Shown here in pieces: positions 1 to 64,000 of a stretch of 64,000 nucleotides of DNA. The position numbers were made by a program, and so were the translations under genes. This stretch comes from Actinomycetota bacterium. Its GTDB lineage: Bacteria > Actinomycetota > Actinomycetes > Actinomycetales > Dermatophilaceae. Position 1 is the stretch's first letter; every line of letters starts with the position of its first letter. The stretch spans positions 1 to 64,000 of the forward strand of contig JAIUNK010000020.1 in NCBI GenBank assembly GCA_020161845.1, in the 5' to 3' direction. The notes beneath the pieces are model-generated. The model was not told the DNA's origin. It did not search any database and saw only the letters and a list, made by a program, of their open reading frames with translations.

Positions 1-961
1 TCCGCTCGGCCGTGCTGGACCGTGGCAACAGCTGCAGGAACACCTCCAGGTCGTCGAACGTCGGCAGCACCTTCTCAATGCCGGTCACCGTGATCAGGGT
101 CTGCGGCAGGGTCAGACACATCCGGCCGTTGCCCTCGGACTCGACGATGACCAGGGTGCCCGACTCGGCGACGGCGAAATTCGCCCCGGACACCCCGACC
201 TTGGCGCGCAGGAACTTCTCCCGCAGGTGCAGCCGGGCGGCGCCCGCCAGATTGCGAGGCTCGCTGTCGAGATCGGACGGCGCCGGCTTGCCGTAGTTGC
301 CCATCTCGTCGAGGAAGATCTCGCGCACCTCGGCCCGGTTGCGGTGGATGGCCGGGACCAGGAAGTGGCTCGGCCGGTCGTGCCCGAGCTGCACGATGAT
401 CTCGGCGAGGTCGGTCTCCCAGGCGGCGATCCCGGCCTCTTCCAATGCCTCGTTGAGGCCGATCTCCTGGGTCACCATCGACTTGACCTTGACCACCTCG
501 GCGCCCGCCTCGCCGGTGCCGTCGTAGGTCACGTCCTCGTCGGCGAGCGCCTCCCGGACCAGGTCGACGACGATGCGGTTGGCCTCGGCGGCGTCGCGGG
601 CCCAGTGCACGACGGCACCCGCGGCGGTCAGGTTCTCCTCCAACTGCAGCAGATAGCTGTCCAGGTGCCGCAGGGTGCGGTTCTTGATGGCCTCGCCGGC
701 CAACCGCAACTCCTCCCAGTGGCCCAATTCGGCCGTCACCCGGGCCCGCTTGGTGCGGATCGTCGTCATGGCGTGATGCAGATTGCCGCGCTGGACCGGC
801 AACTCCAGTTCGCGCTTGGCCGCGACCGGGAAGCGCGGCTCGTCGATGAGCTCCCCTTCGGGTGGGGCGGGCGTCTTGCGGACCCCCTCGAATCGCGGCG
901 CCGGCAGCCCCGCGACCGGGGCTCGCCCGGCCGCACCCGACGTACGGTCCTGCACGCTCAT
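1..961 (-). CDS. lutB: L-lactate oxidation iron-sulfur protein LutB, partial (N-terminal part)
   Basis: The leftward reading frame starts at ATG 961 and runs off the left edge, so about 320 N-terminal residues are visible. The early residues match LutB, with a conserved HAMTTIRTKRARV stretch at about residue 70. LutB is the subunit of the LutABC L-lactate dehydrogenase that carries two [4Fe-4S] clusters; the complex oxidises L-lactate to pyruvate in the cytoplasm. The ferredoxin cysteines lie in the C-terminal part outside the window. The start codon shares an ATGA overlap with the lutA stop, and a GGAAGGAG ribosome site lies just upstream, which fixes the start. lutC, if present, would be further left. 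Confidence 0.9.
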   Translation of the reverse strand, partial: MSVQDRTSGAAGRAPVAGLPAPRFEGVRKTPAPPEGELIDEPRFPVAAKRELELPVQRGNLHHAMTTIRTKRARVTAELGHWEELRLAGEAIKNRTLRHLDSYLLQLEENLTAAGAVVHWARDAAEANRIVVDLVREALADEDVTYDGTGEAGAEVVKVKSMVTQEIGLNEALEEAGIAAWETDLAEIIVQLGHDRPSHFLVPAIHRNRAEVREIFLDEMGNYGKPAPSDLDSEPRNLAGAARLHLREKFLRAKVGVSGANFAVAESGTLVIVESEGNGRMCLTLPQTLITVTGIEKVLPTFDDLEVFLQLLPRSSTAER

Positions 962-1737
962 GTCCGCTCTCCTTCCGTGCTGGCCAGGATCTCGGCCAGG
1001 TGGATCGGCTTCACGCCGGCGCTCTGCCGGTTCAGCACGCCGGAAATATTGAGCAGGCACAGGTTGTCGCCCGCGACGAGATACTCCGCGCCGGTGTCCG
1101 CGACGTGCCGGGCCTTGTCACCCGCCATCGCCGTGGAGATGTCGGGGTTCTTCATCGCGAACGTGCCACCGAAGCCACAGCACCGGTCGTCGTCGACCAG
1201 CGGCAGGACGGTGATGCCGCGCACCGCCTGCAGCAGCCGCATCGGCTTGTCCCCCACCTGAGCCACCCGCATCGAGTGGCAGGTGGGGTGGTAGGTGACC
1301 TTGTGCGGGAAGTACGCCCCCACGTCGGTCATCCCGAGAACATCGACGACGAACTCGCTGATGTCGTAGGTGCGGGCGGCCACCGCGGCGGCCTCCCGGG
1401 CCAGGCCCGGATCGCCGGCGTGCCGGCCGAGCATCTCGTGCTGGTGGCGCACCGACCCGACGCAACTGCCCGAGGGGCCCACGATGTAGTCGTAGTCCCG
1501 GAAGGTCCGCACGTAGTTGCGCACCACCGGCACGGCCTCGTCGAAATAGCCGGTATTGGTGAAGGCCTGGCCGCAGCAGGTCTGGCCGGCCGGGAAAACG
1601 ACCTCGCAGCCGAGCCGTTCGAGCAGGGTCACGACCGCCTTCGGGGTCTGCGGGAACATCACGTCGTTCGCACAGGTCGCGAACAGGGCCACGCGCGTGC
1701 CCGCCGGGGCACGGCGAACCTCGTCGACCGTGGTCAT
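958..1737 (-). CDS. lutA: L-lactate oxidation iron-sulfur protein LutA
   Basis: This is a 259-residue protein with two cysteine-rich CCG-domain modules, visible as CCGQAF near residue 60 and CCGFGG near residue 190, each with upstream partner cysteines (CAND, CHSM). This is the LutA/YkgE family, part of the LutABC lactate-oxidising complex. A GTG at 1746 would add three residues. I prefer ATG 1737 because AAAGGTGA sits at the right distance from it. lctP ends 31 bases upstream and lutB overlaps the stop by 4 bases, so permease and dehydrogenase subunits form one transcript. Confidence 0.93.
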   Translation of the reverse strand: MTTVDEVRRAPAGTRVALFATCANDVMFPQTPKAVVTLLERLGCEVVFPAGQTCCGQAFTNTGYFDEAVPVVRNYVRTFRDYDYIVGPSGSCVGSVRHQHEMLGRHAGDPGLAREAAAVAARTYDISEFVVDVLGMTDVGAYFPHKVTYHPTCHSMRVAQVGDKPMRLLQAVRGITVLPLVDDDRCCGFGGTFAMKNPDISTAMAGDKARHVADTGAEYLVAGDNLCLLNISGVLNRQSAGVKPIHLAEILASTEGERT

Positions 1738-1768
1738 GGGGGTCACCTTTCGGATCGGAGGGGGACGA

Positions 1769-3514
1769 TCAGAAGTGCGGCAGCATCCACGACAGGACCG
1801 AGGTGGACTGCAGGCCGATGAGGAGGCACAGCACGACGAGCAGACCGAGGCTCCACCACATCACGCGGCGCAGGATGTCGGACTCGCGACCGAGCAGCCC
1901 GACGGCCGTGGCCGCGATCGTGAGGTTCTGCGGGCTGATCATCTTGCCGACCACGCCGCCTGCGGTGTTCGCGGCGACGAGCAGCGTCGGGTTGATCCCG
2001 GCCTCCTTCGCCGCCGTCTGCTGCAGCGTCGCGAACAGGGCGTTCGCGCTGGTGTCGGACCCGGTCACCGCGGTGCCGATCCAGCCCAGGATCGGGGAGA
2101 GGAAGGCGAACGCCGCGCCGGTGCCGGCGATCCAGGTGCCGATCGTGACGGTCTGGCCGGAGAGGTTCATGACATAGGCCAACGACAGCACCGAGGCGAT
2201 GGTCAGGAAGCTGAACTTCATCTTCATCGCGACGGCACCGATGACCTTGGCCAGGCCACCGATCCCCACCCCGTAGACCAGGGCCACAATGACCGAGCAG
2301 ATCAGGAGCATGGTGCCGGGGTTGGACAGCCACTGGAAGTTGTACACCCCCGAGCTGTTCGGCTTGCCCGCCGCCGTGAGCACCTCACCCGCGACGAACG
2401 GCCAGTTGACCTTGATGTCCGTGCTGGCGAGGAAGGTCTTGACGAACGGCACCAGCTTGGCGATCGAGAAGACCGCGATGACCAGCAGATAGGGGAACAG
2501 CGCCAGGGCCACCTTGCCGCCGTCCAGGCGCTCGCGCGCCGGTGCCGACGCAGGCGCCCGAGTCGCGGTCGCGGTCCCGGTCGCGCCGCTGCCGGCGCCC
2601 TGGTGCCCGTGCTCGGGCTCGATCGGCAGCCCGGCCTCCTCGCGCTCCTTGACGTACGCCGTGCGCAGCGAGGCACGGACCTCGTCGCGGCCCTGCGGCT
2701 GCCAGAACCGCAGCATGACGACGATGACGGCGAGCCCGGCGAGGGAGGAGATGATGTCGGTCAGCTCGTAGGACAGGTACGTCGCGCTGATCCACTGAGT
2801 GACGCCGAAGGTGACACCCGTGACCAGAGCGACCTGCCAGCACTGCCGAACGCCGCGCATGCCGTCGGTGAGGAAGCACAGGAACAGCGGCACCATGAAC
2901 GCCAGCAGCGGGGTCTGGTGACCCACGTAGGCCCCGATCTGCGAGGCGGGGATGCCGGTGAGGGCACCCGCGGTCGTGATCGGGGTGCCGATGGCGCCGA
3001 AGGCGACCGGCGCGGTGTTGGCCAGCAGCACGATCGCCGCCGCGCGCAGTGCCGAGAACCCGCAGGCCATCAGCATGACGCCGGTGATCGCCACCGGGGC
3101 GCCGAAGCCGGCCAGGGCCTCCATCAGGCCACCGAAGCAGAACGCGATGAGGATCGCCTGAACGCGCGGGTCGTCGGAGATCGCGTCGAACACGTCACGA
3201 AGATCCTCGAACCGGCCCGAGGCGACCGTGACCTCATAGAGCGCGATCGCCATGAAGACGATCCAGGCGATCGGGAAGAGGCCGAAGACGGCGCCCTCGA
3301 CGGCACCCGACAGGGCGGATACCACCGGCATCTTCCAGCCGAGGATGGCGATGAGCAGGGCCACCCCGAGCGCGGACAGCCCGGCGAGGTGGGCCTTCCA
3401 CCGCAGGACGCCCAGCGTCACGAACATGGTCACCAGGGGCAACAGTCCGACGATGGCGGAGACCCACATGGGGCCTAGCGGCGAGATGTCAGGTTTGAAC
3501 GCGGTCAGCAGCAT
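1769..3514 (-). CDS. lctP: L-lactate permease (LctP/LldP family)
   Basis: This is a 581-residue, very hydrophobic protein with about 12 to 14 membrane helices. It has the family's G-rich segments, for example FCFGGLMEALAGFGAPVAITG at about residue 110 and NLTIAATAVGLLG near the C terminus. The family imports L-lactate (and glycolate) by proton symport across the cytoplasmic membrane. A longer frame reaches 3604, but ATG 3514 has GGAG eight bases upstream and begins the usual hydrophobic N terminus. A charged, Ala/Arg/His-rich cytoplasmic loop (about residues 300-340) is longer than usual. It is the first gene of the lactate operon, divergent from the regulator at 3739. Confidence 0.93.
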   Translation of the reverse strand: MLLTAFKPDISPLGPMWVSAIVGLLPLVTMFVTLGVLRWKAHLAGLSALGVALLIAILGWKMPVVSALSGAVEGAVFGLFPIAWIVFMAIALYEVTVASGRFEDLRDVFDAISDDPRVQAILIAFCFGGLMEALAGFGAPVAITGVMLMACGFSALRAAAIVLLANTAPVAFGAIGTPITTAGALTGIPASQIGAYVGHQTPLLAFMVPLFLCFLTDGMRGVRQCWQVALVTGVTFGVTQWISATYLSYELTDIISSLAGLAVIVVMLRFWQPQGRDEVRASLRTAYVKEREEAGLPIEPEHGHQGAGSGATGTATATRAPASAPARERLDGGKVALALFPYLLVIAVFSIAKLVPFVKTFLASTDIKVNWPFVAGEVLTAAGKPNSSGVYNFQWLSNPGTMLLICSVIVALVYGVGIGGLAKVIGAVAMKMKFSFLTIASVLSLAYVMNLSGQTVTIGTWIAGTGAAFAFLSPILGWIGTAVTGSDTSANALFATLQQTAAKEAGINPTLLVAANTAGGVVGKMISPQNLTIAATAVGLLGRESDILRRVMWWSLGLLVVLCLLIGLQSTSVLSWMLPHF

Positions 3515-3610
3515 GAGCACAACTCCGGGCTCGTGGTCGACAGGGGGAGACCGTTGCGCGCCGGGGACGTGTCGCCACTCTGTGACGACTCGCGCCTTGT
3601 GCACCGACCC

Positions 3611-3629
3611 TCAATGGTCTAACCATTGA
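3611..3629. promoter_or_regulatory. FadR/LldR-type operator between lctP and the GntR regulator
   Basis: This is a perfect inverted repeat, TCAATGGT-CTA-ACCATTGA. Its core TGGTCTAACCA fits the FadR-subfamily consensus TNGTNNNACNA exactly. It lies about 97 bases upstream of lctP and 110 bases upstream of the divergent regulator gene, where one bound dimer could control both. Confidence 0.8.
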
Positions 3630-3673
3630 AGGTAGAGATTGCCGGGTCCGCGGTCAAGGGTCTCTTTCGCAAA

Positions 3674-3684
3674 ATGTCTGACCA
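3674..3684. promoter_or_regulatory. second, imperfect FadR-type operator
   Basis: ATGTCTGACCA matches the FadR-type consensus TNGTNNNACNA at all but the first position, and flanking AAT/ATT extends the symmetry. It lies 45 bases from the perfect site and 55 bases before the regulator start, so it may mediate autoregulation or loop formation. Confidence 0.5.
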
Positions 3685-3738
3685 TTCGACGACGGAGTCG
3701 GCCATCGAGGCGGCACAGTGTCCACGAGGAGGTGAGCC

Positions 3739-4545
3739 GTGTCGGCGCACATCAATGAGACCGGCGAGCTCGCAGGACCGATCGGCGAGGCGGCGGGCGG
3801 GGCAGGCGAGACCGCCGCGACCTGGCGGCCGGTGCGCCGCCAACGTGCCTATCAACAGGTCGTGGCGCAGATCGAGGAACAGATCCTGCACGGCACCCTG
3901 GTTGTCGGCGACCGGCTCCCGGCCGAACGGGATCTCGCGGCCATGTTGGGGGTGTCTCGAGCCGCGGTGCGCGAGGCGATCCGCACCCTCCAGGCGCAAG
4001 GCGTTCTGCATGCGGCCGTCGGCGTCGGCCCGGATGGCGGCACCACCGTCTGCGCCATGCCCAGCCAAGCCCTCTCCCGGATGCTCCGTCTCCACGTCGC
4101 GCTCTCGAACTTCCCGATGGGCGACGTCATCGAGGCGCGGGTGATGCTCGAACGGTGGAGCGCCCGGCTGGCCGCCCGCAGCGGCAGCGAGCAGCACCTC
4201 GCCCGCCTGGCCGGGCTCGTCGAGGCGATGGACGCCGTCGACGTCGACCGGGCCGAATTCAACGATCTGGACACCGAGTTCCACGTCGCGATCGCCGAGG
4301 CCGGCGGCAATCGCTTGGTCGGCGACATGACCACGGCCATCCGGGAGTCGATGCGCCTGCCGATCCTGGACAGCTTCCACGAGATGCCTGACTGGGACTC
4401 CTTCGTCGATGACCTGCGCGCCGGTCACCGGCTGATCGCGCAGACCATCGGTGCCCGCGACGAAGGAGCGGCGGCGGACGCCGTGGAGAGCCACATCCGA
4501 TTCGCCTATTCAGCGCTGGGCTGGCGCCGCCCCCGCGAGCCCTGA
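3739..4545 (+). CDS. FadR-subfamily GntR transcriptional regulator, probable lactate-responsive repressor (LldR-like)
   Basis: This is a 268-residue protein. The winged-helix GntR domain spans about residues 35-105 (ILHGTLVVGDRLPAERDLAAMLGVSRAAVREAIRTL). An FCD ligand domain follows at about 120-255, with the expected metal-ligand pattern (the Asp in LDTEFH, the His in AGHRLI and the His in ESHIRF). The GTG start is supported by GAGGAGGTGAG seven bases upstream. It diverges from the lactate permease operon and has a canonical FadR-type operator upstream, so lactate-dependent control of lctP-lutAB is the natural reading. The effector itself is inferred from context. Confidence 0.88.
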   Translation: MSAHINETGELAGPIGEAAGGAGETAATWRPVRRQRAYQQVVAQIEEQILHGTLVVGDRLPAERDLAAMLGVSRAAVREAIRTLQAQGVLHAAVGVGPDGGTTVCAMPSQALSRMLRLHVALSNFPMGDVIEARVMLERWSARLAARSGSEQHLARLAGLVEAMDAVDVDRAEFNDLDTEFHVAIAEAGGNRLVGDMTTAIRESMRLPILDSFHEMPDWDSFVDDLRAGHRLIAQTIGARDEGAAADAVESHIRFAYSALGWRRPREP

Positions 4546-4552
4546 CGGGAGC

Positions 4553-5266
4553 TCAGATGTCGTAGTGACCGCTGCCGTCGTCCGATCCGGCGGGGGGCGT
4601 TGCAGGATGAGCGGTCGGTTCCGCCGGATCGGGCGCCGCGGCGGCCACCCGGCGTACGTCGTCCTCGCTCACCCCGCCGTGCCGCAGCACCACCGGTTCC
4701 GACCCGGTGCAGTCCACGATGGTCGAGGACAGCCCACCCCGGGACGGGCCCGCGTCGAGATAGACCGCCACCGACGGGCCGAGCATGGCCGCCGCCTCCA
4801 GCACCGTGGTGGCCGCCGGGGACCCCGTGGTGTTCGCACTGGTCACGGCCAGCGGACCAGTCTGTCGCAGGAGCGCCAGCGCGACCGGGTCGGCGGGCAT
4901 CCGCAGCCCGACCGTCCCATTGGTCTCGCCCAGGTCCCACAGCAACGAGGCCTGGGAGCGCAGGATCAGGGTCAGCGGGCCGGGCCAGTAGGCCGCCATG
5001 AGTCGGCGCGCGTAGTCGGGCACCTCGGTGGCCAGTCCGTCCACCGTGCGCAGGTCGGGCACCAGCACCGGGGGCGGCATCTCGCGCCCGCGACCCTTCG
5101 CCGCCAGCAGGGCGGCCACCGCGGCCGGGTCGAAGGCGTCGGCCCCCACGCCGTACACGGTGTCGGTCGGCAGGACGACCAGGTGCCCGTCCCGAAGGAC
5201 GTCGGCAGCCTGGGCCACCGCGGCCGAGCAGGCGTCCTCGCTGGTGCAGTCGATGACCGGGCTCAC
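4553..5266 (-). CDS. tsaC: L-threonylcarbamoyladenylate synthase (Sua5/YrdC/TsaC family)
   Basis: This is a 237-residue protein with the YrdC-like fold. It shows the PTDTVYGVGADA motif near residue 33, K-R at AAKGRGREMP, WPGPLTLIL near 95 and the SANTTGSPAATT motif near 145. It makes threonylcarbamoyl-AMP from threonine, bicarbonate and ATP for t6A37 tRNA modification. The GTG start lies at the end of the prmC side. A Pro/Ala-rich tail of about 30 residues follows the domain and there is no separate C-terminal Sua5 domain. It is the last gene of the conserved rpmE-prfA-prmC-sua5 series and converges on the regulator gene, with only 7 bases between stops. Confidence 0.92.
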   Translation of the reverse strand: MSPVIDCTSEDACSAAVAQAADVLRDGHLVVLPTDTVYGVGADAFDPAAVAALLAAKGRGREMPPPVLVPDLRTVDGLATEVPDYARRLMAAYWPGPLTLILRSQASLLWDLGETNGTVGLRMPADPVALALLRQTGPLAVTSANTTGSPAATTVLEAAAMLGPSVAVYLDAGPSRGGLSSTIVDCTGSEPVVLRHGGVSEDDVRRVAAAAPDPAEPTAHPATPPAGSDDGSGHYDI

Positions 5267-5275
5267 GGCGCCAGT

Positions 5276-5998
5276 CTAGAAGTCGAACCCGCCGTCAAAA
5301 CCGCCGCCGTCGAACCCGTCGAAGTCCCCGAAGGAATCCCCACCGAACCCGCCGTCGTCGATGCGGCTGGTGTCCAGGTTCGCGCCGTCGCTGAACATCC
5401 CGGCGTCACCGCCGTCGGCGAAGGCCTGGCCGCCTCCGGAGGTGTCCCAGTCCATGAAGCCGTCGTGGTCGAAGAACTCGTTCGCGATGGCCGAGCCGAT
5501 GAACGCTCCGGCCACCGATCCGAGCAGGATGCCGCCCATCCCCATGGCCATCCCGCCCATCATGCCGCCGCCACCCATCATCCGCGGGAGGGTGCCGGGC
5601 TCGCGCATCTCGGTGCGGGTCGCCGAGCGGGCCAGCGCCTGCGGGCTGTCGTCGGCCGGCCGGTCCGCGGGATTGCCCTGCGACAGCCGGGTCAACAGCT
5701 CGCGCCGTTGCTCCGGCGTCAGCTTGGCGAAGGCCTCCGCGTGGGCCGCCTCGATCTGGTCGGGCGGCGCCGTCTGCAGCAGGTATTGGTAGCGGCGGAT
5801 CGCTTGTTCGTTCTCGTCCTGCCGAGGGGAGGGCGCGTCCTGGGGCCCGCCCTGCGGATAACTCCCCTGGCCATAGCCCTGCTGCGGGTAGCCCTGCTGG
5901 GGGTAGCCCTGCTGCGGGCCGTAGCCTTGCTGCGGGTAGGCCCCCTGCTGCGGGTTGCCGAGCGGGGTGCGGCCGAACAACCGGTCGAGGAAACCCAT
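5276..5998 (-). CDS. Gln/Gly-rich small protein of unknown function
   Basis: This is a 240-residue protein with a good ribosome site (GAAGGGA) before ATG. Residues 1-12 (MGFLDRLFGRTP) form an amphipathic start. Residues 16-50 carry repeated PQQGY units, followed by a charged helical stretch (residues 60-120) that includes AHAEAFAKLTPEQRRELLTRL. Next comes a Met/Gly-rich segment with one possible membrane helix (GILLGSVAGAFIGSAIANEFF, about 155-175). The acidic Gly/Asp/Phe-rich tail ends GGGFDGGFDF. The middle helical motif recurs in small actinobacterial proteins of unknown role. It sits between prmC and sua5, which are normally adjacent. I assign no function. Confidence 0.75.
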   Translation of the reverse strand: MGFLDRLFGRTPLGNPQQGAYPQQGYGPQQGYPQQGYPQQGYGQGSYPQGGPQDAPSPRQDENEQAIRRYQYLLQTAPPDQIEAAHAEAFAKLTPEQRRELLTRLSQGNPADRPADDSPQALARSATRTEMREPGTLPRMMGGGGMMGGMAMGMGGILLGSVAGAFIGSAIANEFFDHDGFMDWDTSGGGQAFADGGDAGMFSDGANLDTSRIDDGGFGGDSFGDFDGFDGGGFDGGFDF

Positions 5999-6094
5999 AT
6001 CGATCCCTTCGCTTGGTGGCGTGACGCGGTGGCCACTCGTGGACCTGAACGCGGCGCGGGTCCGCGGCGTTCCCCTACCCCGACGGGGTCCGCC

Positions 6095-7066
6095 TCACGC
6101 GCGCCGGGCCACGCTGACGCGGGGTCGGCCGGCCAGATCCGCGATGTCCTGGATCTCGACCCAGTCCCCCGCCGCGGCCAGCGCCGCCGGCAGCGACTCA
6201 CCCTGGGCGTCGGCATGTTCCATCGCGAGCAGCCCGCCGGGACGCAGCAGCTCCGCGGCGCGCGCGGCCATGGCCAGCGGCACGGCCAGGCCATCGGCGC
6301 TGCGCCCATAGAGTGCCAGTTCCGGGTCGTGGTCGCGCACCTCCTGGTCGAGGGGCACCATGCCGTCGGGGATGTACGGCGGGTTGCAGGTCACCACGTC
6401 GACGCAGCCCTCCACCGACGCGAGTTCGGGGTGCGGCGCAGCGCCGTCCCCGACGATCAAGCGCACCCGGGGGGCGTGTGCGGCAATGTTCGCCCGCGCG
6501 TACGCCGCAGCCTCGGGCGAGAGCTCCACGGCCCAGACCCGGGACGTCGGGTGCTCGACGGCGATCGCCACCGCGATCGCCCCCGAGCCGGTGCACAGGT
6601 CCACCACCATGGGGTCGGCGCCCGAGGCCCGCTGCTCGCGCGGCCCTGAGGGCCCCGACGGCCCCGACGGCCCAGCCAGCCCAGCCGGCCCAGCCGGCCC
6701 AGCCGGCCCAGACAGCGTGGTCAGTTCGGCGAGGACCGCCGTGACCAGCACCTCGGTCTCGGGGCGGGGCACAAACACCCCGGGTCCGACCGCGAGTTCG
6801 AGCCGGCGGAACGGCGCCCGCCCCGTCAGATGCTGCAGCGGCACCCGACGTACCCGCTGCGCCACCAGCTCGGCGAAACCCGGCGGCACGGCCGCGCCGA
6901 GGACCGCCCGGCGGCGCACCTCGCCGTAGGAGACGTCGAGCAGGTGAGCCGCCAGCGCCACGGCGTCGTGCTCGGGGCTGGCCACCCCGGCCTCGGCCAG
7001 CGCCGCGGCCGCCGCGCGCAGGGCGGCTGCCAGCTGCGGCGCCGGTCCGGCGGCTGCGCCGCTCAC
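6095..7066 (-). CDS. prmC: peptide chain release factor N5-glutamine methyltransferase PrmC (HemK)
   Basis: This is a 323-residue class I SAM methyltransferase. It has the N-terminal helical substrate-binding domain, PRPETEVLV near residue 105, the SAM-binding motif [10 protein letters not shown] near 155, and the catalytic NPPYIPDG near 225. It methylates the Gln of the GGQ motif in release factors, including PrfA encoded just upstream. The GTG start overlaps the prfA stop (GTGA). An unusual collagen-like run of about eight Gly-Pro-Ala/Ser triplets (about residues 118-145) is inserted just before the SAM motif; the rest is of normal length. Confidence 0.95.
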
Positions 7067-8145
7067 GTGCCGTCGGTGATGCCGGCCAGCCGCTCGGCCT
7101 CGTCCGCGGCCAGGCAGGACTGCACGACGGGATCGAGGTCACCGTCGAGCACCTGGTCCAGGTTGTAGGCCTTGAACCCGGTGCGGTGATCGGCAATGCG
7201 GTTCTCGGGGAAGTTGTAGGTGCGGATCCGCTCGCTGCGATCCACCGTGCGGACCTGGCTGCGCCGCGCGTCGGCGGCGGCGGCCTCGGCCTCCTCCACC
7301 CGCATCCGATGCAGCCGGGCCCGCAGCACCCGCAGCGCCGACTCCTTGTTCTGTAGCTGACTCTTCTCGTTCTGGCAGCTCACCACGAGGCCGGTGGGCA
7401 GGTGCGTGATCCGTACCGCGGAGTCGGTCGTGTTGACGCTCTGACCACCGGGGCCGGAGCTGCGGTAGACGTCGATGCGCAGATCGTTCGCGGCGATCTC
7501 GACCTCTTCGGGATCGTCGACATCCGGCATGACGAGCACGCCCGCGGCGCTGGTGTGGATCCGGCCTTGGCTTTCGGTGACGGGCACCCGCTGCACCCGG
7601 TGCACCCCGCCCTCGAACTTCAGCCGCGCCCACGGGGCCTGTCCCGGCTCCGCGGCGCCCTTCGCGGTGATCGCGAGCCGGGCGTCCTTGTATCCGCCGA
7701 GGTCGGACTCGGTGGCGTCCAGCAGCCGGGTGGCCCAGCCGCGGCGCTCGGCGTACCGCAGGTACATCCGCAGCAGATCGCCCGCGAACAAGGCGGACTC
7801 CTCGCCGCCCTCGCCCGCCTTGACCTCCAGGATGGCGTCGCGGTCGTCGTCGGGATCGCGCGGGACCAGCAGCCGGCGCAGCCGGTCCGACGCCTGCGCC
7901 AATCGCGCGGCCAGCTCCGGCACCTCGGCAGCGAACGCCGCGTCCTCCGCGCCCAACTCGCGGGCGGCCGCGAGGTCGCCGGTCAGGGCGCGGACCTGCT
8001 CATAGGCCCGGACCGTCGGCGCCAGCGCGGCGTACCGCTTGTTCAGCCGCCGCAACAGCGCCTGGTCGCCGAACACCTCGGGCTCGGCGAGGCGCGCCTC
8101 CAGCTGGGCGTACTCGCTCGCGAGCGCGGCGGCGGAGTCGAGCAT
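7063..8145 (-). CDS. prfA: peptide chain release factor 1
   Basis: This is a 360-residue release factor of normal RF1 length. The GGQ loop is visible as [18 protein letters not shown] near residue 230, where Gln is the PrmC target. The PCRF domain precedes it ([21 protein letters not shown]). It recognises UAA and UAG on the ribosome and triggers peptidyl-tRNA hydrolysis. A frame extends upstream through 8592, but ATG 8145 ([19 protein letters not shown]) matches the family N terminus and has an AAAGG site. It is followed with overlap by prmC. Confidence 0.96.
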
Positions 8146-8227
8146 CGGCGGCCTTTCGCCTGGGCGACCGCAACGGTCGGGGACTGGGGGTCGGGGACTT
8201 CGCGGTCCGGGACTGGGGGGAAACGCA

Positions 8228-8270
8228 CCGACGCCGGTCCCGGCGCACGCGCGCCCGGGACCGGCGTCGG
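8228..8270 (-). terminator. strong hairpin after rpmE
   Basis: A perfect 16-bp stem (8228-8243 with 8255-8270) with an 11-base loop begins 10 bases after the rpmE stop. No T-run follows, as is common for actinobacterial terminators. It would separate or attenuate rpmE from prfA. Confidence 0.65.
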
Positions 8271-8279
8271 GACGGGAAG

Positions 8280-8495
8280 CTACTTGGCGGCCTTCTTGCC
8301 GTAGCGGGCCTCGAACCGCGCCACCCGGCCACCGGTGTCGAGGATCTTCTGCTTGCCCGTGTAGAACGGGTGGCACTGGCTGCACACATCGGCGTTGATC
8401 ACGCCGTTCTTGGCGGTGCTGCGAGTGAGGAAGCTGTTGCCGCAGGTGCACGTCACCGTGGTGACGGCATAGGCGGGGTGGATGTCCTTGCGCAC
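8280..8495 (-). CDS. rpmE: 50S ribosomal protein L31, zinc-binding type
   Basis: This is a 71-residue protein reading [16 protein letters not shown] at the start. It has the zinc ligands of the C+ form of L31 (TCTCGN and [11 protein letters not shown]). The GTG start at 8495 is preceded by CAAGGAG. A larger open frame continues upstream but is not part of the gene. A strong hairpin follows. In the conserved gene order it lies between rho and prfA; here the sensory/glycosyltransferase cassette separates it from rho. Confidence 0.95.
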
Positions 8496-8608
8496 GGTGC
8501 TCTCCTTGAGGCTCTGGTCCGCCGGGTCGTCGCACCGCGCTGATGCGTCGGGAACCGGCGAAGCGTCCTCCAGTGTGCCAGAGCGGCCCCACGGCCCCGA
8601 AATCGGGG

Positions 8609-10783
8609 TCAGGCCCGGTTCACCGCGGCGACCGAGATCGGCAACTCGACCACCACGGTGGTGCCGACGCCCTCCGTCGAGCTGAGCTGCAGGCGGCCGC
8701 CGTGCGCCTCGACGATGCCCTTGACCACGACCAGCCCCAGCCCGGTGCCGGGCACCTCCGCCCGGGTCGCGTTGCTGGCCCGGAAGAAGCGGGTGAACAG
8801 CTTCTCCTGTTCCGCGGCCGGAATGCCCATCCCCTCGTCCGAACAGACGATCCGCACCGTGCCCCCGTCGATGGCGCGCAGCGTGCGCAGCCGCACCCGC
8901 CCACCCGGCGGGGTGAACTTCACCGAGTTCGACAGCAGGTTGGTCAGCACCCGGGCCAGCTGGGCCCGGTTGCCGTTCACCGGCACGCCGGTCATCGATG
9001 CGACGTCGAGCAGCACGCCCTTGGCCTTGGCCAGCGGAGCCATCTCCTCGGCGGCATCCGTCACCAACCGATCGACGTCGACGGCCTCGGCGTTCTCGGT
9101 GCCGCCGTCCCGCATCCGGTTGATCAGCAGCAGATCCTCGATGAGTCCGCGCAGGCGTACGGCGTTGCGCTCGATCACCGCCAACATCCGGGCCTGCTCC
9201 TCCGACAGGCTGCCGGCGTCGCCGTCCTCGAGCAGCTCCAGGTAGCCGTTGATCGAGGTAAGCGGCGTGCGCAGCTCGTGCGAGACGGTCGAGAGGAAGC
9301 CGTCCTTTTGGCGGTCCAGCTCCTCCAGGCGGTGCACGTGCTCGCTGCGGGCGCGGGCCACCTCGGCGGCCGCCACGGCGCGGCCGAGCTCGGCCGCGAT
9401 GCCCTGCACGAAGCCGGCCTGCGCCGGCGTCCAGCACTGCGCGTGGTGGGTGCCGATGACCAGTACGCCGTACGGCGTGTCGCCGGTGCCGAACGCCGCG
9501 ACGATCGCGGCCTCGACGCCACCGGCGCAGTCCCGCGGCAGCGGCAACACCCCGTCGTCACCGGCACCGGCCTCCACGAGCAGGCAGCGATCGCCGCGCC
9601 ACAGCCGGCGCACGTCGTCCTGCACGGCCCGCAGCGCGGCGGCCGGCACGCGGCTCTGGGCCACCCCCTGTCGGCGTGTCCACGTCGCACACAGTCCGGT
9701 GTCGACGCCGCCGACCCTGCTCACCATGCAGGAGCCCCGGTCGGCGGCCAGCGAGATGCCGACGCCCTCGACCGCCAGGACGAACGCCGCCTCGACGTCG
9801 CCGGCGTCCTGAATGCGCCGGGCCAGCTCCCGGGTGGTCTTGGCCAGCGCCAGCGCGTAGGCCTGCTCGTCCAGGAGGGCGTGCTGGGTCGCGGTCAGGG
9901 CATTCAGGCCCCGCGCGAGTTCGCGCACCTCCCGGGCGCCCCGGTCCTCCGCCGCCCACGCCGTACGGCTGCCGTCCGCCTGCTCCCGACACGTGTTGCG
10001 CAGTCGGGCCAACGGGCCGGTCAGGCCGTGAATCGTCCACCAACCGAAGCCGGTCGCGGCAATCAGAGCGATCAGGGTGGCCACCAGCACCTGGCGTTGG
10101 GTCTCTCGGATGGTCTCCGACATCTCTCGACGCAGCGCCTCGCGCTCCACCACGATCCGGTCACTCACGGCGGCGTTCGCCGCCTCGACCTGCTCGAACA
10201 GCGCATCGCCCGAGGCCACGAACGCGGGGTCGAGGTCGAAGCGCGACTGCGCCAGCTGGGCGTATTCCCACCAGGCCGCCACGGCATCGTTTTGCCGCCG
10301 GCGCAACCCCTCGAGGTCGCGGCGCACCTGCGGATCGCTGGTGTATTCGGCCCGCGACAGGAGCGAGTCCACGCGCTGCAACTCCGACTTGTACCGGGCC
10401 TGGGCGTCGCCGTATTGGCGCCGGAATTCCGCGACGTTCAGCCCCCCGCTGGCAACCCCCGAGCGCAACGAGAGGTTCGCCACCAGATAGCCGCGCAACG
10501 CCGACTGCGCGGTGATCATCGTGTCCTCGACGTCCCGGTTGGCATCCAACGCCGGCCCGACCACCGTGGTCTGCCGGTCGGTGCGGGCCAGGCTGTCGCG
10601 CAGACCGACCGCCGCGATCAGACCGCCCAGCACCACCAGGACGGCGAACAGCGCGGTGAGCAGCGTCAACCGGGCCCGCACCGACAGCGCGGGCAGGGCC
10701 GTCCGATAGCGGCTGGGGTCGCGGCGGGCGCGATGCGACCGCGCCGTCGAGGCGCGCCGGTGCGCCCGGCGGGAGTTGGTCAT
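8609..10783 (-). CDS. membrane-bound sensor histidine kinase with GAF domain
   Basis: This is a 724-residue protein. It has a basic N terminus and TM1 at about 45-68, then an extracytoplasmic helical region of about 150 residues resembling a CHASE3-type four-helix sensor. TM2 lies at about 228-248 with a HAMP-like segment ([13 protein letters not shown]). A GAF-like domain covers about 300-480, followed by HisKA with phospho-acceptor His502 ([19 protein letters not shown]) and HATPase_c ([28 protein letters not shown]). It should autophosphorylate and signal to the receiver protein encoded at 13442-13816. The start codon overlaps the glycosyltransferase stop by 4 bases (ATGA). It is the last gene of a four-gene coupled operon. 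Confidence 0.92.
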
Positions 10784-12351
10784 GCGGCCGCCTCCCGGGT
10801 GCTTCGCGCGTCGCGCTCGGCCTGGGGCCCGGCCGCCGCGTCCGGCCCGGTCGCCGGGTCGGGTTCGGTCGCCGGGTCGGGTTCGGTCGCCGAGTGACGT
10901 TCGGCCGCGTCACGCCCGGGGGTCAGGTGGAACCCGGTTCGGGTCATCGTGCCCCAGACCGCCTTGGCACCCCGAATCCCGTCCCAGGCCCCCTGGCAGC
11001 GCCACAACGCGGTCATCTGTCGATAGCCGAAGTTCTCCAGCAGCGAGGCGACCATGCAGATCGCCAGATCCTTCCACCGCGGGTACCGGTGGAACGTCAG
11101 CTCCTCGATCGCCAACGCCGACAGGTTGATGACCGCCGCATAGCCGTAGGCGACCGCCATGAAGAGCACGGCGTACGTCGTGTCGAGCAGCCCCAGCGCG
11201 AAGGCTGCGAGCACCAGCACCAGGCCGCCGAGTTCGAGCGCCGGCGCGGCGAGTTCGAACAACCAGAACCAGGGCAGCACGACCATGCCGATCCGGCCGT
11301 ACCGGGGGTTCAGGACCATACCGCGGTATTTCCACAGCACCTCCCACAGCCCCCGGTGCCAACGCATCCGCTGCCGACGCAGCACGGCCCGAGTCACCGG
11401 CACCTCGGTCCAACAGACCGGCTCGGAGACGAAGGAGACCCGATAGTCCTCGCCGCGCTCCTTGAACAGCCGGTGGATCCGCATGACGAGTTCGAAGTCC
11501 TCGCCGAGACTGCCGTGGTCCAGGCCACCGATGTCCACCAGAACGTCGCGCCGGAACACCCCGAACGCCCCGCTGATCAGGATCAGGCCGTTGAGCCGCG
11601 ACCAGCCCGAGCGGCCCATCAGGAAGGCGCGCAGGTATTCGACGACCTGGATCCGTGCCAGCCATTGCCGTGGCGCCGAGACGCCCACGACGCGACCGTC
11701 GAGAATCGTGCACCCGTTGGCGGCGCGGATCACGCCGCCGGTGGCGACGGTCCGGACCGGGTCGACGACGAACGGCTCGGTGACGGCGATCAGGGCGTCC
11801 GGATCCAGCACGGAATCGGCGTCGACGATCGCCACGAGCTGCTGGGTCGAGGCGTTGATGCCGGTGTTCACCGCATCCGTCTTGCCCGAGTTGGCCTTGC
11901 GCACCACGGTCAGCCGGGTGCGCCCGTCGTCCGGGACGTACACCCCGAGAATGTCCGCCTGGACCGGGACATCCGCGGCGATCTCACGGTCCACCCCGAC
12001 CAGCTCGAATCGGCGCACCAGCGCCGCGAAGGTGTCGTCGGTCGAACCGTCGTCGACGACGATCACCTCGTGCCGCGGATGCCGCAGGCTGAGCAGCGAC
12101 TCCACCGAGGAGACGATCCCGGACTGCTCGTTGTAGGCCGGGACGATGAGGCTCACGCCGGGGACCATCGGCGAGGCCGCGGCCGCGTCCCGGTCCACCC
12201 AGGTCCGGCGGCGCAGATGCGAGGCGAAGTCGACGGACGCCGCGATCATCAGCACCAGGTAGGACGTGTTGATCAGCAGGAAGTAGACCAGGATCGGCCC
12301 ATCGCAGGCCGCCAGGGCGCGCTCCACCACCCACGGCAGGACCTCGATCAT
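10780..12351 (-). CDS. membrane processive glycosyltransferase, GT2 family (PgaC/HAS/cellulose-synthase-like)
   Basis: This is a 523-residue protein. One N-terminal membrane helix (about 18-40) precedes a GT-A catalytic domain with VSLIVPAYNE (near 70), VVDDGSTDD (near 98), the metal-binding VDADS (near 175), the GEDFELVMRI acceptor-site motif (near 275) and QRMRW (near 330; the QxxRW signature of processive synthases). Four or so membrane helices follow (about 350-450). Such enzymes polymerise and export beta-linked polysaccharide such as poly-GlcNAc or hyaluronan; the sugar cannot be told. The tail has a repeated ATEPDP motif. Stop and start codons overlap by 4 bases on both sides. Confidence 0.9.
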   Translation of the reverse strand: MIEVLPWVVERALAACDGPILVYFLLINTSYLVLMIAASVDFASHLRRRTWVDRDAAAASPMVPGVSLIVPAYNEQSGIVSSVESLLSLRHPRHEVIVVDDGSTDDTFAALVRRFELVGVDREIAADVPVQADILGVYVPDDGRTRLTVVRKANSGKTDAVNTGINASTQQLVAIVDADSVLDPDALIAVTEPFVVDPVRTVATGGVIRAANGCTILDGRVVGVSAPRQWLARIQVVEYLRAFLMGRSGWSRLNGLILISGAFGVFRRDVLVDIGGLDHGSLGEDFELVMRIHRLFKERGEDYRVSFVSEPVCWTEVPVTRAVLRRQRMRWHRGLWEVLWKYRGMVLNPRYGRIGMVVLPWFWLFELAAPALELGGLVLVLAAFALGLLDTTYAVLFMAVAYGYAAVINLSALAIEELTFHRYPRWKDLAICMVASLLENFGYRQMTALWRCQGAWDGIRGAKAVWGTMTRTGFHLTPGRDAAERHSATEPDPATEPDPATGPDAAAGPQAERDARSTREAAA

Positions 12352-13445
12352 GCCGGCACCCCCTCGGCCCGCAGCCGGGCCAGGTGCAGACAGGCGGCGG
12401 CGACCCGGCGGGCCGCGCCGGCGCCGGCCATCGCGGCGTCCAGCAGGTCCTGACCTCGGGCCCCCATCGCGGTCAGGGCCTGTCCGGCGGCGGTCGCCAC
12501 CGACCGGTCGTCGTCGTCCAGCAGGGGTGCCAGGCGTCCCGCCGCCTCCGGCGTACCGATCGCCCCCAGCGCGGCGATCGCGGCACGGCGCAGCCGCGCC
12601 GGCACGAGGGGGTGCAGGTACGCCGCGAGCACCGGCACGTCCGAGGCGTCGCCGAGGGCGCCGAGCAACCCCATCAGGGTCTCCTTGGTGCCGATCTCGG
12701 GCTCGAACAATATGCAGACCCGCGCCGGGGTGAGCGAGACAGGGTAGGACCCGAACCGGGCCACCTGCGCCGCCACGGCGCGCACGTGCGCATCCTTCGA
12801 ACCGAACGCCTCGGCGACCGCGTCCTGAGCCCCGGCACCGATGCCCAGCAGCGCCTCAGCGGCCACCCAGGCGGGCAGCCCGGGGTGGCCCGGCCGCAGG
12901 CCTGGCAGCTGGGCCGACGCCGCAAGCAGGGCCGGCGCGACGGCAGGGTCACCGAGCTGCCCCAAGGCGCGGGCCGCGACGAAGCGCACATCGCCCGAGC
13001 GATCGGTCAGCAGGGCGGCCAGGTGATCGCGGGAGCGTACGTCCCGGGCAAGGCCGAGCAGGTACGCCGCGCGAGCGCGCCGCCCCGCCCAGCGGGAGTT
13101 CAGCCGCGCGCGGGCTGCGTCCAGCTCGCCGTACGCCGAGAGCAGCGCACCCAGCTCGGTGGCCGGTCGACCGCGCACCTTGGCCAGCAGCCCGATCACG
13201 GCCGGCCGCATCCCACGCCACTCGCGCCGCGACAGCTCCGCCAGCTCACGCCAGGCCGCGCGGTCCTCGTCCTCGCCGGAGGCCACCTCCAGCACCAAGT
13301 GCCGTCGGCGGCCCTGCACCGAGGCCAGGGCCCGCTCGCGGCGGCGTCGCAGCGCGCGGGCCTGCACCGTCAAAGCGACCAGCAGGACTGCGACGGCCGC
13401 GAGAGCCGTCAACGACGCGACGAGCAGACCCGTCGAAGAGATCAT
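12348..13445 (-). CDS. membrane-anchored HEAT-repeat protein
   Basis: This is a 365-residue protein. ATG 13445 overlaps the response-regulator stop (ATGA). One N-terminal helix (about 6-28, LLVASLTALAAVAVLLVALTV) is followed by a basic patch and then alpha-helical HEAT/PBS-lyase-type repeats to the end. These include RSRDHLAALLTDRSGDVRFVAARALGQLGD, PEAAGRLAPLLDDDDRSVATAAGQAL and similar (segments quoted in part only to show the pattern). Such solenoids bind other proteins. Between a receiver gene and a synthase gene it may act as scaffold or adaptor for the synthase; that is inference. The longer frame to 13697 overlaps the regulator gene and is not used. Confidence 0.82.
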   Translation of the reverse strand: MISSTGLLVASLTALAAVAVLLVALTVQARALRRRRERALASVQGRRRHLVLEVASGEDEDRAAWRELAELSRREWRGMRPAVIGLLAKVRGRPATELGALLSAYGELDAARARLNSRWAGRRARAAYLLGLARDVRSRDHLAALLTDRSGDVRFVAARALGQLGDPAVAPALLAASAQLPGLRPGHPGLPAWVAAEALLGIGAGAQDAVAEAFGSKDAHVRAVAAQVARFGSYPVSLTPARVCILFEPEIGTKETLMGLLGALGDASDVPVLAAYLHPLVPARLRRAAIAALGAIGTPEAAGRLAPLLDDDDRSVATAAGQALTAMGARGQDLLDAAMAGAGAARRVAAACLHLARLRAEGVPA

Positions 13446-13816
13446 CGCCCCAACACGGCGGCGACGCGGTGCACCAGTTCGCGCGGGCTGAACGGCTTGA
13501 TGACGTAGTCGGTGGCGCCACACGCGAAGCCGTCTTCGACGTCGACGTCGCGGCTGCGGGCCGTCAACAGGATCACGGGGACGTTCATCGTCGCCGCCGA
13601 CTCGCGGGCCTTGCGCAGCACGTCCAGGCCGGACAGCCCCGGCATCATCACGTCGAGCAGCGCGAGCCGCGGCGGCCGTTCCGTCATGGCGGCCCACGCC
13701 GAGGCACCGTCCGAATACGCCTCGACCGTGTAACCCGACTGCGTCAGCTTGAAAGTGACCAGGTCACGGATATCGGCGTCGTCGTCGGCCACGAGGATGT
13801 GGCTGGATCCCGTCAT
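13442..13816 (-). CDS. single-domain response regulator (CheY-like receiver)
   Basis: This is a 124-residue receiver domain with no output domain. The acidic pocket is at ADDDAD (residues 10-15), the phospho-acceptor is Asp55 (LALLDVMMPG), the switch Thr is in ILLTARS and the conserved Lys in VIKPFS. ATG 13816 has GGGGGAA upstream; a longer frame to 13897 lacks a ribosome site. It heads the operon whose last gene is a histidine kinase, so the two are the likely pair. Without a DNA-binding domain, its output is probably a protein contact, perhaps with the HEAT protein encoded next. Confidence 0.9.
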   Translation of the reverse strand: MTGSSHILVADDDADIRDLVTFKLTQSGYTVEAYSDGASAWAAMTERPPRLALLDVMMPGLSGLDVLRKARESAATMNVPVILLTARSRDVDVEDGFACGATDYVIKPFSPRELVHRVAAVLGR

Positions 13817-13835
13817 GGCGTTCCCCCGAAAGCAA

Positions 13836-13858
13836 GGACGGCGAAGCAACCGCCGTCC
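13836..13858 (-). promoter_or_regulatory. hairpin in the leader of the response-regulator operon
   Basis: A perfect 8-bp stem (GGACGGCG with CGCCGTCC) and 7-base loop lies about 20 bases upstream of the start codon, just before the ribosome site, and is followed on the minus strand by TTGCTTTC. It could be an attenuator or an RNA-stability element. Confidence 0.35.
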
Positions 13859-13995
13859 GTGGCGAGTAGTGCGATTCCTGGATCTCTCGAAAATCACGCT
13901 CCGAGGGACCGCCTACCCATCGACCGCTGACCAGGGGATCTAAGCGTCCGACCCAGTCCCGGCGCCGGTGCGCCTGGGCCTGCCCGACAGCGGCC

Positions 13996-14026
13996 GGCGG
14001 GGCCCCGCGAATCGCGTTGCCCCGCC
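13996..14026 (-). terminator. possible terminator after rho
   Basis: An 8-bp GC-only stem (GGCGGGGC with GCCCCGCC) lies 27 bases downstream of the rho stop on the same strand. It would separate rho from the response-regulator operon. No T-run is present. Confidence 0.4.
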
Positions 14027-14052
14027 GCACAACTGTGTTCCGCCTGCTCCTG

Positions 14053-16122
14053 TCAGTCCTCGTCGTCCAGCTTGATGCTGCTGTTGCGCTGCACCATCAT
14101 CAGGAATTCGGCGTTGTGCTTGGTCTTCTTCAGCTGGGCCAGCAAGAGCTCGAGCGACGCCTGCGAATCGAGCGCCGACAGGATGCGGCGCAGCTTCCAC
14201 ATGAGCTTGAGTTCGTCGGCGCTCATGAGGATCTCCTCCCGGCGGGTGCCGGAGGGGTTCACATCGACCGCCGGGAAGATGCGCCGGTCGGCGAGCTGCC
14301 GGGACAACCGCAACTCCATGTTGCCGGTGCCCTTGAACTCCTCGAAGATCACCTCGTCCATCTTCGACCCGGTCTCCACCAGAGCCGTCGCCAGGATCGT
14401 CAGCGAGCCGCCGTTCTCGATGTTGCGGGCTGCGCCGAAGAACCGCTTCGGCGGGTAGAGCGCGCTGGAGTCGACACCACCGGAGAGGATGCGGCCACTG
14501 GCGGGGGCCGCCAAGTTGTACGCGCGGCCGAGGCGGGTGATCGAGTCCAGCAGCACCACGACGTCGTGACCCAGCTCGACGAGGCGCTTGGCCCGCTCGA
14601 TGGCCAGCTCGGCGACCGTGGTGTGATCGTCGGCGGGCCGGTCGAAGGTCGAGGCGATGACCTCGCCCTTGACGGTCCGCTGCATGTCCGTGACCTCCTC
14701 GGGGCGCTCGTCGACGAGCACGACCATGAGGTGGGCCTCTGGATTGTTCTTGCTGATCGCGTTGGCGATGGCCTGCAGGATCAGGGTCTTGCCGGCCTTC
14801 GGCGGGCTGACGATGAGACCACGCTGGCCCTTGCCGATCGGGCTGACCAGGTCGATGATCCGAGTCGTGTAGATATTCGGCTCGGTCTCCAGGCGCAGGC
14901 GCTCCTGGGGATAGAGCGGCACGAGCTTGCTGAACTCCACCCGGCCCCGGGACGCCTCCGGCGCGGCACCGTTGACCGTGTCCAGGCGCACCAGGGCGTT
15001 GAACTTCTGCCGGGCCGGCAGCTGCTCACCGTCGCGCATCGCCTTGACCGCACCGGTGACTGCGTCACCCTTGCGCAGGCCGTGCTTCTTGACGATGCCG
15101 AGCGGCACGTAGACGTCGTTCGGGCCGGGGAGATAGCCGCTGGTCCGCACGAAGGCGTAGCTGTCGAGCACGTCCAGGATGCCCGCGATCGGCACCAACA
15201 CATCGTCCTCGGCGATCGTCTCCAGCTGATCGCTGTAGTCCTCGCCCATCCCGGGGCGGCTGCCGCGCCGCTTCCGGTCTCTGCTGCGCTGCCGGCTGCG
15301 CCGCCGGCCGCCGCGACCGTCGTCGTCGTCATCGCGGTAGCGGCGGGCGTCGCCCTGCTGCTGGCGGTCCCGCTGGCTCTGCTGGCCGCTGTCCTGGCGG
15401 CCACCGTCCTGGCGGTCCCGCTGGCTCTGCTGGCCACTGCTCTGCTGGCCGCTGTCCTGGCGGCCACCGTCCTGGCGGTCCCGCTGGCCTTGCTGGCCAC
15501 CGCCCTGCTGGCCACTGCTCTGTGACCCGCCGTCCTGGCGGTCACCGCCGCCGTCCGGGTGGCGCGAATCGCGCTGCCTCTCCCGGCGGGACCGACGCCG
15601 GCCCGACCCGTCGTCACCGGCGGTGTCCGCGGACCGTTGACCCGAGTTCTCGGCACCGGATCGATCCCGCTGCATCGGCTGGGCGCCGTCCTGCGCACGC
15701 GCACCATCCCCATGGGACGCCTCCCGGCCGCCGTCCCCGGCAGGCGCGGTCGACGGAGCGGCAGGCGCGGTCGATGGGCCGGAAGGTGCGCTCGACGGGG
15801 CGACCGCGCGGCGGGACCGGCGCACCGCCGGCGCGCCATCGGCATCCCGGTCGACGTCGCCGGAGCCCGATCCCGCAGCGGGCGTGGCCGGTGCGGCCCG
15901 ACCAGCGGGGGCCGACGCGGCGCTCGATGCGCCGGCAGCGCGAGGCGCGGAACCGCCCTGACGTTCCTTGATGGCCAGGATGAGGTCGCCCTTGCGCATC
16001 CCGGAAGTCCCGGAGATCCCCATGCCCTGGGCCATGGTCTGGAGCTCCGCCAGGCGCAACGTGGTCAAGCCACGGCGCTTGGGCGCCTCAACAGGCATGG
16101 TGAGCTCGGTGGTATCGGTCAC
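14053..16122 (-). CDS. rho: transcription termination factor Rho with a long disordered insert
   Basis: This is a 689-residue protein from GTG 16122, chosen for AGGGAAGGA just upstream; the open frame extends to 16407. The Rho N-terminal helical domain is at about 15-55 ([32 protein letters not shown]). Residues of about 60-295 are disordered, first Ala/Ser/Pro-rich and then Gln/Asp/Arg/Gly-rich repeats. The RNA-binding cold-shock domain ([16 protein letters not shown]) is at about 310-390. The hexameric ATPase has a P-loop with Lys445 (PPKAGKT) and Walker [15 protein letters not shown]. It terminates transcription by RNA translocation. Actinobacterial Rho often carries such an insert, but this one is long and strongly repetitive. 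Confidence 0.95.
15355..15525 (-). repeat. in-frame tandem repeat coding the Gln-rich part of the Rho insert
   Basis: The DNA repeats degenerate units that encode variants of [21 protein letters not shown] at about residues 200-256 of Rho. Imperfect copies of CTGGCGGTCCCGCTGGC and CTGCTGGCC recur at regular spacing. Such tracts vary in length by slippage. Confidence 0.75.
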
Positions 16123-16390
16123 GAAGGTCCTTCCCTCGTCACGCGGGACCGCGACACGGCGGCTCCCGTCATCGGCCGGCGACCCGTCACCTGGGACGAA
16201 GTCGCCGATGTGTGTTTGTCGCCGATCCGGGTACCAGTGCTGGTCCGGCCCTCCCGGCGCACGATGGCCGAGACGATGGCGACAGAACTCGGGGTCATAG
16301 CGACGGGATTCCTGATCGACCGTTCGCTTGCTCCCACGCGCCGTCAACCGAGACGTTCTGCCTGCGGCCGGGAAGCGCTTCCCCGTGGAG

Positions 16391-16406
16391 CATGACGAAT
16401 GTAGCA
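16391..16406 (-). promoter_or_regulatory. possible extended -10 element for rho
   Basis: On the minus strand TGCTACATT forms an extended -10 (TGn plus TACATT, hexamer at 16398-16403). No clear -35 is seen. A start near 16391 would give rho a leader of about 270 bases, and long rho leaders are common where Rho autoregulates. The 339 bases between thrB and rho hold no gene. Confidence 0.35.
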
Positions 16407-16461
16407 CGTCGAGACGCCTGCCACCGACCCGGCTCGCGTCCCGGCGCCGATCACGGGCGGT

Positions 16462-17439
16462 TCAGTCGCATCGGCGGGCCCGCACCCCGCAGCGGGGAAT
16501 GCCCGGTGCCGCGATCTCCCACCGAGCCGGCTCGGTGCTGACTACGTCCTGGGCGGCCGCCCAGGCATCGTCCACGGCATCACGGGTGGCCAGCACCATC
16601 ACCGTTGGCCCCGCGCCGGAAACCACCGCGGCCAGGCCGCGGGCGCGCAGTCCGTCGACGACCCGCATCGTGGCTGGATAGGCGATGCGGCGCTGTTCCT
16701 GGTGCAGCCAGTCCCGAGTGGCGGCGGACAGCAGGTCGGGACGGCGCGTCATCGCCTCCACCAGCAGCGCCGAGCGTCCCGCGTTCAGCGAGGCGGACTT
16801 CAGCGGCACGTCGGTCGGCAGCGCCGCCCGCGCGGCCGCCGTGGACAGCTCGATGTCCGGAACCAGGACGAGCGGTTGAATCCGTTCGTCCACGTCGATC
16901 GAGGCGGTGTGCACGCCCGTGACGGCCGCGACGTCGTCGCTCCACGAGACCGTCATCCCGCCGTACACGCTGGCCGAACTGTTGTCCGGGTGCCCCTCCG
17001 CCTGGGCGGCCAGCTCGCCGACGACGTCGAGCCGCAGCGGCAGCTCCGCCTCGGCACCCCGTCCCTGCGACACCGCGACCAGCGCCTCGGCCAGCGCGAA
17101 ACCGGCCACCGCAGCTGTAGCCGAGCTGCCCAGGCCCCGGCTGTGCGGGACGCGGTTGCGGCAGCTGAGTTCGAGCCCCGACGGTACGCCGTAGCCCGCC
17201 GCGACCAGCCCCCGTGCCAAGCAGCGGTAGACCAGATGGCGGGCGTCGCGTGGCACCTGGGCGGCGCCCTCCCCGGTGACCTCGATACGCAGGCCGGCCC
17301 CACCGATCCGCACCGTGTAGTCGTCCCAGAGCCCGAGCGCCAACCCAATGGAGTCGAAGCCGGGCCCGAGGTTGGCGCTGCTCGCGGGGACGGTGACAGC
17401 GACGGCGAGGCCGTCGGCCAGGCCTGCCGCCTTGGTCAT
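16462..17439 (-). CDS. thrB: homoserine kinase
   Basis: This is a 325-residue GHMP kinase. It has PASSANLGPGFDSIGLAL near residue 17, the ATP-binding PHSRGLGSSATAAVAG near 100, and a C-terminal GAGPTVMVL motif. It phosphorylates homoserine to O-phosphohomoserine, the substrate of ThrC. The start lies 1 base after the thrC stop, so hom, thrC and thrB form one operon. The length is normal. Confidence 0.96.
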   Translation of the reverse strand: MTKAAGLADGLAVAVTVPASSANLGPGFDSIGLALGLWDDYTVRIGGAGLRIEVTGEGAAQVPRDARHLVYRCLARGLVAAGYGVPSGLELSCRNRVPHSRGLGSSATAAVAGFALAEALVAVSQGRGAEAELPLRLDVVGELAAQAEGHPDNSSASVYGGMTVSWSDDVAAVTGVHTASIDVDERIQPLVLVPDIELSTAAARAALPTDVPLKSASLNAGRSALLVEAMTRRPDLLSAATRDWLHQEQRRIAYPATMRVVDGLRARGLAAVVSGAGPTVMVLATRDAVDDAWAAAQDVVSTEPARWEIAAPGIPRCGVRARRCD

Positions 17440-17440
17440 C

Positions 17441-18547
17441 TCAGCGCTCGAGACCCAAGGCGCGCGCGGCGCTCACCGCGTCGACGGGGATCCGGGTGGG
17501 CACGACCTCCGCGCCGTCCGCCGTCTTCAAGGCCCACCCCGGGTCCTTCAGACCATGCCCGGTGACGGTGCAGACGATCGTCGCGCCCGGCGGCACCTGC
17601 CCGGCCGCATGACGCTTGAGCAGACCGGCGACGCTGGCCGCCGAGGCCGGCTCGACGAACACGCCCTCGGTCGAGCTCAGCAACCGATGCGCGGCGAGAA
17701 TCTCCTCGTCGGTGACGGATTCGATGACCCCGCCCGAGTCGTCCCGCGCCTCCTGCGCTTGCCGCCAGCTCGCCGGATTGCCGATCCGGATCGCGGTGGC
17801 GATCGTCTCCGGTTCGTCGACGGGGTGGCCCAGCACGATCGGCGCGGCGCCGGCCGCCTGGAAACCCCACATCTGCGGGGTCCGGGTGGCCGGCCCGCCG
17901 GTGCCGGCGGCGCCGGCAGCGCCCGGCGTACCTGCGACGTACTCGCGATAGCCCAGCCAGTACGCGGTGATGTTGCCCGCATTGCCCACCGGCAGGCAGT
18001 GGATGTCGGGGGCGTCGCCAAGGGCGTCGACAATCTCGAAGCTGGCGGTCTTCTGCCCCTCGATGCGGGCCGGGTTGACCGAGTTGACCAGCTCGATCGG
18101 ATAGGACTCGGCGAGCTTGCGGGCCACCTCCAGGCAGGCGTCGAAGTTGCCGTCGACCTGCAGCAGGGTCGCGCCGTGGGCCACCGCCTGGGAGAGCTTG
18201 CCCATCGCGATCTTGCCCTCGGGCACCAGCACGCCGCAGGCCATCCCGGCCTTCGTCGCATAGGCCGCGGCCGAGGCGCTCGTGTTGCCGGTCGAGGCGC
18301 AGATCACGGCCTTGGCCCCGGCCCGGGCGGCCACCGAGATGGCCGTCGTCATGCCGCGGTCCTTGAACGAACCGGTCGGGTTGAGGCCCTCGAACTTCAC
18401 GAAGACCCGCGCGCCCACCCGCTGCGAGAGCTTCTCGACGGGGATCAGCGGCGTCCCACCCTCCAGGAGGGTCACCACCGGCGCGCCGACCAGCATCGGC
18501 AGCCGCTCCTCGTATTCGCGGATCACCCCGCGCCACTGCTGAGCCAT
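17441..18547 (-). CDS. thrC: threonine synthase
   Basis: This is a 368-residue PLP-dependent fold-type II enzyme. The Schiff-base Lys is in [10 protein letters not shown] near residue 60, the phosphate loop is PVGNAGN near 185, and the CASTGNTSA motif is present. It converts O-phosphohomoserine to threonine. A short Gly/Ala-rich loop ([13 protein letters not shown]) near residue 210 is an unusual low-complexity insertion in a surface loop. The gene starts 1 base after the hom stop. Confidence 0.96.
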
Positions 18548-18548
18548 G

Positions 18549-19886
18549 TCAGTCCCCTTCCACGCGCATCACGCTGGTCACACCCCGCACGATCGACATC
18601 GTCGACAGCGCGTCGACGGTGGCCGAAAGGGCCTCGTCCGGCGCCGTATGAGTGACGATGACCAGTTGCGCGCCCATCCGCTCCCCGTCGTCGTCCAGCC
18701 GCGCCTCCTGGCGGACCTGCTCGATCGACACCTCGTGGTCGGCGAAGACCCCGGCGATCTGGGCGAGCACCCCGGGCCGATCGACGACGTCGAGGCTGAT
18801 GTAGTACCGGGTCAGGGCGCGACCCATGAGCCGGACCGGGAGGTCCGCGTAGGCCGACTCGCGCGGCCCCAGCCCCCCACCGACCCGGTGTCGCGCGACC
18901 GCGACGACATCGCCGAGGACTGCCGACGCGGTGGGATCGCCCCCCGCGCCCGGCCCGTAGAACATCAGCTGACCTGCGGCGCTGGCCTCGACGAAGACCG
19001 CATTGAAGGCCTCCCGGACCCCGGCCAGCGGATGGGTCCGCGGGATCATCGCCGGGTGAACGCGCACGCTGACGCCCGGCGTACCGTCCTCCCCCGGCAC
19101 CCGCTCGCAGATCGCGAGCAGCTTGACGACGCACCCCATCTCGGTGGCGGCGTCGACATCGGCGGCAGTCACCTCGGTGATGCCCTCGCGGTAGACATCG
19201 CGGCTGCTCACGCGCGTGTGAAAGGCCAGACTGCCCAGGATGGCGGCCTTCGCGGCGGCGTCGAAGCCCTCGATGTCGGCCGTCGGGTCGGCCTCGGCGT
19301 AGCCGAGCGCCTGGGCCTGCTCCACGGCCTCGGCGAAGCCGGCGCCCGTGGTGTCCATCTTGTCGAGGACGTAGTTGGTGGTGCCGTTGACGATGCCGAG
19401 CACTCGACGTACGTCGTCGCCGGCCAGCGACTCCCGCAACGGGCGCAGCAACGGGATCGCGCCCGCGACGGCGGCCTCGTAGTAGAGGTCGACGCCGTGC
19501 TGCGCGGCCGCGGCGTACAGGGTGGGGCCGTCCTCGGCGAGCAGGGCCTTGTTGGCCGTCACGACGCTGGCGCCGTGCTCGAAGGCCCGCAGGATCAGGC
19601 TGCGCGCGGGCTCGATCCCCCCGACGACCTCGATGACGATGTCGGCGCGGGCTACCAGGTCCTCGGCGTCGGTGGTGAACAGCTCCGGCGGCAGGTTCGT
19701 GTCGCTGCGATCGCGGCCGGTACGGCGTACGGCGACGCCGACGATCTCCAGCGGACGCCCGATCCGCGCCGCGAGGTCGGCGGCGTTGGCCGTCAGCAGC
19801 CGCGCCACGGAGGAGCCGACGACACCGCACCCGAGCAGGGCGACCCGCAGCGGCTCAGGTTCGCCTCGGGCAGCGTTCTCGCTCAC
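18549..19886 (-). CDS. hom: homoserine dehydrogenase
   Basis: This is a 445-residue protein. It has a Rossmann NAD(P) domain ([17 protein letters not shown] near residue 15), the catalytic domain with [10 protein letters not shown] near 170 and the Lys of the [14 protein letters not shown] region, and a C-terminal ACT domain (about 360-445). It reduces aspartate semialdehyde to homoserine. The ACT domain allows threonine feedback, as in corynebacterial Hom. GAGGAG precedes the GTG start. Confidence 0.96.
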
Positions 19887-20016
19887 GTGCCAAGCTCCTC
19901 ACGATCTCAGGGATGACGCCGGGAATCCTAGCCTGCCGCTGGTCCGTGCCCGGGGAGCGCGCCGTCTCGCCTCCCGAACCGCGCCGAGCCCGTTGGCCCC
20001 GTGGCCGGACCGCCGG

Positions 20017-20917
20017 TCAGGGGCCGAGCAGAGCCAGCGGGACGACCGCGACCCCGTCTCGGCGTCGGTAGGCGTCTGAGCCCGTGGTGATGACGACCCG
20101 ATCTGCGAGGCGTTCCCCCAGCTGGTCATGCAGCCAATGCAGGTGCCGGACGTCCGCGTCCGACACCGTCGCAGCCAGCTTCACCTCGATCGCGACCACG
20201 CGTCGGTCCGGGCCCTCGACGATGAGGTCGACCTCGCGGTCGGTGTTCTTGGTGCGCAGATGGCCGGTCGTCGCGTCGACTGCTTGGGCGTACACGCGGA
20301 CGCTCTGTGTGGCCAGCGACTCGAAGAGTGCGCCGAGCCAGGTCGCCGTCGTCGTGGCAGGAGCCACGATCGGCTTCCGCTGGGCCCCCCCCGAGCAAGC
20401 CCTCGCGGCCGACGCCGACGAGCCGAGCGGACAGCGCCGGGTCCACCAGATGGTGCTTCGGGGTCCTGGTGAGCCGCTTCAACGGGGCGAATGTCGGCAA
20501 CCACGCGGGCAGGGGGTCCAGGAGGAAGATGCGCGTGAGGTGGTCGCGATAGCCGTCGACGGTCTGCCGCGCCGGCCTATCGGGTTCGCCCGCCGTGGCG
20601 GCGTCGAGGATTGTGGAATAGGCCGCATCGGTCGAGGTCGCCGCGGCATACGCCGCGAGCCAGGACAGCAACACGGTCGGGCGCCGGACCGCGACGCCGC
20701 TCTCCTGCAGGTCACGCTCGACGACCCGCCGCAGGTAGCTGTTGATCTGTACGTCGCGCGCCCGTTGCGGTAGGTCCCTGATGCCGGGGAACCCGGAGGC
20801 GAGAATCTCCTCGACGTATTGCGAAAGGCCGACTTCGGTCTGGCCCGTCACCGCCGCGGAATCGCCCTGCAGAAGCCTGCTCAGCGACACGGTCGGCTCG
20901 CCCACGCCCCGTTCCAA
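20017..20917 (-). pseudogene. DUF4143-type AAA ATPase gene, 5'-truncated and frameshifted
   Basis: Two leftward frames together give the C-terminal two thirds of a DUF4143 ATPase. The first (20917 to about 20393) holds YVEEILASGFPGI, INSYLRRVVERDL and HHLVDPALSARLVG. The second (to 20017) holds LFESLATQSVRVYAQA, the nuclease-like TKNTDREVDLIVEG with IEVKLAA, and the end. They meet at a run of eight C (20385-20392), where one base more or less restores one frame. The N-terminal P-loop ATPase half is missing before 20917. It lies between hom and lysA, which are normally neighbours. Confidence 0.8.
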
Positions 20918-20989
20918 GGTTTCTAACTAACATTTGGACACCTTGCCACCTCACATCTCGACACACGATGGTGCTCGAAGTGCCAGCCG

Positions 20990-21127
20990 ATGGGCGAGGG
21001 GCCAGCACGCGTGGTCCCGGTCCGGCTCGACGACCCGCTCCTCGGAGCCTTGGACCAGCGCGCGGAGCACGACCACACGACCCGCTCGGACGTCATCCGT
21101 GCGGCCATCCGCGCCCACGTTGCGTGA
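20990..21127 (+). CDS. small ribbon-helix-helix (CopG/Arc-like) protein or remnant
   Basis: This 45-residue frame contains RVVPVRLDDPLLGALDQRA and SDVIRAAIRAHVA, the strand, helix 1 and helix 2 of a CopG/Arc-type DNA-binding fold. Antitoxins of this class start in much the same way. No good ribosome site is seen before ATG 20990, and GTG 21011 is an alternative start. It is divergent from the broken DUF4143 gene. No toxin gene follows; repeats do. It could be a live small regulator or the leftover of a toxin-antitoxin pair. Confidence 0.5.
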   Translation: MGEGPARVVPVRLDDPLLGALDQRAEHDHTTRSDVIRAAIRAHVA

Positions 21128-21165
21128 AGGTCCACCGCTCCATCCTCAAACACGACGTCGGTGAA

Positions 21166-21229
21166 CCCAATCACCGGCGGACCCAATCACCGGCGAACCC
21201 AATCACCGGCGAACCCAATCACCGGCGGT
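21166..21229. repeat. 16-bp tandem repeat, four copies
   Basis: CCCAATCACCGGCGGA and close variants (ending GA, AA, AA, GT) occur four times without spacers, immediately after the small ribbon-helix-helix frame. Confidence 0.9.
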
Positions 21230-21252
21230 GGCGGCATCGACCACACGGGCAT

Positions 21253-21312
21253 GACCGTTCGTGACCTGCCCTTTTGGCACCATGGTGCTAAAAGGGCAGG
21301 CGACGAACGGTC
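21253..21312. repeat. 60-bp near-perfect palindrome
   Basis: Two 30-base arms are complementary except at three positions. The centre is GCACCATGGTGC, flanked by TGCCCTTTT and AAAAGGGCA, and the ends are GACCGTTCGT and ACGAACGGTC. It could form a cruciform or, in RNA, one long hairpin. It sits in the gene-free scar downstream of lysA. Confidence 0.9.
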
Positions 21313-21396
21313 GGCCTGTGGATAGGTCTTCGGCGAGCCAGGGCCTTATGTCGGCTTCCATCAGCGGCGCTGTGGACAACGGGGAGGCGGCGCGTT

Positions 21397-21602
21397 GCTG
21401 CGCGCTTCCTCAGCCGTCGAACCCCTCCCGACAGCCTCGTCGCACTCCGCTCCGGCCGGCCACTCGCTCCGCTCGCGGCCAACCTCCGCTGCGCGCTTCC
21501 TCAGCCGTCGAACCTTTCGCGACAGCTTCGTCGCACTCCGCTCCGGCCGGCCACTCGCTGCGCTCGCGGCCAACCTCCGCTGCGCGCTTCCTCAGCCGTC
21601 GA
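21397..21602. repeat. 91-bp tandem repeat covering the lysA stop codon
   Basis: Two full 91-bp units and a 24-bp third copy. The block CTGCGCGCTTCCTCAGCC followed by GTCGA ends at 21420, 21511 and 21602. The last copy overlaps the final codons and stop of lysA (21592), so each unit carries a copy of the lysA tail TCGACGGCTGA. Units differ at a few bases. The whole stretch 21130-21591 has no gene. Confidence 0.9.
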
Positions 21603-23061
21603 TGTCCAGGGCCAGGATGTCGTCGATGCTCTCCCGCCGTACGATCACCCGCGCCTGCCCCTGACCGGCACCATCACGCCGTACGGCGATCACCGGCGGC
21701 CGCGGCACATGGTTGTACTGGCTGGACAGCGCCCGGCAGTACGCGCCCGTGCCGGGCACCGCGAGCAGGTCGCCGGGACGAATGTCGGCAGGCAGGTATT
21801 CGTCCATCACGATCACGTCGCCGCTCTCGCAGTGCTTGCCGACGACCCGGCTGATCATCGGCGGCGCCTCGCTGGCGCGGCTGGCCAGCGTCACCGAATA
21901 ATCTGCGCCGTAGAGCGCCGTGCGCACGTTGTCGCTCATCCCGCCGTCGACCGAGACGTAGGCGCGGCGGGCCCCGCCCTCGAGCTCGACCTCCTTGATC
22001 GTGCCCACCTCATACAGCGTGAACGTGCTCGGACCGGCGATCGCCCGGCCCGGCTCGATCGACACCCGCGGCGTCGGCACGCCGGCAGCCCCGCACTCCC
22101 GGCGCACGATCCCGGCCAGCTGCTCCCCCAGCGCGGCCGTCGCCAGCGGAGTGTTCTCGCTGGTGTACGCGATGCCGAAGCCACCACCCAGATCCAGCTC
22201 CGGCATCTGCACGCCATGATCGACGGCGACGGCGGCGTGCAGCGCCAGGACCCGCCGGGCGGCCACCTCGAAGCCTGCCGTGTCGAAGATCTGGGAGCCG
22301 ATGTGGCTGTGCAGCCCCCGCAGCGACAGCGTGTCCGGATGCGCGAGCACCTGCTGCACGGCCTTGGCCGCGTGCCCACCGGCGAGCGAGAAGCCGAACT
22401 TCTGGTCCTCGTGCGCGGTGGCGATGAACTCGTGGGTGTGCGCCTCGACGCCGGCCGTCACCCGGATCATCACCGGCGCGACAACGCCCAGCTCGGCCGC
22501 CACTGCGGCGACACGCTCGATCTCGGTGTAGCTGTCCAGGACGATGCGGCCCACGCCGTAAGCCAGCGCCGCGCGGATCTCCGCGACCGACTTGTTGTTG
22601 CCGTGCATCCCGATCCGGGCGCCGGGGAAGCCGACCCGCTGCGCGACGGCCAGCTCGCCGCCGCTGCAGACGTCGAGCCCCAGCCCCTCCTGCTCCACCC
22701 AGCGGGCGACGGCCGAGCAGAGGAAGGCCTTGCCGGCGTAGTACACGTCCAGACCCGGCCCGTCGTCATGCCCGTCAGCGCCGCCGAAGGGCGCGGCGAA
22801 CTCGTCGCGGAAGCTGCGCGCGCGGGCCCGGAAGTCGTCTTCGTCCACGATGTACGCCGGGGTCCCGAACTCGGCCGCGAGCGCAGTCACCGAGATGCTT
22901 GCAATGGTGAGCACCCCGGTGTCGTCCTTGCCCACACCCTGGGCCCACAACACCGGCAGCAGGGCGTTGACGTCGCTCGGATGGGGCAGCCACTGGGGTG
23001 CCGCGCCGTAGCCGTCACTGTGCAGCGCGCCGGCCTCGTGCGGTCGCATCACCTTTCCCAT
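21592..23061 (-). CDS. lysA: diaminopimelate decarboxylase
   Basis: This is a 489-residue fold-type III PLP enzyme. The PLP Lys is in VYYAGKAFLC near residue 105, with HGNNKS, HSHIGSQI and GGGFGIAY for substrate and phosphate binding and the GAYC motif near the C terminus. It decarboxylates meso-diaminopimelate to L-lysine. The start has GAGGAT upstream and lies 19 bases after argS. The stop codon lies inside the last unit of a 91-bp tandem repeat. Confidence 0.96.
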   Translation of the reverse strand: MGKVMRPHEAGALHSDGYGAAPQWLPHPSDVNALLPVLWAQGVGKDDTGVLTIASISVTALAAEFGTPAYIVDEDDFRARARSFRDEFAAPFGGADGHDDGPGLDVYYAGKAFLCSAVARWVEQEGLGLDVCSGGELAVAQRVGFPGARIGMHGNNKSVAEIRAALAYGVGRIVLDSYTEIERVAAVAAELGVVAPVMIRVTAGVEAHTHEFIATAHEDQKFGFSLAGGHAAKAVQQVLAHPDTLSLRGLHSHIGSQIFDTAGFEVAARRVLALHAAVAVDHGVQMPELDLGGGFGIAYTSENTPLATAALGEQLAGIVRRECGAAGVPTPRVSIEPGRAIAGPSTFTLYEVGTIKEVELEGGARRAYVSVDGGMSDNVRTALYGADYSVTLASRASEAPPMISRVVGKHCESGDVIVMDEYLPADIRPGDLLAVPGTGAYCRALSSQYNHVPRPPVIAVRRDGAGQGQARVIVRRESIDDILALDIDG

Positions 23062-23080
23062 GCCCGAATCCTCGGCCCGC

Positions 23081-24754
23081 TCACAGCTGCTGCGGCGCGG
23101 ACACGCCGAGCAGGTCGAGACCGTTGGCCAGCACCTGACGGGTCGCGTCGTTGAGCCACAGGCGGGTCCGGTGCAGGTCGGTCACCGGCTCTGTCACACC
23201 GTCGAGCACCGCCGGGCGAACGCGGCACTCGTCGTACCACTTGTGATAGCGCGCCGCCAGGTCCTCCAGGTAGCGGGCCACCCGGTGCGGCTCCCGCAGC
23301 GCCGCCGCCTGCGCGACGATCCGCGGGTAGTCGCCCAGGATCGCCAGCAGCGCCGCCTCGGTCTGGTGGGTCAGCAGGGCGGGATCGAACCCGTCCTGGC
23401 GCCGTACGTCGTCGCCGGCGGCCAATCGGGCGACATTGCAGGTGCGGGCATGCGCGTACTGCACATAGAACACCGGGTTGTCGTTGGTGCGGCGCTTCAT
23501 CTCCTCGCTGTCCAGGGACAGCGGGGAATCGGCCGGATAGCGAGCCATCGAGTAGCGCACCGGGTCGGTGCCGATGTCCTCGATGAGATCGGTGAGGTAG
23601 ATGGCGTTGCCCTTGCGCTTGCCCATCCGCACCCCCGCGATATTGATGAGCTGCCCGATCAGGACCTCGATATTGACCTCGGGGTCATCGCCGGCGCAGG
23701 CCGCGATGGCCTTCAGGCGGTTGACGTAGCCGTGGTGGTCCGCGCCGAGCATGTAGACCTTCTCCGGGAAGCCGCGATCCTTCTTGCTCAGGTAGTAGGC
23801 GGCGTCGGCGGCAAAATACGTCGGGACGCCGTCGGCGCGGATCAGCACGCGATCCTTGTCGTCGCCGAACGTGGTGGTGCGCAACCAGATCGCGCCGTCG
23901 GCCTCGAACACGTGGCCCTGGGCCCGGAGCCGGTCGATCGCGGCGGCCACCGCACCGGACTCGTGCAGGCTCTTCTCGCTGAACCACACATCGAAACTCA
24001 CCCCGAACGCGGTCAGCGTGTCGCGGATGTGCGCCAGCTCCAGCTCATACCCCAGGTCCCGGGCGAGCCCGATGGCCGCGTCGGGATCGGCGACCGCCAG
24101 GTCGAGCAGGTCTGGCTGACGGTCCAGCACCTGCGCGGCGAGGTCGTCGACGTACTCCCCCGGATAGCCCCCCTCCGGCACCTCCGTGCCCGCCGCCTTG
24201 GCGATGATCGAGGCCCCGAATTTGTCCATCTGGGCGCCGGCGTCGTTGATGTAGTACTCGCTGGTGACCGAGGCCCCCGCCGCCGCGAGCAGTCGCCGCA
24301 GCGCGTCGCCGAGCGCCGCCCACCGGGTGTGCCCGATGTGCAGCGGACCGGTGGGGTTGGCGGAGATGAACTCCAGGTTCACGGTATGACCGGCGAGGGC
24401 GTCGCCACGGCCGTACGCCGGGCCGGCCTCGACGATTGTGCGGGCAAGCTCCCCGGCGCTCGCGGCGTCGAGGGTGATGTTGAGGAAGCCCGGACCAGCG
24501 ACGTCCGCCCGGGCGATGCCGGGGGTCGCCGCCAGCCGCTGCGCCAACACGCTCGCCAGCTCGCGCGGATTCTGCCCCGCCTTCTTGGCCAGCTGCATCG
24601 CGACGTTGGTGGACCAATCGCCGTGCGCCAGGTTGCGGGGCCGCTCGACGCGCACGTCGGCCGGTACGGCGTCCGCCGGCAACGGCGTCTGGCCCGCGGC
24701 GACGGCGGCGTGCAGGGCGGCGGTGATGGCTGAGGCGAGCTCGTCGGGTGTCAC
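23081..24754 (-). CDS. argS: arginyl-tRNA synthetase
   Basis: This is a 557-residue class I synthetase with the ArgRS N-terminal additional domain, the HIGH motif as PTGPLHIGHTRW near residue 125, the MGKRKGN (KMSKS-equivalent) loop near 375, and the C-terminal anticodon-binding helical domain (DALB). It charges tRNA-Arg with arginine. The GTG start has only a weak ribosome site. The tRNA-Arg(CCG) gene at 25083 happens to be its near neighbour on the other strand. Confidence 0.96.
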   Translation of the reverse strand: MTPDELASAITAALHAAVAAGQTPLPADAVPADVRVERPRNLAHGDWSTNVAMQLAKKAGQNPRELASVLAQRLAATPGIARADVAGPGFLNITLDAASAGELARTIVEAGPAYGRGDALAGHTVNLEFISANPTGPLHIGHTRWAALGDALRRLLAAAGASVTSEYYINDAGAQMDKFGASIIAKAAGTEVPEGGYPGEYVDDLAAQVLDRQPDLLDLAVADPDAAIGLARDLGYELELAHIRDTLTAFGVSFDVWFSEKSLHESGAVAAAIDRLRAQGHVFEADGAIWLRTTTFGDDKDRVLIRADGVPTYFAADAAYYLSKKDRGFPEKVYMLGADHHGYVNRLKAIAACAGDDPEVNIEVLIGQLINIAGVRMGKRKGNAIYLTDLIEDIGTDPVRYSMARYPADSPLSLDSEEMKRRTNDNPVFYVQYAHARTCNVARLAAGDDVRRQDGFDPALLTHQTEAALLAILGDYPRIVAQAAALREPHRVARYLEDLAARYHKWYDECRVRPAVLDGVTEPVTDLHRTRLWLNDATRQVLANGLDLLGVSAPQQL

Positions 24755-24798
24755 CTGGGCATTCTATGAAGCCGGAGCCCACCCCCAGAGCGCCGCCC

Positions 24799-24882
24799 GC
24801 GTCCCTGGACACCCCGCCCGCGTCCCACGCCACGCCACCTGCGTCCCTGGACACCCCGCCCGCGTCCCACGCCACGCCGCCC
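24799..24882. repeat. 42-bp tandem repeat built of 21-bp half-units
   Basis: The unit beginning GCGTCCCTGGACACCCC occurs twice, at 24799 and 24841, and each splits into two related 21-bp halves. The interval 24755-25082 holds no gene; it also has a 25-base-spaced duplication of GACCAGCTGGTTCCT near 24968 and 24993. The tRNA promoter must lie to its right. Confidence 0.8.
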
Positions 24883-25082
24883 GGCCCTCGACACTCCGAA
24901 CGGAGCGTGGGTGGGGTCCAGACCCCCACAACACACCGATCGGAGCACCGAGGCCGGCGAGGGCGGCGACCAGCTGGTTCCTGGCCCCGGCCGACCAGCT
25001 GGTTCCTCGCCCCGGCCACCGACCTGGTAGCGTCTCCCCCGGCGCTGTGAGCCCTCCGCCAGGAGGTCTCCGGTGGCGACCA

Positions 25083-25154
25083 GCCCCCGTAGCTCAGGGG
25101 ATAGAGCACCGCCCTCCGGAGGCGGGAGCGCAGGTTCGAATCCTGCCGGGGGCG
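25083..25154 (+). tRNA. tRNA-Arg (anticodon CCG)
   Basis: A complete cloverleaf: acceptor GCCCCCG/CGGGGGC, D arm GCTC...GAGC, anticodon stem CCGCC/GGCGG with loop CTCCGGA, and T arm GCAGG-TTCGAAT-CCTGC. The anticodon CCG reads CGG codons. CCA is not encoded directly after the discriminator base. The 3' part is the left attachment site of the integrated element, which restores the gene exactly. Confidence 0.97.
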
Positions 25155-25156
25155 CC
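25131..25156 (+). repeat. attL core of the integrated element (26-bp direct repeat)
   Basis: CAGGTTCGAATCCTGCC followed by GGGGGCGCC is identical at 25131-25156 and 33785-33810; the next bases differ on both sides. It covers the T arm and 3' acceptor strand of the tRNA gene, the usual target of tyrosine integrases. Confidence 0.95.
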
Positions 25157-25162
25157 CACGAA

Positions 25163-25203
25163 AAAGGCCACCTGACCAGCGGAAACGCGATCAGGTGGCC
25201 TTT
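25163..25203 (+). terminator. terminator supplied by the element to tRNA-Arg
   Basis: A perfect 13-bp stem (AAAGGCCACCTGA with TCAGGTGGCCTTT) and 15-base loop starts 8 bases after the tRNA, ending in TTT. It lies just inside the element. Confidence 0.85.
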
Positions 25204-25250
25204 CGCGTGCACTCCACGTGCACCAGCCACCCTCGACCGAGGGGGTCAAA

Positions 25251-25559
25251 ATGAACACCACCACCACACCGTCCGTCGCCGACGAGGTCGTCGACCGCCT
25301 CGCCGCGATGATCGAATCCTGCGGCCTGGACGTCGACGAGGTCGCCGCCCGAGCCGGCCTGACCACCACCGTGCTGAGTCGGATCCTGGCCAGCCCGAGC
25401 CGGCTGACCGTCAACCAACTCGGGGCACTGGCCGACGCGCTCGGCCTATCGGTCGCGGCGTTGATCGGAGCCAGCCCGGACCCTTACGGCGAGCCGGCCA
25501 CCCGTTGCGGGGTCATCGGCTGCCCGGATCCGTCCCACCAGTTGTCCGGGGCGTGGTGA
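25251..25559 (+). CDS. small Xre-like helix-turn-helix protein of the element
   Basis: This is a 102-residue protein; ATG 25251 has GAGGGGGT seven bases upstream. Residues 10-75 form a Cro/CI-type HTH (LDVDEVAARAGLTTTVLSRILASPSRLTVNQLGALADALGLS, shown in part only as LDVDEVAARAGL). The C-terminal CGVIGCPDPSH has two Cys and a His that could bind metal. It reads opposite to the main operon from the attL end, the place of a repressor or control gene. That role is inferred. Confidence 0.72.
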   Translation: MNTTTTPSVADEVVDRLAAMIESCGLDVDEVAARAGLTTTVLSRILASPSRLTVNQLGALADALGLSVAALIGASPDPYGEPATRCGVIGCPDPSHQLSGAW

Positions 25560-25615
25560 CCATGAGACCCCACCAGCCAGAAACAGAATCCACCCAACCG
25601 AGGAAGGCATCCACC

Positions 25616-25813
25616 ATGCACACCATCGACACAGCCAAGTACATCGTCGCCAGCGCCCTTGGGTCTGCTGGCGACCGCCTCCGCAATGCCGGCGCCCGCG
25701 TTCACCACTCGGTCCCCGTCGCAGTCCGGACCGAGGACGTCACTCGGGCCGCAGTAGCGGCCTGGCATATCGGCGTGCGAGACGGGCGCCGCGTGACCAC
25801 TGGCCGGGCCTAG
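25616..25813 (+). CDS. small hypothetical protein of the element
   Basis: This is a 65-residue protein with GAGGAAGG eight bases before ATG 25616. The sequence (MHTIDTAKYIVASALG at the start, VTRAAVAAWHIGVRDGRR near the end) is helical with an amphipathic first part. I do not recognise it. It follows the HTH gene by 56 bases on the same strand and may be co-transcribed. Confidence 0.55.
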   Translation: MHTIDTAKYIVASALGSAGDRLRNAGARVHHSVPVAVRTEDVTRAAVAAWHIGVRDGRRVTTGRA

Positions 25814-25869
25814 GGGGCGCGCCAGGGGGGGGCGTTCTTGATTCGGTTGGGGTGGTTTGGACCTGGGCG

Positions 25870-26146
25870 TTATGCGATCAGTTCGAGGAAGCGGTGCAGC
25901 TCGGCGTCGGCGGCCAGCACCATCCGCCGCAACGTCGAGATCGCCGGCCCGCCCGGACCTGGCCCGATCCGCGACAAGACCGATCGGGGCAGGTCGGCGA
26001 TCCACTGGGCGGCCGCAGCGTAGGAGGTCACCCCCGCACAGGCCGCCGCGATCGATGCCGTCAATACAGCCGCGAAACCGATAACGGCCGGCCCTGCGCA
26101 CGACGGGGATCAGGGGGGCGTGCACACTCGGAAGCCGATCCATTTC
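25870..26146 (-). pseudogene. ISAs1-type transposase N-terminal remnant
   Basis: The leftward frame to 25870 reads AAAAQWIADLPRSVLSRIG then ISTLRRMVLAADAELHRFL. This resembles the N-terminal DDE_Tnp_1-associated domain of ISAs1-family transposases. The preceding piece (VVRRAGRYRF) is in another frame, so the gene is frameshifted, and the catalytic domain is absent. No terminal repeats were found. The rest of 25814-26363 shows no gene. Confidence 0.5.
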
Positions 26147-26363
26147 TGAGCAGTCGAGAGCCACTCGTGACCAGTTTTGCGCGTCATTCTGGCCCCCTTC
26201 GGATTTGCTGTGTAGAGAAAGTGGCTAATCCCCGTGGTCCTTGGTTGTTGCATGGTGGGGGACTCCCCCCTGGTCGTGGGGGTGGTGGTTGTCGCTTTCG
26301 TTGCATTGTTAGTCGATGGTTGCTGAGCGTTTGATTACTGCGGCGAACGCGCGAGAGAACAAG

Positions 26364-26414
26364 CAAAGCCAGAGCGAGGCACGAGCCCTAACGTCGTGCC
26401 TCGCTCTGGCTTTG
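26364..26414 (-). terminator. 21-bp perfect hairpin ending the capsid operon
   Basis: Arms 26364-26384 and 26394-26414 are exactly complementary (CAAAGCCAGAGCGAGGCACGA with its reverse complement) around a 9-base loop, starting 12 bases after the capsid stop. On the minus strand CTTGTTCTCTC follows. It is very likely the late-operon terminator. Confidence 0.85.
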
Positions 26415-26426
26415 GGACTTTGCGAA

Positions 26427-27275
26427 CTAGTCGGCGGCAACCGTCAGCTTGACAATACGGCTCGGTCGGACGGCCGCCCAGCCGATGCGCCACGTTGCTC
26501 GGATCGCGATAGCGTCATTGGCGAAGAATGCATGGTCAGACCGGTCGAGATGCAGCTGGCCGTACGCCGAAACGACTTCGGACTTGTCGATGACGATAGC
26601 CTTGCCCACTGTGACTGAGGGATGCACGGTGACGGGAAGGCCGCCAAGGATCCGCTCTGCGCCGTTGTGGGCGTCCGCGAGCAGGGACACGTTGGAACCG
26701 GTCCCCATGGGAATGCGTGCGAGCTTCGCCCAGTCGAGCGGATTCATGAGCAGGTTGGTTGCCTGGCCGCCATCGTTCTCGATAGCGGCGATGGCGTCAT
26801 ACAGGGCGTAGATATCGGGGCCCACGGATCCGCCGATATCCCCGCCGGCAACGATGCCGGCCGTGGTGAGCAGGCCGGCGGGACCGGATGCATTCGAGAG
26901 GAACGCCTGATCGGCCTTCCGAACGATGGAACGTCGCATCGAGTTGACGATCCGGGTCGCAGCCTGCGGCTGTTCGAGCACTTCGCGGGCGAACGTGGAG
27001 AGCACGGACACCTTGTGCGTGTCGATTGCGACCTGGTCATAGGCGCCGGCCGTGACCGGAATCGGTGCACCCTCGGCGATGAAGTCTGCCGCCGCGTCGG
27101 TTTTGACGTAGGGCACGAGGACGCGCGGCGCGTCGCCTTCAATCTCCCCCGCTCGGGAAGTGCAGGTGATGATCAGTGCTTCGGGGATCTGGTCGTCGGG
27201 GTCGAATGTCGAGACGACATTCGGGCGCCATCCCTCGGGAATCTGAGGCGTGGTGGCAGGGCTAGTAATGGGCAT
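26427..27275 (-). CDS. phage major capsid protein, HK97 fold
   Basis: This is a 282-residue protein. The order of segments is that of short HK97-type capsid proteins: an N arm, VPYVKTDAAADFIAEGAPIP (E-loop and spine region), STFAREVLEQ, an IVRKADQAFLSNAS helix, NLLMNPLDWAKLARI, and a C-terminal ILGGLPVTVHPSV...IVIDKSEVVSAYGQL P-domain run. It lacks the roughly 100-residue scaffolding domain seen in HK97 gp5, in keeping with separate scaffold-like genes just upstream. It is the last gene of the element operon, followed by a strong terminator. Confidence 0.85.
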   Translation of the reverse strand: MPITSPATTPQIPEGWRPNVVSTFDPDDQIPEALIITCTSRAGEIEGDAPRVLVPYVKTDAAADFIAEGAPIPVTAGAYDQVAIDTHKVSVLSTFAREVLEQPQAATRIVNSMRRSIVRKADQAFLSNASGPAGLLTTAGIVAGGDIGGSVGPDIYALYDAIAAIENDGGQATNLLMNPLDWAKLARIPMGTGSNVSLLADAHNGAERILGGLPVTVHPSVTVGKAIVIDKSEVVSAYGQLHLDRSDHAFFANDAIAIRATWRIGWAAVRPSRIVKLTVAAD

Positions 27276-27356
27276 TTGTTCTGGGGCCTTTCTCGGGGCT
27301 AAGTGTGTTTTCTGTCTGAGCGGAGGATCTACCTTCTACGCTCTTCGGCCCCCGGG

Positions 27357-27412
27357 CCTGTCCTCGGGTGCTGAGGCGACGCCTGGCCGCTTCTTCACCA
27401 CCCGAGGACAGG
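27357..27412. repeat. 14-bp inverted repeat between the capsid gene and its upstream neighbour
   Basis: CCTGTCCTCGGGTG (27357-27370) pairs exactly with CACCCGAGGACAGG (27399-27412), loop 28 bases. It lies in the 164-base gap before the capsid gene, so a partial terminator, a processing site or a capsid-gene control hairpin is possible. Confidence 0.8.
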
Positions 27413-27439
27413 ATAGCGCAATATGGACGCGTTCCGCCA

Positions 27440-27748
27440 CTACTTCCGGGCTAGCCCGTATTCTCCGACCACGCGGTCGACGATTGCGGAAACCTTCTCA
27501 GGGTCAACGGCGCATTCGCTATCGAGGACGTCGCTCAATCTGACGCCGAGTTTCCACATTGCTGCTGGATTCTTCAGGTCGGCATGGCCCTCCGCGACCC
27601 CGGTGAGGGACTCGCTGAGGAGGCTGAGGAGGACCTTTTCCTCATCGTAGAGCGCTAGGAGATGCCGCAGGCATCTCTTAGCATGTTCACGCTTTGCGAT
27701 CAAGATAGCGCCCTGATCAGCGGCAGTCATTCGCACCGTTGCTTCCAT
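27440..27748 (-). CDS. scaffold-like element protein, short paralogue
   Basis: This is a 102-residue protein with GAAGGGA nine bases before ATG. It is helical with a charged N half (IAKREHAKRCLRHLLALYDEEKVLL). Its C half (AAMWKLGVRLSDVLDSECAVDPEKVSAIVDRVVGEYGL, residues 63-100, pattern only) aligns with the C half of the next protein upstream: Trp-x-LG, SDvLD, VDPekv and eYGL are shared. I know of no named family. Its position before the capsid gene suggests a head-assembly or capsid-size role. Confidence 0.7.
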   Translation of the reverse strand: MEATVRMTAADQGAILIAKREHAKRCLRHLLALYDEEKVLLSLLSESLTGVAEGHADLKNPAAMWKLGVRLSDVLDSECAVDPEKVSAIVDRVVGEYGLARK

Positions 27749-27784
27749 GACCGGATTCCCTTCTTTTGTTTGAGATTTTCGTTT

Positions 27785-28342
27785 TCAGCCGCGGCCCATC
27801 ACAATATCTTCGGGTCGAGCCGCGGCTGATCCACCGTCGCCGGGATGCATGCCCTCCAGCGGGGCGTAGCAGCCGCGCGGGGGCTGCAGGCCGTACTGCT
27901 CGGCGTACCGCTGGCCCAACGCGGCAGCCTTGGCCGGGTCGACGTTGCCGTCGTCGTCCAGGGCGTCCGTGACGGAGGCGCCCAGCGCCCAAAGCGCGCT
28001 GGGCGTACGCAGGCGGGTGTGCCGCTCGACCTCGCGTTGCTGGGCCACTGTGAGCCGTTCTGCGAGGCTGTCGCGCTCGACCTCTACCTCCCGCAGCCGG
28101 CGCCGGTACTTGGCCGCCTCGCGGCCTGCTGGCTCCGTCTCTGGGGCTACTTCCAGCTCGGCCCCTGGCGCTACCTCGGGCTCGGTCTCTGGCACCACCT
28201 CGGGCTCGGTCTCTGGCACCACCTCGGGCTCGGTCTCTGGCGCTGCGTCTGCCGCCTCCCGGTCGGCCGTCGCCGTGTCGGCCGCCTCCGCGGCAGCTTC
28301 GGCCGCCGCTTCCTTTTCACTGTTTCGCTCCTGCATTTTCAC
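27785..28342 (-). CDS. scaffold-like protein with acidic repeats and coiled coil
   Basis: This is a 185-residue protein. The N part is Ala/Glu-rich, then ETEPEVVP-type octapeptides repeat five times (about 35-72), then comes a strong coiled coil (KYRRRLREVEVERDSLAERL, about 77-110). A domain (ALWALGASVTDALDDDGNVD...YAEQYGL, about 118-155) is shared with the 102-residue neighbour. The acidic plus coiled-coil build is typical of phage scaffolding proteins. AAGGGAG precedes the GTG start. It lies two genes upstream of the capsid gene. The role is inferred. Confidence 0.72.
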   Translation of the reverse strand: MKMQERNSEKEAAAEAAAEAADTATADREAADAAPETEPEVVPETEPEVVPETEPEVAPGAELEVAPETEPAGREAAKYRRRLREVEVERDSLAERLTVAQQREVERHTRLRTPSALWALGASVTDALDDDGNVDPAKAAALGQRYAEQYGLQPPRGCYAPLEGMHPGDGGSAAARPEDIVMGRG

Positions 28343-28365
28343 GTGCTCCCTTTTCGTCGGGTTAT

Positions 28366-28662
28366 CTAATTTGCATTGCGTTTCTTGCGTGCTATCGGAG
28401 TTTGGTCAACACCTCCCCACACATGCCAGCCCTCATTGGCGAGGGCCGCGTATTCTGCGCACTCGATCAGCGCCGGGCATTCGGCGCAAGCCGCGACCGC
28501 GCGAGCCCTGCGCAGTACAGAGGTCGACGTCCAATCCTCAGAATCCTTCCCGCGGCATGGAACAGCGCCGAAGGCGCCGGCAATTGCTGCCGCGAGCCGA
28601 AGAGACGAACTGGCCGCCGCGCGCGACAACTGCGACTCTGAGTAGAGGGGCTGGGCGCTCAT
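28366..28662 (-). CDS. WhiB-family iron-sulfur protein of the element
   Basis: This is a 98-residue protein from ATG 28662, which overlaps the primase stop (ATGA). Four cysteines (PCRGKD near 35; CAECPALIEC near 60-68) and the GWHVWGGV turn are the Wbl signature, so it should hold a [4Fe-4S] cluster. A short basic tail (RKKRNAN) replaces the longer AT-hook-like end of chromosomal WhiBs. Phage-borne WhiB proteins are known to block host WhiB2 function. Here it is translationally coupled to the replication gene. Confidence 0.85.
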   Translation of the reverse strand: MSAQPLYSESQLSRAAASSSLRLAAAIAGAFGAVPCRGKDSEDWTSTSVLRRARAVAACAECPALIECAEYAALANEGWHVWGGVDQTPIARKKRNAN

Positions 28663-31004
28663 ACGCTCACCACCCCCCGCCCACCAGAGGGGCATGATGG
28701 GTGGGTCGCATGGCCCTCGGAAACGCTTAGGTCGTCGAGTGCCAGACCGCAGGAGCCGCACAGTGGTGCCGGTCGTGCCTTACGTCCGGGCGTTGGCGCG
28801 ACTGGCACGACTGGCACGACTGTGGATGAGCTGGGCAGTTGTGCCCCAATACATACAGTTGTGCCATCTCCCCTAGACGTAGGCTCGACTGAGGCATGAC
28901 TGGGAGGTTCCGGACTGCTCTCCGCGGGAAGTTCCCAGTAGGTGACCCTTGGGTAGCCCGTCGACCTCGACGTCAGCCGCAGCCTTTCGCGGGCGCGTTG
29001 TATGGTTCTTTCGCTGTGTCCGGCCTTGCGCCCCTCGTTCTTGACGTCAATTGACCTGGCAATGCCGCCGTTCGTCTCCAGGTAGTCTCGCACCCAGCCC
29101 GCCGCTTCGGATACGGCCGATCGCTCGTCGTCAGTTGCGTTTGCACGCTTCATGCAATCGCTAATGGACTGGCCCGAAATACTCTCCCCCCATTCGATCC
29201 TGCCCGTGTAAATCGGACCATCGGAGGTGTCTACTCGGTGGGAAGCGACCGTGTATGCGAGCGTTGGCAGATTGGCACGGCCCAGGTTGTTCTTTGGCGT
29301 CCCGAAGAGGCATCGGTTTTCGTCGTCAGGGTCAACAATGCATGTGTGCACCGAGCGAGCCACCGCCGTAAAGGCGCGGGATCCAGTGACCAAGTGCAAT
29401 GGGTCAGAGCTGCCCGACTTGTTGTGGTGGATCAGGCCGAGGATTGCGAAGCCGCACCGATCCGCGATGCGAACGATTGGCTCAAGGCCCTTTCGTACCT
29501 CCGCGTCTCGGTGCGTGTCGAGTTCCCCGAGGCGTGATGTGAGCGGGTCGAAGAGGAGGAGGGCGGCGCCGACGTCTAACGCGTGCTTTTCAAGCTCCGA
29601 ATTGTCTCGTGGCAACATTAGTCCTACGGGATCGTCGTTACTGTTGGTAACGTCGATGCGAAACACCTTGTCAAGGTCCGCGTTTGCCGCGATCAGCCTG
29701 GGGACAATCGTGTGTTCCCAACTGTCTTCCATCGCTGACACCAAGACTGCCCCCGGCTGTCCGAGTCGGTCGCCGGGCAACTCCCCGCGTGTCACGCGCG
29801 CTGCCAGCCAGTAGGCCAGCGTCGACTTCCCGATACCTTCACGGCCAGACAGGAGCCCCATCGTGGCAAGCGCTAGCCGGCCTTCCCATAGCCAACGGAC
29901 CGGACGTGGCGTGAACGCGGATGCCGGGGTAAGGGTTACCGTTCGGCCGGCGCCGCGTGCCACGTCCGACTTCGCCGCGCCGCCGCCCCCCATGGTCGGC
30001 TCGGCGGCCTCCAGCTCGGCCAGCGACTCTGCGAGAGAATCTGGCATCGGCGCGGGGCCACGTCGATGCCACTGGTCCCGCCACTTGTTGACTGCTGTGC
30101 ACGCGCGGATCTGCTCAGGTAGCACCGAGTCGTACGCCGCGGCGCCGTCCTGCTCGGTCCAGGGCGTCCAGCTCGCGCGTGTGAGTCGGCCGAGCCTGTT
30201 GGCCAGGTCCGCGCAGCACTTTTCCCACCCGCGCCCCTGCTGGTCGCGGTGCCCCTCGGACCATATGGCAATCTCGGCGAACCGGGCGCTCTCGTCCGCG
30301 ACGACCTGAGCAAGGTACGCCTCGATACGGCCCCTCTGGGCCTCGCTGAGCGCCGACCACGCGGGCGCGAGCCCCTCGGAAGGGATCGACGCCTGCGGCG
30401 CCCTCTTGGCGTCCACGCGAGCTTTCAGTGTGCCCGTCGAGTCGTCTGGCCCGTCGAGCGCAACCAGGTCCGGCTCATTGACCCATTCGTAGGCGGCCAG
30501 GTTTCCTGTCGACTTCGACAGCTTGACCGTGGGCGCGATCCAGATGAAGCCGTGCCCCCGCCCAGCGGCCCCGGCCTTCAGGTCCAGCCCTTGGTCTACG
30601 CCGTCCATGGATCGACACCCAGTGGCCGCGATCAGGTCATGCCACCCACCCGAAGGCGTGAGCTGCCGGCCGTACGACGTCGGCCACACCCCAGCACCCC
30701 CCCATTGGTGGGCTGTGGCGTCCCCTCCATTTCTGGGGTCGACGTCGAGGCAGTCGACCGGGCCCGGGGCGCCCATCACGGCAGCGAGGGCGTCGCCCGG
30801 CCGCCACGTGTCGACGACGGCCGGGTCTGGGGTGGTGGCCTGCCAGCCGGCGGGCAGCACGTAGCCGGATTGGCCACTGCCGCCTTTCGGGTCCCACTGG
30901 CCGTCCGCTCCGAGCGCGGGGTGGGCGATGAAGATCGGGATTCCGCGGGCGGCGAGCCGGCGGGCCGTTGTGAGCGCTGAGGCTGTCTTTTCAGGTGAGG
31001 TCAT
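28659..31004 (-). CDS. primase-polymerase / RepA-like helicase of the element
   Basis: This is a 781-residue protein. A bifunctional primase/polymerase-type domain is at about 12-180, with GPVDCLDVDPRNGG as the acidic active site and SGGWHDLI, HGFIWIAP further on. A RepA/AAA_25-type ATPase is at about 365-600, with P-loop LLSGREGIGKSTLAYW, Walker B ALLLFDPLTS and LIHHNKS. A winged-helix-like piece (GHSERTIQRARERL) is near 690. Such proteins start replication of small prophage elements and satellites. The start overlaps the upstream gene (ATGA) and the stop overlaps the WhiB gene. Confidence 0.88.
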   Translation of the reverse strand: MTSPEKTASALTTARRLAARGIPIFIAHPALGADGQWDPKGGSGQSGYVLPAGWQATTPDPAVVDTWRPGDALAAVMGAPGPVDCLDVDPRNGGDATAHQWGGAGVWPTSYGRQLTPSGGWHDLIAATGCRSMDGVDQGLDLKAGAAGRGHGFIWIAPTVKLSKSTGNLAAYEWVNEPDLVALDGPDDSTGTLKARVDAKRAPQASIPSEGLAPAWSALSEAQRGRIEAYLAQVVADESARFAEIAIWSEGHRDQQGRGWEKCCADLANRLGRLTRASWTPWTEQDGAAAYDSVLPEQIRACTAVNKWRDQWHRRGPAPMPDSLAESLAELEAAEPTMGGGGAAKSDVARGAGRTVTLTPASAFTPRPVRWLWEGRLALATMGLLSGREGIGKSTLAYWLAARVTRGELPGDRLGQPGAVLVSAMEDSWEHTIVPRLIAANADLDKVFRIDVTNSNDDPVGLMLPRDNSELEKHALDVGAALLLFDPLTSRLGELDTHRDAEVRKGLEPIVRIADRCGFAILGLIHHNKSGSSDPLHLVTGSRAFTAVARSVHTCIVDPDDENRCLFGTPKNNLGRANLPTLAYTVASHRVDTSDGPIYTGRIEWGESISGQSISDCMKRANATDDERSAVSEAAGWVRDYLETNGGIARSIDVKNEGRKAGHSERTIQRARERLRLTSRSTGYPRVTYWELPAESSPEPPSHASVEPTSRGDGTTVCIGAQLPSSSTVVPVVPVAPTPGRKARPAPLCGSCGLALDDLSVSEGHATHPSCPSGGRGVVSV

Positions 31005-31366
31005 GACGACTCACCAGAAATCGCCATAGCCGCATCGAACGCCGCACTGACGGTCGTGTAGTCGCGCCAGTCGTGCCCTGAAAACTGCTCGGCCCGAATG
31101 ATGGCAACGGCATGTGGCGCGCCCCGCTTAGCTGCTGCAACGACTGCTCGCTCCGCGGCGGCCAGAGTGAGGAAGATCCTTCTATGCCACTGCCCATTTC
31201 CTCGTCTTACGGAAACCTGCAGGGCCAGTGAGGGGCGCGTCGTATGGGTTGTTGCGGCGCCCGTAGGGACGCGGCTAGCCTGTGAATCGGAGTTCCCACT
31301 TCGTCGCGTTTCGTCCGGGGTCGGGCCGCCTTCTCCTGAGGCGGCCCGATTTCGCGTTTTGGTCAT
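31001..31366 (-). CDS. hypothetical element protein
   Basis: This is a 121-residue protein. The first 45 residues are polar and disordered, then SLALQVSVRRGNGQWHRRIFLTLAAAERAVVAAAKRG forms a beta-beta-alpha unit (given only as a pattern around QVSVRRGNGQWHRRIFLTL). I do not recognise a family. It begins 3 bases after the HTH gene and overlaps the primase start by 4 bases, so it is certainly part of the operon. Confidence 0.75.
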   Translation of the reverse strand: MTKTRNRAASGEGGPTPDETRRSGNSDSQASRVPTGAATTHTTRPSLALQVSVRRGNGQWHRRIFLTLAAAERAVVAAAKRGAPHAVAIIRAEQFSGHDWRDYTTVSAAFDAAMAISGESS

Positions 31367-31369
31367 CGC

Positions 31370-31570
31370 TCACTGGCCCCCTAGGATCGGGGTGAGCATG
31401 CGGTCAATCTCGCGAGCGTCGTACCTGAGTAGTCTCGGACCCATGCGCATTGCCCGGAGGTCGCCCCTAGACGCCATCCGACGAACCGTGATTACAGAGA
31501 CGCCTAGGTATTCGGCTACCTGTTCTTGTGAAAGCCAGCGGCGTTCGGTTTTGACATGTGCGCCGCTCAT
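31370..31570 (-). CDS. excisionase-like helix-turn-helix protein
   Basis: This is a 66-residue protein reading WLSQEQVAEYLGVSVITVRRM and DARE(I)DRML, the HTH_17/AlpA-excisionase pattern of a winged helix with a C-terminal strand. ATG 31570 overlaps the stop of the preceding small gene (ATGA), which decides this start over ATG 31579. In elements of this kind the protein directs excision with the integrase or acts as an activator. Confidence 0.82.
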   Translation of the reverse strand: MSGAHVKTERRWLSQEQVAEYLGVSVITVRRMASRGDLRAMRMGPRLLRYDAREIDRMLTPILGGQ

Positions 31571-31773
31571 AGTGCACACGCTTCCGTCAGTCGGCCAGCG
31601 GTCCTTGCGTCGTCTCGCAGCGTCGCGCCCCGGCAGGACGGCCGCGCACCGACGTGCGTCCCACCCTGGGAGGTTTTCGCTTGACTAACCTCGGTGCGCG
31701 ATTGCTCGACTCTGCGATTAAGGCCCAGAGCGAGGCGTCGGCGCACTGACGCCCGATGGCTGAAATTGGGCAT
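31567..31773 (-). CDS. small basic protein of the element
   Basis: This is a 68-residue Arg-rich protein with AAAGGTGATC eight bases before ATG and a 4-base overlap with the HTH gene. I do not recognise the sequence. The ribosome site and coupling are the main support; it may act mainly as a leader gene. A small hairpin (CCTTTC/GAAAGG) covers the ribosome site. Confidence 0.5.
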   Translation of the reverse strand: MPNFSHRASVRRRLALGLNRRVEQSRTEVSQAKTSQGGTHVGARPSCRGATLRDDARTAGRLTEACAL

Positions 31774-31901
31774 GGTAGATCACCTTTCGTGATGAAAGGC
31801 GACCCGCCCTGCAGTCGCGTTCACCGGACGCGTCCGGCACGTTGGCCCGAAGTGGGCACCGCTGAGGCTTGTTCTTGAGTTGGCTTACTGATGTCGTGCT
31901 T

Positions 31902-32180
31902 CTATGCGACCCTGACTTTCCACTCTGGTCGTAATCCGTCATTAAGGACTGGCCTCGATAGCGCTATCTTGATATCAGCGCGGAGGGATTCAATTTCCGG
32001 CACTGTGCCACACTCGCACGGGTCCCGATGCGCCCTCTTGTCATCCCAGTACGCCGTTAGAATCGCGGCGTCGACATTGCTGGTGTCCGACACACATAGC
32101 CTTCCACGGATATGCCCGCAGAGTTTGCAACGAGCCACGATTACCGGCTCTGGTGCAGTGAATTGTTCCCACATAATCAT
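31902..32180 (-). CDS. small zinc-ribbon-like protein of the element
   Basis: This is a 92-residue protein with two Cys pairs (RCKLCGH near 17-20 and PCECGT near 54-57), as in a zinc ribbon. AAGGA lies 11 bases before ATG. It is the first gene after the likely leftward promoter. The 128 bases between it and the next gene hold no other supported gene. The function is unknown; a DNA- or RNA-binding role is possible. Confidence 0.65.
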   Translation of the reverse strand: MIMWEQFTAPEPVIVARCKLCGHIRGRLCVSDTSNVDAAILTAYWDDKRAHRDPCECGTVPEIESLRADIKIALSRPVLNDGLRPEWKVRVA

Positions 32181-32255
32181 CGCTTTCGAAGTTCCTTAGG
32201 TTCCGCTTGTGTCCGTTCCGCGCATGCGCCCGGGCCGAGCGATCGCGCCTCCTCC

Positions 32256-32285
32256 ATAGTCACCTTAGACTAACGTAAATGTCAA
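32256..32285 (-). promoter_or_regulatory. probable promoter of the leftward element operon
   Basis: On the minus strand there is a perfect -35 TTGACA (32280-32285), an 18-base spacer and GACTAT (32256-32261). The spacer contains TTAGTCTAA, a small palindrome that could be an operator. The expected start is near 32249, 69 bases before the first gene. Confidence 0.5.
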
Positions 32286-32395
32286 CCCCCCGCCCCCGGG
32301 CCCGCCGGCCCCGGCTCGGCGAGTCCGAAGTTCAGGGGCTCATGCCTCCAAGGTCCAGTTCGGAGAGGCGCGCTTAGAAATCGTGGCCGTCGGAT

Positions 32396-32495
32396 GGTGC
32401 GTTCTTAATGTCGACTAGTTTTCGCGGGTTCTTAATGTCAACTAGTCTTCGTGCGTTATTAATGTCGACTAGTTTTCGTGCGTTCTTAATGTCGA
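32396..32495. repeat. 27-bp tandem repeat of the integrase gene's last codons and stop
   Basis: Read on the minus strand, the unit is TCG ACA TTA AGA ACG CAC plus GAA AAC TAG: eight codons and a stop. The copy at 32469-32495 ends the integrase gene; copies at 32442-32468 and 32415-32441 and a partial one to 32396 follow it with 2 to 4 changes each. Confidence 0.92.
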
Positions 32496-33620
32496 GGTTC
32501 CGTTCGCAAGTTTCGACATGGCCGCAGCGATCGCGGCGTCCCGTCCTTGCGCAGCGTGCTGGTAGCGGAGGGCTGCCGCTGGGGTACTGTGCCCCACCCG
32601 AGCCATCAGCTCGGCGAGCGTGGCGCCCGTCTGCGCCGCCCAGGTCGCCCCCGTATGGCGCAGATCGTGCAACCTCAGATCGGGCCGCCCTGCCGCCTCC
32701 CGGGCCCGGGCGTAGGCCTTGGTGGTCTCCGTATGGCTCAAGTGCCGGTTCCCCTCGCGGGCGAACAGCAGTGCGTTGCCGGCGCGGCCGACGTACTCCA
32801 CCAGGTGTCGTTCGACGTCGGGAATCAGGTGCGGCGGGATCGCGACCGTCCGGCGACCCGCAGCGCTCTTCGGCGGCCCCACCAGATCCTCACCGTTGAC
32901 CCGCACGACGGCCCTGTCGACGCGGACGGTGCCCTTCTCGACGTCAATGTCCCGGCGCCGCAGCTCGGCCAGCTCGCCGTACCGCATCCCGCACCAGGCA
33001 GCGAGCAGCACGAACAGCCGCAGCCGGCCCGGGACGATGGCCTCAGCGATCGCCTGGACCTCCGCCGGCGTGGCCGTGCTGATGTCGCGGACGCGGCGGG
33101 TTGTCCCAGCGCCTCGGATCTTGGCCGGGTTCTCCCGGAGCAGTCCCTCATCGACGGCCTGGCCGAGCAGGGTCCGCAGGAGGCTGTAAGCGTGGGCTCG
33201 TTGGGTCGGCTTGCCGGCCGGCAGGTTGTCGTGCCAGCGCCGTACGACCTCGCCCGTGATCCCCCGCAGGGGCAGCTCTCCGAGCCCGGGCAGGACGAGG
33301 CGGTCGAGCTGGGAGCGGTACAGCGCCAGCGTCCGGGGGCGCAAGGGCTGTCCCCTAACGCGGCGACGCTCCAGGGCGCCGGGGGCGTATTGCACAAGCG
33401 TCGCGCCGTGGGTAGCGACCCGCCGCGCGGCTGGCGGGCGCCATTCGTCTCGCTCGATCAGGCGGCGCTCTGCGGCCAACCACGCCTCGCCGTCGATCTT
33501 GACTGTGAAGGTCTCGGGCGCTAAATGGCGCAGCCCGTCCGGGCCGGAGTAGTACGCCTGCCAGCGGCCGGACGGCAGTTTGCGGAGCCCGCCGAAGCCT
33601 CTCCTGCGCCGTGCTGGCAT
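32469..33620 (-). CDS. int: tyrosine-family integrase
   Basis: This is a 383-residue protein. The AP2-like arm-binding N terminus (LPSGRWQAYYSGPDGLRH, about 11-28) is followed by a SAM-like core-binding domain (about 75-165) and the catalytic domain with Arg in WCGMRYGELAELRRRD (near 210), HDLRHTGATWAA (near 318) and the nucleophile Tyr in ALRYQHA (near 355). It should recombine the 26-bp tRNA-Arg core. It lies 164 bases from attR, as expected. The last eight codons are tandemly repeated beyond the stop. Confidence 0.93.
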   Translation of the reverse strand: MPARRRRGFGGLRKLPSGRWQAYYSGPDGLRHLAPETFTVKIDGEAWLAAERRLIERDEWRPPAARRVATHGATLVQYAPGALERRRVRGQPLRPRTLALYRSQLDRLVLPGLGELPLRGITGEVVRRWHDNLPAGKPTQRAHAYSLLRTLLGQAVDEGLLRENPAKIRGAGTTRRVRDISTATPAEVQAIAEAIVPGRLRLFVLLAAWCGMRYGELAELRRRDIDVEKGTVRVDRAVVRVNGEDLVGPPKSAAGRRTVAIPPHLIPDVERHLVEYVGRAGNALLFAREGNRHLSHTETTKAYARAREAAGRPDLRLHDLRHTGATWAAQTGATLAELMARVGHSTPAAALRYQHAAQGRDAAIAAAMSKLANGTSTLRTHEN

Positions 33621-33784
33621 GATCCTGTCGCCATCCTGTCGGGAATCGCGTGCACTCTACGTGCGCTAAGCGAGTCTATACGAGAGTGTCTAAGTTGAGT
33701 TATGATAGCCGGGCGAAGTGACAACATCGCTGTTCAGACCCTTAATTGTGCTGGCTGCCGTCGCGGGGCCGAATCTGGAAAGCA

Positions 33785-33810
33785 CAGGTTCGAATCCTGC
33801 CGGGGGCGCC
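33785..33810 (+). repeat. attR core of the integrated element
   Basis: This is the second copy of the 26-bp tRNA 3'-end sequence. The upstream half of the tRNA is absent here, so this end marks the right boundary of the element. Confidence 0.95.
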
Positions 33811-33818
33811 ACCAGCGA

Positions 33819-33852
33819 AAGGACCGGTACGCCGCACGACGTACCGGTCCTT
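33819..33852 (+). terminator. original tRNA-Arg terminator, displaced by the element
   Basis: A perfect 13-bp stem (AAGGACCGGTACG with CGTACCGGTCCTT), 8-base loop, begins 8 bases past attR. Before integration this would have followed the tRNA at the same distance as the element-supplied hairpin does now. Confidence 0.75.
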
Positions 33853-33945
33853 CTCCGTCCCCTGCTCGACCCCGGGCGCGTCAATCCAGGTCCCCGGGGC
33901 GCGCCGGGGTCACCACCGCACCACCCACGGCGCCCGGGAGAGCCG

Positions 33946-35304
33946 ATGAGCGACAGGCCCACCACACCGATCTACCGACGTGAGCCGGACAAGGTGGCGA
34001 CCTACGAACCCCGCCGCGTGGTGACCAGCGCGCTCGTCGAGGACCTGTTCTTCGGCGCGGTGATGCTGTTCACGTTCGTCTTCGCGTTCGTGCTGCTCCG
34101 CCAGGGCGTGACGCGGTGGACGTCGGTGGCCTATCTGATCGTGTTCTGGGCGGTGCTGGCCTACCTCGCGCTGCCGCGGCTGCACCGGGTGCTCACCGCG
34201 ATCTACGTGCCGGGGTATTTCATCGGCCGCTCCCGCACCACCGACGGCCTGCTCGGCGACCCCATCAACCTGGCGCTGCGGGGCACCGCGGACCAGATCC
34301 ACGCGGCGATGACCCGCGCGGGCTGGATCAAGGCCGACCCCGTCGACGTCGGCTCGAGCTGGCGCATCGTGCGGGACTCGCTGGCCCGGCGCAGTTACCC
34401 CCAGGCGCCGGTCAGCCCCCTGGTGCTGTTCGGTTCCATCCAGGACTTCGCCTACCAGCAGGAGGTCGAAGGCAGTCCCGCGCAGCGGCACCACGTGCGC
34501 TTCTGGCCCACCCCGCCCGGGTGGTTGCTGCCCGGCGGGCACCGCGTCGACTGGCTCGCGGCCGGGACGTTCGACCGCGCCGTCGGGCTGTCCCTGTTCA
34601 CGCTGCAGGTGACCCACAAGATCGACCGAAACATCGACATCGAGCGCGACTACATCGTGGACTCGGTGCGGGCCGCCGTCCCGCAGACCCGCGTCGAGGT
34701 CATCGAGGACTTCTCCACCGGCTACCACTCCCGCAACGGAGGCGGGGACGCCGTGGCTACCGACGGCGATCTGCCGATCGTGGACGTGCGAGCGGTCGGG
34801 GTCCCCGCGGGAAGCGTCGGTACGTCGACCGCGGCGGGACCTGCAGCGGGCGTGGCGCGACGCCCGTTCGCCGTCGTGGCCGCCGGCGTCCTGACCGCCG
34901 TGTCGTTGTCGATCTCCCTGGTCACGGGCCTGGCGGAGATCCTCGGGACGGACTGGGCCAGCGAGGCTCTGGCCGACGGCGTCTCGGAGGACCTGGGCCA
35001 GGTCGGCCTGTGGCTGGTGGTGATCGCCATCGCGACGTACGCCGTGCTGTTCCTGCTCGCCTGGTTGACCTACCGGGGCAGCGGCTGGGCGCGCTGGTGC
35101 ATGCTCGTGCTGCTCAGCTTCTCGCTGCTCAGCCAGCTGCTGCCCGCCCTCGGCAGCGACCGCCCCACGGCCCAGACCCTGGCTGCGATGAGCCTGGATC
35201 TTCTGACCATCTATGCGCTGACCACGATGTCCGCCCGCGGGTGGACGGCCCGGCACGATGCCGCGCGGCGCGACCGTCGGTCCGCTCGCCCGGTCCTCCC
35301 GTAG
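33946..35304 (+). CDS. LssY C-terminal domain membrane protein
   Basis: This is a 452-residue protein from ATG 33946. Two membrane helices are at about 32-55 and 62-82. An LssY_C-type domain runs from about 100-260 (GDPINLALRG, ILFGSIQDFAYQQE, RHHVRFWPTP, GTFDRAVGLS, THKIDRNIDIERDYIV). Three or four helices in the C-terminal third lie at about 300-420. The function of LssY domains is unsettled; some are linked to lipid or envelope processes. The gene is just outside the satellite. Confidence 0.82.
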   Translation: MSDRPTTPIYRREPDKVATYEPRRVVTSALVEDLFFGAVMLFTFVFAFVLLRQGVTRWTSVAYLIVFWAVLAYLALPRLHRVLTAIYVPGYFIGRSRTTDGLLGDPINLALRGTADQIHAAMTRAGWIKADPVDVGSSWRIVRDSLARRSYPQAPVSPLVLFGSIQDFAYQQEVEGSPAQRHHVRFWPTPPGWLLPGGHRVDWLAAGTFDRAVGLSLFTLQVTHKIDRNIDIERDYIVDSVRAAVPQTRVEVIEDFSTGYHSRNGGGDAVATDGDLPIVDVRAVGVPAGSVGTSTAAGPAAGVARRPFAVVAAGVLTAVSLSISLVTGLAEILGTDWASEALADGVSEDLGQVGLWLVVIAIATYAVLFLLAWLTYRGSGWARWCMLVLLSFSLLSQLLPALGSDRPTAQTLAAMSLDLLTIYALTTMSARGWTARHDAARRDRRSARPVLP

Positions 35305-35334
35305 CGGCGGGGCTCCTCACCCCACGGCGGGCGG

Positions 35335-35721
35335 CTATTGGGCGACGAAGACGGTCCGGGCCACGTGGTCGGCCAGGTGAGCGCCGTCGCCCCGGTCGAC
35401 CGCGGGCACTGGCGCCGGGATCCGCCGCAGCGCCACCCCGGACCCGAACACCGATTCGCCCCAGGTCGGCTCGTGCGGAATCGCCTCGTAGTCGAGCACG
35501 GCGCCCGGCGCGGCCGAATAGCGCAACGCCGAGCTGAAGAAGATGCCGTTGCGGATCTGCAGGATGTGGGTGCCGGCGGGCACCGTGATCTCGGTGATGT
35601 CCTGCGCGGCGGGCAGGCTCGCCACCGGCAGGCGGTTCACGCCGATGCCACGCCCGAGCAGGGTCTTGCGATCCAGCTCCGCGTGGTGGATGCGGATGGT
35701 CGCGGTCGCATCGGTGGCCAT
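35335..35721 (-). CDS. small conserved hypothetical protein
   Basis: This is a 128-residue protein with a strong GGAGGAAA ribosome site before ATG 35721. It looks beta-rich (ATIRIHHAELDRKTLLGRG, GTHILQIRNGIFFSSALRY, GVALRRIPAPVP), like a small cytoplasmic beta-sandwich. No signal peptide or membrane helix is seen. I do not recognise a family. It converges on the LssY gene with 30 bases between stops. Confidence 0.7.
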   Translation of the reverse strand: MATDATATIRIHHAELDRKTLLGRGIGVNRLPVASLPAAQDITEITVPAGTHILQIRNGIFFSSALRYSAAPGAVLDYEAIPHEPTWGESVFGSGVALRRIPAPVPAVDRGDGAHLADHVARTVFVAQ

Positions 35722-35801
35722 AGCGGTTTCCTCCGTCGCAGAACAGGGTTCCCCAGTTGTTACCCAGATCACAGAGTAGACCCTAAGTTCGCCGACGGGA
35801 A

Positions 35802-36851
35802 TCAGGCGTGGCGCGACCGCTGAGTCGAATCGGTGACCTCGCCGACCAACTCCTCCAGCACATCCTCCAGAAACACGATCCCCGTGACGGTGTCCTGCGC
35901 GGTCATGACCCGGGCCAGGTGGGAGCCGGTCTCCTGCATCGTCTCCAGGACGTCCTCGACCTCGTCGTCGGGCCGGACGGTGGCCAGCCGCCGGATCCGC
36001 TTGACCGGCACGGGCCGAAGGCGCTCCTCCTCGTCGGCGTAGAGCACGTCCTTGAGGTGCACGTAGCCGCCGAGCTCGCCCGATTCGTGGGTGATCGGGA
36101 TCCTGCTGAAGCCGCGCTTGGCGACCAACCGCTCGACGTCCGCCGGCGTGCACCCGAACGGAAGGGTGGCCAGCTCGCCGACCGGGACCGCCACATCGCC
36201 CGCCACCCGGTCGCTGAACTCCAGGACCCGCCGGGCCAGGTGCTGCTGCTGCTCCTGCAGCAGGCCCTCGCGGGCCGACTCGACGACGATCGCGTCCACC
36301 TCCTGGGCCGTGTAGGCGCTGGCCACCTCGTCCTTCGGCTCGATCCCCAACAGCCGCACGAGCGCCTTGGCCAGCCACTCCAGCACCCGGATCACGGGGC
36401 GCAGGCCCTGGGTCAGCAGCAGCAGCGCCGGCGCCAGCCACAGCGCGGCCCGATCCGGCCCGGCGATCGCGATGTTCTTGGGGACCATTTCGCCGATCAC
36501 CACGTGGAAGTACGCGACGATCAGCAGCGCGAGCGCCAGCCCGAGGGCGTGACCGAGCGTCCCGGACAGTCCGACCCGCTCCAGCACCGGCGCAATCAGG
36601 TGGTGGATCGCGTCCTCGGCCAGGGCACCGAGCAGTACCGAGCACACGGTGATGCCCAGCTGGGCGCACGCCAGCAGCGAGGCGACCCGCTCCAGGGCCT
36701 GCAACGCGAGCTGGGCGCTGCGTCGACCGGCGGCCGCCAGCGGCTCCAGTTGACTGCGCCGCGCTGCCAGGACCGCGAATTCGGCACCGACGAAGAACGC
36801 GTTGCCGAGCAGGAGCAGCACCGACAGGGACAGGGCCAGCGCGGGGCTCAC
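35802..36851 (-). CDS. DUF21/CBS-domain membrane protein (CNNM/CorC-like), short form
   Basis: This is a 349-residue protein. The DUF21 (CNNM) membrane domain with about four helices spans 5-190 (ALSLSVLLLLGNAFFVGAEF, ACAQLGITVCSVLLG, IGEMVPKNIAI). A CBS pair follows at about 210-335 (VPVGELATLPFGCTPADVERL, ITHESGELGGYVHLKDVL). It lacks the C-terminal CorC_HlyC domain of its neighbour. The family is linked to Mg2+/Co2+ handling; the substrate is unproven here. The GTG start overlaps the upstream gene (GTGA), so both are made together, perhaps as a heterodimer. Confidence 0.88.
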   Translation of the reverse strand: MSPALALSLSVLLLLGNAFFVGAEFAVLAARRSQLEPLAAAGRRSAQLALQALERVASLLACAQLGITVCSVLLGALAEDAIHHLIAPVLERVGLSGTLGHALGLALALLIVAYFHVVIGEMVPKNIAIAGPDRAALWLAPALLLLTQGLRPVIRVLEWLAKALVRLLGIEPKDEVASAYTAQEVDAIVVESAREGLLQEQQQHLARRVLEFSDRVAGDVAVPVGELATLPFGCTPADVERLVAKRGFSRIPITHESGELGGYVHLKDVLYADEEERLRPVPVKRIRRLATVRPDDEVEDVLETMQETGSHLARVMTAQDTVTGIVFLEDVLEELVGEVTDSTQRSRHA

Positions 36852-38155
36852 GGCGTACCGCCCTCCCGCGGCACGAACCGCAGCCGGTCCACCCGCCGGC
36901 CGTCCATCCCCTCGACCCGAACCGCCCAGCCGGGCACGACGACCTCGTCGCCGACCGCGGGGAGCCGCCCGAGTGCGGCCATCACGAAGCCGCCGACCGT
37001 TTCGTACGCCGCGGAGTCGGGCACCGCCGCCCCGATCCGGTCGCGCACCTCGTCGGGCCGCCACATCCCCGGCACGCTCCAGCGGCCGCGAGCGTCGCGC
37101 CGCGCGGTGTTGCGCTGTCGATCGTGCTCGTCGGCCACCTCCCCGACCAGCTCCTCCACGACGTCCTCCAGCGTGACCACCCCGGAGGTCCCGCCGTATT
37201 CGTCCACGACGACGGCGATCTGGCCGTCCGCGCGACGCAGCAGGAGCAGCAGCGGATCCAGGCCGATGGTCTCCGGCACGAAGGTCGGCGGCGTCATCAG
37301 ACCCGACACCGGGACCTTGCCGCGGCGCTCGTGCGGCACCGCGACCGCCCGCTTGACGTGCACCATCCCATCGACGTCGTCCCAGTCGTCGCCGAGCACC
37401 GGAAATCTCGAGTGCCCGGTCTGACGCGCCAGCTCGACAACGTCGGCGACAGTCGCCGTACGGTCCACCGAGACGCACCGCACCCGCGGCGTCATCACAT
37501 CGGCTGCCACCCGCGTCCCGAAGTCCAGCGAACGCGTCATCCGCTGCGCCAGATCCTCATCCAGCGTCCCCGCCTGGGCGCTGCGCCGGACGATCGAGGC
37601 CAGCTCCTGCGGCGTGCGGGCCGCCGACAGCTCCTCCTGAGGCTCGATGCCGAACGACTCCAGCATCGCGTTGGCGGACCCGTTGAGGACGACGATCAGC
37701 GGCCGCATCAGTAGTGCGAACAGCCGCACCGGAGGGGCCACCAGGGCCGCCATCGACAGCGGCGCCGAGATGCCCAGGAACTGGGGGACGAGCTCGCCGA
37801 AGACCATGGAAAACAGCGTGGCCAGCACCAGCGCCGCCACCGAGGCAACGGCCAGCGCGCTCTCCGGCGGCACCCCGACCCGCTGCAGCGGGTCGAGAAG
37901 GAGCAGCCCCACCGACGGCGTCGCGAGATAGCCCAACGCCAGCGTCGTCAACGTGATGCCGACCTGGGCGGCAGAGAGCTGGGTGGACAGCGCACGCAGC
38001 GACGGCAGGACGCTGCGGGCCTTGCTGTCCCCCGCCTCCGCCGCGCTACTGACGCTGGACCGGTCGAGCGAGACCAGGGAGAACTCGGCGGTCACGAACA
38101 ACGCCGTGCCCATCGTCAGCAGTACGCCGACGCCGGTGAGCAGCCATTCGGTCAT
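36848..38155 (-). CDS. DUF21/CBS/CorC_HlyC membrane protein (CNNM-like)
   Basis: This is a 435-residue protein (438 if GTG 38164 is used; no clear ribosome site decides). The DUF21 membrane domain is at about 5-190 (AEFSLVSLDRSSV, GELVPQFLGI), the CBS pair at about 210-335 (VMTPRVRCVSVDRTATVADVVEL, GQIAVVVDEYGGTSGVVTLEDVVEELVG) and the C-terminal CorC_HlyC domain at about 350-430. CNNM-family proteins act in Mg2+ homeostasis. It is divergent from kgd, with 193 bases between. Confidence 0.88.
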   Translation of the reverse strand: MTEWLLTGVGVLLTMGTALFVTAEFSLVSLDRSSVSSAAEAGDSKARSVLPSLRALSTQLSAAQVGITLTTLALGYLATPSVGLLLLDPLQRVGVPPESALAVASVAALVLATLFSMVFGELVPQFLGISAPLSMAALVAPPVRLFALLMRPLIVVLNGSANAMLESFGIEPQEELSAARTPQELASIVRRSAQAGTLDEDLAQRMTRSLDFGTRVAADVMTPRVRCVSVDRTATVADVVELARQTGHSRFPVLGDDWDDVDGMVHVKRAVAVPHERRGKVPVSGLMTPPTFVPETIGLDPLLLLLRRADGQIAVVVDEYGGTSGVVTLEDVVEELVGEVADEHDRQRNTARRDARGRWSVPGMWRPDEVRDRIGAAVPDSAAYETVGGFVMAALGRLPAVGDEVVVPGWAVRVEGMDGRRVDRLRFVPREGGTP

Positions 38156-38348
38156 AGTGGGCACATCTTAGGCAGCCCCACCGACAGGGGCGCCGCAGCC
38201 GCGGCGGGCCGCAGCGCGGGGGCGTGACCCAGCCCACCCTTCCGAGCCGCCCGCACGGTAGCCTGGCACCGGCGGACCAGCGAAGTCGTCGGATGGGCCG
38301 TCGATCCCCGGCCGATTTCCGGCGACGAGCGAGAGAGACGAGTACGCC

Positions 38349-41300
38349 GTGGCACAGCTGCCCGCTCAGAGCGACCCCACCGCAGGTTTCGGACCGAATC
38401 AGTGGCTGGTCGATGAGCTCTACGAGCAGTACCTCCAGGACAAGAACTCGGTCGATGAGGCCTGGTGGCCGTTCTTCGACGGGTACAAGTCCCGCGGCGT
38501 CCAAGGCAGCTCGACCACCGGCGGCAATGGCGCCGGTCCCGCACCGCGGGCCGCCGCGCCGTCGCCCGCCCCGGCCCCCGCCCCGGCGGCCGCGCCGACG
38601 CCCGGCCAGAACCGGACCGCTCCCCGCGAGCCCGCGACCGCCCCGCCGGCCGCCACCCCGCGGGCGACGACCTCTGCCACTGGCGCGAAGGCCGCCGCCC
38701 CGCCGGCCACACCCGCGCCCGCACCCGCCGCTGCGAGCGCGGCCGGCGAGGGCGATCGCGCCGCCGGTCAACCGGCCCCCGAGCGTGCCGCCAACGCCTC
38801 CAGCGGCGCCGAGTCCAAGGCCGCCAGTGCCGGCGGCGACGAGACCAGCCCGGCCGCCCCCGCCCCCGGCGCCAAGGCCTCGCCCACCCCGCGCGACACC
38901 CCGCAGGTGAAGAACCCGAAGGCCGACGACCAGGAGGTCGTCAAGGCGATCAAGGGCCCGGCCGCCCGGATCGTCACGAACATGGACGCCTCGCTCGCCG
39001 TGCCGACGGCGACCAGCGTGCGCGCCGTCCCGGCCAAGGTGATGATCGACAACCGGGCCGCCATCAACGCCCACCTGCGCCGGACCCGCGGCGGCAAGAT
39101 CAGCTTCACGCACCTGATCGGCTTCGCGATCGTGCAGGCGCTCAAGGCGTTGCCCGAGATGAACGCCAACTACCGGCTCGACGAGGCCGGCAAGCCTCAG
39201 GTGGTGCAGCCGGCGCACATCAACTTCGGTCTGGCGATCGACCTGCCCAAGCCGGACGGCACCCGCAGCCTCGTGGTCCCGTCGGTCAAGGCCGCCGAGA
39301 AGATGGACTTCTTCCACTTCTGGAACGGCTACGAGGAGCTGGTCCGCAAGGCTCGGTCCGGCAAGCTCGCCGTCGAAGACTTCGCCGGCACCACGATCAC
39401 CCTGACCAACCCCGGCGGCATCGGCACCGTGCAGTCGGTGCCGCGGCTCATGCAGGGGCAGGGGGCCATCATCGGCGCCGGCGCCCTGGAATACCCGGCC
39501 GAGTGGCAGGGCGCCTCGATGGAGACCATCGCGCGCCAGGGCATCAGCAAGGTCATCACGTTGACCAGCACTTACGACCACCGCATCATTCAGGGCGCGA
39601 CCTCCGGGGAGTTCCTCAAGATCGTCCACCAGCTGCTGCTGGGCGAGGACGACTTCTACGACGAGATCTACCGGTCCCTGCGGATCCCCTACGAGCCGGT
39701 CCGGTGGGCCCGAGACGTCCTGTCCAACCACGAGGACGACCTCGGCAAGGCCGCCCGGGTGCAGCAGATCATCCACTCCTACCGGGTCCGCGGGCACCTG
39801 CTGGCGGACACTGACCCGCTGGAATACCGGATGCGCAAGCACCCGGACACCGACCTGGAGACCTACGGCCTGACCCTGTGGGATCTGGACCGCGAGGTCG
39901 CGACGGGCGGCTTCGGCGGCAAGGAACGGGCCACTCTCCGGGAGATCCTCGATGTGCTGCAGGACAGCTACTGCCGCACCATCGGGGTGGAGTTCATGCA
40001 TATCCAGGACCCCGACCAACGGCACTGGATCCAGGAGAAGGTCGAGGCCAAGGGCGCCAAGATCAGCCGCGACGAGCAGATGCGGATCCTGCGCCGACTC
40101 AACGCGGCCGAGGCCTTCGAGACCTTCCTGCAGACCAAATACGTCGGCCAGAAGCGATTCAGCCTGGAGGGCGGGGAGTCCGTCATCGCGCTGCTCGACC
40201 GCGTGCTGGTCCGCTCGGCCGAAGAGGGCATGGACGAGGTGTGCATCGGCATGCCGCACCGTGGCCGCCTCAACGTGCTCGCCAACATCGCCGGCAAGAG
40301 CTACGCCCAGATCTTCCGCGAGTTCGAGGGCACCCAGGACCCGGGCAGTGTGCAGGGCAGCGGCGACGTGAAATACCACCTCGGCACCGAGGGCGTCTTC
40401 TCCAGCGAGGACGGTCAGACCACCCGGGTCTACCTGGCCGCGAACCCCAGTCACCTGGAGGCCGTCAACCCGGTCCTGGAGGGCATCGTCCGGGCCAAGC
40501 AGGACCGCATCAACAAGGCCGGCGAAGAGTTCACGGTGCTGCCGATCCTGATGCACGGCGACGCGGCGTTCGCCGGGCAGGGCGTGGTGCTGGAGACGCT
40601 GCAGCTGTCCCAGCTGCGGGGCTACCGCACCGGCGGCACGATCCACGTCGTCGTCAACAACCAGGTCGGCTTCACCACCGCGCCGTCGAGCTCGCGCAGT
40701 TCGGTCTACTCCACCGACCTGGCTCGCACCGTGCAGGCGCCGGTCTTCCACGTCAACGGCGACGACCCCGAGGCCTGCGTGCGGGTCGCGGAGCTGGCCT
40801 ATGAGTTCCGCCAGAAGTTCGCCAAGGACGTCGTCGTCGACATGATCTGTTATCGGCGCCGGGGCCACAACGAGGGCGACGACCCCTCGATGACCCAGCC
40901 GCTGATGTACAAGCTCATCGAGGCCAAGCGCAGCGTCCGCAAGCTCTACACGGAGTCGCTGGTCGGCCGTGGCGACATCACCCTGGAAGACGCGCAGGCC
41001 GCGCTACAGGACTACCAGAACCGGCTTGAGCAGGTCTTCGTGGAGACCAAGGAGGCCACCCGCGCCCGGCCCGCCAGCACGGCCAGCAACACCGCGATCA
41101 TGGACGGCCTCGAGCGGCCCGAGGCGCAGGTCGAGGACGAGCTGCGCAGCCACCGCACCCGCTCGACGGCGATCAGCACCGAGCTGCTGCACAAGATCGG
41201 GGACCTGTGGACCAGCTGGCCCGAGTCCTTCGAGCCGCACAAGAAGCTGCGGCAGATGCTGGAACGGCGTACGGCGATGACCCGCGACGGCGGGGTCGAC

Positions 41301-42329
41301 TGGGGCATGGGTGAGTTGATCGCCTTCGGGTCGCTGCTCGCCGAAGGTACGCCGGTGCGGCTGGCCGGTCAGGACAGCCGGCGCGGCACCTTCGTGCAGC
41401 GGCACGCCGTGCTGATCGACCGCAGCAACGCCGAAGAGTGGACCCCGCTGCTCTACCTCGGCGACGGTCAGGCCCGGTTCTGGGTCTACGACTCGCTGCT
41501 GTCCGAGTACGCCGCGATGGGCTTCGAATACGGCTACTCGGTGGAGCGGCCCGACGCCCTGGTGCTGTGGGAGGCCCAGTTCGGCGACTTCGCCAACGGC
41601 GCGCAGACCATCGTCGATGAGTTCATCTCCAGCTCGGAGCAGAAGTGGAACCAGCGCTCCTCGGTCGTGCTGCTGCTGCCGCACGGCTATGAGGGTCAGG
41701 GCCCGGACCACAGCTCGGCGCGCATCGAGCGCTACCTGCAGCTGTGTGCCCAGGACAACATGACCGTCGCCTACCCGAGCACCCCGGCGAGCCACTTCCA
41801 CCTGCTGCGCCGCCAGGCCTACGCCCGGCCGCGCAAGCCGCTGATCGTGTTCACCCCCAAACAGCTGCTCCGGCTCAAGGCGGCCACCAGCTCGGTGGAG
41901 GACTTCACGACCGGTCGCTTCGAGCCGGTGCTGCGCGACAAGGCCCCCCTGGACGGGCGCGCGGTCACGCGGGTCCTGCTGGCCTCCGCCCGAGTGATCT
42001 ACGACCTGGAGGAGGAGCGGGCCAAGCGGGAGGACGGCTCGACCGCCATCGTCCGGGTCGAGCAGCTCTATCCCATTCCCGCCCGGGAGATCGCGGACGC
42101 GGTGCAGGCCTATCCCAACGCCGAGCTGTTCTGGTGCCAGGACGAGCCGGCCAACCAGGGCGCCTGGTCGTTCATGCACGCCAACCTCCCCGGGATGCTC
42201 GCGGAGCTTGGCGAGGAGCGGCCGCTCGGCGTCGTCTCCCGGCCGGAGTCGGCGGCGCCGTCGACCGGGTCACACAAGCAGCACGACCGGGAGCGTGAGG
42301 CGCTGCTGCGGGCGGCCTTCGACCGCTGA
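38349..42329 (+). CDS. kgd: multifunctional 2-oxoglutarate decarboxylase/dehydrogenase (Kgd; OdhA/SucA fusion)
   Basis: This is a 1326-residue protein. The N-terminal helix is VDELYEQYLQDKNSVDEAWWPFF. A Pro/Ala-rich linker (about 55-195) follows, then an E2-like succinyltransferase domain with catalytic His411 (TYDHRIIQGATSG) and no lipoyl domain. The thiamine-dependent E1 part has GMPHRGRLNVLANI, GDAAFAGQGVV through VVNNQVGFTT for TPP/Mg2+ binding, and a transketolase C domain. It decarboxylates 2-oxoglutarate and works with E3 and lipoyl E2 in the TCA cycle. In mycobacteria and corynebacteria it is inhibited by GarA/OdhI. The linker makes it longer than mycobacterial Kgd (about 1230). Confidence 0.96.
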   Translation: MAQLPAQSDPTAGFGPNQWLVDELYEQYLQDKNSVDEAWWPFFDGYKSRGVQGSSTTGGNGAGPAPRAAAPSPAPAPAPAAAPTPGQNRTAPREPATAPPAATPRATTSATGAKAAAPPATPAPAPAAASAAGEGDRAAGQPAPERAANASSGAESKAASAGGDETSPAAPAPGAKASPTPRDTPQVKNPKADDQEVVKAIKGPAARIVTNMDASLAVPTATSVRAVPAKVMIDNRAAINAHLRRTRGGKISFTHLIGFAIVQALKALPEMNANYRLDEAGKPQVVQPAHINFGLAIDLPKPDGTRSLVVPSVKAAEKMDFFHFWNGYEELVRKARSGKLAVEDFAGTTITLTNPGGIGTVQSVPRLMQGQGAIIGAGALEYPAEWQGASMETIARQGISKVITLTSTYDHRIIQGATSGEFLKIVHQLLLGEDDFYDEIYRSLRIPYEPVRWARDVLSNHEDDLGKAARVQQIIHSYRVRGHLLADTDPLEYRMRKHPDTDLETYGLTLWDLDREVATGGFGGKERATLREILDVLQDSYCRTIGVEFMHIQDPDQRHWIQEKVEAKGAKISRDEQMRILRRLNAAEAFETFLQTKYVGQKRFSLEGGESVIALLDRVLVRSAEEGMDEVCIGMPHRGRLNVLANIAGKSYAQIFREFEGTQDPGSVQGSGDVKYHLGTEGVFSSEDGQTTRVYLAANPSHLEAVNPVLEGIVRAKQDRINKAGEEFTVLPILMHGDAAFAGQGVVLETLQLSQLRGYRTGGTIHVVVNNQVGFTTAPSSSRSSVYSTDLARTVQAPVFHVNGDDPEACVRVAELAYEFRQKFAKDVVVDMICYRRRGHNEGDDPSMTQPLMYKLIEAKRSVRKLYTESLVGRGDITLEDAQAALQDYQNRLEQVFVETKEATRARPASTASNTAIMDGLERPEAQVEDELRSHRTRSTAISTELLHKIGDLWTSWPESFEPHKKLRQMLERRTAMTRDGGVDWGMGELIAFGSLLAEGTPVRLAGQDSRRGTFVQRHAVLIDRSNAEEWTPLLYLGDGQARFWVYDSLLSEYAAMGFEYGYSVERPDALVLWEAQFGDFANGAQTIVDEFISSSEQKWNQRSSVVLLLPHGYEGQGPDHSSARIERYLQLCAQDNMTVAYPSTPASHFHLLRRQAYARPRKPLIVFTPKQLLRLKAATSSVEDFTTGRFEPVLRDKAPLDGRAVTRVLLASARVIYDLEEERAKREDGSTAIVRVEQLYPIPAREIADAVQAYPNAELFWCQDEPANQGAWSFMHANLPGMLAELGEERPLGVVSRPESAAPSTGSHKQHDREREALLRAAFDR

Positions 42330-42336
42330 TCGCCGG

Positions 42337-42370
42337 CCGGGGGCAGGCGGCCGAAAGGCCGTGTCCCCGG
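42337..42370 (+). terminator. terminator after kgd
   Basis: An outer stem CCGGGGGCA/TGTCCCCGG (one G-T pair) encloses an inner CGGCC-GAAA-GGCCG tetraloop hairpin, 8 bases after the kgd stop. Confidence 0.7.
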
Positions 42371-42400
42371 CGGGTGCTCGGGTACGGCAGAATGCTGACC

Positions 42401-42574
42401 GTGTACTTCACCGACCGCGGTATCGAGGAACTGGCGGCCCGCCGCGGCCACGAGGAGGTCACCCTGGGCTGGCTAGCCGAGGAGTTGCGCACGTTCGTCG
42501 ATCTGAACCCCGAATTCGAGGTTCCGATCGAGCGCTTCGCCACCTGGCTTGCGCGCCCGGAGGACGACGACTAG
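42401..42574 (+). CDS. DUF6104-type small conserved protein
   Basis: This is a 57-residue protein reading VYFTDRGIEELAARRG at the start and LNPEFEVPIERFATWLARPEDD at the end, a small acidic helical protein conserved in actinobacteria downstream of kgd-type or other housekeeping genes. GTG 42401 matches the family start; ATG 42377 and 42392 are in frame upstream. The role is unknown. Confidence 0.75.
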   Translation: MYFTDRGIEELAARRGHEEVTLGWLAEELRTFVDLNPEFEVPIERFATWLARPEDDD

Positions 42575-42624
42575 CCAGTCCGGAGGAGCCGGCGGCTAGC
42601 CAACCGACGAGGACGAGTAGGGCT

Positions 42625-43305
42625 GTGAGCATCGACAACAGCAGGGAAAGCGACGGGGGCCTGCCCCCCATGGAATTCATCGCCAGCGCGGACGCCCTTG
42701 CGGCGGACGGACCCCGGGACGTGGGCCTGATCTTCGTCGGAGACTCCTTCGTCGCCGGTTATGGCGACCCCAAGGCGCTGGGCTGGGTGAACCGGGTCGT
42801 GGCCCGCACAACGCACCCCGACCTCGATCTCACGGCGTACAACCTCGGCATCCGCGGCCAATCCTCGGCGGACCTGCTGACCCGGTGGCGCTCCGAGGGG
42901 CTGCCCCGCTGGGCCGAGCGCCGGGAGCGCCGCCTCGTGGTGGGCATCGGCCAGGCCGATCTCGACCAGGACCTGACGATCGCCCGGTCCCGGCTGAACC
43001 TGGCCAACATGCTCGACGACGCCACGGCGCGGGGCATTTCGCCCTTCGTGGTGGGTCCCCCGCCGACCCTCGACCCCGAATTCAACCGGGGCCTGGAGTT
43101 GCTGGTCGAGGCGCAGAGCGACGTCTGCGGGCGGCGCAGCGTGCCCTACATCGACTGCTACTACCCGCTGCTCGAGCACGATCAGTGGCTGCAGGAGCTG
43201 GCCAGCTCGGCCGACCAACGGCACCCCGGCCAGGCCGGATATGGCCTGCTCGCGTGGCTGGTGCTGCACGGCGGCTGGGAGCACTGGCTGCAGATCGCCC
43301 CCTGA
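42625..43305 (+). CDS. SGNH/GDSL-family hydrolase
   Basis: This is a 226-residue protein. Block I is VGLIFVGDSFVAGYGD (nucleophile Ser near residue 42), block II has Gly in NLGIRGQSS, block III is VVGIGQADLDQD (Gly, and Asp where GxND is usual), and block V is SADQRHPGQAGY (Asp and His). The fold cleaves ester bonds, and the natural substrate cannot be told. No signal peptide, so it is cytoplasmic. The GTG start follows GAGTAGGG; ATG 42670 is an alternative. Only 1 base separates it from the next gene. Confidence 0.82.
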   Translation: MSIDNSRESDGGLPPMEFIASADALAADGPRDVGLIFVGDSFVAGYGDPKALGWVNRVVARTTHPDLDLTAYNLGIRGQSSADLLTRWRSEGLPRWAERRERRLVVGIGQADLDQDLTIARSRLNLANMLDDATARGISPFVVGPPPTLDPEFNRGLELLVEAQSDVCGRRSVPYIDCYYPLLEHDQWLQELASSADQRHPGQAGYGLLAWLVLHGGWEHWLQIAP

Positions 43306-43306
43306 C

Positions 43307-44146
43307 ATGGGCGGACCGTGGTCGCTGAGCGAGCCGGGTGTCCTCGACATCCCGGACGTGGGCGGGGCTGCGGTCGCGATCGTCCTGGTGGGCGGCAGCC
43401 TCGCGGTGCTGACCGGACAGGGGCGGGACGCCCGCGTCGAGGTCTCGCGCGTCGCCGGCCCGCCGCTGGCCGTCTCCTTCGACGGGCGCACGCTGCGCAT
43501 CGAGCACCACAAGGAGACGGATGGTTCCCTGCTGGGCGGCCTGCGCCGGATGCTCCAGGAACGCGCGTATCCCTCGGCGGATGTCGCCGTGACCGTGCCA
43601 CCCGACACCGCGGTGCGGGTCACCACCGTGACGGCGGGGGTCTACGCGGCGGAGCTGGGCGCGCGGCTGAGTGTCACCACGGGATCCGGCGCCGTGGCGA
43701 CGGATCGGATCGCCGGCGATCTGGACCTCAAGACCGGGGTCGGCGCGATCGCCGTACGCCGTTCGGCGGCGCGCCGCATCGCGCTGGTGACCGTCGGCGG
43801 CGCCCTCGAGGTCGACCTGGCCGAACCCGACTGCCTGCTCACCGCCCGCGGCGCCGGCTCGCTGGCGGTGACCGCGCCCCCCACCGGCCTCGACCTCACG
43901 GCCACCACCCGCGGAGCGGTGCTCGTGGACGGCCGCGAAATCGTGCCCGACGACGTCCAGGACGCGCTGCCCGGGGACGAGGCGCCGGGTGAGCCGGCGA
44001 AGCGAGCCGACGTCCCGGCCCGCCATCACGCCGACGGCGACCGCGCGCTGGTGATCAAGGCCAAGCTGCGCTCCGGCGACGTGCGGGTCGACCGAGCTGA
44101 CCGGGTCGACCGGGACGACCGGGTCGACCCGCACGTCACGCCGTGA
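43307..44146 (+). CDS. DUF4097-like beta-helical protein
   Basis: This is a 279-residue protein with no signal peptide. It has repeated short strands of the kind found in DUF4097/bactofilin-like solenoids (VAVTVPPDTAVRVTTVTAG, LSVTTGSGAVATDRIAGDL, LDLTATTRGAVLVDG). The C-terminal 40 residues are charged with a VDRADRVDRDDRVD repeat. Function unknown. It follows the SGNH gene by 1 base and its end overlaps the convergent reductase gene by 11 bases. Confidence 0.68.
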   Translation: MGGPWSLSEPGVLDIPDVGGAAVAIVLVGGSLAVLTGQGRDARVEVSRVAGPPLAVSFDGRTLRIEHHKETDGSLLGGLRRMLQERAYPSADVAVTVPPDTAVRVTTVTAGVYAAELGARLSVTTGSGAVATDRIAGDLDLKTGVGAIAVRRSAARRIALVTVGGALEVDLAEPDCLLTARGAGSLAVTAPPTGLDLTATTRGAVLVDGREIVPDDVQDALPGDEAPGEPAKRADVPARHHADGDRALVIKAKLRSGDVRVDRADRVDRDDRVDPHVTP

Positions 44147-45104
44147 AGGCGACCTTGCCGAAGACGTCGCCCTTGGCGAGCAGCTCGAACCCGCGCCGCG
44201 CCTGACTCATCGGCAGGACGGTCTCGATCTGCGGCTGGATGTTGCGGGTCACGACCAGCTTGGTGAGCCGCTCCAGCTCGTGCCGGTTGCCCATCGTGGA
44301 GCCGATCACCTTCAGCTGTCGGAAGAAGATCTTCGTCAACTCCGTCTTCGGCGGGGCGTCACCGCTGGTCGCGCCGGAGATGACGATGGCCCCGCCGGGG
44401 CGCAGCACATTCACCGAGTGGGACCAGGTGGCCGCCCCCACGGTCTCCATCACCGCATCGACCTTCTCGGGCAGCCGGGCCCCCGACTCGAACGCCGCCT
44501 CGGCCCCGAGCGCCAGGGCCTGGCGCCGCCGTTCTTCGGTGCGGCTGGTCACCCACACGCGCAACCCGGCCGCGACGCCGAGCTGGATGCACGCGGTGGC
44601 CACCCCGCCGCCCGCGCCCTGGACGAGCACCAACGAGCCGGGGGTGACCTCGGCGTTGGTGAACAGCATGCGGTACGCCGTGAGCCAGGCCGTCGGCAGC
44701 GCCGCGGCGACCTCCCAGCTCATGCCCTCCGGCTTGGGAATCAGGTTGGCGTCGGGCACCAGCACCCGCTCGCTGAAGGTGCCCTGGTGCACCTCGGAGA
44801 ACAGCGACCGCTTCGGGTCCAGCGTCTCGTCCCCACTCCAGCCCGGTGAGGCGATCACCGCGTGGATGATGACCTCCCGGCCATCGGGCGTGACGCCGGC
44901 GCCGTCGCAGCCCAGGATCATCGGCAGCCGGTCCGCCGGCAGACCGACCCCCTGCAACGACCACAGGTCGTGGTGGTTGAGAGTGGCCGCCTTGAGATCG
45001 ACGACGGTCCACCCGGGCCGGGCCTGCGGCTCGGGGCGCTCCCCCACCACCAGGCCGGCGAGAGGATCGGATTTCGACTGGCTTTCGCAAGAGACGGCGA
45101 GCAT
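44136..45104 (-). CDS. MDR-type zinc-independent alcohol dehydrogenase / quinone-oxidoreductase-like protein
   Basis: This is a 322-residue protein. The GroES-like domain has LNHHDLWSLQGVG and LGCDGAGV, the Rossmann domain has VLVQGAGGGVATACIQL near 145, and GSTMGNRHELERL is near 270. It lacks the Cys clusters that bind structural zinc, so it belongs with the quinone/enoyl reductase side of the family. The substrate is unknown. ATG 45104 gives the usual N terminus; the longer frame reaches 45209. Confidence 0.85.
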   Translation of the reverse strand: MLAVSCESQSKSDPLAGLVVGERPEPQARPGWTVVDLKAATLNHHDLWSLQGVGLPADRLPMILGCDGAGVTPDGREVIIHAVIASPGWSGDETLDPKRSLFSEVHQGTFSERVLVPDANLIPKPEGMSWEVAAALPTAWLTAYRMLFTNAEVTPGSLVLVQGAGGGVATACIQLGVAAGLRVWVTSRTEERRRQALALGAEAAFESGARLPEKVDAVMETVGAATWSHSVNVLRPGGAIVISGATSGDAPPKTELTKIFFRQLKVIGSTMGNRHELERLTKLVVTRNIQPQIETVLPMSQARRGFELLAKGDVFGKVAFTA

Positions 45105-45166
45105 GGCATCGAGCCTAGTTGTTCTGCGCAGGGAGGTTGGTGACGGTGGCGTGGCGTGTAGGTAGG

Positions 45167-45229
45167 CGAGGGTCCTTCTTGGTTCGGTGTGTTGCGACCA
45201 AGCAAACACTCCGGGAAGAAGGACCCTCG
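45167..45229. repeat. 14-bp inverted repeat immediately before the IS481-type start codon
   Basis: CGAGGGTCCTTCTT (45167-45180) pairs exactly with AAGAAGGACCCTCG (45216-45229), whose last base touches ATG 45230. A transcript from outside would fold and hide the ribosome site, a known protection against read-through expression of transposases. Confidence 0.8.
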
Positions 45230-45600
45230 ATGACCCGCCTTAATGCTCCGTTGACCTCTGAAGGGCGGCGGCGTTTGTGCGAGCGTGTCGATGCTGGCCG
45301 GGCGATTTGTCACGTCGCGGCCGAGGCTGGGATCGCACGGCAGACCCTGGGCAGTGGTACTCGCGGTGGCTCCTGGAGGGCGAGGCCGGGCTGCAGGACC
45401 GCTCCAGTCGGCCAAGCTCCAGCCCGAACCAGACCGATGCGAGCATCAAGGCCCGTGTGGTGGCGCTACGCAGCGAGCATAACGTCGAACCGGTCCAGTT
45501 GGTCGGGCTGGCCGCCCAGGAGGGCATCGTGCTGCTTGGCGTCCACGATTGGGTGTGCCAGTCTGATTTGGCCCCACTCGGAGCCGTAGTGCTGGCTTGA
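45230..45600 (+). pseudogene. IS481-family transposase, frameshifted and truncated
   Basis: The frame from ATG 45230 reads MTRLNAPLTSEGRRRLCERV and CHVAAEAGIARQTLG, the IS481 N-terminal HTH. It then continues in another frame as QWYSRWLLEGEAGLQDRSSRP and so on, so a base is missing near 45353. After about residue 95 the sequence leaves the family and the DDE catalytic domain is absent. A copy of AGGTTGGTGAC at 45134-45144 and its inverted copy at 45952-45962 may mark the ends of the former element. Confidence 0.75.
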
Positions 45601-46158
45601 AGTGGACCCGCCCCTAACGTCCGCAGACCAACGCAAGGTCGAGCGGGTCGTGGTTGCAGCCGGCGTTGCCGGGTAGGGGTTGTGCTGACGACCCTGATCA
45701 TGCAGCTATGGCTGCAGTCTCGCGGATGAGACGGGTAGCTCGGCGGGCGTTTCCACCGAGGGGATGGGTAGCCCGCCTGTCGTTCCCGCCACGGCCGAAC
45801 ATGCAGTGACTCTCATCGGCGCCTTCCCCAGCACTGGGCACCGCGTCGCGAACTGCGGCGTCGCCTCCCAAGCGGCGAGCGGGTGGTACGACGACGGCGG
45901 GTTCAGCCTGAGATTCCAGGCCGACCCGGCCGTCGCATGGGCAGCGCACGGTGTCACCAACCTCGCGGCGTAGTACGCCAACTGAACCCGGACCATGCCC
46001 GCGGGCCGTCACGTCGGGCCTTCGCCACGAGCTCGAATCGCGCTGCCTGGCAGTAGGTTCGAAACACCGTCACATCGGCCGGGGCAGGACGCCGGCAGCG
46101 ACCCGCCGGCGCCGTGGCGGGGGCGACACGTCAGGGGGAAACCAACCAGGGGGTGCTC
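45601..46158. other. gene-free stretch after the IS remnant
   Basis: No reading frame here has a ribosome site or a recognisable sequence on either strand. It contains the inverted copy of AGGTTGGTGAC (45952-45962) that mirrors 45134-45144, so it is probably former insertion-sequence DNA plus the promoter region of the NYN gene. Confidence 0.6.
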
Positions 46159-47430
46159 ATGTCGGTCTCGCGATCCGTCCTGCTCATCGACTTCGACAAC
46201 TTCGTCAGCGGACTGATGGACCTTGATCCGTCGGCCGCCCGGGAATGCGCCCAGGATCCGGGGCGCTGGGTGGCGACCCTCGCCGAGCGGTACACCGTCG
46301 AGGGGCCGCGTCACTGGCTCGTCCGACGCGTCTATCTCAACCCAGGCGGCTTCGTCGTTGACCCGCGCGACCGGGAGCGCCTGTATTTCTCCCGGGTCCG
46401 CCTCTTCTACACCAACGCCGGCTTCGAGGTCATCGACTGCCCGTCCCTGACCAAAGGGATGAAGAACGGTGCCGACATCCGGATGGCCCTCGACGTCGTC
46501 GACCTCCTGGCGGGACCGGTGGAGTATGGCGAGTTCATCCTCGCCTCCAGCGACGCTGACTTCACCCCGGTGCTGCATCGCATCCGGGCGCACGGCCGCC
46601 GGGTGACGGTACTCACCACGGGTCAGTCGGCCGTGGCCTTTCGGGCGGTGGCCGACACCGTCATCGACGGTCCGGCCGTGGTGGATCTCATCCGACCGCT
46701 GGCGGAGCCCAGTGGCCCGCTCGATGCGGACTCCGACAAGGCGGCGCACCACCCGCCGGCGCCGGTCGGCCCGGCCCACCCGTCCTGGGAGGCGTTCGGC
46801 ACGTACGTCCGCGCACGGTATGAGCAGGCGACCGAGCCGCTGAACATCGCCACCCTCGCGCTGGAGACCCGGCGTGCCGTCGGGGACGAGAACGTCGGCC
46901 CGTGGTTCGGCCTGGGCAAGTTCCTTCCCTCGCTGCAAGCTCTGAATCTGCCGAGAGCCAAGTTCTCCCAGCACCATCTATGGGACGAGCAGCGCCACCA
47001 GGCACCAGCGGCCGCCGAGCACATCGTCGATCTCCCGCCGATCGTGGCGCAGGTGGCGACCGTGACAGAGCTGCCGCGTCTCGACCGCGACAGCTGGCGG
47101 GAGCTCTTCGAGGTGTTGGAGGAGTACGCCAGGACCCACGACTTCGACCTCACCGACTCGACGATGTGGTCCCGCGACACCCTCGCCGATCGGGGCTACC
47201 ACGTGGGCCGCCAGGCGATCGGCATCGTCGTGCGGGGGACCCAGTTCGGCGGCGCGCCGCTGAACCGAACCCCGGCGCCGGACGGCGGCGAAATCGCCAT
47301 TGCCTTCACCCGGAACGTCCTTCGTCGGGCCGTCCAATCCGGCCTCGACCTCAACGACGACGAGCTGGAGACCGTCTGCGACTGGCTGGGCGTCGCCGTC
47401 CAGGACGCCCAGCCGGACAACGGCGAGTAG
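46159..47430 (+). CDS. NYN-domain nuclease with C-terminal OST-HTH/LOTUS-like domain
   Basis: This is a 423-residue protein with AGGGGGTG before ATG. The NYN (PIN-like) domain spans about 5-165: LLIDFDNFVSG (first Asp), MKNGADIRMALDVVDLL (second), SSDADFTPVLHRI (third), the acidic cluster of a metal-dependent RNase. Residues of about 205-265 (WEAFGTYVRARYEQATEPL...VGPWFGLGKFLPSL) resemble an OST-HTH/LOTUS domain. A third conserved helical/beta part follows (315-415). Such proteins are thought to process or cleave RNA. It stands alone between IS debris and the glycan locus. Confidence 0.78.
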   Translation: MSVSRSVLLIDFDNFVSGLMDLDPSAARECAQDPGRWVATLAERYTVEGPRHWLVRRVYLNPGGFVVDPRDRERLYFSRVRLFYTNAGFEVIDCPSLTKGMKNGADIRMALDVVDLLAGPVEYGEFILASSDADFTPVLHRIRAHGRRVTVLTTGQSAVAFRAVADTVIDGPAVVDLIRPLAEPSGPLDADSDKAAHHPPAPVGPAHPSWEAFGTYVRARYEQATEPLNIATLALETRRAVGDENVGPWFGLGKFLPSLQALNLPRAKFSQHHLWDEQRHQAPAAAEHIVDLPPIVAQVATVTELPRLDRDSWRELFEVLEEYARTHDFDLTDSTMWSRDTLADRGYHVGRQAIGIVVRGTQFGGAPLNRTPAPDGGEIAIAFTRNVLRRAVQSGLDLNDDELETVCDWLGVAVQDAQPDNGE

Positions 47431-47550
47431 CCCGCGGACATCGCGAGGTGGCCCGCAGCGGGCCCGCCACCGGGCGTGCCACGCGGGAGCCGCCTTCGCG
47501 CACAGTTAGGCTGGGGGCGCCAGCTCAGGGCTCATCGGAGGGACGGATTC

Positions 47551-49527
47551 GTGCGGACGCAGTCGCCGACGACTCGGGCGAGCGTCCGTCGCTGGTTCTG
47601 GGCCGCGGTCGACGTCGTGGTCTGGGTCGGCGCCATCTTCGCGATGTCCTACCTGCGCTACGACGTCCTCAACGGGCAGCTTCCCCCGCGGGCGCTCTTC
47701 GTCCCCACCGCCGTCCTCGCGGCCGGTTGCGGCCTCGGTCAGCTGCTCAGTGGTTCGCTCCTCGGCCCCTACCGGGTCAGTCACGCCCGCGGCTCCTACG
47801 AGGAGGCCTTCGACCTGATGCGGTCGATGCTCCTGACGACGCTCGTGGCGACCGGGGTGGTCTTCCTGTTCTGGCACCCGACGTACCTGCCCCGCACCAC
47901 CCCCCTGCTCGGCGGCGGGTTCGCGTTGCTGGGCTCGTTCGCGCTGCGGATGCTGTTCCGGTCGTTCCGCACGCACGAGATCCGCGGCCGGGGCAGCGTG
48001 GCCCAGCGGGCGATGGTGTACGGCGCGGGCGACACCGGTCGCCGCCTCATCAAGAGCGCCCTGCGCGAACAGGACGCCGGCATCCTGCCCGTGGCGATCC
48101 TCGACGACACCAAGGACCGGCAGCGCCTCAAGATCGACGGCATCCCGGTGCGCGGCGGCAAGGCCGACGTGGCGGCGGTCGCCCGGACGGTCGAGGCGAC
48201 CATGCTGATCGTGGCCGCCCCGCACGCAACCGCCGCCGATCTGCGCGAGCTGTCCGAGGGGGCCAACCAGGCCGGCCTGACCGTGAAGATCCTGCCGAGC
48301 CTGTCGGACGTGCTCGACGCGACCGAGGGCGGCGGTCCCTCTGGTGGCGTCCGCGACCTGCGCGATCTCGACCTCACCGACCTGCTGAGCCGGCCCCCGG
48401 TGCAGCTCGACACGACCTCGATCGCCCAGCAGATCCAGGGCCGCCGGGTCCTCGTCACCGGCGCGGGCGGGTCCATCGGTTCCGAGCTGTGCCGCCAGCT
48501 GGCCCGGTTCGCCCCGCAGCGGCTCTACCTGCTCGACCGCGACGAGTCCGGCCTGCAGGCCACCCAGATGTCCCTGACCGGGCAGGGCCTGCTCGACACC
48601 GACGACGTGCTGCTCGCGGACATCCGCGACCCCGAGGGCCTACGCCTCGTCTTCGCGGCGGCCCGTCCGCAGGTCGTCTTCCACGCCGCAGCCCTGAAGC
48701 ACCTGCCCCTGTTGGAGAGCTTCCCGTTGGAGGCGTGGAAGACCAACGTCTGCGGCACCCTCAACGTGCTGCAGGCCGCCGCGGACGTGGGCGTCGAGGC
48801 GTTCGTCAACGTCTCCACCGACAAGGCGGCCGACCCCACCTCCACGCTGGGGTTCAGCAAGCGCTGCACGGAGCGGCTCACGTCGTACTTCGCCGATACC
48901 CAGCCCGGCCGCTACGTCTCGGTACGGTTCGGCAACGTGCTCGGCAGCCGCGGGTCGATGCTGCACGCCTTCACCGCGCAGATCGAGGCCGGCGGCCCCG
49001 TCACCGTCACCCACCCCGACGTGCAGCGCTACTTCATGCTGATCCCGGAGGCCTGCCAGCTCGTGTTGCAGGCGGGCGCCATCGGTCACGACGGGGAGGT
49101 CATGGTGCTCGAGATGGGCGAGCAGGTGAAGATCCTGGAGGTCGCCCGCAACCTGATCCGGGTCTCCGGCAAGAAGGACGTCAAGATCGTCTTCACCGGC
49201 CTGCGGCCCGGGGAGAAGCTCGGCGAGGACCTGTTCGCCGACGCCGAACCCCGCCGCAAGACCGCCCATCCCCTGGTCGACGCCGTCGACGTGCCGCTGC
49301 TGCGAGCGCAGGTCGTGCGGCACGCCAGACTGTCCGACGCGGTCACGGCGTACCAATGGATGCGCGGGGCCGCCCTCGGCACCGATCCCGCCGCGGTCAC
49401 CCCGGCCGGCGGCACCCACCCGGTGGCCGCCAGCGGCAGCCCCCTGGACAGCGGCGGATCCCTGGACAGCGGCAGCCCCGAGCCCGCCCCGGGTCCGGCC
49501 GACCCCGAGCCGAAGGAGCAGTCATGA
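47551..49527 (+). CDS. FlaA1/CapD-type membrane nucleotide-sugar epimerase/dehydratase
   Basis: This is a 658-residue protein from GTG 47551 (GGAGGGA upstream). Four membrane helices (about 15-130) precede a CoA-binding-like Rossmann domain (AMVYGAGDTGRRLI near 150) and an SDR domain (VLVTGAGGSIGSELC near 298, STDKAADPTSTLG near 430, with a Thr or Ser/Met-Lys style catalytic set). The family includes WbpM and PglF, UDP-GlcNAc 4,6-dehydratases. The tail after about 625 is Ser/Gly/Pro-rich. It is the first gene of a run of six genes coupled by 4-base overlaps. Confidence 0.9.
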   Translation: MRTQSPTTRASVRRWFWAAVDVVVWVGAIFAMSYLRYDVLNGQLPPRALFVPTAVLAAGCGLGQLLSGSLLGPYRVSHARGSYEEAFDLMRSMLLTTLVATGVVFLFWHPTYLPRTTPLLGGGFALLGSFALRMLFRSFRTHEIRGRGSVAQRAMVYGAGDTGRRLIKSALREQDAGILPVAILDDTKDRQRLKIDGIPVRGGKADVAAVARTVEATMLIVAAPHATAADLRELSEGANQAGLTVKILPSLSDVLDATEGGGPSGGVRDLRDLDLTDLLSRPPVQLDTTSIAQQIQGRRVLVTGAGGSIGSELCRQLARFAPQRLYLLDRDESGLQATQMSLTGQGLLDTDDVLLADIRDPEGLRLVFAAARPQVVFHAAALKHLPLLESFPLEAWKTNVCGTLNVLQAAADVGVEAFVNVSTDKAADPTSTLGFSKRCTERLTSYFADTQPGRYVSVRFGNVLGSRGSMLHAFTAQIEAGGPVTVTHPDVQRYFMLIPEACQLVLQAGAIGHDGEVMVLEMGEQVKILEVARNLIRVSGKKDVKIVFTGLRPGEKLGEDLFADAEPRRKTAHPLVDAVDVPLLRAQVVRHARLSDAVTAYQWMRGAALGTDPAAVTPAGGTHPVAASGSPLDSGGSLDSGSPEPAPGPADPEPKEQS

Positions 49528-50549
49528 CCAGCCTGTCCGGAGCCACCGTGGCGATCACCGGGGGGACCGGGTCGTTCGGCTCGACGATGGCGCGGCACCT
49601 GCTCGACGACGGGGTGGCCGCGGTCCACGTGTTCAGCCGGGACGAGGCCAAGCAACACGACATGCGGCTGCGGTTCGGTGACCCGCGGCTGCGGTTCTTC
49701 CTCGGCGACGTCCGTGACTACGAGTCCGTGGCCAAGGCCTTCGCCGGCGCCGACCACGTCTTTCACGCCGCCGCGCTGAAACAGGTCCCCAGCTGCGAGT
49801 TCTTCCCCCAGCAAGCGGTCAAGACCAACGTGCTCGGCAGCCATCACGTGATCGAGGCGGCGGCCGCCGCCGGGGTGCGCTCGCTGGTCTGCCTGTCCAC
49901 CGACAAGGCGGTCTACCCGGTCAATGCGATGGGCATGACGAAGGCGCTGATGGAGAAGACCGCGCAGGCCTTCGCCCGGCAACACCCGCGGTCGGCGACG
50001 ACGATCAGCGTGACCCGCTACGGCAACGTCATGTATTCCCGCGGGTCGGTCATCCCGTTGTTCGTCCAGCAGGTGCTGGCCGGGCGGCCGTTGACGATCA
50101 CCGAGCCGAGCATGACGCGCTTCCTGATGAGCCTGGAGGAGTCCGTCGACCTGGTGCGCTACGCGTTCGGGCACGCCGCACCCGGGGACCTGTTCGTCCG
50201 CAAGGCGCCCGCCTCGACCGTGCAGGTGCTCGCCCGCGCCGTCGCCGAGCTGCTCGGTCGCCCCGACCACCCGATCCAGGTCATCGGCTCGCGGCACGGC
50301 GAGAAGCTGCACGAGACCCTGCTCTCGCGCGAGGAGATGGTCAAGGCCGACGACCACGGGGACTACTACCGGGTGCCGGTGGACGCGCGCTCGATGCAAT
50401 ACGAGCAGTACTTCGAGGAGGGCAGCCCCGGCGTCGCCGAGCTGACCGACTACACCTCGGAGAACACCGACCGGCTCGACGTCGCCGCGACCAAGCAGAT
50501 GCTCCTGACGCTGCCGGAGATGCAGCAGATCGTGGCGGGCCGCTCATGA
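49524..50549 (+). CDS. capE: UDP-GlcNAc 4,6-dehydratase/5-epimerase (CapE/FnlA-like)
   Basis: This is a 341-residue soluble SDR. It has VAITGGTGSFGSTMARHLL near residue 8, HAAALKQVPSCEFFP near 84 and STDKAVYPVNAMGMTKALMEK near 128, where Met-x3-Lys stands in place of Tyr-x3-Lys as in inverting 4,6-dehydratases. The C-terminal end (MLLTLPEMQQIV) is typical of CapE/FnlA. It turns UDP-GlcNAc into the 4-keto-6-deoxy talo intermediate for UDP-L-FucNAc. ATGA overlaps join it to both neighbours. Confidence 0.92.
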   Translation: MTSLSGATVAITGGTGSFGSTMARHLLDDGVAAVHVFSRDEAKQHDMRLRFGDPRLRFFLGDVRDYESVAKAFAGADHVFHAAALKQVPSCEFFPQQAVKTNVLGSHHVIEAAAAAGVRSLVCLSTDKAVYPVNAMGMTKALMEKTAQAFARQHPRSATTISVTRYGNVMYSRGSVIPLFVQQVLAGRPLTITEPSMTRFLMSLEESVDLVRYAFGHAAPGDLFVRKAPASTVQVLARAVAELLGRPDHPIQVIGSRHGEKLHETLLSREEMVKADDHGDYYRVPVDARSMQYEQYFEEGSPGVAELTDYTSENTDRLDVAATKQMLLTLPEMQQIVAGRS

Positions 50550-51703
50550 GGCTGCTCATCACGGGCGCGGCCGGCTTCCTCGGCTGGCACACGCTCGCGC
50601 GGGTCGCGACGCTGGCTCCCGTGACGGCGGTCCCGATCGACCGTACGGCGTTCGCCGGTGCCGCCCTGGAGGAGGCGCTGAGCACCCTCGGCCCGGACGA
50701 CGCCGTGCTGCACATCGCCGGCGTGAACCGCGCGGACGGCCCCGACCAGGAGCCGGTGCGGGACGGCAACATCGCGCTGGCGGACCGGCTGATCGAGGCC
50801 TATGACGCGGCGGGCTGCCCGGCCCGGCTCGTCGTGGCCGGGTCGCTGCAGGCCGATATGACGGGCGCGGCGGAGTCGCCGTACGGCATCGGCAAGAAGC
50901 TCGCCGCGCAGCGCCTCGCAGCGTACGCCGAGCGTGCCGGGCGGACCTGCGTGGAGGTGCGGCTGCCGAACCTGTACGGCGAGCACGGCCGGCCCTACTA
51001 CAACTCTTTCGTCGCCACGTTCGCGCACCGCCTCGCCGCGGGCGAAACGCCCCAGGTGTCCGGCGACCGCGAGCTGCCGATGCTGCACGTCCAGGATGCC
51101 GTCGCCGACCTGCTCGCCGCGGCCGTCGAGCCCGATCCCCCGGTGCTGATCCGACCGACCGCCGTGACGCCGCTACGGATCTCCTGGGTGGCCGAGCGAC
51201 TCGCGGATTTCCACGCGGTCTATGCCCGTGGGCAGATCCCGGTCCTCTCCGACGCGATCGACGTCCGGCTGTTCAACGTGCTGCGCGCCGCGATGTGGGA
51301 TCAGGGCCTTCGGAGTTTCCCGCTGCAGCCCCACGCGGACGACCGTGGCGCCTTCGTCGAGGTGCTACGTCAGCACGGCGGTGCGGGCCAGAGCTCCTTC
51401 TCCACCACGGTCCCCGGGGTCACCCGCGGCGACCACGTGCACTTTCGCAAGATCGAGCGGTTCATCGTCGTGCGCGGCACCGGCGTGATCCGGCTGCGCA
51501 AGCTGGGCACCGGCGAGGTCGTCGAGATCGAGGTGTCCGGCGCGGCGCCGACCGCCGTGGACATGCCGACGCTGTGGACGCACTCGATCACCAACACCGG
51601 AGAGGGCGAGATGCTGACGCTGTTCTGGATCAACGAGCTCTACGATCCGGCCGATGCCGACACCCATCCGCACCGGGTGCTGCCGGACGGCGGCCCGTCG
51701 TGA
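50546..51703 (+). CDS. capF: CapF-type bifunctional reductase/epimerase for UDP-L-FucNAc synthesis
   Basis: This is a 385-residue protein. The N-terminal SDR (LLITGAAGFLGWHTL; SPYGIGKKLAA as Tyr-x3-Lys) reduces the 4-keto group. The C-terminal cupin (about 265-370; DDRGAFVEVL, GVTRGDHVHFRKIERF, TLWTHSITNTGEGEMLTLFW) carries the 3-epimerase activity with metal-binding His residues. This two-domain build is specific to CapF/FnlB. It overlaps capE by ATGA and capG by GTGA. Confidence 0.93.
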   Translation: MRLLITGAAGFLGWHTLARVATLAPVTAVPIDRTAFAGAALEEALSTLGPDDAVLHIAGVNRADGPDQEPVRDGNIALADRLIEAYDAAGCPARLVVAGSLQADMTGAAESPYGIGKKLAAQRLAAYAERAGRTCVEVRLPNLYGEHGRPYYNSFVATFAHRLAAGETPQVSGDRELPMLHVQDAVADLLAAAVEPDPPVLIRPTAVTPLRISWVAERLADFHAVYARGQIPVLSDAIDVRLFNVLRAAMWDQGLRSFPLQPHADDRGAFVEVLRQHGGAGQSSFSTTVPGVTRGDHVHFRKIERFIVVRGTGVIRLRKLGTGEVVEIEVSGAAPTAVDMPTLWTHSITNTGEGEMLTLFWINELYDPADADTHPHRVLPDGGPS

Positions 51704-52842
51704 CCCGGGTGATGACGGTCGTCGGCACCCGGCCGGAGATCATCCGGCTCTCCCGCGTGATGGCCCGCCTGGACGCGAGCGTGGACCACGTGCTGGTGCA
51801 CACCGGGCAGAACTACGACTACGAGCTGAACGGGATCTTCTTCGACGAGATGGGGATCCGCCGCCCGGACCGCTTCCTGGAGGTCGACACGGGTTCGCTG
51901 GGGACGGTCCTCGGGGGTGTCCTCGCCAAGACCGAGGAGGCGATCCTGGCCGAGAAGCCCGACGCGCTGCTGGTCCTGGGCGACACCAACTCGTGCATCG
52001 CGGCGCTGATGGCTCGCCGGATGAAGGTGCCGGTCTATCACATGGAGGCCGGCAACCGCTGCTTCGACCTCAACGTGCCCGAGGAGACCAACCGCCGGAT
52101 GGTGGACCACGTTTCCGACTACAACCTCGTCTACACCGAACACGCCCGGCGCAATCTGCTCGCCGAGGGCATGCATCCGCGCCGGATCCTGCTCACCGGC
52201 TCGCCCATGAAGGAGGTGCTGGCGCACCACCGCGAGCAGTTTGCGGCCTCGACGGTGCTCGCCGATTCCGGGCTCACTCGCCGGGAGTTCCTGCTGGTCA
52301 GCGCCCATCGTGAGGAGAACGTCGACTCCCCGGCCCGGCTGTCGGCGCTGCTCGACGCCCTGGTGGCGGCCCAGCGCGCGTACGACGTACCGATGCTCGT
52401 CTCCACCCACCCACGCACCCGCAAGCGGCTCGACGCCCTCCTGGCCGACACCGGCCGCGAACTCCCCGAGGCCATCGTCTGGCACAAGCCGCTCGGCTTC
52501 GTCGACTACGTGCGCTTGCAACAGGAAGCACTCGCGGTGCTCTCCGATTCGGGGACGATCAGCGAGGAGTCGGCGCTGCTGGGATTCCCGGCCGTGACCC
52601 TACGCGACTCGATCGAGCGGCCGGAGGCGCTCGACACCGGCGCGATCGTGATGACCGGACTCGATCCGGACAACGTCGTCGAAGCCCTCGAGACCGTGCT
52701 CGCCGGCCGCGACGCGGCCGGCGACGTACACCCGGTGGTGCCGGCTGACTACGCCATCGACAACTGCTCCGAACGGGCGGTGAAGTTCATCCTGTCCACG
52801 CACCGGCGGCACGAGCAGTGGTCCGGGATCCGCACGTCGTGA
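51700..52842 (+). CDS. capG: non-hydrolysing UDP-N-acetylhexosamine 2-epimerase (CapG/FnlC, WecB family)
   Basis: This is a 380-residue GT-B fold protein. It has VVGTRPEIIRLSRVM near residue 7, HTGQNYDYELNGIFF, LVLGDTNSCIAALMA, MEAGNRCFDLNVPEE, SAHREENVDS, and SDSGTISEESALLGFPAVTLR. The GNRCFD motif is that of CapG/FnlC rather than WecB (which has GLRT), so the product is UDP-L-FucNAc. The GTG start overlaps the capF stop. Confidence 0.92.
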   Translation: MTRVMTVVGTRPEIIRLSRVMARLDASVDHVLVHTGQNYDYELNGIFFDEMGIRRPDRFLEVDTGSLGTVLGGVLAKTEEAILAEKPDALLVLGDTNSCIAALMARRMKVPVYHMEAGNRCFDLNVPEETNRRMVDHVSDYNLVYTEHARRNLLAEGMHPRRILLTGSPMKEVLAHHREQFAASTVLADSGLTRREFLLVSAHREENVDSPARLSALLDALVAAQRAYDVPMLVSTHPRTRKRLDALLADTGRELPEAIVWHKPLGFVDYVRLQQEALAVLSDSGTISEESALLGFPAVTLRDSIERPEALDTGAIVMTGLDPDNVVEALETVLAGRDAAGDVHPVVPADYAIDNCSERAVKFILSTHRRHEQWSGIRTS

Positions 52843-54176
52843 CGCCGCGGTCGCCTCGCGGGATCGCGCTGGCCCGCGCGGCGGCGCCGTGGAGCATCGC
52901 GGTGCTGGGGGTGCTGCTGGCCTGGTACAGCCAGATTTCCCTGCGCGTCGGCGGCCTGGGGCGGGTCCCGCTGGCCCTCGTGGTGGTCGCCATCGGGGCG
53001 ATCGCGCTCGCCAACGTGGCGCACTCGCGATGGTGGCGGATCCGCCCGGTGCAGGCGTGGCTGGCCTGGTGGCTGGCCATGGCCGTGGCCGCGGCGCTCA
53101 CCTGGCGATCGCTGCCGGTCGGCGAGGACCGGGTGCTCGCCGAGGTTCGGGCCGTCGTCACCGCCCGCGAGGAGATGGCGCTGCTCGCGGCGGGAGCCGT
53201 GGCGGGCACCGTGCTCATCGGGACCGCTCGCGGCTCGCGGCGGGGCGTGGCCGGCTTCCGTTGGCTCTGGCTGGGCGTGCTGCTCAGCACCGCTCCCGTC
53301 GCGCTGTGGGAGATCGCCACCGACCAGCACATCGTGGTGACGCGGTGGCTCGACTGGTACTTCACGCCGCACACCCCGGCGGCGACCTTCGCCAATCCGA
53401 ACAATTACGGCTGCGTGCTGGTGGCCGTCGTCGGCACGCTGCTGGCCTGGTCGCTGGATGCCGTGTCCCGGTGGCTCGCCGCGCTGCTGCTGGCCCTGGC
53501 GGCCTGCGCCGCCTGGCTGACCTGGGCCACCCTGTCCCGCGGGGCGTTCGCCGCGATCGCCGTCCAGGTGCTCATCGCCGGGATTGGCCTCGCCGCGCGG
53601 CGGGGCTGGCTCGCCCGGATGCGGGCCACGCCGCAAAACCGCCGTCGGTCCGCGGCCGGGGGGGTCGTCCTGGCGCTGCTCGCCGCGGCGACCTTCGTCG
53701 TGCCGGCGCTGGCGGCCCGCAATCCGCTGCTGCGCGCGCCGAAGGCGGGCGAGGGGGCCTCCGACGACGCCCGGGTCGAGCTGGTGCGCGCGGCGTGGCG
53801 CTACTGGCAGACCAGCCCCCTGGTGGGGACCGGGCCGGGCACGTACGAATACCACCTGACGATGGAGCGGCCCGCCGGGGTGCCCGACCCGACCACCAAC
53901 GCGCACAACGCCTTCGCGGAGATCCTGTCGCAATACGGGCTGCTCGGGTCCGTCCCGTTGGTCGTGCTGCTGGGGCTGTTGCTCTGGTACGTCGTGCGCC
54001 CGGCCCCGGACATCGCCCGACGCGTCGAATTGGCCTGCGTGCTGGTGGCGTTCGTCGTCACCGGTCTGGTGGTGAGCTCCGCGCTCGCGCTACCTCTGTG
54101 GTTCGTCATGCTGGCCCATGCCGTCGCGGTGGGCTGGTCGCTGCAGCGCGACACGGACAACCCGGACCCGGCGTGA
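52839..54176 (+). CDS. O-antigen ligase/polymerase-type membrane protein (Wzy/WaaL family)
   Basis: This is a 445-residue protein with about 11 to 12 membrane helices. A large loop (about 315-375) carries ARVELVRAAWRYWQTSPLVGTGPGTYEYHL and TTNAHNAFAEILSQYGLLG, the Wzy_C signature with Arg, and His of the HN motif. It would polymerise repeat units or transfer polymer on the outer face of the membrane. GTGA overlaps link it to capG before and sodX after. Confidence 0.88.
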   Translation: MTPRSPRGIALARAAAPWSIAVLGVLLAWYSQISLRVGGLGRVPLALVVVAIGAIALANVAHSRWWRIRPVQAWLAWWLAMAVAAALTWRSLPVGEDRVLAEVRAVVTAREEMALLAAGAVAGTVLIGTARGSRRGVAGFRWLWLGVLLSTAPVALWEIATDQHIVVTRWLDWYFTPHTPAATFANPNNYGCVLVAVVGTLLAWSLDAVSRWLAALLLALAACAAWLTWATLSRGAFAAIAVQVLIAGIGLAARRGWLARMRATPQNRRRSAAGGVVLALLAAATFVVPALAARNPLLRAPKAGEGASDDARVELVRAAWRYWQTSPLVGTGPGTYEYHLTMERPAGVPDPTTNAHNAFAEILSQYGLLGSVPLVVLLGLLLWYVVRPAPDIARRVELACVLVAFVVTGLVVSSALALPLWFVMLAHAVAVGWSLQRDTDNPDPA

Positions 54177-54538
54177 TCCGACTGGGGATGGTGATCGTCC
54201 GGGGTCGGTCCATGCTGCCCACCCTGCGCGACGGCGACCGGCTGCTGGTCGGCTACGGCGTACGACCCCGGCCGGGACGGCTGGTGCTGTGCGATCTCCC
54301 CCCGGACGCCGACGGCACCCCGCGCCCGCTGTCGGTGAAGCGGCTGGCCGGACCCGCGCAGCAGCACGGTCTGAACGGTCCGGGCTGGTGGGTCGAGCGC
54401 GACAATCCGGCCGAAGGCGTCGACTCGTGGCTGGTCGGCGCGCTCGAGCCGGCCGCCATCCGGGCGGTGGTGCTGTGCCGGCTGCCGCCACGGCTACCCT
54501 TGCGCCCCGAAAGGGTGCCGTCCCTCCCGCCCGAGTAA
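54173..54538 (+). CDS. sodX: nickel-type superoxide dismutase maturation protease (S26 family)
   Basis: This is a 121-residue protein with an S26 signal-peptidase-like core: Ser13 in VRGRSMLPTLRDGDRLLV and Lys56 in LSVKRLAG as the Ser/Lys dyad. It is short and has no membrane helix, as in SodX, which trims the SodN leader so that the His1 nickel ligand is exposed. The sodN gene is 775 bases downstream. The GTG start overlaps the polymerase stop, so it is also translated as the last gene of the glycan operon. Confidence 0.88.
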   Translation: MIRLGMVIVRGRSMLPTLRDGDRLLVGYGVRPRPGRLVLCDLPPDADGTPRPLSVKRLAGPAQQHGLNGPGWWVERDNPAEGVDSWLVGALEPAAIRAVVLCRLPPRLPLRPERVPSLPPE

Positions 54539-54547
54539 GGCAGCGTG

Positions 54548-55129
54548 ATGTCCGCTTTTCTGCTCTCCACCGCCGTGATCTTCGTCGCGGAGCTCGGCGA
54601 CAAGAGCCAACTGATGGCCCTGACCTTCGCCGCTCGATACCGCGCCCGCGACGTGCTCCTCGGCATCACCGCCGCCACCGCCGTGGTGCATCTGGCCTCG
54701 GTCGGGATCGGCGCGGTGGTCGGCACGGCGTTCGCCGCGCACCAGTGGATCGTCTCGCTGCTCGCCGGCATCGCCTTCCTCGGGTTCGCCGCGTGGACCC
54801 TGCGCGGCGACGAGCTGACCGAGTCCGAGGCGGAGAAGGCTCAGCGCACCGCCCGCTCCGCCCTGTGGGCCGTCGGCATCGCGTTCTTCCTCGCCGAACT
54901 GGGCGACAAGACCATGCTGGCCACGATCGCCCTGGCGACCCGGGAGGAGTGGTTCGGCACCTGGCTGGGCAGCACCCTCGGCATGGTCGCCGCGGATGCC
55001 CTGGCCATCGGGGTCGGCGCCCTGTTGGGCCGCCGGCTGCCGGAGCGGACGATCCGGATCGGGGCCGCCGTCGCCTTCGTCGTGTTCGGCCTGCTGCTGA
55101 TTGCGGAGGCGCTGGGGCTCCTGGCCTGA
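54548..55129 (+). CDS. GDT1/TMEM165 (UPF0016) family cation transporter
   Basis: This is a 193-residue protein with six membrane helices in two repeats, each with the family motif: VAELGDKSQLMAL near 14 and LAELGDKTMLATI near 115. Members move Mn2+ or Ca2+ across membranes. It starts 10 bases after sodX; GTG 54545 is an alternative start. Sitting between sodX and sodN, a metal-homeostasis role linked to oxidative stress is plausible but inferred. Confidence 0.88.
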   Translation: MSAFLLSTAVIFVAELGDKSQLMALTFAARYRARDVLLGITAATAVVHLASVGIGAVVGTAFAAHQWIVSLLAGIAFLGFAAWTLRGDELTESEAEKAQRTARSALWAVGIAFFLAELGDKTMLATIALATREEWFGTWLGSTLGMVAADALAIGVGALLGRRLPERTIRIGAAVAFVVFGLLLIAEALGLLA

Positions 55130-55201
55130 CGGTGTGCCGGAGCAGCGGCGCGGAGCCGACCAGCGCCCCGGGGCATTGGGGATCAGCCCAGATCAGGGCC
55201 A

Positions 55202-55224
55202 CTATTGCTAACGATTGGCGATAG
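55202..55224 (+). promoter_or_regulatory. possible Fur-family operator upstream of sodN
   Basis: CTATTGC, nine bases, then GCGATAG is an inverted repeat with one mismatch, 89 bases before sodN, in an AT-richer patch. Streptomyces sodN is indirectly controlled by the nickel-sensing Fur homologue Nur. Whether this site binds Nur cannot be told by eye. The interval 55130-55312 holds no gene. Confidence 0.3.
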
Positions 55225-55312
55225 GGGTCGGGATGTGCGCCCCGGGTCGTCGGGTCGCCTCTGGGTGAGTAAGTTGGAGCCGTACGGCACCCGTGCCCCG
55301 AAGGGAGACACC

Positions 55313-55711
55313 ATGTTCCGCCTGTTCGCCCCCACCGTCGAGGTCAGCGCCCACTGCGACCTTCCCTGTGGCGTCTACGACCCCGCCCAGGCCCGCATCG
55401 AGGCCGAGTCGGTCAAGGCGATCTGCCAGAAGGTCGCGGACAACAACGACCCCGACTTCCGCACCCGCGCCGCCATCATCAAGGAACAGCGCAGCCACCT
55501 GGTCAAGGAGCACCTGTGGGTGCTGTGGACCGACTACTTCAAGCCGCCGCACTTCGAGAAGTACCCGCAGCTGCACACCCTCTTCAACGAGGCCACCAAG
55601 CTCGCCGGTGCGGCCGGCACCAAGGGTGCCTTCGACGTCGCCAACGCCGACAAGCTGCTGGCCAAGATCGACGAGATCGCAGAGATCTTCGCCGAGACGA
55701 AGAAGGCCTGA
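55313..55711 (+). CDS. sodN: nickel-containing superoxide dismutase
   Basis: This is a 132-residue protein with GAAGGGAG before ATG. The leader of 13 residues (MFRLFAPTVEVSA) is followed by HCDLPCGVYDP, the nickel hook: His1, Cys2 and Cys6 of the mature chain bind Ni, with Asp3 and Tyr9 near the site. The rest is the four-helix bundle of the hexameric enzyme. It converts superoxide to oxygen and peroxide. It needs SodX processing, and no Fe/Mn SOD gene is in the window. Confidence 0.96.
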   Translation: MFRLFAPTVEVSAHCDLPCGVYDPAQARIEAESVKAICQKVADNNDPDFRTRAAIIKEQRSHLVKEHLWVLWTDYFKPPHFEKYPQLHTLFNEATKLAGAAGTKGAFDVANADKLLAKIDEIAEIFAETKKA

Positions 55712-55760
55712 CCCAGCTAGTCAAATCGCCACGGCTTACGACGTACAACACGGCGTACTT

Positions 55761-55791
55761 CGGCCGGGTCACCCGCACGGGGACCCGGCCG
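55761..55791 (+). terminator. terminator after sodN
   Basis: A perfect 10-bp stem CGGCCGGGTC/GACCCGGCCG with an 11-base loop, 49 bases past the sodN stop. It may serve the convergent MOSC gene less well, as that ends at 55855. Confidence 0.65.
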
Positions 55792-55854
55792 TCGTCGTAC
55801 CCCGGGGTCACGCCGAACCCCTGGCGAACGCTGGTCACCAGCCCAGGGAGCCGC

Positions 55855-56598
55855 TCAGCCCAGGGAGTACGTGCGCCCCTGCTCGCCCATCTCGCGGGCC
55901 TCGTCGCACAGGTCGGGCACGGCGGCCAGGATCGCCGGCCAGCGCTGCGGTTGCGTGGTCATCGCGCGATAGAGGTCGCAGATCCGTACGTCGTGGTCGG
56001 GCCGCCACGCGACCTCGACGGGCGCGCCCGCCACCACCTCGCCCGGCTCCAGCACCGCGAGATAGGCGCCCGGCAGGCCCTGCTCGACGAACGTCCGCAG
56101 CCAGCCCAGCGCCCCGATCCAGGCCCGGAACGTCCCGCACGGGATGCGCGGCACCCGCACGGCCAGGAGCGGGCCGTCCGCCCCGACCCGCCACCGCTCC
56201 CCCAGCAGCGCGCCGCTGACGTCGACGCCGACCGTGGTCAGGTTTTCCCCGAACGCCCCGTCCGCTAGCCCCCGCCCGAGCAGCCCCTCGAAATGGTCCA
56301 GGTCTTCGCGGGCGTAGGCATAGACGGCCTGGTCATCGCCGCCGTGGTGGCGCCGGCTCACGATCGTGTCGCCGACCAGACCGCTGCCGAGGCCGGTCGC
56401 CCGCGGCCCCGGCGCCCGCACGGCCACCGGACCAGACACGGGGGTTTTGCCGATGCCGCTGGAGCTCACGCGGCGACCGGCGCCCACCGTCGTCGCCTGC
56501 GCCGCCAGGTTGACGCTGCGGAGCCGGCCGGGGCCGGCGTACTCGATCGCTGCCCGCTCCGCCGGTGGTTCGGCCGCTGGTTGCGCTGCCTGTTTCAC
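55855..56598 (-). CDS. MOSC-domain protein (YiiM-like)
   Basis: This is a 247-residue protein. The beta-barrel MOSC domain has VSSSGIGKTPVSGPVAV, GDTIVSRRHHGGDDQAVYAY, GAFGENLTTVGVDV and the conserved Cys in VPRIPCGTFRAWIG, followed by a three-helix C-terminal domain (about 195-245). Such proteins take part in molybdenum-cofactor chemistry, for example reduction of N-hydroxylated compounds. The partner is unknown. GTG start. Confidence 0.87.
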   Translation of the reverse strand: MKQAAQPAAEPPAERAAIEYAGPGRLRSVNLAAQATTVGAGRRVSSSGIGKTPVSGPVAVRAPGPRATGLGSGLVGDTIVSRRHHGGDDQAVYAYAREDLDHFEGLLGRGLADGAFGENLTTVGVDVSGALLGERWRVGADGPLLAVRVPRIPCGTFRAWIGALGWLRTFVEQGLPGAYLAVLEPGEVVAGAPVEVAWRPDHDVRICDLYRAMTTQPQRWPAILAAVPDLCDEAREMGEQGRTYSLG

Positions 56599-56619
56599 CC
56601 GGCCGAGGATAGCCCCCGG

Positions 56620-57213
56620 TCAGGGCAGTCGCGTGAGCCGCTCGCCACTCTCGCGATAGGTCCACCCCGTCTTGGGGCACTGGAACATGTTGCCGCCCAT
56701 GCTCACCAGCGGCACGCCGGCCTCACCGACCCAGCGCACCCGGCGCGCGGGGTTGCCCACGCACAGGGCGTAGGGCGGGACGTCGTTGATGACCACCGAG
56801 CCGGCCGCGACCAGGGCCCAGGCGCCGACCGTGACGGGCGCGACGCACACCGCCCGGGCCCCGATGGAGGCGCCGTCCTCGATCGTGACGCCGACATGGT
56901 CCCAATCGTCGCCGGTCTTGATCGCCCCGTCCGGGGTGACCGCGCGCGGGTAGTGGTCGTTGGTGAGGATGACCTGGGGGCCGATGAAGACGCCGTTGCC
57001 GAGCTTGGCCGGTTCATAGACGAGGGCATAGTTCTGCACCTTGCAGTTGTCCCCCATGACCACCCCGGTTCCGATGTAGGCCCCGCGGCCGACGATGCAG
57101 TTCGCCCCGAGGACGGCGCCCTCCCGGACCTGCGCCAGGTGCCAGATCGAACTGCCGTCGCCGATCGTGGCGGACTCGGCGACATCGGCGCTGTCGATGA
57201 TGCGGACGGCCAT
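56620..57213 (-). CDS. left-handed beta-helix acyltransferase (WbpD/WlbB-like)
   Basis: This is a 197-residue protein with hexapeptide repeats from residue 10 to 150 (ATIGDGSSIWHLAQVREGAV, IVGRGAYIGTGVVMGDNCKV, VTIEDGASIGARAV). The catalytic-type His is in ILTNDHYPRA, and VVINDVPPYALCVGNPARRV closes the helix. It resembles N-acetyltransferases acting on UDP-3-amino sugars. It is the last gene of the leftward glycan operon. The start overlaps the glycosyltransferase stop (TGATG). Confidence 0.85.
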   Translation of the reverse strand: MAVRIIDSADVAESATIGDGSSIWHLAQVREGAVLGANCIVGRGAYIGTGVVMGDNCKVQNYALVYEPAKLGNGVFIGPQVILTNDHYPRAVTPDGAIKTGDDWDHVGVTIEDGASIGARAVCVAPVTVGAWALVAAGSVVINDVPPYALCVGNPARRVRWVGEAGVPLVSMGGNMFQCPKTGWTYRESGERLTRLP

Positions 57214-58433
57214 CAGGTCTCCTTCGGGGTCGGGTGCGGCGGTGCTGCCTCGAGCGGTCCTGTCGGGGGTGCGGAGGTCGGGGGTGCCGCGGGCGCTGCC
57301 GACCGTGCGGGCAACAGGTCCAGGATGGCATCGGCGAGCTCGTCGTACGGCGTGCGTTGGCCGGTGAGCTGCACCGCGGCGGCCGCCAAGGAGTCCCGGA
57401 AGGCGTCCAGCTCGGCGGGGCGGGCCGCCCAGCCGCGCAGCAGCTCGGCGACCGCCTCGGCGACCGCCTCGTCCTCGCCGGCCGGCACCACCGCCCCGGC
57501 GCGCCGCTCGCGGACCAGGGCCGCCGATCGCGGCAGGTCGGTGCTGACCACCGGCAGCCCACAGGCCAGGTATTCGTAGAGCTTGCTCGGGACCGCATCG
57601 ACGAACGCCCGGGTCGGGGTCAGCAGCAGCAGGCCGACCCAGGCCGCCGAGCCGACCTGCCAGGCCTGCGCCGGCGGCCGCCGCCCGTGCAGCCGGACCC
57701 GCGCCGCGAGATCGGGATCGGCCGCGAGCAGCGCATCGAGCCGGCCGGCGTCGCCGGGCGCGACGGGTCCCACCAGGTCGAGGTGCCAACCCGGCGCACG
57801 ACGTACCGCCTCGAGCATCGCGAACAGCCCCCGGGAGGCCCTCAGGTCCCCGACATACAGGGCCCGGGGCACCGCGGCCCGCGGCGCGGGCGGCGGCAGC
57901 ATCGACAGGTCCGGCAGGTTGCGTACGACGAGTCGCCGCCGCGCGGTCGGCGGCGGCACGTGCTCGTCCGCGACGACGACGAGGTCGGCGCGGCGGAAGA
58001 CGCGCAGACCGACCCGGACGAGGAGGCGACCGAGCTGGCCCGGCACCCCGCCCCAGCGCCGCGCCCAGGCCCGGTCGCCGAGCAGCGCGGCGTAGTCCTC
58101 GTGGACATCGACGACGACCCGGCGGCGCAGGACCCGTCCCCACAGGCAGGCCGTCAGTCCGGAATCGGGGTCGAGCGCGATCAGCGCCCGACCGCGGGCC
58201 ACCGCCGGCAGCCGCAGCGCCAGCGCGGCCCGGCCGGCGAGCCCCGGACGTGCCCAGGTGCGGGTCGAGGTGCCCGCCGGTGCGTCCGCGACCCGGCCCA
58301 GCCCGAGGACCTCCACAGTCAGCCCGTGCGCCCGCAGCGCCGCGACGCAACGGTGCAGGCGTGCGTCGGCCACGTCGTGGCCGCTGGTGATCACGCTGAC
58401 GTCGATCCGCGCGGCGGCCCCTGGCGACCTCAC
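57213..58433 (-). CDS. GT4-type glycosyltransferase
   Basis: This is a 406-residue GT-B fold protein. The N-terminal part has DVSVITSGHDVADARLHR, VVDVHEDYAALL and RADLVVVADEHV; the C-terminal part has ALYVGDLRASRGLFAMLEAV, HLDLVGPVAPGD, and VPSKLYEYLACGLPVVSTDLP, the sugar-nucleotide Glu-containing motif of the family. The first acceptor loop lacks the usual Gly-rich stretch. The GTG start overlaps the upstream GT2 gene (GTGA). It likely adds one sugar to the surface polymer unit; donor unknown. Confidence 0.87.
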   Translation of the reverse strand: MRSPGAAARIDVSVITSGHDVADARLHRCVAALRAHGLTVEVLGLGRVADAPAGTSTRTWARPGLAGRAALALRLPAVARGRALIALDPDSGLTACLWGRVLRRRVVVDVHEDYAALLGDRAWARRWGGVPGQLGRLLVRVGLRVFRRADLVVVADEHVPPPTARRRLVVRNLPDLSMLPPPAPRAAVPRALYVGDLRASRGLFAMLEAVRRAPGWHLDLVGPVAPGDAGRLDALLAADPDLAARVRLHGRRPPAQAWQVGSAAWVGLLLLTPTRAFVDAVPSKLYEYLACGLPVVSTDLPRSAALVRERRAGAVVPAGEDEAVAEAVAELLRGWAARPAELDAFRDSLAAAAVQLTGQRTPYDELADAILDLLPARSAAPAAPPTSAPPTGPLEAAPPHPTPKET

Positions 58434-59494
58434 GACGCGGTGTTCCGGCGCAGTGCCGCGGGGCTGGTCAGGAAGCCGAGCCCCCACGACCAGTGCATGG
58501 TGGCGAGCACGATCGGCAGCAGGGCCCGGGTCCGCGGCGATTCGCCACGCCCGACGGCCATGCCGCCGGCCGTGACCCCCGCGGCATAGCCCGCCGGGAT
58601 CGCGAGCGCGGCACGCGCCCAGGGGCGGCGACCCCCCGCCACCCCCGCGACGGCGGCCGCGGTGGTGGCCACCACCATGGCCGGGGGGGCGAGATAGCGC
58701 ACCGAGATGGTCGCGTGGCGGGCGGCGACGACACGGCGCCAGCGACCGTATTCGAAGTACTGCTTGGCCAGGGCCCGCACGTTCGGGCGGGGCCGGTAGG
58801 TGACCCGTAGCTGCGGGGTGAACCACACGGTCCCGCCGGCCTGCCGGAGGCGGTGATTGAGTTCCCAATCCTGCGCCCGGCTGAAATGCGGGTCGTAGCC
58901 CCCCGCGGCCAGCAGCGTGTCGCGCCGGAAGACCCCCAGGTAGACCGTGTCCGCGGCACCGGCGCCGCCGCCCACGTGGAAGCGGGCGCTGCCGACGCCG
59001 AGTCGGGATTTCATCGCGGCAGCCACGGCCCGCTCGAACGGCGTGCGGCCCTGAGCGTCCATGATCCCGCCGACGTTGACCGCGCCGGTGCGCTCCAGCT
59101 CGGCCACGGCCGTGGTCAGATAGCCGGCGCAGAGTTCCGCGTGACCGTCGACCCGCACCACGATCTCGTGGCGGGCTGCCGCGAGCGCGGCGTTCAGACC
59201 GTCCGGGGTGCGCCCGCTGGGATTGTCGACCACCCGGATGCGGGCATCGGCGGCCGCCAGCCGCCGCGCGATCTGCCGGGTCGCGTCGCGGCAGGGCCCG
59301 ATGGCAAGCACGATCTCCAGCGGGCCGGGATAGCGCTGCGCCAGCACGCGCTGCACGGCGTCGGCGAGATGGCGTTCCTCGTTCAGAATCGGCATCACCA
59401 CCGAGACACCCGGCCGGGCGGGGGTCTCGGCGGCACCTGCGTCGGTGACGTCGTCGGCGTGGGTGACGGTGACGGGGAGGTCCGCCGCGCTCAT
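58430..59494 (-). CDS. GT2 glycosyltransferase (ExoA-like)
   Basis: This is a 354-residue protein. The GT-A domain has VSVVMPILNEERHLADAV, AIGPCRDATRQIA, VVDNPSGRTPDGLNAAL, VRVDGHAEL (the metal site) and SRAQDWELNHRLRQAGG. Two C-terminal membrane helices lie at about 275-330. It matches ExoA-type enzymes that extend lipid-linked oligosaccharides at the membrane. ATGA and GTGA overlaps join it to the LCP gene and the GT4 gene. The frame to 59773 overlaps LCP and is not used. Confidence 0.88.
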   Translation of the reverse strand: MSAADLPVTVTHADDVTDAGAAETPARPGVSVVMPILNEERHLADAVQRVLAQRYPGPLEIVLAIGPCRDATRQIARRLAAADARIRVVDNPSGRTPDGLNAALAAARHEIVVRVDGHAELCAGYLTTAVAELERTGAVNVGGIMDAQGRTPFERAVAAAMKSRLGVGSARFHVGGGAGAADTVYLGVFRRDTLLAAGGYDPHFSRAQDWELNHRLRQAGGTVWFTPQLRVTYRPRPNVRALAKQYFEYGRWRRVVAARHATISVRYLAPPAMVVATTAAAVAGVAGGRRPWARAALAIPAGYAAGVTAGGMAVGRGESPRTRALLPIVLATMHWSWGLGFLTSPAALRRNTAS

Positions 59495-61206
59495 GGCACC
59501 GTGCAGATGTCGGCCTCGCCAGCCTGGGCGGCGCGGCTGGCCTCGGCCTTGCTGGAATCCGCCGCGCCACCGCCCGCACCGCCCGCACCGCTCGCCCCGG
59601 ACCGAACCGAGGTCGACGGGACGGGGGAACCCGGCCCGGTGCTGCGTGGGGCGGTGCTGCGGCCCCCCGAGCCGGTCGTCGAGCCGGTCGCCGAGCCGGT
59701 CGAGGAGTCGGTCTGGGGCGCGGCGACGGCCTGGGCCACGGCGGCACGGATCACGGCAGGATCGTAGTCCCACGGGTTGATCAAGGGCGGTGTGAAGTTC
59801 ACGCTGCGCATCGGCAGGGACCGGGACTTCACCACCAGATCGGCGAGGGCGCCCAGGTCACCTTGCGGGATGTCGGTGTGCAGCATGTCCTGCCCGGCCG
59901 CCGCGAGTTCGCGGAATCGCAGCAGCACGGTCTGCGGGTCCACCTGCTTGCTGGCCGCTTGCAGCACGCATTTCTGCCGGGCCATCCGTTCGTAGTTGGT
60001 GGCGCCTTCCCGCGACCGCGCATACCAGAGCGCGTGCGTGCCGTCGAGGTGCTGGCGGCCCGGTTCGATGTAGTAGTAGATCGGCGAGCTGCCGCCCCCG
60101 ACGGGCACCCGGACCTTGTTGATCACGTCGATGCCGCCGACAGCGTCGATCATCGTCTGAAAGCCCTGCAGGTCGACGAGCGCGTAGTACTGGATGTCCA
60201 GCCCCGAGAGCGCCTCGACGGCCTCCTTGGTGGCCAGCGCGCCAGGATCGGCGACGTCCGCCGGGAACTGGTCCTTGCGCTCGGTGGCCCACATGTAGAG
60301 GCCGTTGAGCAGGCACTCGTCGCCGCAGTTCCACCCCTGCGGCATCAGCCGAGCCATGGTCGAGCCGGGCCGGAAGTTGATGTTCTCGGTGTCCCGGGCG
60401 AATCCGAACGTGACCGTCTGCCCGGTCTGGGCGTCGAGGCTGGCCAGCATGATCGTGTCCGGCCGGGTCCCGATCCGGCCGGTCCCGGAGTCGCCGCCGA
60501 GCAGCAGGATGTTGTATCGGCCCTGGTCCGGGGGCCGAGTGGGGCCAGCGCCGAAGACGGCGCGCAGCGCGGACCCTCCGGCGTACAGCGAACTCGCCGC
60601 CCACCCCAGCGGCACCGCCGTCAGGATCATCCCGAGCACGGTGAGCGCCACGACGCCTCGGCGCGTCGACCCCGGCAGCCCGCGCACCCGGGCCAACCGG
60701 GCGGTGTCGACGAAGGCGATCAGCCAGACCACCGCGAGCAGCACGCACAGCGCAGCCACGCCCCACAGCACCCAGGTGCTGGTGGCGAAGCCGAGCAGCC
60801 AATTGCGTTTGACGAGCGCCAGCACCACGGCGACACCGACCAGGGCCAGCCCGAGGAACCACACCCGCAGGCCGAGCCGGCCGAGCCGCTTGTTGCCGGC
60901 CACGATCTGCGCCGCGCCCGGCGCCGCATAGGTCAAGCCCACCAGCGCGAACGCCCGACGTCGCCGCAACCGCGGGCTGAGCACGTCCGGGTCGGCCAGG
61001 ATGCGCCGGACCAGCGGTCGCCCGGCGCGGCGGGGCTCGTACGCCGCATCCGGCGCGCCTCGGCGCGCCTCACCGCGACCGTACGTCGTGGCCTCGGCGG
61101 CATCCCCGGCTCGCTCCCCCTGGACCTGTCGCGGGTCGCGGGGATTTCGCGGGTCGCGAGGATCGCGAGGATCACGGGCAGGCGGCATCCCAGCGTGGCG
61201 GTTCAT
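59491..61206 (-). CDS. LytR-CpsA-Psr (LCP) family glycopolymer ligase
   Basis: This is a 571-residue protein. The basic DPRDPRN-rich N terminus is cytoplasmic, three to four membrane helices lie at about 85-215, and the extracellular LCP domain at about 235-480 (NILLLGGDSGTGRIGTRPDTIMLASLD with Arg/Asp of the pyrophosphate site, FGFARDTENI, HALWYARSREGATNYERMARQ). A Ser/Gly-rich tail with a final Cys follows. LCP enzymes move undecaprenyl-linked polymers to peptidoglycan. It heads the leftward operon, so it probably attaches the polymer made by its neighbours. Confidence 0.92.
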   Translation of the reverse strand: MNRHAGMPPARDPRDPRDPRNPRDPRQVQGERAGDAAEATTYGRGEARRGAPDAAYEPRRAGRPLVRRILADPDVLSPRLRRRRAFALVGLTYAAPGAAQIVAGNKRLGRLGLRVWFLGLALVGVAVVLALVKRNWLLGFATSTWVLWGVAALCVLLAVVWLIAFVDTARLARVRGLPGSTRRGVVALTVLGMILTAVPLGWAASSLYAGGSALRAVFGAGPTRPPDQGRYNILLLGGDSGTGRIGTRPDTIMLASLDAQTGQTVTFGFARDTENINFRPGSTMARLMPQGWNCGDECLLNGLYMWATERKDQFPADVADPGALATKEAVEALSGLDIQYYALVDLQGFQTMIDAVGGIDVINKVRVPVGGGSSPIYYYIEPGRQHLDGTHALWYARSREGATNYERMARQKCVLQAASKQVDPQTVLLRFRELAAAGQDMLHTDIPQGDLGALADLVVKSRSLPMRSVNFTPPLINPWDYDPAVIRAAVAQAVAAPQTDSSTGSATGSTTGSGGRSTAPRSTGPGSPVPSTSVRSGASGAGGAGGGAADSSKAEASRAAQAGEADICTVP

Positions 61207-61326
61207 GATGCCCCCAGTATCGACGCCGTTCCTGGCGAAACGCTGGAGGCCACGGGCGATTCGCCAAGAGACCCCCACGCACCGGTTCGCCCGGTTCGCC
61301 GCAGCGGCCAGTCCAGGTGAGTCCGA

Positions 61327-61350
61327 TGCTGCAGTGATATCACTGCAGCA
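61327..61350. promoter_or_regulatory. perfect 24-bp palindromic operator at the antitoxin start codon
   Basis: TGCTGCAGTGAT followed at once by its exact complement ATCACTGCAGCA. The last A is the first base of the antitoxin ATG. FitAB and VapBC pairs repress their own promoters through such palindromes. Confidence 0.8.
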
Positions 61351-61595
61351 TGACGGCCATCACCATCCGCAACCTCCCCCAGGACACCAAAGAACGCCTG
61401 CGGTTGCGCGCGGCGGCACGGGGCACGTCGATGGAGGCCGAGGCCCGGGCCATTCTGATCGCGGGCCTGGCGGCCCCCATCGCGACCGACCTGACGTGGA
61501 TCGAGCAGCTCATCCAGATCGGCGCCGAGTCCGGCGGCGTCGACCTCCCGGTGATGGCTGACGATCCCGCCCCGGTCGCGCGGCTCGACGGATGA
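61350..61595 (+). CDS. FitA/VapB-type ribbon-helix-helix antitoxin, orphan
   Basis: This is an 81-residue protein. ITIRNLPQDTKERLRLRAAARG and MEAEARAILIAGL are the strand, helix 1 and helix 2 of the FitA-like fold; the C-terminal part would neutralise a PIN-domain toxin. No Shine-Dalgarno site precedes ATG; the operator abuts it, so the mRNA may be leaderless. The stop overlaps the ATG of a toxin-gene stump. Confidence 0.85.
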   Translation: MTAITIRNLPQDTKERLRLRAAARGTSMEAEARAILIAGLAAPIATDLTWIEQLIQIGAESGGVDLPVMADDPAPVARLDG

Positions 61596-61731
61596 TCATC
61601 CTCGACACGGCCGTGACGACGGCACCGGCTCCGCCGGACGGACCCGACCGGCGGAGCCGGCCACACGTCACTGCAGCAGCTGGCGCGCCATCACGATCCG
61701 CTGGATCTGGTTGGTGCCCTCGTAGATCTGG
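61592..61731 (+). pseudogene. stump of a PIN-domain toxin gene (FitB/VapC)
   Basis: ATG 61592 overlaps the antitoxin stop (ATGA), and the first codons read MIILDTAV, the usual start of FitB/VapC toxins (MIILDTNV), including the first catalytic Asp. After that the frame runs into unrelated sequence and a hairpin and then the antisense of acd to a stop at 61731. The catalytic domain is lost. Confidence 0.7.
61625..61660 (-). terminator. terminator after the acyl-CoA dehydrogenase gene
   Basis: A perfect 13-bp stem CCGGCTCCGCCGG/CCGGCGGAGCCGG with a 10-base loop starts 7 bases after the stop. It could act in both directions. Confidence 0.7.
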
Positions 61732-62831
61732 GTGATCTTCGCGTCGCGCATCATCCGCTCGACCGGGTGGTCCTCCACGAATCCGGCCCCACCGAGGAGT
61801 TGGACGGCGTCCACGGTCACCTTCATCGCCACGTCCGCCGCGTAGCACTTGGCCGCCGCGCCGAAGAAGGGCAGGTCCGGGTCGTTGCGCTCGGACTTGG
61901 CCGCCGCGACATAGACCATCTGGCGCGCCGCCTCCAGCTCCATCGCCATGTCCGCGAGCATGAACTGCAGCCCCTGGAACTGCGCGATCGCCTTGCCGAA
62001 CTGCTTGCGCTCCTTGACATAGCCGAGCGCGTAGTCCAGGGCGCCCTGGGCGATCCCGACCGCTTGCGCGCCGATCGTGACGCGGGTGTGGTCCAGGGTG
62101 CGCAGCGCGATCTTCAGACCCTCGCCCTCGGCGCCGACCAGGCGGTCCCCCGGGATGCGGCAGTTGTCGAAGTGCAGCTCGCGGGTCGGGCTGCCCTTGA
62201 TGCCGAGCTTGCGCTCCTTCTCCCCGAAGCCGAAACCGGGGTCGGACTTCTCGACCACGAAGGCCGAGACGTTCGCGCCGCGCCGGCCCTCCGGATCGGT
62301 GACGGCCAGCACCGTGTAGAACTCCGACACCCCCGCGTTGGTGATCCAGCTCTTCTGACCGGACAGGATCCAGTCGTCGCCGTCGCGCCGGGCGCGGCAC
62401 TTCATGCCTGCGGTGTCCGAGCCCGCCTCGCGCTCGGACAGGCCGTAGCTGATCATGGCCTCGCCCTTGGCGACCGGCGGCAGGTACTTGCTCTTGATCT
62501 CCTCGCTGGCCGCCAAGAGCAGGGGCATCGAGCCGAGCTTGTTCACCGCGGGGATGAGACTGGAGGAGGCACAGGCGCGAGCCACCTCCTCGATAACGAT
62601 GCAGGTGGCCAGGGCGTCGGCGCCCATCCCGCCGTACTCCTCCGGCACGTGCGGGGCGTGGAAGTCGGCGCGCCGCAGCGCGTCGTAGGCGTGCTGCGGG
62701 AACTCGGAGGTCTTGTCGACCTCGGCGGCGTACGGGGCGATCTGCTCCTGCGCAATCACCCGGATCGCGGCGCGCAGCTCCTCGTGGTCCTCGGACGTCT
62801 TGAACAGGTCGAAGTCAGGGTTACCAGCCAT
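61668..62831 (-). CDS. acyl-CoA dehydrogenase
   Basis: This is a 387-residue flavoprotein of normal length. It has ISYGLSEREAGSDTAG near 140 and ITNAGVSEFYTVLA near 175 (FAD and substrate binding), QFGKAIAQFQGLQFMLADMA, and the catalytic Glu in QIYEGTNQIQRIVMARQLL near the end. This placement of Glu marks short-chain or branched-chain enzymes. It oxidises acyl-CoA to the trans-2-enoyl form with electron-transfer flavoprotein. ATG 62831 gives the family N terminus. Confidence 0.94.
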   Translation of the reverse strand: MAGNPDFDLFKTSEDHEELRAAIRVIAQEQIAPYAAEVDKTSEFPQHAYDALRRADFHAPHVPEEYGGMGADALATCIVIEEVARACASSSLIPAVNKLGSMPLLLAASEEIKSKYLPPVAKGEAMISYGLSEREAGSDTAGMKCRARRDGDDWILSGQKSWITNAGVSEFYTVLAVTDPEGRRGANVSAFVVEKSDPGFGFGEKERKLGIKGSPTRELHFDNCRIPGDRLVGAEGEGLKIALRTLDHTRVTIGAQAVGIAQGALDYALGYVKERKQFGKAIAQFQGLQFMLADMAMELEAARQMVYVAAAKSERNDPDLPFFGAAAKCYAADVAMKVTVDAVQLLGGAGFVEDHPVERMMRDAKITQIYEGTNQIQRIVMARQLLQ

Positions 62832-62985
62832 GCCCGCATCCTGCCCCTTCCAGGGCCGCGGCGCGCCCGACGGGAGTCCGACGATGTCGCGGGTGTGACC
62901 AAGAAGACGCGCCCACCGGCCCCGCCGTACGGTCATCGGTCGGTCCCTGCGCAGGTCCGGCCCTGCGGCGGCCATACTGTTGCGC

Positions 62986-63723
62986 ATGTACGTGCCCGCC
63001 CACTTCGCCCTCGCCACCGACGACTGCGTGGCCGTGTTGCGCTCGCTCGGAGCGGCGGATCTGGTCACGGTGCACGAGGACGGCCCCGACGCGACGTACC
63101 TTCCCCTGCAGTACGTCGAGGGGGGCGCGACCCTGCCCGGCGGCGGCGAACCCGGCCCGCTCGGCTCGTTGATCGGTCACGTGGCCCGCAACAACCCGCA
63201 GGGCAGCCGAGCCCCGCTCGGGCCGGCACTGGTCATTGCGCACGCCGGAGACCACTACGTCTCGCCGGTCGACATGCCCAGCCACGCCGGCCACGGCAAG
63301 ATCGTGCCCACCTGGGACTACGTCACCGTGCACGCGCACGGCACGCTCGTGCATCACGAGGATCCCGACTGGATCCTGGCGAGCATGCGCGACCTCACCG
63401 ACCGCCACGAACGCACCTGGGCGGGCACGGCGCCCGGGCCGAACGCGCCCACCTGGTCGGTCCAGGACCCACCCGCGGAGTTCGTGGCCCGGATGGTCAA
63501 GGCCGTGGTCGGACTCGAGCTGCGGATCACTCGACTGGTCGGCAAGGCCAAGATGAGCCAGAACAAGGCACCCCAGGACGTCGAGGGCCAGATCGAGGCC
63601 CTGCGCGCCCGCGGCATGAGCGACCTCGCGAGCTACAAGAACGAGATCTCCCTGCCGGCGGCGCGCCGGCGCCACGAGCTCCTGGCCGACGTCGGGCGCC
63701 GGCACCGGGAGCGACAGTCGTAG
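62986..63723 (+). CDS. PaiB-like FMN-binding protein
   Basis: This is a 245-residue protein beginning MYVPAHFA. The split-barrel fold shows GSLIGHVARNNPQ, ALVIAHAGDHYVSP, VPTWDYVTVHAHGTLVHHED, and ITRLVGKAKMSQNK near 190, which match the PaiB family (FMN-binding, first described as a negative regulator of sporulation and protease genes). TACTGT lies 5 bases before ATG 62986 and no ribosome site is present, so translation may be leaderless. It diverges from the acyl-CoA dehydrogenase. Confidence 0.88.
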   Translation: MYVPAHFALATDDCVAVLRSLGAADLVTVHEDGPDATYLPLQYVEGGATLPGGGEPGPLGSLIGHVARNNPQGSRAPLGPALVIAHAGDHYVSPVDMPSHAGHGKIVPTWDYVTVHAHGTLVHHEDPDWILASMRDLTDRHERTWAGTAPGPNAPTWSVQDPPAEFVARMVKAVVGLELRITRLVGKAKMSQNKAPQDVEGQIEALRARGMSDLASYKNEISLPAARRRHELLADVGRRHRERQS

Positions 63724-63753
63724 CCCTGGCCGTGGCCGTGGCCGTAGCCGACC

Positions 63754-64000
63754 TCAGGTCGCCGCGACCGTGATCTCCACCAGCACCTCGTGGGCGATCC
63801 GTTCCAGGTCGGCGCGCAGCGCCTCCAGGTTCGCATCGGCGGGCACCGGGGCCGACAATCGGGCCTCGAACAACCGGCCTCCGGCCATCGGCGCCTCTCG
63901 GGTGGCGGTGGCCATCTCGGCGATGCTCAGGCCGTGCCGGGCCAGCACCCCGGACACCTCGCGCACGATGCCGGGCCGGTCGTTGCCGATGATCTCCACG
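63754..64000 (-). CDS. ACT-domain protein (GcvR-like), partial C-terminal end
   Basis: The last 81 or so residues are in the window. VEIIGNDRPGIVREVSGVLARHG opens an ACT domain, and IAHEVLVEITV closes it. GcvR-type proteins have two such domains, so the first is to the right of the window; the GTG at 63999 is probably an internal Val codon. Such proteins sense amino acids, often glycine or serine. Confidence 0.75.
   Translation of the reverse strand, partial: VEIIGNDRPGIVREVSGVLARHGLSIAEMATATREAPMAGGRLFEARLSAPVPADANLEALRADLERIAHEVLVEITVAAT

Follow-up and report, generated by a model that had tools for sequence, protein, structure and literature searches.

Prototypical PICIs have no full capsid gene of their own and remodel the capsid of the helper, and they carry an integrase, an AlpA/Xis-type regulator and a primase or replication gene. 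The known satellites either remodel the shell of the helper or, as the capsid-forming PICIs (cf-PICIs) do, bring a shell together with a portal and a packaging motor. In Mycobacterium, candidate PICIs with an integrase and a major capsid protein have been described, their mobilisation by a helper being given as not demonstrated in the available sections of that account (PMC10654092); capsid-carrying satellites are therefore already known as a kind. In another listing, phiBN42_1 appears with a prohead protease and phiBN44_1 with a scaffold, a portal, a terminase and an HNH gene (PMC3986857, available sections). Very small capsids of tailed phages have been predicted and, according to the available part of that work, not seen (PMC7762592).

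The element described here lies within a 64,000-nucleotide stretch of an actinobacterial contig (hereafter the window), in which ARAGORN identified a tRNA-Arg (CCG) gene at 25083..25156 on the plus strand. Comparison of repeats revealed that the 3' end of this gene (attL core, 25131..25156) recurs as an exact 26-bp copy at 33785..33810 (attR core), so that the element seated in the tRNA gene spans 8,654 bp between the copies, confirming the att repeat and the 8.65-kb element of the preliminary description. The repeat extends to 30 bp with one mismatch when taken from 25127/33781, and the 26-bp core was the sole common word of at least 14 bp between the flanks compared (0.76 kb on the integrase side and 4.5 kb on the capsid side). 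As it also coincides with the tRNA 3' end and has an integrase beside its distal copy, the repeat is far beyond chance. The GC content was 65.4% in the element versus 71.3% in its flanks. When the site was looked up in three genomes of the same genus, it was empty in two (G001 and G003), where an intact tRNA-Arg (71/71 bases identical) was followed within ~0.3 kb by the right-flank sequence of the window. In the third (G002), the right flank was present, yet no tRNA was found in the ~38 kb upstream of it.

The genes for mobility and replication are encoded on the minus strand. Next to attR, a tyrosine integrase of 383 aa (32469..33620, minus; PF00589 3.5e-19, phrog_1 3.4e-57) is followed by 3.7 copies of a 27-bp tandem repeat (32397..32495), putatively iterons of an origin or arm sites for the integrase and excisionase. 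Then come a 92-aa ORF (31902..32180, minus), which contains paired cysteines and may encode a zinc protein and for which the Pfam scan gave nothing below E 1 and the top PHROG match was at 0.027, and an excisionase-like HTH protein of 69 aa (31370..31579, minus; HTH_17 1.1e-10, phrog_66 5.6e-9, TIGR01764 over its cut-off). The ~30 HTH-type matches of this last protein include phrog_57, a family of small terminase subunits, with an E-value of 0.0014 versus 5.6e-9 for the excisionase family. A 121-aa ORF (31001..31366, minus), whose weak homologue in the relative L020 (35% over 66 aa) occupies the corresponding position, precedes a primase/helicase of 781 aa (28659..31004, minus; AAA_25 6.9e-25, phrog_10729 2.5e-44), the N-terminal part of which we take, from its motifs, to be a Prim-Pol domain. 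Thus, the integrase, excisionase-like protein and primase/helicase first proposed were all recovered by family searches. The longest ORF of a WhiB-like regulator (28366..28761, minus; PF02467 1e-7, over its cut-off) overlaps the primase gene, and its true start is probably internal. On the plus strand, an HTH repressor-like protein of 113 aa (25218..25559; HTH_3 8.3e-7, phrog_4583 2.2e-7) has downstream of it a 65-aa ORF (25616..25813) that matched neither a PADLOC nor an NCBIfam family.

The major capsid protein of 282 aa (26427..27275, minus) was assigned to the HK97 fold by PF05065 (3.3e-24), phrog_10 (3.8e-25) and TIGR01554 (8.7e-18), with scores over the curated cut-offs (86.2 bits versus 24.2 for PF05065 and 64.6 versus 27.5 for TIGR01554) and a full-length domain, in agreement with the complete-looking capsid protein initially reported. 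As its alignment is confined to positions 150-385 of the 385 of TIGR01554, the protein has no delta domain. The AlphaFold model was poor (mean pLDDT 49.3), and the conclusions do not rest on it. Directly after the gene, the repeat search detected a perfect 21-bp inverted repeat (26364..26414), putatively a terminator by its form and absent from the output of the terminator scan.

Upstream of the capsid gene, a scaffold-like protein of 185 aa starting at GTG is encoded at 27785..28342 (minus). The protein itself matched no scaffold family in the Pfam, PHROG and NCBIfam scans; its homologues adjoin the capsid gene in 10 of the 14 relatives that a search with just the capsid had uncovered. Head scaffolding phrog_4708 was matched by four of 10 homologues (2.3e-5 to 5.6e-4) and by the scaffold homologue of WillG (1.6e-4), and the homologue of JSGardenL2 is annotated as a scaffolding protein. 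Since the loci L055-L074 were picked because they matched a scaffold profile, their scaffold genes carry no independent weight, and the independent figure is the 10/14 above. A second, shorter protein of 102 aa (27440..27748, minus), with 31-34% identity to the first, reads as a shorter copy of it, and two such genes were also present in the relative L109. The scaffold-like proteins of the preliminary description are best kept as putative scaffolds. That description had mentioned neither the kinship of the two scaffold-like genes nor the WhiB-like gene, the 27-bp tandem repeat and the transposase remains near attL.

No match to portal, large-terminase, protease or tail families was obtained among the 10 element proteins, the repressor-like ORF and the 65-aa ORF, nor to connector, neck or HNH families among the proteins of the element. 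Besides the integrase, primase and capsid genes, no proposed gene of the element exceeds 185 aa, while the portal and large terminase of phage Herbertwm have ~493 and ~587 aa, as calculated from coordinates; therefore, no remaining gene is large enough for either protein. Family scans and gene sizes thus agree with the absence of recognisable terminase, portal, head protease and tail genes noted at the outset, the weak phrog_57 match being the sole exception. The small genes, where a terminase or portal had been named beforehand as the finding that would count against a satellite, yielded no large terminase and no portal, and the idea that one of these might be concealed in the window was rejected on the same two grounds. 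The lack of a protease need not be an anomaly, given that the capsid protein has no delta domain and that a scaffold-like protein is encoded by a gene of its own.

With its packaging and tail modules missing, the element is not a complete prophage. We consider it probable that it is an integrated, capsid-carrying phage satellite, whose scaffold and capsid proteins would build a small shell on the portal of a helper, the motor and tail of which would finish the particle; the particles and the borrowing are deduced here from gene content. Ccm of SaPIbov5, a capsid homologue that a satellite encodes and that occurs in procapsids made by its helper, offers a precedent (PMC8569155, available sections). 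Infection by the helper would relieve the HTH repressor, the integrase and excisionase would excise the element, and the primase/helicase would replicate it, with the 27-bp repeats as a possible starting point. The late genes may be switched on with the help of the WhiB-like protein, after which scaffold and capsid protein would form a small procapsid nucleated on the portal of the helper, whose terminase would package the satellite DNA and whose neck and tail would complete the particle. A published model based on genome length would assign shells of T ~2.3 to 3 to genomes of 7.5-10.9 kb.

Alternatively, the capsid protein could co-assemble with that of the helper, for example as pentamers, forcing a smaller shell whose size would be tuned by the scaffold-like proteins. 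Such a role is established for Ccm of SaPIbov5, a capsid homologue found in small procapsids built by the helper (PMC8569155, available sections), and it would account equally well for the absent portal, terminase and tail. However, we regard it as unlikely, as a scaffold-like gene lies by the capsid gene in most of the relatives found through the capsid, and a subunit that co-assembles should resemble the capsid of its helper, whereas this lineage stands well apart from such phage capsids as were found: those of Arthrobacter phages have 26-27% identity to the window capsid, and the capsid of the relative L072 had no match in 50,697 records.

Relatives of the same plan were found in several actinobacterial families, at different tRNA genes and with their own att sites. 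Capsid-profile matches were obtained in 36 genomes, of which seven, plus the window, were read. One locus was dropped as a full prophage with TerL, portal and tape measure (L071), two because the element plan was not shown (L025, L026) and two without a capsid match (L073, L074). Repeats of at least 18 bp, 7,511-10,912 bp apart, flanked 21 of the 28 elements tested, the window included and the contig-cut loci L056, L060, L061 and L070 left out. The ORF scan, which left out L060 and L061, covered 163 of 176 ORFs (78+85), with the 25 commonest of 36 and of 56 families listed, and 12 long ORFs of L106-L113 were scanned by families. For the portal and TerL searches, the weakly matching genomes G064, G201, G283 and G361 were removed from the 24 with scaffold matches and G025 was included; phrog_9 and PF10145 were run against 21 genomes, and phrog_2, phrog_12 and phrog_104 against 28. 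These genome searches did not extend to the Bifidobacterium callitrichos element (L076) or to viral contigs.

Profile searches can miss portals: phrog_12 failed to detect that of the G279 prophage, which phrog_104 finds at 7.8e-100. As phrog_12 alone was too narrow, phrog_104 was searched across the same 28 genomes. With both profiles, no portal was found inside any element of the 27 element-carrying genomes, the sole locus with a portal being that of G279, a full prophage. The phrog_104 matches fell in four of the 28 genomes: in G279 this was the prophage itself, and in G077, G559 and G627 the match and the element were on different contigs or ~0.5 Mb or more apart. On contig C106 of G627, a second capsid match adjoins a portal match and a TerL match. 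These matches leave the gene content of the window element unaffected. A large terminase was present in two elements of the relatives, one of them with an interrupting stop (L067), five relatives (L057, L058, L106, L111 and L113) have ORFs of at least 400 aa without a named family, L110 carries a 978-aa tape-measure/endolysin-like gene, and two ORFs of relatives matched a minor tail family among the 25 commonest of 36 families listed. As L110, the minor-tail ORFs and WillG show, some relatives are not restricted to a shell.

The integrity of the window element was not borne out as first suggested. Between the capsid gene and attL lies IS debris (25833..26115), pieces of which recur close to contig ends in other parts of the genome, with a 64-aa transposase fragment (25870-26064, minus; PF13808 7.6e-4, below its cut-off), and in the relative L055 a small-terminase-like gene directly follows the capsid gene at this place, so a gene may have been lost there. 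This debris, together with the interrupted large-terminase gene of L067, would fit a deletion remnant of an ordinary prophage in which integrase, primase and capsid were kept by chance. Nevertheless, elements with this gene order and size occupy different tRNA genes across several families, and among the relatives found no genome was met in which the block was the remnant of a full prophage, the outcome on which the preliminary description had made its reading depend. In eight capsid pairs of relatives, dN/dS ranged from 0.19 to 0.65, indicative of purifying selection, and the window capsid grouped with element capsids in a clade with support of 96/94, away from the three phage capsids sampled in the tree. 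The search of the 50,697 records turned up no larger phage with a closely similar capsid, and no match to the capsid was found on plasmids. After this search we judge a prophage remnant very unlikely; the element is not a lone remnant and belongs to a class present in several actinobacterial families.

The nearest deposited phage capsid, with 31.6% identity to that of the window, belongs to WillG, a complete genome record of 10,866 bp from soil (host Mycolicibacterium aichiense), in which scaffold and capsid were present and no portal or TerL was found. Herbertwm, a phage with the same host species, has matches to its adaptor (49%), its stopper (45%) and the start of its tape measure (63%). 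Twelve WillG-type records of 10.9-11.1 kb, two of which were opened, are deposited as phages, and the literature search, which had preprints outside its scope, found no publication on these genomes.

The helper prophage that was to be looked for in the same genome was not recognised there: phrog_12, phrog_9, phrog_104 and PF10145 had no match, and phrog_2 gave one weak match (5.9e-5, a 543-aa ORF of contig C82), a profile that also matches in 11 of 14 control genomes. A resident helper was therefore rejected, and the helper would come from outside. The lack of a recognised helper and of any recognisable packaging gene, save for the excisionase-like protein with its weak match to a TerS-type HTH family, would also suit a capsid operon that only poisons helper assembly and protects the host, with no packaging of the element, but this is highly improbable, as transfer is suggested by the mobility genes and by sister genomes in which the site is empty, the 12 WillG-type genomes are deposited as phages, and the family scan of the element detected no defence cargo besides HTH-level matches of the repressor-like protein.

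Returning to a capsid-carrying satellite, the borrowing of portal and terminase first proposed remains the probable reading, in the absence of both genes and with relatives that repeat the plan, whereas its singularity is not, since the element is not one-off and capsid-carrying candidate PICIs are already in print. More tentatively, and with somewhat less than even confidence, an actinobacterial class of 7.5-11 kb satellites might own a shell only, made of a scaffold and a satellite-specific capsid lineage, and borrow portal, motor and tail; its shells might be the small tailed-phage capsids of T ~2.3-3 described as missing (PMC7762592, available sections), and the second scaffold-like protein might act in size control. 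If true, a foreign capsid protein must fit the portal and terminase of another phage, which would make this class a test of the specificity of capsid-portal recognition; its members would be natural candidates for the very small capsids predicted (PMC7762592, available sections), and many short actinobacterial 'defective prophages' could be re-read as possibly working satellites.

Among described elements, the mycobacterial candidate PICIs share with this one a tyrosine integrase at a tRNA gene, a capsid gene and sometimes a helicase and a scaffold; they differ in being described in Mycobacterium only and in that some have a terminase, and a class without portal and terminase is not set out in the available sections of that account (PMC10654092). 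Compared by description, phiRv1/phiRv2 and similar mycobacterial elements of 9-12 kb such as phiBN42_1 agree in size, integrase, excisionase, primase and capsid (PMC3986857, available sections); in the same comparison, the element has no protease family and a scaffold-like gene instead. WillG-type genomes have a scaffold followed by a related capsid, an integrase, a replication gene and neither portal nor large terminase, but their integrase is of the serine type and they add a small terminase, adaptor, stopper and tape measure. As far as an element known from its genes alone can be compared, its proposed mode is that of the cf-PICIs, which make their own capsid and borrow a tail (PMC10690885, available sections), its capsid is a satellite-encoded HK97-type protein like Ccm of SaPIbov5, which is used in helper-built particles (PMC8569155, available sections), and it is actinobacterial with its own capsid like the Mulch/Flayer satellites of Streptomyces, whose capsids are small (42.5-43.7 nm; PMC10690885, available sections). 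In contrast, cf-PICIs additionally carry genes for a portal, a protease, connectors, the two terminase subunits and HNH (PMC10690885, available sections), none recognised in the element; Ccm contains a delta domain and is unable to assemble into capsids by itself (PMC8569155, available sections), whereas the window capsid is delta-less and accompanied by scaffold-like genes; and the Mulch/Flayer satellites encode terminase and portal and are without primase, MiniFlayer having 17.4 kb (PMC10690885, available sections). With the prototypical PICI, finally, the element shares the integrase, the Xis-type regulator and the primase, and it differs from it by its full capsid gene.

The tRNA-Arg(CCG) gene (25083-25156) was the only tRNA gene found in the window, and its last 26 bases were repeated exactly 8,654 bp away, at the distal att repeat (attR, 33785-33810). 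In the same-genus genomes G001 and G003, the site was empty, as the tRNA-Arg (71 bases identical) was followed within ~0.3 kb by the sequence of the window's right flank. In a third genome of the genus, G002, the right-flank sequence was found, but the tRNA was absent from the ~38 kb fetched upstream of it. The GC content was 65.4% in the element compared to 71.3% in the flanks. The 26-bp att repeat at tRNA-Arg claimed in the preliminary description was therefore confirmed. As insertion sequence debris with a 64-aa transposase fragment (25833-26115) adjoins the capsid gene, the intactness of the element is in question. Pieces of this debris were found again near contig ends elsewhere in the genome, so that the insertion sequence is present in multiple copies and interrupts the assembly.

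From attR inward, the minus strand encodes the integrase, a 92-aa ORF, an excisionase-like protein, a 121-aa ORF, the primase/helicase, a WhiB-like protein (28366-28761, between primase and scaffold), a scaffold-like protein, a shorter scaffold-like protein and the capsid protein. Beside attL, two ORFs lie on the plus strand, one for an HTH protein of the repressor type and one of 65 aa. A 27-bp tandem repeat of 3.7 copies (32397-32495), where the integrase gene ends and ahead of the 92-aa ORF, could serve as iterons of an origin or as arm sites for a recombinase; among the arrays listed for 14 relatives scanned, none beside the integrase had a comparable number of copies.

Family searches gave no match to portal, large-terminase, protease, neck or tail families among the proteins of the element. 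Apart from the integrase, primase and capsid protein, none of the proposed genes encodes more than 185 aa and, with the portal (1,482 nt) and large terminase (TerL; 1,764 nt) of the phage Herbertwm as a size yardstick, there is therefore no room for a hidden portal or large terminase. A terminase or portal among the small genes was looked for, and only a weak match of the excisionase-like protein to phrog_57 (small terminase; E 0.0014, compared to 5.6e-9 for phrog_66, excisionase) was detected, among many HTH matches. The absence of recognisable terminase, portal, head protease and tail genes, as previously claimed, was thus upheld.

The capsid protein scored above the cut-offs of curated HK97-type models, in agreement with its first description, though the match to TIGR01554 covers just positions 150-385 of the 385-position model and the protein therefore lacks the delta domain. 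When eight relatives of this protein were combined into a profile, solved capsids were matched, including the major head protein 6b0x and the gp5 capsid protein 1if0. An AlphaFold model built from few sequences was poor (pLDDT 49.3) and was set aside. Since a capsid protein without a delta domain and with a separate scaffold gene would not necessarily need a protease, the absence of the latter would be unsurprising.

The element had also been credited with scaffold-like proteins of its own. The 185-aa protein itself did not match any scaffold family, but its homologues support this assignment: phrog_4708 (head scaffolding) was matched by 4 of the 10 homologues scanned, and also by the scaffold of WillG, a Mycolicibacterium aichiense phage record, and the homologue in JSGardenL2 is annotated as a scaffolding protein. 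Of the 14 relatives for which the capsid had been the sole query (L020-L024, L076, L106-L113), 10 had a scaffold homologue beside the capsid gene, and of 20 regions fetched by a scaffold-profile match, 17 had a related capsid gene adjoining, one was a full prophage and two had no capsid match. The case for a scaffold-like protein is thus a comparative one. The shorter protein (102 aa, 27440-27748), encoded between the scaffold and capsid genes, is 31-34% identical to part of the scaffold, and one relative, L109, also has two scaffold-like genes (10522-11025 and 11285-11749) in tandem before its capsid gene.

When the same gene set was sought in related genomes, its short plan was found to recur. 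Of 396 genomes surveyed in the order, 24 were matched by the scaffold profile, and of 394 sampled in the class, 36 were matched by the capsid profile. The strongest capsid-profile matches outside the order were in one family of two genera (f22), possibly Mycobacteriaceae, of which seven genomes were read. Hosts of relatives were assigned by kinship labels only. After setting aside the full prophage and loci lacking the plan, 32 elements were examined (the window element, L020-L024, L055-L070, L072, L076 and L106-L113), 28 of them, window included, for boundary repeats. An exact repeat of at least 18 bp was present in 21 of the 28, including the window element, with copies 7,511 to 10,912 bp apart, and ARAGORN placed a tRNA (Arg, Thr, Lys, Gly, Ser, Phe, Tyr, Ala, Val, Leu or Pro) at one of the copies in 16 of the 21. 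No such repeat was found in L063, L065, L066, L072, L111, L113 and L057; the integrases of the first six resemble serine integrases (best match or Pfam), for which long boundary repeats are not expected, and L057 has a 15-bp repeat.

Portal and TerL genes were searched in 28 genomes, 27 with an element plus G279 with the full prophage. Matches to phrog_12 (portal) were found in G141, G398, G559 and G586, and to phrog_104 (portal) in G077, G279, G559 and G627; none with either profile was inside an element, as they lay on other contigs or at least ~0.5 Mb away, and the sole portal at the searched locus itself, in G279, was part of the full prophage. A single profile is limited, as the portals in G077 and G279 went undetected with phrog_12. 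Strong phrog_2 matches in the f22 genomes were all away from the elements; most others were weak, and this profile also gave matches in 11 of 14 control genomes. In G627, whose element is on another contig, a capsid match on contig C106 (~15.8-20.7 kb) adjoins portal and TerL matches with internal stops.

A large terminase was encoded just upstream of the scaffold gene in L067 (G398) and L070 (G196); that of L067 (8288-9724) is interrupted by a stop in an otherwise complete-looking element, and may be a picture of terminase loss. For 163 ORFs of 22 elements, the 25 commonest families listed per scan included primases, with two matches each to TerS, TerL and minor-tail families, but none to a portal family. 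Genes similar to the WillG TerS were found in L024, L055 and L064. Of 20 long ORFs scanned singly, 19 from element loci, most of those with matches were replication or regulatory proteins. There were exceptions: in the 10-kb element L110, the capsid gene is followed by one for a 978-aa tape-measure/endolysin-like protein (6274-9210); in L069, a portal family was matched locally (1.9e-5), although nudix families scored better; and the 9-kb element L106 encodes a 515-aa protein (7391-8938) assigned to a phage family without a name (phrog_14159, 6.1e-55). Together with ORFs of 401-537 aa without a family match in L057, L058, L111 and L113, these indicate that the relatives are not uniformly shell-only; a diverged portal may be present in L057, L058, L106, L111 and L113. 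The tape-measure-like gene of L110 occupies the same position as the WillG tape measure. Near capsid genes, L112 has an HNH endonuclease-like ORF (8571-8936, 35% to that of Herbertwm), and in L108 (10363-10698 and 9484-10335) a short ORF ahead of the capsid gene repeats a capsid protein's N-terminal part.

Phage matches of the window capsid comprised 11 Mycolicibacterium and 20 Arthrobacter records, all at 32% or less, and no plasmid was matched. The best matches of the L022 capsid were WillG-type records (34%), and that of L072 matched nothing in 50,697 records. In a 34-row tree, the window capsid fell in a six-row clade (96/94) of element capsids and one viral contig, with the phage capsids outside it, although just three were sampled and the deeper forks were weak. 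The label 'satellite' needed five changes on this tree, which therefore does not support a single origin. By the Nei-Gojobori method, dN/dS was 0.19-0.65 for the capsid in eight pairs and 0.50-0.74 for the scaffold in three, all pairs of relatives, as the window gene has no close relative. A 13.5-kb viral contig, L085, carries two capsid genes (2967-3812 and 12055-12900; proteins 84% identical) ~9.1 kb apart, and could be two tandem satellites or a concatemer assembly.

WillG was matched by 12 M. aichiense records of 10.9-11.1 kb, all deposited as phage genomes, and the two that were opened came from soil. Its annotation includes a serine integrase, a capsid, an adaptor, a stopper and a tape measure, as well as an HTH gene and a terminase, which PHROG places with the replication type and the small subunit, respectively. 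Seven of its 17 proteins were scanned and gave no portal or TerL, and the others are annotated as the integrase, the capsid and small proteins. Compared with Herbertwm, a phage of 51.5 kb from the same host species, identity is 49% for the adaptor, 45% for the stopper and 63% for the start of the tape measure, whereas the capsids share 23% over part of their length only. The tape measure is 651 aa in WillG (L019, 8075-10030) and 807 aa in Herbertwm (L095, 15323-17746); judging from these genes, the WillG satellite may specify a shorter tail. The deposited records, the sole source on this point, suggest that an own-shell satellite without portal and motor does get packaged. No published paper on WillG-type genomes was found in the literature searched.

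The window element thus combines tRNA-Arg integration with its own replication, regulation and shell genes, without recognisable portal, motor or tail genes, and no resident helper prophage was recognisable in this genome. Infection by a helper would release the element, the shell would be assembled on the helper's portal, the helper's terminase would package the satellite and its tail would complete the particle. A WhiB-like gene lies directly upstream of the scaffold in L061 (2541-2966) and in the same region in L065 (8558-8914), and its position suggests a late-gene switch. According to PMC7762592, genomes of 8.1, 8.9 and 11.8 kb correspond to T ~2.33, 2.49 and 3, and a T=4 shell to 18.0 kb. 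Therefore, under that model, elements on the 7.5-10.9-kb scale would fit shells smaller than T=4 if packaged singly, and a T=4 shell holding two of them would fit equally.

In the literature searched, mostly listings and passages, neither a recurrent class of att-bounded, shell-only elements outside Mycobacterium nor satellite-owned capsid lineages of such a class were found. Similar elements are described in PMC3986857; portal and terminase are present in some of them, and in others, including phiBN42_1, the genes with an assignment include a protease and a capsid. A whole head and packaging set is carried by capsid-forming PICIs (PMC10690885), whereas only shell genes were recognised in the window element, which departs in defining features from classical as well as capsid-forming PICIs. 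In PMC10654092, the Mycobacterium candidate PICIs, phiRv1 and phiRv2 included, are those with an integrase and a capsid gene, and the window element falls within this loose published category.
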